Below are positions 1 to 46,041 of a stretch of 46,041 nucleotides of DNA, in pieces (positions within the stretch are counted from its first letter, which is position 1; each line of letters begins with the position of its first letter). The stretch spans positions 302,605 to 348,645 of the forward strand of contig NW_003155237.1 in the NCBI RefSeq assembly GCF_000003605.2, in the 5' to 3' direction. The position numbers were made by a program, and so were the translations under genes. Origin of the DNA: Saccoglossus kowalevskii (taxonomy: Eukaryota > Hemichordata > Enteropneusta > Harrimaniidae). Under the pieces are notes generated by a model that was not told the DNA's origin, ran no database searches, and saw only the letters and a list, made by a program, of their open reading frames with translations.

Positions 1-291
1 GGATTTTCTATTTTGGAAACAGCCATGGATTTCATGTTTACATAACAACTGAGTGTGTATTAAACTCAAGTTTGTCTTTCAGGAAATCTGCCATATGTCA
101 ACACGTTTCTGCACAGTCTTTGTTTGTCCTGTTCACACTTTGTTGGTTTCTTATGGCAGTTAACATTACAATACAAAGTTTTCGTCCAATAGTATGCAGA
201 GCATTGTTGAGTATAACAATAGCCATACAGTGCAGGGGGCCATTATATATAGTGCTGTTCCCATGTTGATTTTCATTCTTGCCTCACACAG

Positions 292-3200
292 AACCAAGAA
301 GCTACAGGAGACATTGACAGCTGTGCAACAACTTGAACAGAATATGAGTAACTTACGCCAGTGGCTTGGCCACATTGAGAAAGAGATCTCAACACCAGTA
401 ATCTATGAATCATGTGATTCTGGTGAAATACAGCACAAACTGCAACAACAACAGGTAATCTTTGTTTGTGTATTTTGTGTGTTGCGTGCCTTACAACCTT
501 ATATACTGCATACAGTCATCTTTCATGGCATATACTAGTAGTTGTCCACCAACCATCTAGTTAGATTCTTATTTTTCTAAGTTTTTTTGTATTCCCATTC
601 CATGATGCCTACTAAATATGCTGGGTACACATTAATTATATTGACAGTGGTACAATTAACTTCATGAACAAACTTGATGAATAAATGAGAATGGTTTCAT
701 TAATTAGTACATGCAAGGTCAAAGTTGTGTGCTGTATAAAAATACTAGTATATTGTTCATATGTCTATTGTACAAGTATGGAACCTTTAATTTCACGTTG
801 GAATGTGCACAGAGATTTGCATGAATGGAGCACTTCACAAGTGATTCAATTCAGTCCATTTCTACATGTGACTGTGTGGTTCCTCAACATGGCTTCCCTT
901 CTTTACCCACATTTAGACATGTCTGTGTAATCCGATATTAGTATAATATCTCTGTGCCATGGCATTATCCACTAGGCATTAGAGGATATCATATAAACTG
1001 TGTTCAAGTGTACATCAATCCCACAATGACAAATTACCTTATGTAACTTATAAAACTTCTGTTTCATGTCAATTGGTGTCACATCCATTATCTTGAATTG
1101 TGCTAAATGCAATGAGACCCTAAGCTAATCGTGGAGACCTCTATGATTTTGGATTTAGCTACTTTATGTTTTTCACCAATTCATTCAAGATATGCTTGCT
1201 AATTCAGCAAAAAGTCTATTGTTGGCATGTGAGAATGAGATTCATTCACACCTCACACAGTGAAAATTATGTTGGGATATGAACAATGATTATTATCACA
1301 CTTGAACTACTCACTTAGTTACATACTAGTAATTCATATGCAATGGAGGATATTAAGAGAAGGCTGACACCTCCCCTTATCGTCCAATACCATTTACCTG
1401 TAATCTCACTTTGATTTCTCACATTTTTCACAGGAGTTGCAGAAAGACGTTGAAAGACACAGCACAGGTGTGGCTTCTGTATTAAACCTTTGTGAAGTAC
1501 TACTTCATGATTGTGATGCCTGTTCCACAGAAAGTGATTGTGAAGCTATCCAAAATGCAACTAGGACTCTTGATCACAGGTGGCGAAACATATGTGCCCT
1601 ATCCATGGAAAGGAGACTTAGGTAAATTTATTAGTTTAGTATTTTTATGTATAAACTGCAAGACCAGGGTTCTACCGAGGGCATTACAGAGAATTTACCC
1701 CTTTTACGCTGGATAATTGTATTCACAACAATGAATACAATAAATCACATTTTCATGTTATGTCATGGTTACTACTAAAAACAGTTATATGTACAGCCAT
1801 GATACTTAGGAAAAATATTGTTACTATGGTTCTTTGTAAATAATTTTCAAAACTAATGTGAATGATTTTTTTGTATCATTTTTAGTATTGAAGAAACTTG
1901 GAGGCTTTGGCAGAAGTTTTTAGATGATTACACTAAGTTTGAGGATTGGTTGGTATCAGCCGAGAGAATGGCCTCTATTCCTAACTCTTCAGATGCATCA
2001 TTTGTAGTTATAAAAGAAGAACTCAAAAGATTTGAAGTAAGTGTTGGCGGTTGGAGATTTCCCAACTTATTCGTTGTGTTTGATGTCATAGATGTATCTT
2101 TCCATATGTGTGTTCTCTAAGACTTATTTTGAAAGTTTAACCGAGCAACAAAGTCAACTCAAAGCACCATCCACAAAATCATTTTCCAACAGAAATTTTA
2201 AAAATTCCCAACTTTTTTGATCAAAAACTAGTAGCAATTTTACAATTATTCTGTTCGGCCCAAAATTAAGATTGAATTCAGTGAAAAATGTAAACAAATT
2301 GATTCCCATTTTGAGAGAGAAAAATATTTTGCGCTCAAGGGTTAAGAAATGACAGTGATAAATTGTCATTTTTTTGGGGGACCAGCCATTAAAAATTAGA
2401 ACAGTCTAAAAGTTGAATATTTAATTCCTAATAACTAAACTAATAATGTGAATCTGGTTGTCTTCTAGTCATTCCAACGTAAAGTACATGAAAACCTAGC
2501 TCAGCTAGAGATAATAAACAAGCAATACCGAAGACTTGCCAGGGAAGGCAGGACTGATAGCGGTGACAAACTGAAATCTATGGTTCATGATGTGAATAAT
2601 AGGTGGGATAACCTATCAAAGAGATGCGGAGGTGTCATCAAAAGACTTAAGTTTATGATGAATCAAAGAGACGAGTTTGAAAGCGCAAGAGAAGGATTGT
2701 TGGTCTGGTTGACTGAACTTGACCTTCAACTGACCAACGTTGAACATTTCTCAGAGTCAGATACATCAGTCAAAGTCAGACAAATGAAGGTGAGTTTTGT
2801 GAAAATTTCAATGAACCTGAAAATTTGAAATAATAAAGTGTCATTCATACCCTGTCCCCACCCTTCTAGGAGACGACATGTTCTATGTTTTTGGACAGTT
2901 GCTCACATTGAAAAAAAATACAGGCACTTGGTGTTGTCACCTAAGTACAATGCGTACAATCTTTATCATATTTTGTAGGATGACTGAGGCTTTATTTCAC
3001 ATTTTTTCTCTACTCGAAAGCTGCCAAGTTTAAATAAAACCAGAAAATCATTAAATTTTGCATGTGCTTTGATCCTTGTTGTTTATGGATGAAAGATCCC
3101 TTCCTGTAGTGTAATTTATTATTGAGAGTAATTGAACCTAATTACACCACATTACTGCATTGTTACATTGTGTGTACTTTCTCAAATACATTGTATTACA

Positions 3201-3610
3201 GGTGACTGTTGTAGTATTTCTCTATTCCAATGATTGAGGGCAGTAGCACACCAGACATATTGGAGCCATTAACATGATCAAGCTGCAAAATTTGTTGTAA
3301 ATTACAGTAAATTGGATCGTTGAAACTACTCTATCCATTTATTTTCACTGAGTTGAATGAATCCCCAACCAGTACTAAATGCATTAATTTGGTTGCTTTA
3401 CTTTTATAGGCATTTCAACATGAAATTGACTTGAACAGAACAAGGCTTGACAACGTCAACATGCTGGCTCATTCTCTGATGCAAAAGTGTGATCCTGCTG
3501 ATGCAGCATTTATACAAGAAGAACTTGATGAACTTCACAGATACTGTGATGAGGTGTACAACAGAGTGGGAAGATACCAAAAAAGATTACAAAGACTGTC
3601 ATTATCACCG
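292..3610 (+). CDS. SYNE: Nesprin exons 1-5 of window: spectrin-repeat rod
   Basis: Five exons (292-454, 1434-1621, 1886-2036, 2469-2789, 3410-3610) encode heptad-patterned helices with conserved Trp residues, for example [32 protein letters not shown] and [11 protein letters not shown]. These match the A-helix Trp and WL signatures of spectrin repeats. Two junctions split codons (after 1621, phase 2; at 292, one leading base); the others are phase 0. Introns 455-1433, 2037-2468 and 2790-3409 are AT-rich and hold no recognisable gene. Exact repeat boundaries would need profile alignment. Confidence 0.92.
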
Positions 3611-6600
3611 GTAAGATATATGGGTTCTCACTGCAGACATTGTGTTTATCACTGTCTAACCACCATCCACACACGTGCCTTCAAGTAATTAACTTTTAAC
3701 ATATTAATCATTGTAAGACCACTGTAGACTACCATTCTTTGGATAAATCTTTTCATTCTATGTATTTCCTAACACTATTGCTACAGATCTGTTCCATGAT
3801 GAGAGCAAGAGTAGGGATCAGGAACTATATTGACCTGATAGTGAGTCAGGATGTGAAGATAGTACGTATAAAATGAAGAACTCAGTATAGGGAAGAGGCA
3901 TTTATGTGCAAGATCAGGGAAAATCTAGTATTGTCAAGGGTGTCAGAGTAGGGAGTCACAGTAGAAAGTCATCTGGATTAGCTTTCTAGCTATAATTAGT
4001 CATCTCCAAATGAATACTTATAAAGGTTGCTTCTCTTCCACTTGCCCCTGCTGCATGTAGGAAGTACAACGTCAGCTAATAGCCCAAAGCTATCTGACAT
4101 GTCCTATTAGTCCGGTGAGTACTAGTGTGTAGCCTCATAGCTCTGTCTTCTGCATGCTTTTTCTCTGTACTACAGTATTGTTGATCTGTTCTATTTTATT
4201 CTATCATCTTGTGGTTGTCACATTTCCTTTAGTTCATCACTATACATTTATTTATATAATTACAATTTTATTTCTACCCTAATAAAATTTAATTCAAGGT
4301 TTTCAATATAACCATTTTTGAATTTTGTTTGTGTTTTGATAAATTATATCTTTTAAATAAACTATTTAAACATTCTCTCATCAGAGCGACAGTCTGATGT
4401 CATCATTTGATTATACGTCCAGAGAAAGTAGTCCGGCCAGGTCCAGCAAATCAAGCAGTCCCACCAGATCTAGCTTATACAGCAGATCCAGTCTTAGTCC
4501 AGGTCGTAGGACACCATCTGGCAGAAGAACGCCCTCCACATGTGACAGCGCCAGATCAGGTTCACCATTCAGGACAATGTCAGGAAGAGACACTCCAGCC
4601 AGTTTGGATTCCTTGGACTGGGATACCTATCTGATGGACACTGCGTCTATAACATCTGATCCAGAAACACGCTGGCAAGCTATGACTGAATTCAGATCTT
4701 CTGCAGTGTCTTCAGAGGGAGTCCGAAGAGCCGTGCAAGAGTGCGAGGAAAAAATTGATCAGATGGAGGCTGCTCTAGAAAGGAGAATGCCGACCGGTCC
4801 CGATGCTGAATATGAAAGAGAAGAATATGTGAGTTGGTGCTCTTTTACTGCATACTAATCAGTGTTATATCCACTATAATTATGACGTTTAAATAATATG
4901 ACAATTATAATTTTTGCAGGAGTCACTATTGGCTGACACCAAGGCTTGCATTGCCATTGTCAAAAGTCTTGCCCAGAGATTAAGAGATGATCCATCATTA
5001 ACACACCAAATAACAAGTAAGTTCATACAATTACAATATTCAGACTTTTCAATCTATTTTCTGAGAAATCTAATTTCCTCATTCAACAGCAACCTAAATG
5101 GTATACTTATCACCTTGTGTAATTGTATTTTGCATGCTTGAAATAAAAACATTTCGTATTAGAAATTTTGCATATTCTTATTTGGTTTCTATTTGTCATA
5201 TTACGATGCAAGAAAGCATTATTAGGTATGACATAAGATGTTCAATAATAATGTGTATTTTCTAGCTATTGTAAACCGATGGGAAGTGATGCAACCTGAT
5301 GTGGTTGAGAAGTATCGTAGAATGCGTAAAACACACCAAGAATGGCAGCAATTCAGAAGTGATCTCTCTAATATATGCAGCTGGTTAGATGAAGCTGAGA
5401 ACATACTTAGTTCTCAGATTGGACCTGGCGGTGATATTTACGACTTGGAATCTACTATCAGGCAACACAGGGTGAGTCATTTAAATATTTATTAGTTGTG
5501 CTCCTTAAATACACACTGCTCATATAAATTTACCCCCCTACCCCCAAAAAAACTTATCTCCCCACCACCAACCCAATAAATCATTCACAGCTATGTTCTC
5601 GGCCTTTCCTGGCAGATCATGAGATATTTACTAATCTTTCATAAGAACTGAAAAGAAACTATTTATTTATTATATTTTTGTTTTTTTTCTCAAGGAATTT
5701 TTAATGGGACTAGATGCCCGAAAAGCGATAGTGATGTCTATAAACTTATGCAGTAAGAAATTCACCTCTTCAGAAATCATGCATGGTCCTGAAATAAAAG
5801 AAAAGTTGAGCGTGATGAATCACCGATGGGAGGCTGTGTGTTCGCGAGCGACAGATTGGCAAAAAGAATTGCAGTTTCAACTTATGAGGTGTGATGAGTT
5901 CCATCAGACTACAAATGACTTACTTGGCTGGCTGCAACGAACTGAAAATGAAATGAATGATATGGAGCCTGTTGAGCTGGATATGGATCAAGATACACTG
6001 GTAGAGTGTTATCGAACATACATGGTATGTGTTACTCTATCTGACTGGGTAGCTTGATGGATTATTTTTATATTATCATACATTATTATAAATCTGATAC
6101 GATAGAAAAACAAAAGAATTCATCACAGAACAGATATAGTGCATGACGAAAATAAAACCCTGTCACTTAGTGCAAACCATCGCACAGTATGAAATGTTTC
6201 TCATTAACATTTTCGACACTTATAAGGTCATCATGAGAATGCCGCAAAATATGCGCTTTTCGGTATTATGTGAATGTATGTTCTCTACGACACATAGTTG
6301 TATATTTTGATGCAAGAAAAAGTATGAAATATTTTCTTAGATCCACTGCAACATGGTTAATGTGGTGAAAAGCTTGATTTTCTCATGAGATATTAAGTAT
6401 AAGATTATCACTCACAATACAATAAGACAGTGAAAATAACAAAGCTTGTGTTGTTATTCACAGAGAATCCGTCGAGAGCTTGAAGACTCACATCCTAGAG
6501 TGATGTCACTGAAGGAGACAGCTGATCAACTACTAGTCAATGCAGACACCAGAGAGTGGGAATTGACCAAAGATAAACTAAGTATAATTGTCAATAAAGT

Positions 6601-7578
6601 CAACTCCTTATTGAAGAGATGTCGGGACAACTTAGAATTTCTTAGCAATGTCATAGATACAGGAGAATTTGATACGGTGAGTAAAGATACTTTGAAAAGT
6701 AGAATTATAAAATTTGTGTTTTATGTCCTGGAAACATGCAGGAGATGAGAACTCAGCTGCTAGAAACCACCAAATTGTCTGAATTCCTCATCTAATCTGA
6801 TGTTATTTTGTTACAGGATGATGAGATTAGTGGTGCTATGGGAATGCCGATGGATACAATAGACGGTATGGGAGGAAGTTCACTACTACCAATGAGATCC
6901 AGTACTCCATTGCTTGGGTCAGCATTACCCAGGCATTATTCAGACATATCCACTACTACAAGGTTTGGGGAACCAGAACCAGATAGGTAATTGTTCTTAA
7001 TTTGTGCTTCAATTTTAAAATTTGGGATGGGGCAAAGCCGCATGAACAAGTACTAGAATGGTGTGTCAGTAATTGAATTTAAGTAATCTGTAAAGTGTGA
7101 CAGTATCAATAGGTTATTATAAGATAGTGCTACATCGTTTTTGCAAAGCATATTGGCAATACAGCAGTTATTGCAACACAGATTTATATCAGTACAAGTA
7201 GACTTGGTGTACTACAGTTTAGATTCTTGTGAATGTCACAAAACTAAAGATGATATGACCAAGAGTAGTATCAAGTGAAATGGGTTGTGAACACATGGTT
7301 ACTGGTACATTATCATTTTACGATACTCAGAGCTATTTCTGTCATCTTACAGAGCTGTACAGCAGCGGGGTGAAGGCGGCAACGTTCATCGTAGGTCAGC
7401 TTTCTTGGTGCGTGTTTTCAGAGCGGCGCTTCCACTGCAATTAATGATGCTGCTGCTACTTGGTGTTGCTTGTTTGGTCCCAATGACTGAAGATGATTAC
7501 AGTTGCGGACTGGCAAACAACTTTGCCAATTCCTTCCAGACTATGTTACATTATACGAATGGACCACCGCCAATTTAA
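292..7578 (+). CDS. SYNE: Nesprin (SYNE-family) KASH protein, C-terminal part, 13 exons
   Basis: Nesprins are outer-nuclear-membrane proteins that bind SUN proteins through KASH and link the nucleus to the cytoskeleton (LINC complex). Exons read from splice sites: 292-454, 1434-1621, 1886-2036, 2469-2789, 3410-3610, 4061-4114, 4385-4828, 4920-5016, 5266-5471, 5695-6024, 6464-6676, 6817-6986, 7353-7578. All junctions are GT-AG and the frame stays open throughout, giving about 920 codons to the TAA at 7576-7578. The protein is spectrin-repeat-like, with recurrent helix motifs such as [16 protein letters not shown] and MNHRWEAV plus later WL pairs. A Ser-rich linker follows, then a KASH domain. 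The first exon starts mid-codon after an acceptor, so the 5' part, including any actin-binding calponin-homology domains, lies outside the window. The gene converges on the estrogen receptor. Vertebrate SYNE1 and SYNE2 arose later by duplication, so only the family name is used. Confidence 0.96.
4061..4114 (+). CDS. SYNE: Nesprin 18-codon micro-exon
   Basis: A 54-base exon lies between a good acceptor (ending ..gcatgtag at 4060) and donor (gtgagt from 4115). It is phase 0 on both sides and encodes a segment starting [10 protein letters not shown] and ending CPISP. Its sides are symmetric, so it can be included or skipped without changing frame. It is a natural candidate for alternative splicing. 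The flanking intron pieces 3611-4060 and 4115-4384 show nothing else. Existence rests on splice-site quality and frame only. Confidence 0.7.
4385..4828 (+). CDS. SYNE: Nesprin Ser/Arg/Pro-rich linker exon
   Basis: The 148-codon exon starts with a low-complexity Ser/Arg/Pro tract of about 75 residues. It contains repeated S/T-P sites in basic context ([29 protein letters not shown]). It then returns to helical spectrin-like sequence ([29 protein letters not shown]). The tract interrupts the rod shortly before the last repeats and KASH. The S/T-P density suggests a proline-directed kinase substrate, which is inference from motif content alone. Confidence 0.93.
4920..6986 (+). CDS. SYNE: Nesprin exons encoding the last spectrin repeats and pre-KASH linker
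   Basis: Exons 4920-5016, 5266-5471, 5695-6024 and 6464-6676 give the last helical repeats ([67 protein letters not shown]). Exon 6817-6986 gives a Met/Ser/Gly-rich neck ([16 protein letters not shown]) that leads to KASH. Phases are 1 (after 5016), 0, 0, 0 and 2 (after 6986), and each is matched by the next acceptor. Introns 6025-6463 and 6987-7352 contain no other gene. Confidence 0.93.
7353..7578 (+). CDS. SYNE: Nesprin terminal exon: KASH domain
   Basis: This exon encodes a basic stretch ([15 protein letters not shown]), one transmembrane helix ([17 protein letters not shown]) and the lumenal KASH peptide. The peptide runs from [12 protein letters not shown] to [11 protein letters not shown] and the TAA. 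The final Pro-Pro-Pro-X, the YTNG motif and the Cys 23 residues before the end match vertebrate KASH peptides gap-free by recall of the family. That Cys is the one that can form a disulfide with SUN proteins. The last residue is Ile, where human nesprins have Leu or Thr. Acceptor ..cttacag ends at 7352. Confidence 0.98.
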
Positions 7579-7830
7579 ATAGTCACAGACTTAAATACAA
7601 TACAGAGATTTCAAGACGAAGATTTGTATTACAAAATACAAACTGATACCACCCACCTCTTTTGTTGATACCAATCCTGTTTTAAGCAGTGGAACTAAGA
7701 AATTAGATTACAGCTTGCATATTCAGAAAAGAAAAACAAAAACTTGGCCTGCAATTCTGACAGCAATGTTGTAACCTAATTATTGTAATGATAAATTAAA
7801 TAAATGTACAAATTGGCGCTATGTAATATA
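7579..7830 (+). other. Nesprin 3' UTR with candidate poly(A) signal
   Basis: AT-rich sequence follows the TAA. An AATAAA hexamer lies at 7799-7804, about 220 bases after the stop. Further AATAAA-like hexamers occur near 8805 and 9030, so longer UTRs are possible. The end is inferred; no transcript evidence is available. Confidence 0.5.
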
Positions 7831-10342
7831 CCTCAGCTGTAAAATAATATTATAGAAAATATATAATATGTTTTATACCTAAAAATGACAGTATGTTTTA
7901 GTTTGAAAAATAGTTAATATCAGTAATCAATGAATAGATGTCACTAATAATGAGTCAAATCACGGATGAATAATGCAACCAATCAAAGAATTACTTTTTA
8001 AAAGCAACTAAATTTTGTTTTAAATGGCGTGTATCTTTTTTTCGGATGCATTTTAGATTTTGTGTCTCGTTCATATCATTTTACTATACTCACTGTAGAG
8101 ATATCCTATGTTCATTGTTTAGTTATCATATATAATTCCTTGTCTGGTCAAACCAGAGGGCGTGTTATTTTCTATAAAATGAATTTTTATAATTATGAAT
8201 TATCCAGGTACAATTAATTTATGAGATGTTTTTTTTTTATAAAGTATTAAATGAGTGTATCTGCAGTGTGAAAGACAGAAATTGAAGTGATCATGATTCT
8301 GATTTATATACAATATATTGATGATTTGTGTATATGGTTATTTAATGCATGTGTAAATTTTGATGTTAATTTCTAGATATCTATAACACAGGATGGGAAA
8401 TCATCTTTTCAAAAACAAATCTGATACAGTTATCAATGGTAAGGTGTTTTAAGTTCTGTTTTTAATACAACCCCCCCCCCCTCCCATGTACAGTAATAAA
8501 TATTGTAAGTATGTAAATACAGACACCTATCTGTATATACAAAATGTAGAAACTAGATGCAAAATTGCACAAGCTTGTTTCTTTTTGTATTTTCTTATAT
8601 ATTTTTAGAGTAGCAGCACAAAGTACATTTGATTTGCAACAGCTTTTTTTTTAATCATTGTCTATTTTTATCACAGTTGTATTTATATTATTCACTGACA
8701 TATTTTAACATGAATTGTGTTGTTGCAGATTAAGGCTGGCTTCCTCAACATGCACTGAGTTTTATTTTGTACATACTGTTTCTGTTGTACGTTTTAATCA
8801 CTGACAATAAAATTATCTATTTGTTGAATGATACTAAGTTCATCTGTGTTCTGTGTTTATTTTTGTTACCCCCTCATAGGGATTATTATTCCGCCAATTT
8901 ATTCACACTTTTGCCACCCTTGCATTTTTCACAATTTTTCAATAGGGATATTTGTTTAGTGCTGGGAAAGGGTATTGTCCTTTCGCTCAATATTATCTGC
9001 TTTCTTTTCATTGTCATAATTTTGAATTGAAATAAAATATGCTTCACTAAATAATGCATACTCCGGTGTCAGGGTTATAGCCACAAAAAAAAACTTTACC
9101 GAAATGAAAGATAGCAGTTCTGAATCTGTAACCTCAGACTTGCAATCGATTTTCTTGTTTATTATTCATGGTTATTTCGTAATTTACTTGTAATTTTCAA
9201 TCATAATTGGACAGGTTTGTAGAAATTGTTACTCTCAAATGAAATGTTGTACCTGTCTAATAGCCTGTCTGGTGCTGGCCCTTACTGTTTTGCCCTGTTT
9301 TTTTTTTTTAAATTTCAAATTGGAGGTTTTTATGAATGCCATTTGCTTAAATACTGTAAAAGTATTATTTACCAAGAAATGGCATGTTGGTCTTGTTTTG
9401 TACTTGCATCTGCTTTTACTAGTGCATCATAGTATTCTACCAATTTTAATCCACTTTATATCAGCATAAATCGACACAACAAACAGTTGCCAATTAGATT
9501 TCTTTTCAAGCATTCAGTAGATTTGTATACTACTGGAAAGATGTTATCCGTGATACTCTGCCCTCTACAGCCACCATTCCAATTCCTTTTGTTTTTATCA
9601 TTTTTCCCCCTTCCCTACACTTTTCTTAGGTTCTTCAATATTGCATGTTTTCAGACAGTTTTGCCCTAAACAAAGCCTAAAGTTAATAACTTGCATCTTA
9701 ATTAACAATTACATGTTTGAATATTTTTTATATATTTGGCACTTATTTAGTAGAATGCCCATGACTGTCCTCAGTGGAGCTTCTTGTGTGGAAACCATTG
9801 AAAAAGAATCTGCCTCAGAAAAAATCTACTTGACCGCCATTAGGTAGATTTTTAAAAATACAAGAATTTGGCTCAGAATTAGAATATGTATAAGAAAAAT
9901 AAATAAAAACACGATAACACTCCACTCAGCATTGTGGTTTGTACATTTATTGTTAGTGAACAACACGAACAAATGAAAGCATGTAACAAGCATTGATGAG
10001 CAATTCTGTTAGTTACAGATGAACACCTAATTTATGAATATAACATGTCAATGGTACTATTCTGTCATGTTTACATTGCCTGCAAACAAAAGCCTCTAGA
10101 TAGTCGTTTCATTTATATATATTAAATACAACCCTGGTCCAAAGCCAAAAACATGATAAAATTGGGCGTAATTGCATTATATATTTTTTTCCTTTTTTGG
10201 GCATTAGGGAATCACAAATACAAATATGCTTATATGAGCCAACAATAGCATGCATCTATCTGTGTTGTTATGGTAATATTTTAAAGTAAGTTATTTTATT
10301 GTACACCCTAAGCAGAGAAACATGTACATATTGTAAAATGAT
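7831..10342. other. Intergenic, no gene recognised
   Basis: AT-rich sequence with homopolymers (a C-rich run near 8470-8484, T runs near 8228 and 9299). Short open frames have no recognisable family, splice context or codon pattern. It separates the nesprin 3' end from the convergent estrogen receptor. Confidence 0.6.
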
Positions 10343-10541
10343 TTAACCTTTTCATCACCAGACTTTCTTGCCCAAAATTGTCTGCACTTTTTTTTTATAT
10401 TTAGTATTTCTGGAAATGAACCGTAATTTTTGAGCCAACAGGTTATTTTTGTTCCAATCTTCCTATGAAAAGTGCAGACTATAAACGGAACTATTTTGTG
10501 AATTTGTGATGAAAAGAGGGAACTGGTGGTGAAAGGGTTAA
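10343..10541. mobile_element. Palindromic MITE with TTAA ends (piggyBac-like)
   Basis: The ends are 18-bp inverted repeats: TTAACCTTTTCATCACCA at 10343-10360 and TGGTGGTGAAAGGGTTAA at 10524-10541 (16 of 18 pair). Inner arms also pair (GTCTGCACTTTT near 10380 with AAAAGTGCAGAC near 10477). The element is about 199 bp with no coding capacity. TTAA at both edges is the target-site duplication typical of piggyBac-type elements. The superfamily is inferred from that alone. Confidence 0.7.
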
Positions 10542-11147
10542 AGAACCATAGTCGTGCTACATTGTGTTCACATGTAAAATACATCATCTGTTTACACACA
10601 ATTTAGACACGAATGTGGGTCTTTGATTTCAGAGAATCAGGGAAAATTACTATATGAATGAGATCACAGCTCGTGAGTGACTCACAAAATTTTGTTCCCA
10701 CGAATACCTTCAAAATTATGAAATCAGGAAAATCTGTTTACAGAATTACAAATTTGTGAATTTGCTGCGGTATTACAATTGGCTGGCCAACACTGCACAG
10801 TGTTTGGACTCCAAGTAAAAGCACAGCAAACTTAATTCATTGTAGAAATAAAATGATTGTCAAGTCAACAAATATTAATGGGCTGTCTCTTTTAATCCAC
10901 GTTAGACAGAGCCTGCGATACTGAGTGGTACCAAACACTATATTTGGTTCAGTATTACATAGATTAATTTAAATTTGACTGGAGAGGTGCACCTGCATGT
11001 AATTATTAATTGAACTGAGATGCATTGATAAATTATTTCACAGGAAACTGAATTGGATTCTTATTTTGATAAATTTAGTAACAGCCATCTTAATTTTATG
11101 GTGTGATTAACTAATATAAATATGACACAATTATGTTTTTACTAGTA
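10542..11147. other. Intergenic, nothing recognised
   Basis: AT-rich sequence without repeats, RNA genes or a plausible reading frame. Confidence 0.5.
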
Positions 11148-11345
11148 AATATTGAGGCAACCCTTCAGGCAGCCCACCAAGGGTAGAACCACTCCCAATT
11201 TAGCCAACCCAGGTAATGTCACCTTCTCAGTCAGCCAACCTAGGATAAGGCCACCCTCAGCCTTGCGCCAAGGCCAACCCTCTACCAGTCAAATTAGGGT
11301 AAGGGCAACCTTCAGCCAGCCAATCCAATCCGTGTGGTGTGGTTG
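11148..11345. repeat. Degenerate C-rich tandem repeat
   Basis: Irregular repeats of a CAGCCAACCCAGGNTAAGGCCACCC-like unit, roughly 30-40 bp, in at least five diverged copies (AGCCAACC, GGGTAAGGGCAACC and similar). It is more GC-rich than its AT-rich surroundings. A 64-codon open frame across it is a by-product of the repeat. Confidence 0.55.
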
Positions 11346-11548
11346 AGAAGACAAAAGAGACAACGAAAATTGGTTGAGGGGAAGGTGACTGTTAAAAACT
11401 AAAATTGAGGAGAAAAGGAATAAGAAATATTTTCATTACTAAAATAATAAAATAGTTACATCCTGAAAATTTTTTGAATTACACGATAAATCATCCATAA
11501 TGGCACACAGAGCAGGGTAATAACGTTAACATTGTAAGTGATATATAA

Positions 11549-11721
11549 TACTGTAAAACCATTAATTCTACACTTCTATTTACCACTATCTTAATTTAAT
11601 ACTAGGTTTATTTCATGGATTTAACTGTTAAACCATCGGTTCTATTGTGAATACATATTCAAATAGATTTAATTTAGCTGATTTACTTTATTTTCAGTGA
11701 ATAATTAATGCATTTACAGTA
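11549..11721. mobile_element. MITE, family with TACTGTAAAA termini, copy 1
   Basis: TACTGTAAAACCATTAA at 11549-11565 is the inverted partner of TTAATGCATTTACAGTA at 11705-11721 (15 of 17 pair). The element is 173 bp and non-coding. The same terminal decamer bounds elements at 33223-33378 and 41741-41957. If the outer TA is the duplicated target, it belongs with TA-inserting (mariner-like) MITEs. Confidence 0.65.
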
Positions 11722-13114
11722 AACTTGTGAGAATATGATTGTCTAATACAAGTAGTTTTGTAAAATTCTCAACTTTGCATTACTAGTTGGATTTGATTTC
11801 ATCAAGATTTATTTGTTGTTATGGCAACCCATTGTCATTTGCTATACTTATACATAAAAATTATACACAAGTTTTATTTTTTATTAATATTTTTTAACTG
11901 CTTTGTGAAATGAACATTAGTAGCAATGACAGACAAATATGGACAGGCAGCACCTGAGAAAAAAAGGTGTTTACACGGAATGCACCAATCTGCATTATTA
12001 CAGTCAATCCACGCAACACCCAAACATGGAACCACATAACATATTTTATTTTGTAGGTTTATGTATTATGTTTTGATATTCTACCTCAATACTATGTAAA
12101 ATAATTTTACAATCTGTATATTAATTATTATATTAATTACAATAAAAGGAATGGTTTCAATTGGTAATACTTATACCAACTTTATGTATTAGTCAACATG
12201 ACTATATGAAACAATGATGCTCATTGGTCAACATGAATTTATGTAACACTGATGTTCATTGGTCCACATTTGGGGATTGCTTGGACAAATACACACACAT
12301 AAGAAATGAGTATAAATATTATAAAGCCACCAAAAGAAGTATTTTAAAAATAGAGTAAAATTACTCTTCTTAAAATAAATTTCAAACTGATAGGAAGGAC
12401 CTAGCAAAGTTCATATATTTTTCCAAAGCTTTTTGTGCTGATCGACCATTGACTAAGTAAAAAGTGTTTTATACAATACAGCACTTGTTTTATTATAACT
12501 ACTGTCCCAAAATGTTCAGTATAAATTATTTCAATGTATAATTAAACACACTAATCCCCAGCTAATAAAGTAAAAAAGAAAGGCAGAAAAATCTTTCATG
12601 CAGTTTCTACAACTACTAACCCACGATACACATCCCTAAACCTATCACACGATACCCATCCCTATGCCTACTATCCCATCATACCCATCCCTAATCTGAC
12701 TATCCCATAATTTCTTACCTTCAGACGTCTACTTACAACAGCTAGGCAAATCTTTACCAGCCCCAAGAAGCACACCACTATTTGTTTACCCCAAAAGAAG
12801 ACAACAATCCCTTCCCCTGGAATATAAAAATGACTGAAGCATTTACCCCCCCCCCCCTCCCCCCTTCCCAAAATCTCAACAGATTCCCACACCTTCCATG
12901 GTACGGTTATTCTGTCAACAATGTATCCCCGTTCCCCAAACTCATTCTGCCTGTACTTTACATTTTACTGCATATCCCACTGACAAAAATATATAATCTC
13001 CATAAACATGTGACAACGTATTAAAATATCTTGCTTCTGTATAGCACACACTGGTTTATCTGCAGTCTAGTCATACTGCTGCAGATCCATACTTTTTTTA
13101 TTTAAATGAAAGTT
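11722..13114. other. Convergent intergenic end / receptor 3' UTR, short tandem repeats
   Basis: A 35-bp unit beginning GTCAACATGA is tandemly doubled at about 12193-12262. A C-rich repeat (ATACCCATCCCTA) recurs between about 12618 and 12705. A poly-C tract lies near 12847-12862. The receptor 3' UTR runs leftward from 13114; minus-strand AATAAA-type hexamers occur near 13098-13103 and near 12486. The true poly(A) site cannot be chosen from sequence. Confidence 0.5.
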
Positions 13115-13452
13115 TCACAGATTTTCGCAATTGCCACTTTGATTAGGACCCTGTGCCATGGGCTGCTCTTCACCTACTGGGTCCTGAACTGGTTTCTGTT
13201 GTCGGCTTATTAAAGTATTAGCATCCAACATTTCAAGCAATAAATCATATAAAGGAACGTTGCCTGAGTTCTTTACTTCAAATAACTGCGCAATTCCTTT
13301 ACAACTTAGATGACGGAGATGCGTTAACAACATTAAGAGTTTTGGGAGTCGCCTCGCTTCCGTGGGGTTCGAGAATTCCACAGCTTCAGTTAGTGCATCT
13401 GTCAAGTCATCTTGTAGCTTTGCTAACTGGTCTTGACTTTGTAGTTCCATAG
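13115..13452 (-). CDS. ESR: Estrogen receptor last exon: LBD helices 9-12 and tail
   Basis: Residues 491-602. It contains [20 protein letters not shown] (helices 10/11) and [18 protein letters not shown] (helix 12/AF-2, with Tyr559, Asp560 and Glu564 equivalent to human Y537, D538 and E542). Gln546 stands at human His524. The helix 8-10 segment is about 10 residues shorter than in human ER-alpha. Sequence split over two exons in human ESR1 is continuous here. A hydrophilic F-region tail ends in CENL and TGA. Confidence 0.95.
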
Positions 13453-16400
13453 CTGTAAGCAATGATTAGTAATAGTCAGTATCATATGTAAGTATGAATG
13501 CATGCTCATTGATATAGTGGACATGGTACCGTTTGATTACATATTACTTGTATAACAAAACACTGTTCTAAGTTATCATATAGGTATGATACCATAGGTG
13601 AGTACAATGAGCACTTTGATACACACTAATTTTATACAAGTCAATAAATACTGAAAATCGCTTTAATTTTGTCAGAAGTTGAAGTTCACTATTCAGAAAA
13701 ATTATGAAAAAAATGCAAAAATTATTCTAGGATACTATGAACAACTACAGACATGTTACTGGAAATCCATTGAAAATTATACCCCGGTAGCAAGAAACTG
13801 AGCCAGACAAAAGAAAAACCAATACATAATCCTCTGGCCTACAACGTTATCGAAGTCTGTGCAATTCCCAGGTCATTCGCCTGAATAAAAATGTTAAACA
13901 ACAGTGTTTTCAATAATTCAAATGGTAAAAAAGGCACAGTAGCGAAATTTTCCATCATGTAATCTCTCAAATACGTCATATGCACTACTGTATTTGCCTG
14001 CTATTTATTGAATTGTTTATTTTATTTGTAATGGAATACGATACATTCTAAAATTAAGAATTAATATAGTGACAACCAAATAATCAACAATGGCTGAAAA
14101 ATACAAGTTGTGAAGTTCGACTAGCTCACCCAAATATAGCGGGAAACTGAACTACCACGAGAATATGCAAATTCATGAAAGAACGAGAAATGCAAATTAA
14201 TCGTGTCAATAAATCATGTATAATGCTCCACATTAAGAATTCATTTATACCTGAATTGACAAGAACTAGAGCTTTGAGACAAACAAATTCTTCTAGAGTG
14301 ATACAGAGTGCAAAAAACTTATTAGCCAGGGCTGCGATGTGCTGACATAGATCAGAAAAACCAGAAGCAGCGTACTCCTCCCTGCAAAGAAGAAAATAAT
14401 CAATGATGAGATTGAAAATCAAAACTATACATACAACATTTGTATGAAACAGCTCTGGAAATACATGTACCTATTGTACAATCTGAGATTCACTGTTACA
14501 GTTGTAACATCTCCAAATAGGACGGATTATGTGTGAAAGGAAACAAGTGCAGATCAGAATTTAGATAAATTTAGTTGATGGCATGTTAATGGCTGCCAGT
14601 TGGATAAATTTCAAAATCCTTAAAAAATAACTGAAGGAAATATTCAAATCATCATGTTTGGCTTTTTTTACCAAATTTAAACCAAATCTTGAAAAAAGTG
14701 AATGTGCAAACAAACAAAATTGCTGCGAGTGACATGCATCAGTAACCCACTAGTTTGAAAGGCCTAAAATGATCGGTCAGAACAAAATCTGTGCAACATG
14801 TCCTAACAATGATGTTGGATGGATGCGTAGACTTATGCACATATGACAGGAATCAAAAACATAAGGACTATCATAAGGTCATCACAGTGCCATAAATTTC
14901 ATCTGAAGTATTTCAGTCTGACACAGTGTTGCCACACTCCTCATCCTCTTGTGCCACCCCCCTATCATTTCAATAATAATAATTCTGCAGCTGCAAAGTC
15001 ATACATCTTACCTGCCAATAGTCAAGCCTTGCGCAAAGTAAATTCTTTCGCCTTTATACTGCATGGATTTATAACATAGACTGATTAAAAGAATTTCTAG
15101 CCAGCTGTTTTCAAGCAGTCGAACCTGGTCATCAAGTTCAAGGGTAGTATAACCTACAAACAAGACAACATAATTCAATGTTAATGACAAAGTTACATTT
15201 GTAGTTTTAGTATGATATTTTAGTCAGAGTAAGTCATCCAGTCCGCCATGTTTGTCCTAGTTACATACTAATCCATGTACATGTATATTTGCTCTTCTAA
15301 AAATCACCAATTAAAGAAAAATTACATTTATTGTAAACTGTGTTGTTAAAATATGACTTATTTTGATCATAAATGCATCTTTGCTATTCAAATAAGTGCA
15401 TATGTGCTACTAAGCAAATAGGTTTAGTGAAATTTGGTGTTTACCACTTTGAGTGAAATATTACACATGTGCATAATAAAACCTTATATGGAAATTCTAC
15501 CTCCTAATAAGGAAGGGGGATAAGTGAAGAAAGAAATTCAATAACCTATGTCATAAGATAATACTCTGATCTTACCTGGGATTTGCTTTGCCCATGTAAT
15601 CACTTGTAATAGTTGTCTGTCCGCTAGTTGTATGAGTGTCTTCATAAGAAAGTTTTGTTCACTATGATCAACGTTCTCTGTGAAATGTACCTGTTCATTT
15701 TCAGCCCCTACCAATGCCAGTAGTATAGGATTACACGTTTTCCTTTTATTCGGGATACCGTTTTCACTGTATGTATTATCCTCACATGGTCTTTTGTACT
15801 TGCTTCTCCCGCCAGGTTTCCTATCTTTCCTCACTCCTTAATGTAATTTGTCGGCAAAAAAAATGACGAAGAGAATGAAAATAGGAAATCTTATTATTAG
15901 GATTTCAATACATGTTAATGAATTAAATAATTTGAAAACTAACTATAGTAACCACACAGTGACTGCAGTGCCAGGAACAGACCTGCACTATGTATGCGAA
16001 GACATAGCAGTAGTAATTACGGCAGTACCAACAACACATCTGCACTATGTGTGCAAAGAGAGCACAGTCTGTGAGAATGTTTTTGTGCTTTTCATTAATA
16101 ATAACTTTCCACACTGTTTCAAATGTTTGTTAGTTGTAAAGCTACTACAAAACCTAGTAAGCATTAAAGCTTGACAATACATTTCTAAAAACTTACCCCC
16201 TCTCATCATGCCCACGGTATAACATTTTCGAAGTCGACACGCTTGACAACTTTTCCTTCTGTGTTTATCGATTGTACATTCGTTGGTGGCAGGACATACA
16301 TACTCAGCTGAGCCTGAGAAAATTAAACATAGTACAACTATTAAAACCTTGCCCACGACTCATTTATTGGTGGCAGGACATAACCAAAGGGTATTGTTGA

Positions 16401-19400
16401 ACTGCCTAGTTCAAGGGACAAGTTACTACAATTGGGACGTGAAATCTATGAGGGTTAGTTTAAGTACAGTATTCTAAATACGAGTCTATTCAAATTTTCA
16501 AGACATCATTAAGTTTGACGTAGTTTGATTGTGACCTATCAAGACAGATCACCGCTCTTTATTTTTTAAATAAACTTTTGTTGCCTATGAATTATTATAA
16601 TCCCACAACATTATGATGTCCAAGCCACAGGCGAGTATTGTCAGTGGAACTATTGCTAAAATAACACCAAATACAAATATGTCATTGCACATGAGCTTGT
16701 CAAAATGATTTTTTTTTTTACCACAATCCGTAGTTATCGGACCATATATAACATTGGAAGTGCTGGACAACATTTAAGCATTACATACAATACAAGCAGC
16801 CCGTCGGCTGAGATAGCTCTGCTTTTAGCAATGCATATTTCAATTAAAGAACTGAAGATATCATTAGAAAAAGAACAAATCTAAGAGAGGTCTACCTGAG
16901 GTACCTATATGTATAGTATCAAAGCAATCAGACTTGCTGTTTTCAACAAGAAGTCAAAATTATCACTTTTTACCAAAAATGACAAAAATATGCATCAAAA
17001 TTGAAGATATCATCAAGAAATGAACGAATCTGAGAGGATCAACATTTAGTACCTATATATGTAATATCAAAGCAATCAGACTTGCGTCAAAAATTTTACT
17101 ATTTACCAAAAATTACAAAAATATTCATCAAAAATTGGAGAATTGAAGATATCACGAAATGAACAAATCTGAGAGAGGTCCACATGTAGTACCTATATAT
17201 ATAATATCAAAACAATCAGACTTGCGGTTTTTAACAAGAAGTCGAAAATTTCACTATTTACCAAAAATTACAAAAATATTTACAAAAAATGGAGAATTGA
17301 AGATATCATCATGAAATGAACAAATCTAAGAGAGGTCTACCCAAGGTACATATACACCAAGTATCAAGGCATTCAGACTTGTAGTTTTCAAGAAGAAGTT
17401 GAAAAAGTAAAAAGTTAACACAAATGCAGGACGACGGACAATCACGCATATGATAAGCTCCACTCGACAAAGTCGACAGCAGAGCTAAAAAGTTGACACG
17501 GACAACAGACGCAGGACAATCAGCCCTATGATAAGCTCCGCTCGACAAAGACGACAGTGGAGCTAAAAAGTTGACACAGACAACGGACGCAGGACAATTG
17601 GACAATCACCCATATGATAAGGTCTGCTCGACAAAGTCGACAGCAGAGCTAAAAAGTTGACACGGACAACAGACGCAGGACAATCAGCCCTATGATAAGC
17701 TCCGCTCGACAAAGACGACAGTGGAGCTAAAAAGTTGACACGGACAACGACGCAGGACAATTGGACAATCACCCATATGATAAGGTCTGCTCGACAAAGT
17801 CGACAGCGGAGCTAAAAAGTTGACACGGACAACGGACGCAGTACAAAATGACATTCACCCATATGATAAGCTCCGCTCGACAGCAGAGCTAAAAAAAGTT
17901 TGGCAGTATGTGACGTAACACTGAGGTGATATGCAAGGTATGCATGTGAATAATTTCCCATATTCATTCTCGTATAGATATATCTTATGATCATACATAA
18001 ATGGTGATCAAATGGTGTTTTAGACCTGTTTATCGATCATCAGATAAGAACATACCACCTCCTAAACTACTTGGTGTTTTATGTCTTAGATGAAATGTGT
18101 TATACTGAATTACAGATTAGAAACATATCTGATGGTACAGATATATTTTTTCAAAAATAGTATGGTGCCTTGTGGCAACATTGCACTCAGAAACAAAATA
18201 TACATGATATACCGTATGTACTTATTTTACAACTATATATTTAGTTTGTTTTATGTTCAATATTACAAGTGTTTGCATCATAGGGTTATAATAATAACAC
18301 CATATGGTACAAGCAAAGAAAGAAATAATACATAAACCACCCACACACATAATTTGCTCAAAATATAAAATGACTCATGAAGCAAATGTGCTACACAAAT
18401 TTTAGAAATAAAACTGAACAGGTATTTTAGTTTGATGTTGAGCTACAAGCAATTAAAGTAAAACATTTAAAACTGATCAGATGAGAAAGATTAGGTTGTA
18501 AATTTACAAATACGAATGAATATTACATACATTCAATCACACTTCACATTACCATGGTAACTGTTGAGCCAAATATGAAAAACTGAAATGACCTGATCTC
18601 ATCTAAAGAAAGTGTCACACTAATATAATTTGGATATTCACGTTTTCCTCATCCAGGAGTAAAATGTTATTATTTTATTAAAATAAATCCTGCAGTTGCA
18701 TAAACTTTTGAGTTACATGTAGGTAAGGGTAATATTTTTATGTATTTTTAAGTGTTATTTTTTTTTAACTATACGCGGAGGTGAACAGTTGGTTATGCAT
18801 TGATGTCATGACAATACCCAGAATGCCATTCTTAATTAGTCTGGTTTCAGGCCGAGTGTAAAATTACATACTATATTGATGCTAATGCCCACACACTGAA
18901 TAAATTCACAGTAATTTAACTCTATATCCCCAGGAGGTTGGTTGGGAGCCAAAACGTTGGATAGCATCTGTGTCACTGGATGTTGAGAATGGGGGCTTGA
19001 GCACGTAGTTATGAATCCTATTTTTTCATAACCTTTCCAAGATCATGTCATTGTAAATCTTATTTTTTTCATACCCTTTCCAAGATCATGTCATTGTAAA
19101 TCTTATTTTTTTCATACCCTTTCCAGGATCATGTCATTGTAAATCTTATTTTTTTCATACCCTTTCCTAGGGCAGACACACTTTTTTAAGCATTTTGTGT
19201 GAAATGATAACCAAAACATTTCGTACATATTTCCCTCCAATGGCTATTTTGCTTGCATTTAAATGAATTAATAAATAGAATTAAATTTGCATTCCATGGT
19301 AGTGAAGTCATTGCAATATCAATCTAATAGAAAACATTGATATTTCATTATATTTTTATACCCTTTTTCAGAAAATGGTTGTTTTGGTAACTATAAACAC

Positions 19401-22400
19401 ACACATCACTTATTTATAGCCCAAAAAAAACACTGTTTTTACACATTCCCTGTTCTACACACCTTTGGGCCAAGTGCAACCCCTCTACAACCCTCCTCAG
19501 TGTTCTATGTTAACTGAAAATATAGGACACTAGTGGAAAAAAACCTAAATGGTAATTTCACGTTACATTCTTCTAGTACAGTGGATTGAGTATAAAATAA
19601 CATAGTAAAACTTTTATAACCTTTCCTGAATACAGTATAAAGTACATTCAGACAATTGTATTTTTGGACAGGTTAACAGCCCCAGATTGACCCCATATAT
19701 ATTTTAGTACATGTATGTTCTGACTGGCCTACCTTGAATACTCCTTTTGAAGAATGCTTTGCAACCTTCACATGACCAGACACCATAGTGATATCCTGAA
19801 GCTAAGTCATCACAAACTGCACAATTCCGTGTAAATGCTTCCTTTGTTTTGCCAGTCTTTCCATTAGTACTGACATTAACGCTACTACTAGCAATACTAA
19901 CAGTACTATTAGTAACAGTGCTAGTTGGTTTGGTACTCATATTATGTATGCCTTCAGTGGGTTCCCGCTTTATTTCATTTGCAGGCATGGCTTCTCTGCT
20001 GGTATGTACTTCTATTTCCTTGCTCATTACAGCCTGAGAAATAGTTCTAAGTTAGGAAAAACAGAAAGAAAACACAGTCAGTAGATGAATGATTTGTTAT
20101 TCCCCTGTTTGAATGAAATTTAAAAATATGGACTTATCCTCGGGGGCGGAGCTACGTTACAGATGGTCGAGCCGGTGAAAATTCGAGAAAACAACACAAA
20201 CTCAACTTTGAAGTAATCCTGAACAACCAAATTTATATATGTTACACACGTAGGGCTAATCTTGTTACACTGTTCAGGGGACTCTCAACAAGCATCCCAA
20301 AGTACCGTTTTCTGCGAGTTTTTGGCTTTTGTCCAGTTGTCGGCCCCCGAGGATAGATTCACCTGTGTGTATCCATCTAATTACCTGGACTGATCACATT
20401 CAAATTTCATACATATATCATAATGTATAAATTCATTCATTTCACAATCAGTTTCAAGATGGTCGAATGGTGGCCATTTTCGCACAAACAATTGCATCAA
20501 AATCATTGACAAGTATTTCAGTTGTTCATACATTAACGATTGTAGAATCTAGATGCACGTTATAATATACATCTTTACATTTAAGTTTATCTGACGTATA
20601 TGCTAAGCCTTATTATCACAACATTATTCCATTCATTTTTCACTTGCATTGCTTTTTAAAAGTTCCCTTTCTATTTTATGCAGACCTTTATTTCTTGTAT
20701 ACCTTTATCTTTCATTTAATTGCTATAGCAACACACAATGGTTTGTTGACTGTGTCCCGTTAGCTTGTATCTTATAGGTTAATGATATTTAGTTTTTCCT
20801 AATACTTATTTTAACATTACCATCGAAAGTACACATTACATTTTCATGGTAGTTAAATTCTCACAAACTTTGCAAATCACATTTCGTCACAATGTAAGTC
20901 CCTATATCTCTGATAGAATCTGGAAAATAGCAATGGCTTCCTGCAGTGGCAGCATGATGCAATTGGTTTCGCTAACCTCCAATCATAATTACTATCAAGA
21001 CACAAATTGGTCCAACTAAGATAAGTCATAAGATATGTAAATATCTTGAGTACAGGGGTCAAAGATTATATTCAACTCATCAAACAAAAATATCACATTT
21101 TGCAACTTGTTGATGTATTAAAGCTACCCTCCTGGCATTTTTAAATTGGCATTTGTATTTATTCAGATTTCAACCCAAATGGTTGATGACTATAGTTTTC
21201 AAAATATTTCAGTTCATGAAATTCAAACAGTTCTAGCTATCCAAGAAAAAAATTAAATTTCTGTAAATAAAAAGAAATATTTTCTGAATTTAATTTTTAA
21301 CAGATTTTATATATCAGAATTTTTACTATGTTGTAAATTCACTTGTTTACGAAGAAAACAATACATTGTTGAAACTAGAATATTCACTGAGTTTTAATAT
21401 AGTACAATCAGCTATCTTTAATTCCTTTTGGATATTGAATACAACCAAGGCCAGTTAGGTATATTGATAGTTTGTTTGTTAATTTATTTTCACCAAGAAC
21501 AACTAAATACTAGTAGAACATAATACAAGTACATAATAAATAGCTCTATTTGAGCTAGTGAAATATTAAATTTATCACTTACTTATCCTTTCATAGATAG
21601 ATAGTTATTTCATCATTTACTCAAAATTTAGTATGAAGGGAAAAACTAACAATAAATCATTGGTCAAGAAAAAAAAAATAGACTATATATAAATCAGCAG
21701 CATTCATAGACACAATGAAGGTCATAGTAACTTTAGTAATTTACATAAAGTCACATGACAACATTCTTGTACACATCCTGGTGATGACCGCATTACCAGT
21801 TGTACTTTTGAAGGGGTCACTGAGTCTAAAACAAAATGCATCCAACCACTATACATTGTATATCTATATTACTTGAATACTGAACAAAACGAAAATTTCA
21901 TATCACTTTAATAAAAATAATGAAATGATCTCGATAAGAGTATAGATTGCAGATTATTTAAGTTTGATATCATAATATTATCACAATACACACCCATGCA
22001 ACCAAACAATCACTGAAATAAGTGACCCATGCAACCAAACAATCACCCAATCACCGTAACAAGTAACCCATGCAACGGATTTCACTCTGATTCATTGTTC
22101 GGGCATACTCATCAGTAAAGTGTCAATGACACCAAGGCCATGTTGGTCAGCATATCTTATCAACATCAATGAAACCCACCAAGGCTATAGAATTGCTAAC
22201 ACAACTCAAGGTCAAATAGGGTCATCTTAAATCAATATATAACATGTGAAAAACCTTGCTGGTTAATTGATTGCTTTATTTTTTCAGCTTGAATTAATTT
22301 TCACTACATAGGAGAGAGAATTGCAGCAGCATATTTTTAACCATGAGTACTATGCGACTGTACATTGACTATAAGATGTATAATTTACATTCATTTATTT

Positions 22401-25400
22401 CCAGGTACTTTAAATCTAATACACAGACAGAAAGATCATCTAAAATTAGATTATTCTGAATGGTACATCACAATAAACTAAACAAAACAGGATATATATT
22501 ATTCTATTATAGAACTATTAATAGACTCATAAATACATAAATTTGATTATAAAACATGTTTAGTACATTTGTACATGTTGGTGATATGCTAAATTTGTTC
22601 ACATAAAAAGACAAGCCTGAAGTCTTCAAATCAGCCAGTGTCCACAAGAATCATGGACCAGTGAACATGACTTTTCAAAGTAGGGAATTCAATGTACAGT
22701 TATAATCCCTGAATATTTGTTAGGAATGGGTTTCCAAAATGAACAGTCTCCTTGTTCAATGCCTCACAGTAGGGTGCATGAAGGAAGCTACAAACAATAA
22801 CATTTCTGGAGGGAGTTGGCCGTATTTATGTGCAGAAAAAAAAAATCATAGTGCCAGTAAAATTAGGCTTTGTTAAGCTTGGGATGAGATATCAATTGAA
22901 GCAAACCGCTTGAAACTTGTTCACCAAGTTTATTGTAAACAATGCAGAACCCTTGATTTGAATGGATCCAACAAAACCATGTGTACAATAAACAAGATTA
23001 AATGCAGGCAAAATTGTACAACACAACAACAACAAAATTTCACTTTTTTAACAAATAACAACTTTGTACACCTGCATTAAAAAATGTGAAACTATTAAGT
23101 TATAAACAATACAAACTATCACAGTAGCACACACCACTGAGGCACCGTGCAGGTGCTTGCATGAGATCACAAACTGATATAAACTGGACATATAACAAAC
23201 ACGCAATGATAAATGTACTTGTACGATTAATGCATTCAACAGTTTGGCAAAGACATTATCTGCAGGAACTATTCAAGGCCAGATCATCCATGCAAAAACA
23301 ACTAATTGTCATGAAGTCACTCAAAAAGACAAATGATCAGTCGACAAATTTGAAAGGTGGAATTTCCCAATTTGGAGATACGTGGAGCCACTATGACAAA
23401 AGAAAAAATTACATATACCGGTATTATTTACACTACCATTATAACTGTGTACCTACATGTACACAATTAGACCACCTAATTTTGTACATTAAAAATTTGG
23501 TTTACCAATTCAACAACAAAGTATCTATAAATAATTCTCCAGACATCATCATAGGAAGCTATAAAATCTGAAATTCCACTATGAGTTCACAGCTAAGTAT
23601 TTGAGGATACCTCAAGGTCAAGCTGACACTGAAATACAAATGAGGATATGAAAATAGGCTAACAACAAAAACGGATGCGACTATTCATGCAAAATAACAC
23701 TGTATAAACGTATAGCAGGGCATATACAGTGATCAATTATTAAAAGACTTGTACTACGACAATATGCTTAGACTGGCTGATGACCTAAGCTATAGCAATG
23801 TCATAATTCTGATTATTGAACTTGATGTTGATAGATGCTCAGGGTTCTGCCACAGCAGGTTAATATTATGCACATGGAATATGTAAGCAGATATAATATT
23901 TCTCTTATTACCTGTTTCAGTAAAACCAGCCACAATAACACACACACATCCTAGCTGAATTTAAGGTCGCACTATTATACCACACACACACACACACACA
24001 TACATTCTGCATATATTATGTAAATAAATTATGCAAATCACTGTAATCAGTCACATGACCTGAATGCATCTCATAGCGAGGTTACTGCATTAGGTTAACC
24101 AACTCTGTGACCTCACTGAAAGTAGTGCCAGTTTCAAAACACATCAATTACCAATGTTGCTCTGGTTCATTCACAACATTCAACAATAAACTAAAAATCA
24201 ATTGAACACAAATAAACAAAATTTTCAATTTGTTAATTCCAAAAGCAGAATAAAAAAAAATCAACTACTGTACTTTTTAACACATGAATCCATATAACAG
24301 GGACAACACACTTTTTGTACAAAAGAATACTGCATACATAGCATCTCTATCCCACAAAGAAATTAAATATATTACTGTACACTCTCAGTGTCCTACTGAA
24401 AAATTCTTTGTGTTTTAAGTAGCTAAAAGCTTCTTTAAGTTTATTAATGGTAAATAAAGAAAGATACCCGGTAATACAAATTCATGTCTAAACATGTGAT
24501 GACACGATGTAATTGAATTAAGTAGCCATTTATTAGACAAAATGGAATATATTTCATTAAAGTTGAGAACAAAATATATACATGCATTGGTAAGTTAAGA
24601 AAATGTTTTTAAAATGAGATCAAGGCAACAGTTGCTATGGTAAAGTCAGTTACTGCAATGTTTGTCGTGATTTACATACGTGAAATTTAAAAATTGCAAC
24701 AAAACTTGTCATCTCAACCTCAAACCGAAGACTGGGAATAATGATGCTGATAATCAACCCAGAAAAAAGTGTTTGCATTCTGCATTATAACCTTTGTGTA
24801 TATCTTTTACCAGCAAATTTGTGCAAAATTTCATAAAAGTTTTTTATGTTTTATAATTTTGTTGTTAATTTTGGATCAAAAGAACAAAATTTGCAAAGAA
24901 ATATGGGGGCCGGGGGGGGATCAGCCAAAATTTGCAACTTTACTAATCACATTTGTATTTATACGATGAATTTCTTTCCCAATTAGTACAAACTATCTAT
25001 GTTACAATACGCTATTCCATCTCATCATGTGAGATTTGCTCACTGATGAACTAAAACACTGTTATTGGAGATGATTCGTTCCCATGGAAATAACATAGAA
25101 ATTTGCAGTTAATCCTTGAAGTCCTAATAAGGACAGCGGTTTCAAGTTCAGTAATTACCCAGATAGCTCAAAGCCTCAAAGTCAGGGTGCAGTTTGTAAA
25201 TGGTCATAATCCTAGCAGCCATCTTGTGTCCATGTTTTTAGCCAAATTTTAAAAAAAATGTAATCCCCTATTAAATGTGTCAGCATAAACTAGCAGTGAT
25301 ACTGGCTGATAATACACAAACGTGACAAACATTTATTCTACATATTAAACCATAGTATAAACAATTTTCTCACTAAAAATATTCTCAATATACTGGTATA

Positions 25401-28400
25401 TACATACTTGAAAATATTTAACCATGTCAGCGTGATCATATATTGTGCTATTTATAGTAACTCCATGGTTGGCATAGCTACTTATTTTGCAGTAGTCTGG
25501 AATTGGAACTATACCTTCAAGTGTTTAATAATACCTAACAGCCAAACAGTACATTTTGCCCATATGTTTCCACTTAATGGGCCACTTTTGACAATTATTT
25601 CAATTTTTGTTATTCCAAATGCATTTTTAGTTATATTATATCTTCAGTATGTCAATGGATTACATTGATCAAACAAGCAGCTTGTCAGGTGATATAGCTC
25701 CACTGTTTGTGAGGTATAGTTTGAAAGCAATCAAAAACACAGCACCAGTATTGAAGTAGTTGCATTGAAAATATGAAATGAACTCAACTGAAATAAGTCC
25801 ACCTGAGGTACCTACATATAAAATTTCAAATCAATTTAGTAATCAGTTTTTCAACAAAAGGTCAAAAATAGTATTTTTACCCAAAACAACCATTCAATAA
25901 GTTACCATCATTAAATGAACAAATCTGAAGGAGAACTTCTCAAGATACCTTCCTGAAATATTAAAGCCACACAGCTAACAGTTTTTTAAAGTTGAAGATG
26001 AAATGACGACAGACAGTAACATGAATAGCTTTGCTTGACTTAGTTGACAGGAAAGGTAAAAAGATGCTGAGAAGGGTTAAAATTATCAAAAATGGTATCG
26101 TTAATCAGCAACATAGCAATTTTGACTAACCGAGATGGCTAAAGCGGTCACTGAGATGGCTAAAGTAGTCACTGATATGGCAAAAATGTCACTGAGATGG
26201 CCATAGCAGTCACTGAGATGGCTAAAACAGGCACTGAGATGGCTAAAGCAGTCACTGAGATGGCTAAATCAGGCACTGAGATGGCCATAGCAGTCACTGA
26301 GATGGCCATAGCAGTCACTGAGATGGTTAAAGCTGTCACTGAGATGGCTAAAGCAGTCACTGAGATGGTTAACGCAGTCACTGAGATGGCCATAGCAGTC
26401 ACTGAGATGGCCATAGCAGTCACTGAGATGGTTAAAGCTGTCACTGAGATGGCTAAAGCAGTCACTGAGATGGTTAAAGCAGTCACTGAGATGGCCATAG
26501 CAGTCACTGAGATGGCTAAAGCAGTCACTGAGATGACCATAGCAGTCACTGAGATGGTTAAAGCTGTCACTGAGATGGCTAAAGCAGTCACTGAGATGGT
26601 TAAAGCAGGTACTGAGATGGCTAAAGCTGTCACTGAGATGGTTAAAGCAGTCACTGAGATGGCTAAAGCAGTCACTGAGATGGTTAAAGCAGTCACTGAG
26701 ATGTCTAAAGTAGTCACTGAGATGGTTAAAGCAGTCACTGAGATGGTTAAAGCAGTCACTGAGATGGCTGAAGCAGGTACTGAGATGGCTAAAGCAGTCA
26801 CTGAGATGGTTAAAGCAGTCACTGAGATGGTTAAAGCAGTCACTGAGATGGCTAAAGCAGTCACTGAGATGGCTGAAGCAGGTACTGAGATGGTTAAAGC
26901 AGTCACTGAGATGGTTAAAGCAGTCACTGAGATGGTTAAAGCAGTCACTGAGATGGCTAAAGCAGGCACTGAGATGGCTAAAATCGTCACTGAGATGGCT
27001 AAAGCAGTCACTGAGATGGTTAAAGCAGTCACTGAGATGGCTGAAGCAGTCACTGAGATGGCTAAAGCAGTCACTGAGATGGTTAAAGCAGTCACTGAGA
27101 TGGTTAAAGCAGTCACTGAGATGGCTAAAGTCGTTACTGAGATGGCTAAAGCTGTCACTGAAATGGCTAAAGCAGGCACTGAGATGGCTAAAATCGTCAC
27201 TGAGATGGTTAAAGCAGTCACTGAGATGGCTGAAGCAGTCACTGAGATGGCTAAAGCTGTCACTGAGATGGCTAAAGTCGTCACTGAGATGGCTAAAGTC
27301 GTCACTGAGATGGCTAAAGCAGTCACTGAGATGGCTAAAGTCGTCACTGAGATGGCTAAAGCAGTCACTGAGATGGCTAAAGCAGTCACTGAGATGGCTA
27401 AAGCTGTCACTAAGATGGCTGAAGCAGTCACTGAGATGGCTAAAACAGTCACTGAAATGGCTAAAATTGTTACTGAGATGGTTAAAGCAGTCACTGAGAT
27501 GGTTAAAGCAGTCACTGAGATGGCTAAAGCTGTCACTAAGATGGCTGAAGCAGTCACTGAGATGGCTAAAGCAGTCACTGAGATGGCTAAAGCAGTCACC
27601 GAGTTGGCTAAAGCAGTCACTGAGTTGGCTAAAGTCGTCACTGAGATGGCTAAAGCAGTCACTGAGATGGCTAAAGCAGGCACTGAGATGGCTAAAATCG
27701 TCACCGAGATGGCTAAAGCAGTCACTGAGATGGTTAAAGCAGTCACTGAGATGGCTGAAGCAGTCACTGAGATGGCTAAAGCTGTCACTGAGATGGCTAA
27801 ATTCGTCACTGAGATGGCTAAAGTCGTCACTGAGATGGCTAAAGCAGTCACTGAGATGGCTAAAGTCATCACTGAGATGGCTAAAGCAGTCACTGAGATG
27901 GCTAAAGCAGTCACTGAGATGGCTGAAGCAGTCACTGAGATGGCTAAAGCAGTCACTGAGATGGCTAAAGCAGTCACTGAGATGGTTAAAGCAGTCACTG
28001 AGATGGCTGAAGCAGTCACTGAGATGGCTAAAGCTGTCACTGAGATGGCTAAAGCAGGCACAGATGGCTAAAGGCGTCACTGAGATGGCTAAAATCGTTA
28101 CTGAGATGGCTAAAGCAGGCACTGAGATGGCTAAAGTCGTCACTGAGATGGCTAAAGCAGTCACTGAGATGGCTAAAGCAGTCACTGATATGGCTAAAGC
28201 AGTCACTGAGATGGCTAAAGCAGTCACTGAGATGGCTAAAGCAGTCACTGAGATGGCTAAAGCAGTCACTGAGATGGCTAAAGCAGTCACTGAGATGGCT
28301 AAAGCAGTCACTGAGATGGCTTAACAGTCACTGAGATGGTTAAAGCAGTCACTGAGTTGGCTAAAGCAGTCACTGAGATGGCTAAAGTCGTCACTGAGAT

Positions 28401-31400
28401 GGCTAAAGCAGTGACTGAAATGGCTAAAGCAGTCACTGATATGGTTAAAGCAGTCACTGAGATGGCTAAAGTCGTCACTGAGATGGCTAAAGCAGTGACT
28501 GAAATGGCTAAAGCAGTCACTGATATGGCTAAAGCAGTCACTGAGATGGCCATAGCAGGTACTGAGATGGCTAAAGCAGTCGCTGAGTTGGCTAAAGTTG
28601 TCACTGAGATGGCTAAAGCAGTCACTGAGATGGCTAAAGTCGTTACTGAGATGGCTAAAGCAGTCACTGAGTTGGCTAAAGTCGTCACTGAGATGGCTAA
28701 AGCAGTCACTGAGATGGCTTAACAGTCACTGAGATGGCTAAAGCATGAAATGTACATTACAGCCAGACTCCTGCATAATTCAGACCCTTAGATGAACTAC
28801 AGACGACATAAAAAATATGGCTAATATCAACTTTATTTATTGACATGCATTGACAACTTTTTATTTTTATTCTGAAATTGTCATTAAATTTATTATTTTT
28901 CATAACAATTAGATTCTCTTTAACTTTTCTAAAATTATGAATGAAAAAAAAAAAACAGTTTTGTTTCCTTTTTAAAATATGGCAGTTATCATGTTCGGCA
29001 TAGATATGAACTTTGTTTCACCCCTTGAGGTCAAGGAAACCTAGTTTCCAAACTAATTACAAACCAGATGACTAGATCTACCCACTCATATTCTTATACA
29101 TATATTTGTAATAACCACACTACTCATAGTAATAAACTAATCTAAAGAAGATAAATTGGTTAAGAGAATGGAAAAGATAACAGCAAGCTTGCATTTCTTA
29201 TAACAAAATTTTAATCCATGTTGATCCACTGAATGAGTAAACCCATAAATGCTTATATGTCACAAATGCTTTGTACCAAAGCTGGATAAAGAGATAGGGG
29301 CAGGCAATCATGTACCAGGGGTTATATATAGTCACAAGTTCATTCTGACGAGTTTTATCTGCATGAAAATCAAGTTTTTTACCAATAAATATGTCATGGA
29401 TTCTTGTTCATCGCCATGGAGACAAACAATAACTAATTCTTACACAGACTAGCAATGAACATTCTTTCATCAACATTTTTTTTTTTTTCAATCGTGGGAT
29501 CTCCATCGCATGTCACCAAATAAAACCAGAGTGAAATGAAATTGAATAGAAATAGTGAAGTATTCATCATTGGTAAAAATAAAAATGAAGATTGCATCGA
29601 ACATATCCAGTAATGGTAAAAAAATCAATATTCACTAGTTGTTTATTTTAACACACAGCATAAATACAAGGTTTTTATTCTATTTATAGGTAAAACCTAT
29701 AAAAATTGAATAATTTCAAAGTCCTTTAGGCATATTAGTTGTATTTGGATGTTTATGGAGGTCAAAAGATGTGAAAACAGAGAAATTATACTATGCTTTC
29801 CCTGATGAAATAATTATATCTGGTCTTTGCGTAAAGTTGAAAGACATGACATGAGTCCTTGTTAGTTAAATAGTAAACAAAGCTGAAATGAGTCAGCCAT
29901 TTTGAATCAGAACATGAAATAAATTACATGATGTAAAAGTTTGATTGCGATCAGTCAATAAAGTATGTTAGAGACATGGCTCTACAACAGCATCTGCAGT
30001 CATTTTAAATCTGATCTGAAAACCCAAACAGTGCATCAAACTCCCATTGGTTTTTTTGTATGTACCAAGTTTAAAACAAAATCAATTGATGCAGGACCGA
30101 GTTCTGGTTCTGGAATGAAAACAATTCTTCATTTTGATGCATTTTTAATGCTTGATTTTGTTGAATTGGTAATATTACAATGGCTGCCACTTGGCCATCT
30201 TAGATCTGATCGTCAAGCAAATTCACAAGTTTATGTGCAACATGTTTGTTTGAGTTTGAATGTTATTGGTCAAGGCATGTAAAGAGATATTGCCATAAAA
30301 CCATATTTGTTTTTTTAAAAATGGTCACCAGTCAGCCAAAAAATGATCGTCTCATTACATGTAATGTAAGTACCAAGTTTAAATGAAATCCATTCATAAA
30401 CAATCGAGATCCGGCTCCAGAATAGCAGAAATGCTTGATTTCAATGAATTTTTATAAAAAAAAGACAATGCACATTTCAATTAAAGAACTGAAATCTGAG
30501 AGAGGTCTACCTGAGGCACCTACATGTATAACATAAAAGCAATCAGACACTCTTTTTAACAAGAAGTCAAAAATAAAATTGTTTGACAAAAATGACAAAA
30601 ATAGTCATCAAAATTGAAGATATTATAACAAAATAAACAAATCTGAGAAAGGTCCACATGTAGTACCCATATATATAATATCAAAGCAATCAGACCAAAA
30701 ATAACAAAAATATCCATCAAAATGAACAAATCTACAAGAGGTCTACCCAAGGTACATATATACATCAAGTATCAAGGCTTGTAGTTTTCAAGAAGAAGTC
30801 GAAAAAGTAAAATGTTGACGCAGATGATGGACATTGACCGACAAAGTAGACAGCAGAGCTAAAAATATACATAGAACTCGTACCAAACTTGGCCAAGAAC
30901 ACAAAATGGTTAATATAATATCCAAGTTTGAAAAAGATCAGATAAAAACTGTTTGAGTTATTGTAACCGAACGATAAAATTATATGCAGGAGACAACGAG
31001 GACAGACATTTTCTCCTCATATACATTCATCTACAATGACACAGACAATGACAATGACACCAATTTTGTCTGCAAGTAGCACACGGAATTTGTGTCTCCA
31101 ATTGCTGATCATTCATGAGATGTGGGAAGGCAGATGACTTCAACATTTAGTTAAAATATGTCTGTGGTAACTGGAAATAAATTAAAGTTTCCAAAAATTT
31201 GAAATGACATTCCTGTATGCAAATTAAATGAGATGCACACGCACATCAATTACGATTTTGATGAAATACAATGCAAATCTTTTGACATTGGATTAATAGC
31301 TCCGCTGCTAGCAATGCACATTTCAATTAAAAACTGAAGATATCATTAGAAAATGAACAATATGTATAATATCAATGCAATCGGACTAGCTGTTTGAACT

Positions 31401-32543
31401 TTTTACCAAAAATCATCAAAATATTCATCAAAATTAGAGAATTGAAGATATCATCACGAAATTAACAAATCTGAGAGAGGTCCACATATAGTACCTATAT
31501 ATGTAATATCAAAGTAATCAGACTTACGTTTTTTAACAAGAAGTCGAAAATATAACTTTTTACTAAAAATGACAACAATATTTATCAAAATTAGAGAATT
31601 ACAGATTACAGATATCATCACGAAATGAACAAATCTGAGAGAGGTCCACATGTAGTACATATATATGTAATATCAAAGCAATTGGACTTGCGGTTTTTAA
31701 CAAGAAGTCGAAAATATCACTTTTTACCAAAAATCAGAAAAATATTCACCAAAAATAGAGAATTTGAGATTTTGACATGAAATGAACAAATCTGAGAAAG
31801 AACCATCCAAGGTACTTGCATATCAAATTTGAGAGAGTTGAAATTGGAAAGTTGACGACGCCGGACAATCAGTAATATGAACAGCTCTGCTGATATGATA
31901 TGATATGATATGGTATCACAGATGACGCATTTGATATCCCTTGTGTTCTGTAGTGTAATGTCAACAAGATATGAAATCATACTTACTGAGTGTACTCTTC
32001 ACCCATTGGTTGGTATGCAGTAACTAATGGCGCCATATGAACTAACTGCTTTCTATCCCCTTGTGGCAGGCTACCAAATACATCTATTTCCTGTTTCGAA
32101 GCACATGGCATTTGTGGCTTTCTAACATCACTGATGAATAGGGTAGAAATGTTTTTCATTTGTGTATCGCTGTTTATTGTTGAGCTCAAGGGCTGATATT
32201 CGGCAATGAATGGCGATGGTTCTGATAGTGGTAGCGATGTCGGCGGTGGTGGTGGTGGTGCCACTGAGGGCATCTGCGCTGATGTTGAAGGCTGTGGTGG
32301 GGGAGTCACTGTCCATTCTGAAGGCTGTAAGTCATCGTCAATGCTCGCACGCTCTAAGAGTCTGTGTTTCAAACTAGCAATCTTTACAGGTTTTTGTGAT
32401 GGTTGCGTCTTATAAATTAATGTAGGTACTTCATTATTGCCAGACATTTGGTTGTTGCTTTGAGTAAAACCTTCAGGTGCAAAGTCGTTCATGATAGCAT
32501 TAAATGGACATGTTGAATAGTGTGGTATTTACAAGATGGTCAC
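13115..32543 (-). CDS. ESR: Estrogen receptor (nuclear receptor NR3A), complete coding region, 7 coding exons
   Basis: Ligand-type nuclear receptor acting as a DNA-binding transcription factor. Coding exons (minus strand): 32492-31987, 20046-19733, 16313-16197, 15836-15576, 15153-15012, 14381-14251, 13452-13115. Together they make 1809 nt, 602 codons plus TGA, with the frame kept at every GT-AG junction. Residues 1-243 are a Pro/Ser-rich A/B region, 244-312 the two-zinc-finger DBD, 313-350 a basic hinge, and about 360-571 the ligand-binding domain ending in the AF-2 helix. The P-box reads CEGCKA, the ER/ERR type. The second finger is [20 protein letters not shown], near-identical to vertebrate ER as recalled. 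The LBD matches ER rather than ERR ([38 protein letters not shown]). Estradiol-contact residues are changed: Gln387, Lys428 and Gln546 for E353, R394 and H524. Exon 1 continues 5' to an acceptor at 32544, so an upstream noncoding exon exists. Confidence 0.96.
14251..14381 (-). CDS. ESR: Estrogen receptor exon 6: LBD helices 7-8
   Basis: Residues 447-490. It opens with [16 protein letters not shown] (diverged helix 7) and ends with the conserved [15 protein letters not shown]. The acceptor is ctttgcag ending at 14382. The donor GTATAA at 14250 is phase 1, at the same position as the human intron after LLNSG. Confidence 0.94.
15012..15153 (-). CDS. ESR: Estrogen receptor exon 5: LBD helices 4-5 and beta hairpin
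   Basis: Residues 400-446. [19 protein letters not shown] is the nuclear-receptor signature region. The following ISLCYKSM places Lys428 at human Arg394 and Tyr427 at Trp393. The beta hairpin ([10 protein letters not shown]) is one residue longer than human ER-alpha, consistent with an exon of 142 rather than about 139 bases. The exon ends in phase 2 (AG|G, Arg447). Confidence 0.95.
15576..15836 (-). CDS. ESR: Estrogen receptor exon 4: hinge and LBD helices 1-3
   Basis: Residues 313-399. It begins [16 protein letters not shown], a basic C-terminal extension and likely nuclear localisation signal, followed by a shorter hinge than in vertebrates. Helix 3 reads [20 protein letters not shown]. 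The residue equivalent to human Glu353 is Gln387, and Thr347 is Ile381. Asp351 (Asp385) and the AF-2 charge-clamp Lys362 (Lys396) are kept. Confidence 0.95.
15958..16075. repeat. Two-copy 57-bp tandem duplication in receptor intron 3
   Basis: GACTGCAGTGCCAGGAACAG and ACGGCAGTACCAACAACACA begin two diverged copies about 57 bp apart. Both contain CTGCACTATGT(A/G)TGC. The period is a multiple of three, so the plus frame stays open, but it lies inside an intron of the opposite-strand gene. Confidence 0.6.
16197..16313 (-). CDS. ESR: Estrogen receptor exon 3: second zinc finger
   Basis: 117 bases, the length recalled for the human ESR1 exon. It encodes [18 protein letters not shown] through [14 protein letters not shown], carrying the four zinc cysteines and the D-box. 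Acceptor tttctcag ends at 16314; donor GTAAGT begins at 16196. Phase is 1 on both sides. Confidence 0.97.
16367..16389 (-). pseudogene. Partial duplicate of receptor DBD exon 3 sequence in the preceding intron
   Basis: TTGGTGGCAGGACATA occurs identically in exon 3 (16283-16298, coding the VCPATN motif) and in the intron 84 bp away (16367-16382). Similarity extends a few bases leftward with two mismatches (ATT on both sides of the changed pair). There are no matching splice sites, so it cannot be an exon as it stands. It may be a decayed local duplication or chance. Confidence 0.4.
16801..17400. repeat. Dispersed repeat, tandem segment with period near 148 bp, copy 1
   Basis: AGATATCA(T/C) landmarks at 16856, 17005, 17147 and 17301 are 149, 142 and 154 bp apart. 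Each is followed by GAACAAATCTGAGAGAGGTC, ACCTATATATGTAATATCAA and ACAAGAAGTC-type blocks. The start carries AGCTCTGCTTTTAGCAATGC. Related copies lie at 25681-26062, 30464-30865 and 31292-31900. No coding capacity is seen. Confidence 0.75.
17410..17900. repeat. Hairpin-containing tandem repeats at the end of the dispersed element
   Basis: Six copies of a 75-90 bp unit. Each contains a self-complementary core of the form GCTCCGCTCGACAAAGTCGA followed by CAGCGGAGC, which folds into a stem around GTCGA, then TAAAAAGTTGACACGGACAA. Copies alternate in two subtypes (AATCACCCATATGATAAGGT and AATCAGCCCTATGATAAGCT), giving a dimer period near 165-170 bp. Confidence 0.75.
17901..19016. other. ESR: Receptor intron 2, remaining part
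   Basis: AT-rich intron sequence between the repeats. Short frames are present, but no family, splice context or RNA gene is recognised. Confidence 0.5.
19017..19175. repeat. 43-bp tandem repeat, about 3.6 copies
   Basis: The unit TTTTTTCATACCCTTTCCAA followed by GATCATGTCATTGTAAATCT is repeated almost identically three times, then partly. The high identity between copies indicates recent expansion. It lies in receptor intron 2, upstream of exon 3. Confidence 0.85.
19733..20046 (-). CDS. ESR: Estrogen receptor exon 2: end of A/B region and first zinc finger
   Basis: It encodes residues 169-273. A Ser/Thr/Asn-rich tract precedes the first finger, [18 protein letters not shown] then [12 protein letters not shown]. 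The P-box is identical to vertebrate ER as recalled, predicting AGGTCA half-site recognition. The segment EIKREPTE contains a psi-K-x-E motif (Lys195) of the SUMO-acceptor type common in nuclear-receptor N-termini; use is inferred. The donor after SIQ|G is GTAGGC, phase 1, the same position as the human intron. Confidence 0.96.
20135..20355. mobile_element. MITE with perfect 13-bp TATCCTCGGGGGC inverted ends
   Basis: TATCCTCGGGGGC (20135-20147) and GCCCCCGAGGATA (20343-20355) are exact inverted repeats bounding 221 bp that is more GC-rich than its surroundings. The outer TA on both sides would fit a TA target duplication. It sits in the first coding intron, 89 bp before the exon 2 acceptor. 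Confidence 0.75.
22206..22224 (+). promoter_or_regulatory. Candidate nuclear-receptor site: TCAAGGTCA with DR4 partner
   Basis: TCAAGGTCA (22206-22214), the extended half-site bound by ERR and SF-1 type receptors, is followed by AATA and GGGTCA (22219-22224). This forms a direct repeat with 4-bp spacing. Motif match only. Confidence 0.25.
23612..23629 (+). promoter_or_regulatory. Candidate estrogen-response-element-like site in the receptor's own intron
   Basis: TCAAGGTCA (23612-23620) continues as AGGTCAAGCTGACAC (23615-23629). One half-site is perfect, then a 3-bp spacer, then TGAC matching four of six bases of the inverted half-site. This is the ERE layout. The P-box of the encoded receptor predicts such recognition. 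Chance occurrence cannot be excluded. Confidence 0.3.
25681..26062. repeat. Dispersed repeat, copy 2 (diverged)
   Basis: It shares blocks with 16801-17900: CTTGTCAGGTGATATAGCTC at the left, CACCTGAGGTACCTACATAT in the middle, and GCTTTGCTTGACTTAGTTGA at the right with AGGTAAAAAG after it. It directly precedes the 21-bp array. Confidence 0.6.
26131..28745. repeat. 21-bp minisatellite array, about 124 units
   Basis: The plus-strand unit is ATGGCTAAAGCAGTCACTGAG, repeated for 2.6 kb with substitutions (GTTAAA, GCCATA, GCTGTC, GTCGTC, GCAGGC) and rare 1-2 base deletions (near 26176, 28060, 28320 and 28718). The period is 7 codons and the unit lacks stops in several frames, so frames of over 600 codons stay open on both strands (MAKAVTE on plus, LAISVTA and CFSHLSD on minus). 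Higher-order structure is visible. A 105-bp five-unit block starts at 26281, 26386 and 26491. A GCAGGC/ATCGTC pair recurs at 26953, 27163 and 27667 (10 and 24 units apart). A 19-unit segment ending in a GCTTAACAG variant repeats at 28316 and 28714. It lies in intron 1 of the estrogen receptor. Confidence 0.95.
28746..30463. other. ESR: Receptor intron 1, part between repeats
   Basis: AT-rich with A and T runs (28940s, 29470s). Nothing recognisable as gene or RNA. A 105-codon open frame at 29965-30282 has no visible family. Confidence 0.5.
30464..30865. repeat. Dispersed repeat, copy 3
   Basis: It begins AATGCACATTTCAATTAAAG, runs through CTGAGAGAGGTCTACCTGAG and GTCCACATGTAGTACCCATA, and ends GACAGCAGAGCTAAAAA. 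The order and spacing are as in copy 1, with fewer internal units. Confidence 0.75.
31292..31915. repeat. Dispersed repeat, copy 4, with ATATG microsatellite end
   Basis: It begins AGCTCCGCTGCTAGCAATGC, carries three to four 148-bp-type units (GAAATGAACAAATCTGAGAG, GTCCACATGTAGTACATATA) and ends GAACAGCTCTGCTGATATGA. A (GATAT)n run of about 20 bp follows. It lies just downstream of receptor coding exon 1. Left and right ends are inverted (AGCTC(C/T)GCT and its complement). Confidence 0.75.
31987..32543 (-). CDS. ESR: Estrogen receptor first coding exon: A/B (AF-1) region
   Basis: The chosen start ATG is at 32492. It encodes 168 residues plus two bases ([11 protein letters not shown]... to GEEYT and a split Gln codon). 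Low-complexity PPPQPS and APPPPPPTS stretches fit an unstructured activation region. An acceptor (T-rich, ctgcag) ends at 32544, so 32493-32543 is 5' UTR in this exon. The donor is CA|GTAAGT with the intron starting at 31986. Phase 2 is completed only by the acceptor at 20047, not by the more obvious AG ten bases downstream, which would bring in a stop. Confidence 0.85.
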
Positions 32544-33222
32544 CTGCAGAAAAAAAATATTAATATTTCAATTATAAACAATTATTTATGCATATATTGG
32601 GGAAATTACAAATCAGTAACATAACATAGAACATTATTATTACCATACATTAAGAGAAATGCCAGACAGAATTGACAAGGATTATTTTATTTATGCCCTC
32701 TTTGACAACTCACACTGTACAGAATGAAAAAAATGAAATTCAGATGTTTACCTTTTGTCAAGTCAATTTTCACAAAATAATCTTACACACAGTATTTGCT
32801 CTAATTGTAGTAAATGCGCTTATGTAAATTACAGTGTTTATATGGTCAAAAATAGTTATATTTTAATAATTCAGTATGTAATGAATGCAATTTTGGGTTT
32901 ATATGCTTGTCTTTTAGAAATGTTACAGTATATTGTTATAATACAGTAATTGTTTCTATATTGTTTCAAATATTTTTATTAAGACGTGTACCCAATGAGA
33001 AATTATGTACATTTGGTCGAAATTATCGAAGAAATATTAGTTAAAAGTGCAAAACTACAGTTACAGCAGGAAATATTATAAACTTCAGAGAGTATAATAT
33101 TACACTTTTGAGTGACAGTAAAAAAAACAGGGTAAATATACATATTTATATTTGGAATGGCTAGAATAGACTCATTTGCAAACTGAATTGCCCCAGTAGC
33201 CTTAAAACATCTCGATGAAATT
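32544..33222. other. Receptor 5' flank or 5' UTR intron, nothing else recognised
   Basis: AT-rich sequence upstream of the acceptor for coding exon 1. No coding exon is recognised. Confidence 0.5.
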
Positions 33223-33378
33223 TACTGTAAAATACTATACTATTTTCGTTGATGGATTGATTCACTGAATATACTTTTTTTCCTATATTTTACATTCAAC
33301 TTTAAATTCCATACAAAACATCCAAAAAGTCTTTTCAGCAAAAAATAATTCCAGCTAAAAATATAGTATTTTATAGTA
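33223..33378. mobile_element. MITE, TACTGTAAAA family, copy 2
   Basis: TACTGTAAAATACTATAC (33223-33240) pairs with ATATAGTATTTTATAGTA (33361-33378), 16 of 18 bases. The 156-bp element is non-coding. It has the same outer decamer as copies 1 and 3. Confidence 0.6.
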
Positions 33379-33984
33379 CGCTACTACACAGATTCAATAT
33401 TGAAAGTTATTTTATGTGTGCCATAGTTTTAGCATTGGGTGTTCAAATAAAACTGTACATGTGCTTCTGTGAGCGGAAGCAATCTTTGTATAGTGGAAAA
33501 CTAGCTGAAGCTCAATGGTTTATTTATTTTATTGTAAAATGATGAAAATGGGCAAAATTAGAGCTATTAAACCATCACTAATTTGGTTCCAGTAGTAATC
33601 ATCCATCAAAACCATATGTCTGTTATTCTGACCAAGAATTTATGATGTCTTACCAAAAACCACCCACATGGAAGTGAAGTTATCCAAAATTACAAAATAT
33701 ATGAAGGCTTGCACAGATATTTTTTAAATGGAGGTTTCACAAGAAATTTGCCACTGCATGAACATGGTGGCCACATGCTTGATGAACACTTCAAAAAAAG
33801 CTGACAATAAGAGGCAACATCATTGAAAAACAATAATTACTGTAAAACAGTAATATAATATTTGTACTTAATTAAATAAAAGATGTATATTCAACAATCA
33901 AGGTCTGATATAATGTCTGATGAAGTAAAACTTGTGTGATCAACCTTGAAATGACCTGTGTACAGTTTAAAGAAATTATAAACA

Positions 33985-35030
33985 ACGTTGACCCTGGATC
34001 GTGACCCTGGACGAACCATACACACAGTGCGTTCAAGTCGAGGTACACGTGAAATTCAATTCAAAGATGAACTAAAACACAACTATGACAAACACTGCTA
34101 TTACATTGGCTCCCTGTGGAGAAACCAAAATTGTTGAACAATTGGTTCTTGCACTCGTGTATAATATACATAATTCGTGCATATTTTACGTAATCAACCC
34201 TCGTACCTCGACCATGCTAGCATCATATGCGCGGTCATTGTACTGTACGTGGTACACTTTTGCCAATTCGCGAAGTCGCCCGTTCAGTTATAAATTATAT
34301 TTGTACAAACCTTGGTGTCCAACTGATCGAAAAAAATCAAAATAGCAGCAATTCCACCTGATTCAAACTAGAGTTCATATCTAAGGCACGGTGATTGAAA
34401 TGCGAACGCTGTTCTTAGCTCATACGGTCTTCTACATGGAGTGTGGGAGTGTAACAAACAAGCCGGAGAACTCAATACGATGTATTAATCCGCCAAGCGT
34501 ATATACGCAGTTATTGATATCACTAGTTTTTAAAATACCAGATGATATGTTATCGATTCAACCTCGACGTACATGGCAAAATTTCAAAAAAAACAGTGCA
34601 GTTCACAAGAACGTGCGTTTTTATAGAATTTGATTTCAACAGTAAAACTCAACAGATTAGTCCGCCAAACAGCTCTAGTTCAGGGTGACCCTAACCTACC
34701 TCTCGTAAACGTCATCTCGTCTCGATTTGACCTGACCAACTTATGCAAATCACTATCACCGCAGACGTTTTAATTACGCAACTAAACACATCCTCGCGGC
34801 ATTGCTGTGTTAACAAAAATAGGATCGAATGAGTACAGTTCCTTTCAATCATTCGCAACAACTCCATTCGCCATTCACCTGTGATCTACACTCTCACTGA
34901 AATAGCGTTGTTATTTACATGCACCGTGTGCGTGATGGTTTCCACTAAGTTCATCTAGGGGACAAACGCGTTGAATGACCCATTTCCCTAGTAAGTGGGC
35001 TTCATTTTCACGCGTGCGCTGTGAATGATT
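33985..35030 (-). promoter_or_regulatory. ESR: Candidate estrogen receptor promoter / noncoding first exon zone
   Basis: CpG dinucleotides are clearly denser here than in the rest of the AT-rich window (TCGTACCTCGACC, ATGCGCGGTC, CATCCTCGCGGCA, CACGCGTGCGC). The coding exon has an acceptor at 32544, so the first exon must lie upstream, which on this strand means to the right. A weak donor (GAGAGGTAGG, minus strand) lies near 34700. Two direct TGACCCTGGA motifs at 33989-34013 and a TGACCTGACC at 34726-34735 are half-site-like. Placement is inference. Confidence 0.3.
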
Positions 35031-35414
35031 TCATCTAAAAAAAACAGTAGCCCAAAATAATAATTTATATAAAATGTTCATTCTGTATAATAAATGGTTG
35101 ACGACACCAGTGTGCCCTGTGTATTAAATCATATTTTAAATAATGCATACACTCATATTATTGAAACACATTTATTTAGCACGCCATCAATGACCGGAGA
35201 CATAAAATTACCACAAAGCACAACACTTTAAACACTGCAAGGTGGAATTGTACACGAATCCGACATATGCCGACATTTCGAATACTTAAAAAAAATAGAT
35301 CAACTAAACTAACAGAAAAATAAATAATTGTTTATGCAAGGAATATATAAATAAATTTGTAATCCACTGCTTTGTGTTTCTTAAAATTTAGTTTGCCACT
35401 TTCAGAGATGGAGT

Positions 35415-35765
35415 GACCACAGCGTACTGACGACGCCCACTTTCTCAAACATAAAGCTATTTAAACACTGACCACGCCTATCTTCTCGCATACGGCAGTT
35501 ATGCTTAGTACATGTCCACATTCTCGTACACCGTGATAGTGTTACGCACCGAAGCACTGACTACGCACACTTTCTCACATACAAATTTAGTCACGGTTGT
35601 ACCACAATCCTTCAACAAAGGGACAGTTTTTAAACAAACACTAACCACGCCCACCATACCGCCCATGAAGTTGGCAACTTGAGCACTGACCACGCTTACT
35701 TTTTCAGACATTCCGTATTTGGATTTACCATGCGTATAAACACACGTAACTAAATTAAGAACCGG
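35415..35765. repeat. 88-bp satellite, locus A
   Basis: CACTGACCACGCC-type motifs at 35466, 35555, 35639 and 35684 (spacings 89, 84 and 45) are each followed by (A/T)CTTTCTCACATAC-like sequence. The same unit forms locus B at 41971-42260. The left LINE fragment is cut where this array begins. Confidence 0.65.
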
Positions 35766-37990
35766 ACACACTGTTGGATATAGTGTTTAGTGTATTTTGT
35801 CAGTGCATCTATGCTGCACTGCATAGCTTCCTGGGTCTGTGATACGATTAGGACATCATCTGCAAACAAAATGCAGTTTAGTTTTTGGCTGTTTAATTCA
35901 GGGGGGGTGCCATTTGCAGATTGTTTTCCGGCATGTCATTAATGAATAAACTAAATAAAGTTTGACTTATATTACAGCCTTGTTTTACCCTCATATTTGT
36001 TTTTACATCGTAGGATACTCCACTATACATATTTTTTATGAGGTTGTAAATATTTCCAATGATACCATATTTTTTCAATTTCCAATATAATTCATCACGC
36101 CACATGCTATCGAATGCCTTTTTATAGTCTACGAAGCATGCATACAATTTTTTTTACTTTTTGAGTGAATATACTTATCTACTATAGATTTTAGAATAAA
36201 TAAACAATCTGTCGTCCGTCTATTTCTACGAAAACCGAATTGATAAGGAGAGTATAAATTATTTTATTAATCTCTGATTTAGTGTGGCAGTGAATAGCTT
36301 ACCCAAGCTACTGGACTCCCCTGAAATTGTCTGGGTGTGATCATGATCCCTTTTTGTGTATTAAATACAATAATGCTCCCTTTCCACCCCTTAGGAAATG
36401 TTCCTGATTTTAAAACATTATTAAAAACAACAGTAATTGGTTCTATACGATAGTTCTGGCCATGCTTGATTAGTTATTTTGTCTTCGCCAGAAGACTTGT
36501 TTAATTTTAATTTCTTGACTACAGCTTTTACTTATTTTTTATTCTTTATTATTCTCTTTATTATTTTCCATCTCCCTAGTTTCATTAATTATTTTACTTT
36601 GAAAATCACTGTCATATTCACAGGTTTTACTATTTTTTAAGTTATTTAGATTTGTAAAGTGGTTGTACCACTCATCTGCTTGGATTATGTCATTGATTGG
36701 ACTAGTATCATTCTTTGAAAAGATTTTGAAATTTTTCCAATACTGTTTTGGGTTACTTTCTTGCGATGTAACTGAATCCCATAAATTTTGCTTATATTGT
36801 TTTCTCTTAATTTTTAAGATTTTATTCTATTTCTTTCTTAGTACCATAAATTGGACACGTATATGGCAGTCTTTGGGGTATTTCTCCACATAATTTGGCA
36901 GCTTCTTTGAATTTCTTTCTCAAATTCTAACAATCATCACCAAACCAATTCAGGACCTGTCTTTTTTGTGTTTTTTTCTTCATTTTGTTGTTACCTGACA
37001 TCTTGTGTTTAATTGTTTTCAGTGAATTATCAGCAGCAGTACAAATAATGTTTGTAAGTTCAGTTACAGAACTATCGATGTTATTGTTTTCATAATTAAA
37101 TGATACCAGCTAATTAATTATTTCTGTGCTGTGGAGTGCATCCTGGAATCTGTTAATCGGCGTAGTATCCCATAAATATCTATCTGGTAAAGGTGTACAT
37201 TTAATTTCATTGTTATCTGATGACAGTAAATCCCTTTTAGTTATTGCTAGTGAAATGGCACAATGATCAAATAAATTATTAATCTCATTTACTTTGAAAT
37301 ATTGGATATTTGAAAGGAAAGATTTGAATACTAAGGCGTAGTCTACTGTACTGGCACCCCCAGCAAAATTATAGCATGTAAATTTACCTAATAAATCTCC
37401 CGGTGTTCGACCATTCAGAATTAATAGATTGTTATTTTTATTCAATTCTAACAATTTTTTTACCAAAACTATTGACTTTCTGATCTTTATTGTTCCTACT
37501 TTTTATACTCATCATCAACATTGGCATTGGCATATAGGTACTATTATCATTAATTATATGATCTGGTAAGGTCTCAGTACGCACATTAAAATAGTCTTGT
37601 CTGTTATGAATGACTGAGTTTTCTGGAGGAATTTAAACAGAACATATATAAAGATCTAAATCACTATTAAATACTCTTTTACACCATAAGTAATCACCAG
37701 ATTTAACTTCAAATTTTGAAATATATTTTTTTAGTTGACCTTTGAAGAGGATAGCAACTCCACCAAATTTACTGTTCTTTTTTCTGTCACTCCTTAAATA
37801 ACTATAGCCATCTGAAGTAATTTTATTCCTTTCCTTTAGCCATGTCACTTGTAAACAAGTAATATCAAATCTTGAAATAAATGAGGAAAAATCTAAATCA
37901 CTACACTTATTCCCTACACTATGAATATTCCAAATAACTACTTTTAAACTACCGCCATTACTAAGACTACACTTCCCTCACAGTTCTATA
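35766..37990 (-). mobile_element. Broken non-LTR retrotransposon (APE endonuclease + RT), 3'-truncated
   Basis: Read leftward, it begins with an apurinic-type endonuclease domain (VVIWNIHSVGNK near 37950, then GGVAILFKGQ, GGASTVDYALV, and a DHCAISLAI motif near 37250). A decayed linker follows (QYWKNFKIFSKN). The reverse transcriptase then shows YSPYQFGFRRNRRTTDC, ACFVDYKKAFDSMWRDELYW, VKQGCNISQTLFSLFINDM and the catalytic FADDVLI near 35855. Several stops and frameshifts interrupt it. It ends just after the FADD region at the satellite, so the thumb and 3' end are missing. No poly-A tail is seen. The clade is not assigned, but the catalytic region differs from the Tx1-like element at 42263. 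Confidence 0.88.
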
Positions 37991-38218
37991 TTTGTTTTTT
38001 TTCTTGTTATGCACATACTAGTGTAGAAAGTAAAAGTGAAAATACAAAAATAAACAATCCTAATATGACATGAAAATGTAGATGTCAGGAATTCTCCGTG
38101 TGTTAGTTGATTACATACGTACAACATAAAATAATTTGAATAATTTATGAATCGACTGTATAATTGAAATCCTTATATCGATACATTAGAGATGCAATGT
38201 GGACGTGAACGTGGGGGA

Positions 38219-38423
38219 GTCGTCACCTGCGCATGCGTCAGATGGCCATAGCGTGTCATTGCGTTGTGTCGTCACAGAAAGCGCTGTCCCAGCACAGACG
38301 TGTAAAAGACGCCGACCCGCAGCGTCAATGGTGTCATTGTTTACAAACAAGCGTCTACCCGCTTTTAGCGTGTGTTGTTATCGTCGCTTGGGACTCAATT
38401 CCCGCGCGTGCGCAGGTGACGAC
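38219..38423. repeat. CpG-rich segment bounded by 19-bp inverted repeats
   Basis: GTCGTCACCTGCGCATGCG (38219-38237) pairs with CGCGTGCGCAGGTGACGAC (38405-38423), 18 of 19 bases. The 205-bp interval is the most CpG-dense in the window (AAGACGCCGACCCGCAGCGT). It could be a small foldback element or a promoter-like island. Short open frames across it look like chance. Confidence 0.6.
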
Positions 38424-40404
38424 CCTCCCGCTTTAATGATGAACTAAAAATACCATTCTTGCAACACACAGTTTAGAGTCCGCTTGATAACAATTTTCTA
38501 AAACGAATATTTTTTCATCGAACGAATACTGTTGGGCGTGCTGAGAAACCAGCACAACCATTTAGTTTACGATAAATCATAAACCAATTTTATCCCTAAC
38601 GTACAGTATCAAACAACAATGTTAAAAGTTAGAGTGTCGGAAATTGTCGCCGGTCCGTCGGTTCGAGACCGACTGATTTCGTGTAGGATCGGCAAACCAA
38701 TAGGTTCTTTTAACCGATAAAAAACATGCCACAGACCTACAGCTTTAGTCCTCTAAAATAAATTACCCGCCAAAAATTAATTACCCGCTCTCGAACGTAT
38801 TTCTGCGAAAACGTCAAATTTGGGTAATTTAAAAATCGTTACATAAAATCAGTCTAAACTTGCAATAATCTGTATTATGCTCGTGCGCACAAAACACTCC
38901 CTGTCGATGTTTAGTCGTAGTATTTCATTGCAAGGGCATTATTTTTTTTTATTAAATGTCAAAATTACTGCAAAAATCTGTGCCAGGCAAAAACCTACAA
39001 ACATCACTAAATAACTTAGATTTAGTATTATATTGGTATTTGGCATTTCCTCAATAAAATAGTGTCGAAATGTGAATATGTTAGAACCCCAAAGTGATTT
39101 CGAAGATAAACACAGTTACTGAATAGCAAATGAAAAATTAACGAATGAGTTAGTTAGTACCGGTAAACAGTCATTCGGCTAAGCTCCAGTTTGCATAGTT
39201 TTGATCAACATCATCGCCACATTTCACAACTAAACGCATCAAATACGATCTGATTCAAGTTTTATTTTTATAATTCAAGAAAACATGTGTCAAAATAAAA
39301 TTATTGTGGATATCGTTTAATAACAAATAAATTTGAACTTGGGAACCCACATTTGCATTGGTCTTTCTGACCTGGAGATGCAACACTGGTTTCTGTAGTT
39401 ATTTCTGTTATATTTATGCAATTATTAATTCAGTCAGCATCACTGACTCCTCATTTTCGCCGTCGTCACCAAAAGCTCTCCAAAACCGGCATTGTCCCTG
39501 GAAAGTTGACCCAAACGACCGGTCTCCGTACGCTCATATTCTATTACGCTGTTCCGCTTATTTTTCATGTCGATGACTACGTTAATCCGTGTAAATCCTG
39601 GATAGGATTAGGAAGAGTAGATCGTTGCAACATGTGCTATCCCAAGGACATGTCAGAATTCCTACTTGACTGAAATAACATGTGCCGATGCAGACGATGG
39701 AGATTTTTAGGCGTCAATCTTTGGTGACGACGTAAACGGGATTCTACAGGATCTCAGTGATTTTTGTGTTTTTCTGGAATTAACTGCAGAAACAAAACGT
39801 TATTTTTAAATCTAGGAACATTATAGAAGTTTCATTTTCCAAAGAATCATGCAGCCATTAAATTCGGATATAACTTCGAGCGCGTTGAAACTGGAAACTA
39901 ATCTTTTATTATTTGTAATTCCACTTAATAGTAAAATAATATCATTTCTTTTATTTTTTTAGATATGTGACATATGGTACAATGGTTAAGAACATGGAAT
40001 ACAAAATATGGAGTCGACGTGTTCGATTCGGTGAAAATAGATGTACAAATGGTCTGAAAATAGCATGTTTTGTTTATGAGCATTTACCAATATTTTCTAT
40101 GGTAATGTTATATATCTCTGTAAATTTTCGTCTTTATTAGTGTCTTACAGGTAAATTGACTGGGACACTTGTTCATGTCTAGAAATATTTAAATTATTTA
40201 CGATGAATACCAAACTAAAATATCGTCCTAAACTTATCTATGCTGCCTTTTACATGAAAAGGTGAGGAAAATCGAATTGTTTTGTCATAAAACGAGCAAA
40301 TTGACCAAACACACTCACGTACGCTCACATTTTAACATATGTTTTAAATAGTACTACAGGGGGGAAATATTCACTGGTTTATAAAACAAACAAACAATGT
40401 ATTA
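38424..40404. other. No gene recognised; one T-arm-like hairpin
   Basis: Mostly AT-rich and featureless. At 38657-38673 GTCGGTTCGAGACCGAC forms a perfect 5-bp stem with a 7-base TTCGAGA loop, the shape of a tRNA T-arm, but no D or anticodon arm is found. The open frame at 39358-39673 is unrecognised. Confidence 0.5.
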
Positions 40405-40505
40405 TATTGTGTATATTCGCTGGGTTTTAATTTAGAACATTCGCCTATCAGCGTACGATAACTAAAGTAAGCTTTATTAGTAACTGTGATTCAGCGAAAT
40501 GAGCG
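40405..40505. repeat. Diverged partial copy of the 41741 MITE interior
   Basis: GTATATTCGCTGGGTTTTAA and TATCAGCG resemble CATATTCACTGGGTTTTAAT and AGTCAGCG inside 41741-41957. Termini are not preserved. Confidence 0.45.
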
Positions 40506-41740
40506 AAACAGTATTTGTACAGCAGTCGTATTCGACACTCGACCCAGCCGCATCTCTGCTATTTTGGGAAAATTATAAGTAGTCTACTGTTATGGTAAAA
40601 CTGTAAAATACAATTTCGAGTTGTTACTATTACCCTAGTACTTTAGGGAATTTGCTTCACTTTTTCAAGTATTATCTTGATTTCTTACTTTTGTTTGCTA
40701 TACGATTATATTATTATAGATTATAAATTTAGTTGGGGACGATTATATGAGCAACGATGCCTGAATGTGTGTGTTTAAAGCATTGCCAACGTATTGTTCA
40801 GACCATGGTGAGATAAAACACTTTTCAATCAATTTGGAAGTAACGTGTTCGGTTACGAAAAGCGTCCTAAAAATTGGTACAGATTGGATTATCAAGTTTC
40901 CTTTTCATGAACTGTGCTATATCTGTATTTTGCTTCCATACAACTGGCAAAAAACAAACCGTGACCAATCGCGACCATCGCATAATGATCGATAATAATC
41001 GATATCACATATTACATAATGTTCTGCATTTTATCAATGTAAACACGAATACCCTCCATTTTCGCAAATAACGAAGTATTAACATTTATTTTGTTGCATT
41101 ATAATTCTCGTTTACTCACTGTGCTTTGTAAATAGCCGACACTAAGATCCGGCAAATTTGATCTGAGCCTCATCAAAGAAATGAGATAAAAAATTATATC
41201 TTAAAAATAATAATCAGTCATATTAATGGGTTATAAAACGAGCTGCATACAAAGAGACATAATCACATAGACTCTTTCTACTCAAATCACGCATTTCCCC
41301 CAAATTCAGTGATTGTAAACAACTTTTAATTGAGATAGTTAAGTCTCTTTGCTTGACACGTGAATTCAAACAATTGTTACTCGAAAGTTTGACCAATTAA
41401 TCTGCAATTGTTTGTTTGTTTTTTTCGCTGCGTCATAAATAAAAGGTTTTCAAGCCTTTAAATGGATAGCCACAGATTGTCAAAATCTATCGTGATCACA
41501 ATTCCTGGAAAGTCACACTTAGCGCTTTGTCTAGTAGTGACGTCACCGATAAAACAGACTGTACTTCATGTCTAAGTAGAGGAAGTATTCTTGCCTTTTG
41601 CCAGATATGCAGAGTCTATACTCACTATTAAAAAGAGATAAAGGATGCTAGTGTTGTATTTGTCTACGGTCCTTCCCTGTTAAAAGCAATGCTATGAATA
41701 AGTTACGCAGAAATCACGCTAACGTGCTCACATGTGGAAT
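40506..41740. other. Intergenic, nothing recognised
   Basis: AT-rich sequence with scattered short open frames and no repeat, RNA or protein signature that I can identify. Confidence 0.5.
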
Positions 41741-41957
41741 TACTGTAAAATGACTAATTTTCACTGGGTTTAAATTTCGCTGATTTACCATTTCAGGCAT
41801 ATTCAGTGGGTTTTAAATTTACGGTTTTATCATTTAGATAATGTGATCTATGCTAAATTTTTCATATTCACTGGGTTTTAATTTAGCGTATTTTCCAGTC
41901 AGCGAAATAAGCAAAATTAAAACCCAGTGTATAATTACATGTAATCCTTTTACAGTA
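41741..41957. mobile_element. MITE, TACTGTAAAA family, copy 3
   Basis: TACTGTAAAA (41741-41750) and TTTTACAGTA (41948-41957) are perfect inverted ends of a 217-bp element. A TTCACTGGGTTTTAA-type motif recurs three times inside (near 41760, 41808 and 41869) and once inverted as AAAATTAAAACCCAGTG, so the body is partly palindromic. Flanking TA would fit a TA target site. Confidence 0.7.
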
Positions 41958-41970
41958 CTAACTTAGGCTT

Positions 41971-42260
41971 TGACCACACCCACGTTATGAGACATTGTGT
42001 CACTAGCAGAAATAACGGTTACGTATAAACATATGGATTTAATACCAACTCTAACGTTGACCACGCCCACTTTACGTAACATTATGTCACTAACTCAGCA
42101 CAAACTGCGCACTTTTCGTCGCATATGGATTTACCAACTTGAACATTGACCACACCTACTTTATGAAACATTGTGTCATTAACAAATGGGAAAGTGCGCT
42201 CTTTTCGCATCTGGAGTTACCATCTTAAGCATTTAAACATATTTATGACCACGGCAAGTA
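41971..42260. repeat. 88-bp satellite, locus B
   Basis: TGACCAC at 41971, 42058, 42147 and 42245 gives spacings of 87, 89 and 98. Each is followed by (A)CCCAC(T/G)TTA(T/C)G and ACATT(G/A)TGTCA(C/T)TA. CATATGGATTTA recurs between units. It is homologous to locus A at 35415-35765. Confidence 0.75.
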
Positions 42261-42262
42261 CT

Positions 42263-44310
42263 TCATCGCTCACTCCAGACTTTAAATTTTGGCGATGGGC
42301 TCCGTAAGTGGATTAAAATTCAATATACAGTTGTGTTACGAACAATGGGCATGCGTCTCAATTTTTCACCTTGCAAAGGGGAGTCAGGCAGAGCTCTTTT
42401 ATTCATTATTTCTGCCGAGCTGTTCGTTATCTGTGTCAGAAAGTGTAATAATATTTGGGGTATTAATTTATTTAATAATGTTTTAAAGATTTCACAACTA
42501 GCAGATGATACAACATTCTTTCTTCATGGTTGTGTTATGTTCAGAATGTATTGAATGTATTAACTTTATTCTGTTTTGGAGCAGGTCTACGTTTAAACAG
42601 AGGGAAAACAATATAGCTAAGTTGTTAGGTTATCACAGGTATTTAGAGAAGAAACCTTCTCGGCTAAAATGGACTAATGAGCCTATTTATGCTCTAGGTA
42701 TTGGGTTTACACCAGATGATAAGTCTTCCTGTATGTTGAATTTTAATCCTAAGGTCAAGAAGTTAAAATCAGTTTTAAATATCTGGTCTCAACTTTATTT
42801 ATCGCTTGTTGGCAAGGTAACTATTATAACAAGACACTTGCCATTCCACGGCTATTGTATGTTGGTTCTGTTTTACCTGTGCCAATTTCTATTATTAATG
42901 AAGTAAACCGAGTAATTTATAATTTTCTTCGGTCGGGCAAGCGGGATAAAATAAGCAGAAAAATTATATGCACATCCATTAAGAAAGGTGGTCTAAATAT
43001 GCTTAATTTTGAATATCAAATAAGGGCGATTAAAGCTAGTTGGGTCAACCGACTGCTGTATTGTAAAGGCAGCTGGTGTCTTTTTCCTACGAGCTTATTT
43101 GAGAATGTATCTTTCAAAAATGTTATTTCGACAAAATACGATAAATCATATTTAAAAAAAATATGCCTTTATTTTATAACCAAGTTTTCAGTTATTACAG
43201 TGGTATAAACGTCACTCGGCGAATAACTAAGAATGAAGTGAAAAACGAATTCCTTTGGTTTAATAAATTTATTGTCACAACCAATAATAGCCCATTGTTC
43301 TATCAGCACTGGTATACAGCGGGAATTAAAAAGATTAGTGATCTACTAGATAATGAGTGTTTATTTTTAGAACCAAAAGTTTTTATTCAAAAATACCGAT
43401 TAAGATTTGCAGATTATATGAAATTTTACTCAATATTAAGGATGTCAATTCCTCGTGCATGGACATCTTTGCTCGGGTCTGATAGTGATGTGATACAGAA
43501 ACGTACACCTAAGATTATGATAAAAAATCCTTTTATCTGCAGTTCTTACAACAGATGCCACCTCCGGTCATTAAATCGAAACAGAGATGGAGTGAAATTT
43601 TGAATATACGAGTAGATACAGACTGGGACAGTTATTGCGTTCGAGTATGTCACTGATGTTAGGCCACAGTGCTTGCAATGGAAAATTTTACATAGAGAAT
43701 GTTTCCATGTAATGTAATGCTTTTAAAGTGGGGGGAAATGTCGTCAGATCAATGCGACTTTTGTTCAGCCCGCGACACAACAGTTCATTACTTTCATGAT
43801 TGCATTTTCACACACAGATTATGGGCCTCACTAGAATGCTGGTTATCGGCTGTTCTAGATGAGCGTATCAGTTTCTCTCGGAAGGACGTATTGTTATGCA
43901 TTAAAGATTCAAAAAAATGGTGGCATGTGTTAAACTTTTGTGTCTTGCACGCTAAGAATTGTATATACACGCGGAAAAAACAGGGTCATGACTTATTTTT
44001 GTTTCTTTTTATTTCTTATTTAAAGAATTCAATTTTTTTTTTTTTAGTTGAAAAATATATTTTTTGTAAAAGACACCAAGAAGAAAGATTTAATAGTACA
44101 TGGGAGAATTTCTATGTTTTTTTCTAGTCCCTACATGGATTTTGATGTTTTGATATTTAGAATTTCTTATGCAGTTAGGCTATCTTTGATCAGTTGTACC
44201 ACAGCATACAGTCCTGTGCGTTGTTTTATTGTGTATTGTAAATGTCTATTGTAAAATTATTTTGTATTATTAATACTGTAATAAATGTTTGAATAAAGTA
44301 AAAAAAAGTA
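42263..44310 (+). mobile_element. 5'-truncated Tx1/L1-like LINE remnant with 3' end
   Basis: It starts inside the reverse transcriptase (DFKFWRW, WIKIQYTVVL, MGMRLNFSPCKG). It continues with FIISAELFVI and the catalytic motif ISQLADDTTFFLHG near 42490-42530. The C-terminal region follows (NRVIYNFLRSGKRDKISRK, KGGLNMLNFEYQIRAIKASW). The last recognisable part is a CX2CX7HX4C zinc knuckle (CDFCSARDTTVHYFHDC, near 43760-43810). At least four frameshifts break it. The 3' UTR ends in AATAAAGTAAAAAAAA near 44291-44308, a retrotransposition tail. The AEL(L/F) and ISQ-ADDT wording is typical of the L1/Tx1 group as recalled. Confidence 0.88.
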
Positions 44311-44538
44311 CTTGCTGTTGATGTGTCATATTCTAAATTAGATGAATTTTATAACTAAAATTCTCCATAACGAAACGTAACGCATTGTTGATTTGTGTGA
44401 ACTTCAGATTACAGACAACAAATAAAGCCAGAACGCAAAACGCAAAACAGAAACACATAATCATTCAATCATGTGGGATAAAGTACGCGTGATCAAGATT
44501 GGACGAAAAATGTTGTATGCTTGAAATATTGTGGAAAG

Positions 44539-44690
44539 TTTGACTTTAACGGAAATGACGTTGATTGTGAACTGTTTGACTTTAACGGAAATGACGTTGA
44601 TTGTGAACTGTTTGACTTTAACGGAAATGACGTTGATTGTGAACTGTTTGACTTTAACGGAAATGACTGGTTGATTGTGAACTGTTTGAC
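44539..44690. repeat. 36-bp tandem repeat, about 4 copies
   Basis: The unit TTTGACTTTAACGGAAATGA followed by CGTTGATTGTGAACTG starts at 44539, 44575, 44611 and 44647. The first three copies are identical and the last has a small change (GACTGGTTG). The length is a multiple of three, so frames on both strands stay open through it. Near-identity indicates recent expansion. Confidence 0.9.
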
Positions 44691-45152
44691 AAAGTTCTTG
44701 GTAATGGTATTGTAATACGGTCAATTCAAGTCACTGGAAACAATGTTTTAGTTAGTTCGTCATTGTCAAAACAAATAATTCTTGGAGTAATGGGAAAACA
44801 CCATTCAGAAATAGTGTCTATATACAAAGTTTGAGGAAATAATTATTGACACAATTTTAGTATTGTGTAAATTTCATCTAACAAATAATGGATTTAATAA
44901 CGCACCATATATGAATGTTTGTAAAGTTGTAAACTAACTAATTGAAACTTGTAGCATGCATGTCTGTATGATGGTCTCTGCCAAGGCAATTACGGGTGCG
45001 TATATTATGTGGCATAAATCATTGCATAAATCATAAATATATTCCTGATTTTGTTGTTTTTATTACTTGCTTATTCTGAATGAAGAATATTTCTACAAAA
45101 TAAATAAAACAATTATTGAAAATTGCAATCACAAGAACTGTATTAGGCCAAA
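44691..45152. other. Intergenic, nothing recognised
   Basis: AT-rich sequence without identifiable features. Confidence 0.5.
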
Positions 45153-45352
45153 AAAAAATTGTTTTGTTGCCCTCAGCCACCGACCGAAAAATATGAAATA
45201 TCGGTTAGCGTTTTTCCCCCCATATACCTCGGCTATTTACGATACCCTTAGTTTTCACGAGTTTAAAAAAAAAATCCGACCGACCGACCCAATTTTTCAA
45301 TCTTCCGACTTGAGGCCTTATGGGTTGGACCGGTGAGGGCGCAATTGTTTTT
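45153..45352. mobile_element. Probable MITE with GCCCTCA / TGAGGGC ends
   Basis: TTGTTGCCCTCAGCCACC near 45165-45182 is inversely related to GGTGAGGGCGCAA at 45334-45346. The inside carries AAAAAATCCGACCGACCGAC. The 89-codon open frame over it (45067-45336) is explained by the repeat. The inverted ends are imperfect, so the call is tentative. Confidence 0.4.
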
Positions 45353-45499
45353 ACTGTTGCCTAAACGCGTTCCCAATTCGCATTGAATGTATTGTGCAGT
45401 TATACGTGTCAGTGATTATGTAATACTAGGTTGCTAAACCAATACTAAAAAGTAACCGTGCTTTGAAGTATTGCCGCCGCTACATGTACAGACTTTTAC

Positions 45500-45864
45500 C
45501 ACAGGAAGCCCAGGAACTATGATCAACTGTACATAGTCTCTATGAGCGGGGGGGGGGGGGGGGTATCTAGTGGCCACGCCTCCAACTGTGCCTTGCGTTC
45601 GGGCCAACCGTTAATTATTGGAGTCAATTTGTGGAGTTTTCTTGATTTATTCTGCAGATATAGGTAAAATATAAGTAAGGCTTTGGCGAAATTTGAAAGA
45701 GCAACTAATATTCCTCAACCTGTTATTTTATAGATTTTATCTTTCATTCTGTTGTCTGTTTATATGAGCTCGCTGGAGCCTTCATCCCTTGTCTATTTCT
45801 TACACTAGATGATACCAGCCGATACCCCCCCCCCGCGCTGATCATAGTTCCTGGGCTCCCTGTG
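45500..45864. mobile_element. Foldback element with 26-bp inverted arms and complementary G/C runs
   Basis: CACAGGAAGCCCAGGAACTA continuing TGATCA (45500-45525) pairs with the arm at 45839-45864 in 25 of 26 bases. Just inside each arm lie a run of 16 G (45548-45563) and a run of 10 C (45825-45834), also complementary, each bordered by TATC / GATA. The interior of about 260 bp shows no coding signal. Confidence 0.75.
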
Positions 45865-46041
45865 CTTTTACCTTGTCCCATGTATTTTCTACACGAGTCG
45901 ATGTCTTAGAAACTGCGCCCTCGGCGACGGATTCATTCAGACGCAAACTTGTTGAAAGTCATTAGTAGTCATTAGGCTAATCTAATGATGGCTAGAGATT
46001 GCCATTTACACATTCATATCAATAATAACATTATTATACAG

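Follow-up and report, generated by a model that had tools for sequence, protein, structure and literature searches.

A hemichordate estrogen receptor with all three polar estradiol contacts replaced

Locus and gene structure

The window, i.e. the whole stretch of 46,041 nucleotides of Saccoglossus kowalevskii DNA that was analysed (contig NW_003155237.1, positions 302,605 to 348,645), harbors on its minus strand an estrogen receptor (ER, NR3A) gene at 32492-13115. Translation and splicing of seven coding exons gave an uninterrupted protein of 602 amino acids; all six introns are of the GT-AG type and all exon joins are in frame. The first coding exon (31987..32492, minus strand; MNDFAPEG...EEYTQ) would encode part of the A/B domain and ends at the donor GTAAGT, its frame continuing into the exon at 20046. 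This exon and the first intron of 12 kb are predicted from splice signals and reading frame, and a search of the A/B region in NCBIfam, a prokaryote-oriented library, gave no match. The rest of the A/B region and the first zinc finger are encoded at 19733..20046, and the second zinc finger, read in the spliced frame, at 16197..16313. The ligand-binding domain (LBD) follows on the same strand, with the hinge and the first LBD part through helix 3 at 15576..15836, helix 5 at 15012..15153, sites 421-428 (human ER-alpha numbering, MAFFT alignment) at 14251..14381, and the end of the domain with helix 12 in the last exon (13115..13452, stop codon 13117-13115). The sequence-only reading had assigned the receptor to 13115-16313; this span does contain the second exon of the DNA-binding domain (DBD) and the LBD exons, whereas the first DBD exon (20046-19733) and the A/B exon (32492-31987) lie outside it.

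Downstream of the receptor gene, in tail-to-tail arrangement, lies the 3' part of a nesprin (SYNE-like) gene on the plus strand (2469-7575), recognized by spectrin-repeat matches and by a KASH domain ending in NGPPPI (7402..7575, Pfam KASH 9.7e-28). One of its spectrin repeats scored above the Pfam cut-off (5638-6057), the others being weaker. Human ESR1/SYNE1 and ESR2/SYNE2 are likewise convergent pairs, and the same layout in the hemichordate supports ER orthology. Upstream of the ER and in the same orientation, outside the window, an estrogen-related receptor gene (ERR; L010, C4441:358300-362900) is the tandem neighbour, and the ER/ERR tandem could be left over from the duplication in which both genes arose. 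A run of Ns (C4441, 348646-357832) begins at the right edge of the window and adjoins the ERR gene, of which the LBD presumably falls within this run.

Several repeats were seen in the window. Intron 1 of the ER gene contains a 21-bp minisatellite (26132-28745, 124.7 copies), and because of this array both strands show spurious open frames, 500-680 codons long, in several reading frames. Two further arrays, made of tandem repeats of 140-164 bp that look alike (16848-17405 and 31397-31764), lie within ER introns and flank the first zinc-finger exon. Broken open frames on the plus strand at 42502-44127 appear by eye to be the remains of a LINE-type element and gave no Pfam match.

In the mitochondrial contig of the same assembly (C4830; L073, L074; 17,037 bp), most of the other coding genes that were read lie on one strand and COX1 on the other; ND5 and CYTB are adjacent, with a putative ND6 frame beyond CYTB on the other strand (genes named by eye). 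When COX1 was aligned to the best matching PDB COX1, five of its nine ATA codons faced Ile, two Val, one Leu and one Met, for which reason ATA most likely encodes Ile. The single AAA in the aligned COX1 stretch falls on a conserved Lys, and in CYTB an AGA occupies a position that usually holds Ser. According to PMC2697986, ATA for Ile is found in echinoderms and hemichordates, AAA for Asn is specific to echinoderms, and the nd5-cob adjacency is shared by hemichordates and Xenoturbella, the latter without ATA for Ile. The mitochondrial features of this assembly thus indicate a hemichordate.

Assignment to the estrogen receptors

For Pfam and PDB searches a version of 427 amino acids without the A/B exon was used as query. 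It matched Pfam zf-C4 over both fingers (4.9e-31) and Hormone_recep (3e-29), and the whole query matched the ER DBD structure 1hcq at 1.5e-43. The DBD consists of two zinc fingers with the ER P-box CEGCKA; the NR3C ketosteroid receptors have a GSCKV P-box, whereas the hemichordate gene has EGCKA at this position. In the PDB search with the 427-residue query, ER chains are outranked first by chains of RXR and RAR and next by those of GR and NR4A2, probably because these higher-ranking chains hold both domains. With the LBD alone as query (HMMER), the best 60 of the 658 matching sequences were all named estrogen or estradiol receptors (top E-value 2.3e-42). MAFFT alignment of the LBD with human ER-alpha gave 82 identities over 197 aligned residues; a published table lists 33% for the oyster ER and 25% for the rotifer ER, values obtained by another method than ours (PMC5336670).

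Further steroid receptors were sought in the assembly of 572 Mb, which comprises 4830 contigs with N runs. The DBD search returned at least 40 matches, all located in the 33 loci that were examined or corresponding to ER and ERR exons, and yielded one ER and one ERR. A first finger is visible in 25 of the 33 loci and in none of these 25 does it show GSC; locus L077 enters Ns directly after CEGC. Eight loci show the second finger only, and in L058, which has no visible first-finger exon, the exon boundary is unlike that of ER and ERR. Searching with the ER protein gave at least 56 matches, and those to LBDs outside the ER and ERR genes were 23-36% identical. Five LBD loci were selected for closer inspection; reading by eye of L020, L026, L027 and L036 revealed nothing ER- or NR3C-like, and in L031 the longest frames consist only of Ns. 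Thus, among the best DBD and ER-protein matches of this gapped assembly there was neither a second ER or an NR3C-type receptor with a GSCKV P-box nor a paralogue resembling the amphioxus steroid receptor (SR). A second DBD on the contig of the ER gene (C4441:362319, 358876) was considered as an ER duplicate and rejected; it belongs to the ERR gene, has the P-box EACKA and finds its best PDB match in the ERR-gamma DBD (7.7e-49). The gene described here is an NR3A estrogen receptor and the sole ER found in the assembly; the presence of one ER and one ERR agrees with what a review says of the genomes of invertebrate deuterostomes (PMC7827873).

Ligand-contact residues and receptor surfaces

In human ER-alpha the A-ring hydroxyl of estradiol is held by E353 and R394 and the D-ring hydroxyl by H524. 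The same residues are named in PMC4198987, where a water completes the set around the phenolic A-ring. Both HMMER alignment to PDB estrogen receptors and MAFFT alignment to human ER-alpha place Gln387 (codon CAA, 15615-15613), Lys428 (AAA, 15070-15068) and Gln546 (CAG, 13288-13286), all encoded on the minus strand, at E353, R394 and H524, respectively. They also agree in placing Ile381 (ATA, 15633-15631, minus strand) at T347. These assignments had been made in the sequence-only reading and are confirmed here, as is its statement that the alignment around each contact site is largely gapless; we find no gap around any of them, the indels falling between the sites. The stretch from site 394 to site 421 contains an insertion of a single residue in front of F404 and a deletion at 415, and the stretch from the NSG/NSA motif to SHIRH/THLRH has two deletions, of nine and three residues. 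That an alignment might instead map the acidic, basic and His contacts onto other conserved residues, a possibility raised at the time, was not borne out by either method. The E353, R394 and H524 set that marks an estradiol receptor is therefore absent, with Q387, K428 and Q546 in its place.

The pocket as a whole was compared over 18 positions (346, 347, 349, 350, 353, 383, 384, 387, 388, 391, 394, 404, 421, 424, 428, 521, 524 and 525), a set taken to represent the ER-alpha pocket. In the MAFFT alignment ten of the 18 are identical to human ER-alpha and eight differ (T347I, E353Q, M388L, R394K, M421F, I424L, L428I and H524Q), so that all three polar anchors are changed and, of the other 15 positions, five (T347I, M388L, M421F, I424L and L428I). 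The three anchor replacements, Gln, Lys and Gln, all remain polar. F404 is retained if the one-residue insertion is accepted, and is Tyr on a gapless reading. Outside this set, F425, which is described as conserved in PMC3886901, is Cys in the hemichordate protein. M421F and F425C probably alter the pocket; its hydrophobic part looks largely preserved, and the cavity would be open. Since Gln, Lys and Gln can still form hydrogen bonds and ten of the 15 other pocket residues are kept, estradiol or another aromatic steroid might still be bound. We consider this improbable: the phenol would no longer find its carboxylate partner, and amphioxus SR lost its transcriptional capacity when R394C was introduced together with F404L (PMC2527136). 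Estradiol is thus not expected to be bound at physiological affinity.

The surfaces that would contact DNA and coactivators look conserved. Of the coactivator-surface residues that were checked, ten out of 11 are identical to human ER-alpha in the MAFFT alignment, the exception being Tyr for F367. D351, L536, Y537 and L540 are unchanged, and the charge clamp, K362 (Lys396, codon AAG, 15588-15586, minus strand) and E542 (Glu564, GAA, 13234-13232, minus strand), as well as the helix 12 core are identical. Together with the ER P-box, this upholds the earlier view that the DBD, the charge clamp and the helix 12 core are preserved. The DBD, helix 12 and the coactivator groove seem to be in working order, and the receptor would be expected to bind both DNA and coactivators. 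A gene degenerating toward loss is very hard to reconcile with this picture, even if loss of the ER is reported in the sea urchin and tunicate lineages (PMC2527136, PMC2529310), given 602 open codons, intact splice sites throughout, an LBD with 82 of 197 residues as in human ER-alpha and an identical helix 12 core. The argument that a joint change of E353 and R394 beside an intact helix 12 speaks against simple decay appears reasonable, and the open frame and intact splice sites lend it support.

Comparison with other estrogen receptors

The hemichordate receptor resembles vertebrate ER-alpha and ER-beta (NR3A1/2) in the DBD, P-box, charge clamp, helix 12 core, most of the pocket lining and the nesprin neighbour. 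It differs from them by Gln, Lys, Gln and Ile at E353, R394, H524 and T347, respectively, and by changes at M388, M421, I424, F425 and L428.

The ER of amphioxus (Branchiostoma floridae) is likewise an NR3A receptor of an invertebrate deuterostome in which the R394 contact is lost. It keeps Glu at 353 and His at 524, has Cys at 394 and carries Asp at position 542 of the charge clamp (PMC2529310). The R394C change is accompanied by F404L, and 11 of 18 pocket residues differ from human (PMC2527136). The hemichordate protein, in contrast, has all three contacts changed and retains F404 and E542; the amphioxus loss states R394C and F404L are absent, the residues being K394 and F404 (with the one-residue gap; Tyr if gapless). 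Amphioxus ER is a repressor that acts on the paralogous estrogen-activated SR (PMC2527136). By analogy, the hemichordate receptor could be a transcriptionally silent competitor for DNA sites, as its DBD is intact and the amphioxus repressor has lost the same arginine. We regard this as unlikely, because the amphioxus repressor acts on an SR paralogue of which our searches of the assembly returned no counterpart, and because position 542 of the clamp is the canonical Glu and not Asp as in amphioxus ER.

The mollusc receptors offer a second comparison. Oyster CgER (PDB entry 4n1y) is, like the hemichordate protein, an ER orthologue changed at site 524. With the oyster residues as given in PMC3886901, mollusc ERs are constitutive through l536F combined with a415W or h524F/Y, and F525 is also present and occludes the pocket, so that the mollusc pocket is filled by F/Y524 and F525 in addition to the changes W415 and F536. 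None of these four determinants occurs in the hemichordate receptor, which has a gap at 415, Q524, L525 and L536. According to the same source, constitutive activity and the loss of ligand response evolved together in molluscs, and the helix 12 core, L536-Y537-D538 and the charge clamp are all kept here. A ligand-independent activator, held in the active conformation as in molluscs by a different set of residues, is for these reasons the main rival to a ligand-gated receptor. With no molluscan determinant present and a pocket lining that appears largely unchanged, we hold it to be credible and yet doubtful. As neither the amphioxus nor the mollusc states are present, the hemichordate receptor represents a third pattern, in which the pocket lining is mostly kept and each polar anchor has given way to a different polar residue.

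Proposed ligand recognition

Since the ER P-box, the coactivator surface and helix 12 are kept while the three polar contacts are replaced in an open reading frame, the proposal of the sequence-only reading that canonical estrogen recognition has been lost is likely to be correct. Either constitutive activity or an alternative ligand would be compatible with such a receptor. We favour a working receptor that no longer recognizes estradiol in the canonical manner, with an open pocket and gating by another hydrophobic ligand, to which we give a probability of about 50%. The choice of a ligand other than estradiol over ligand independence is based on the chemistry of the amide/base pair and on two precedents, the ketosteroid receptors and RXR.

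The acid/base pair E353/R394 at the A-ring end has become an amide/base pair, Gln/Lys, and the His at the D-ring end a Gln. Exchange of a carboxylate for an amide, with a basic residue kept, would convert an acceptor for a phenol into a site that favours a hydrogen-bond acceptor or an acid. The vertebrate 3-ketosteroid receptors (NR3C) have Gln at 353 and Arg at 394. The hemichordate ER shares this Gln, whereas it has Lys instead of Arg at 394 and EGCKA instead of the GSCKV P-box.

The second precedent emerged from the PDB alignment of the 427-residue query, in which Q387 is aligned with chain position 280 and K428 with chain position 321 of RXR-alpha (3dzu_A). These correspond to Gln275 and Arg316, the offset of five being based on an RXR length of 462. 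Both residues are reported to hold the ligand carboxylate (PMC6410278), and Arg316 is named in this role in PMC4451509 as well. The two pockets would thus be alike in an aligned Gln on helix 3 and a basic residue on helix 5. RXR-alpha belongs to another family and has Arg316 where this ER has Lys; the parallel is one of position and chemistry as judged from the alignment. No precedent for Lys at site 394 was found in the accessible parts of the open literature searched.

Gln387 and Lys428 may hold a ligand in the way that RXR Gln275 and Arg316 hold a carboxylate. The ligand would be hydrophobic, and the group that it presents to the helix 3/helix 5 end of the pocket would be a hydrogen-bond acceptor or an acid (3-keto, sulfate or carboxylate). 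Tentatively, and with a good deal of doubt, we suggest that the A-ring end has re-evolved an RXR-like Gln/basic pair and that the receptor is gated by an acidic or 3-oxo lipid rather than by a phenolic steroid. The same residues could also arise in a pocket that is no longer used and has come under relaxed constraint.

Implications for estrogen receptor evolution

Whether or not the ligand of the ancestral estrogen receptor was an estrogen is disputed. Estradiol is not bound by the ERs of amphioxus (PMC2529310) and molluscs (PMC3886901), and binding is reported for annelid ERs (PMC7827873) and, with reference to PMC5336670, for the rotifer ER. The ER is reported to be lacking in both sea urchin and Ciona (PMC2527136), which makes a hemichordate ER a rare data point; no description of the ligand-contact residues of such a receptor was found in the accessible parts of the open-access literature searched. 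The pocket described here differs from both described non-binding types, those of amphioxus and of molluscs. If the suggested gating by an acidic or 3-oxo lipid is true, amphioxus ER and the Saccoglossus receptor would be two invertebrate deuterostome ERs that have left canonical estradiol recognition by different routes.
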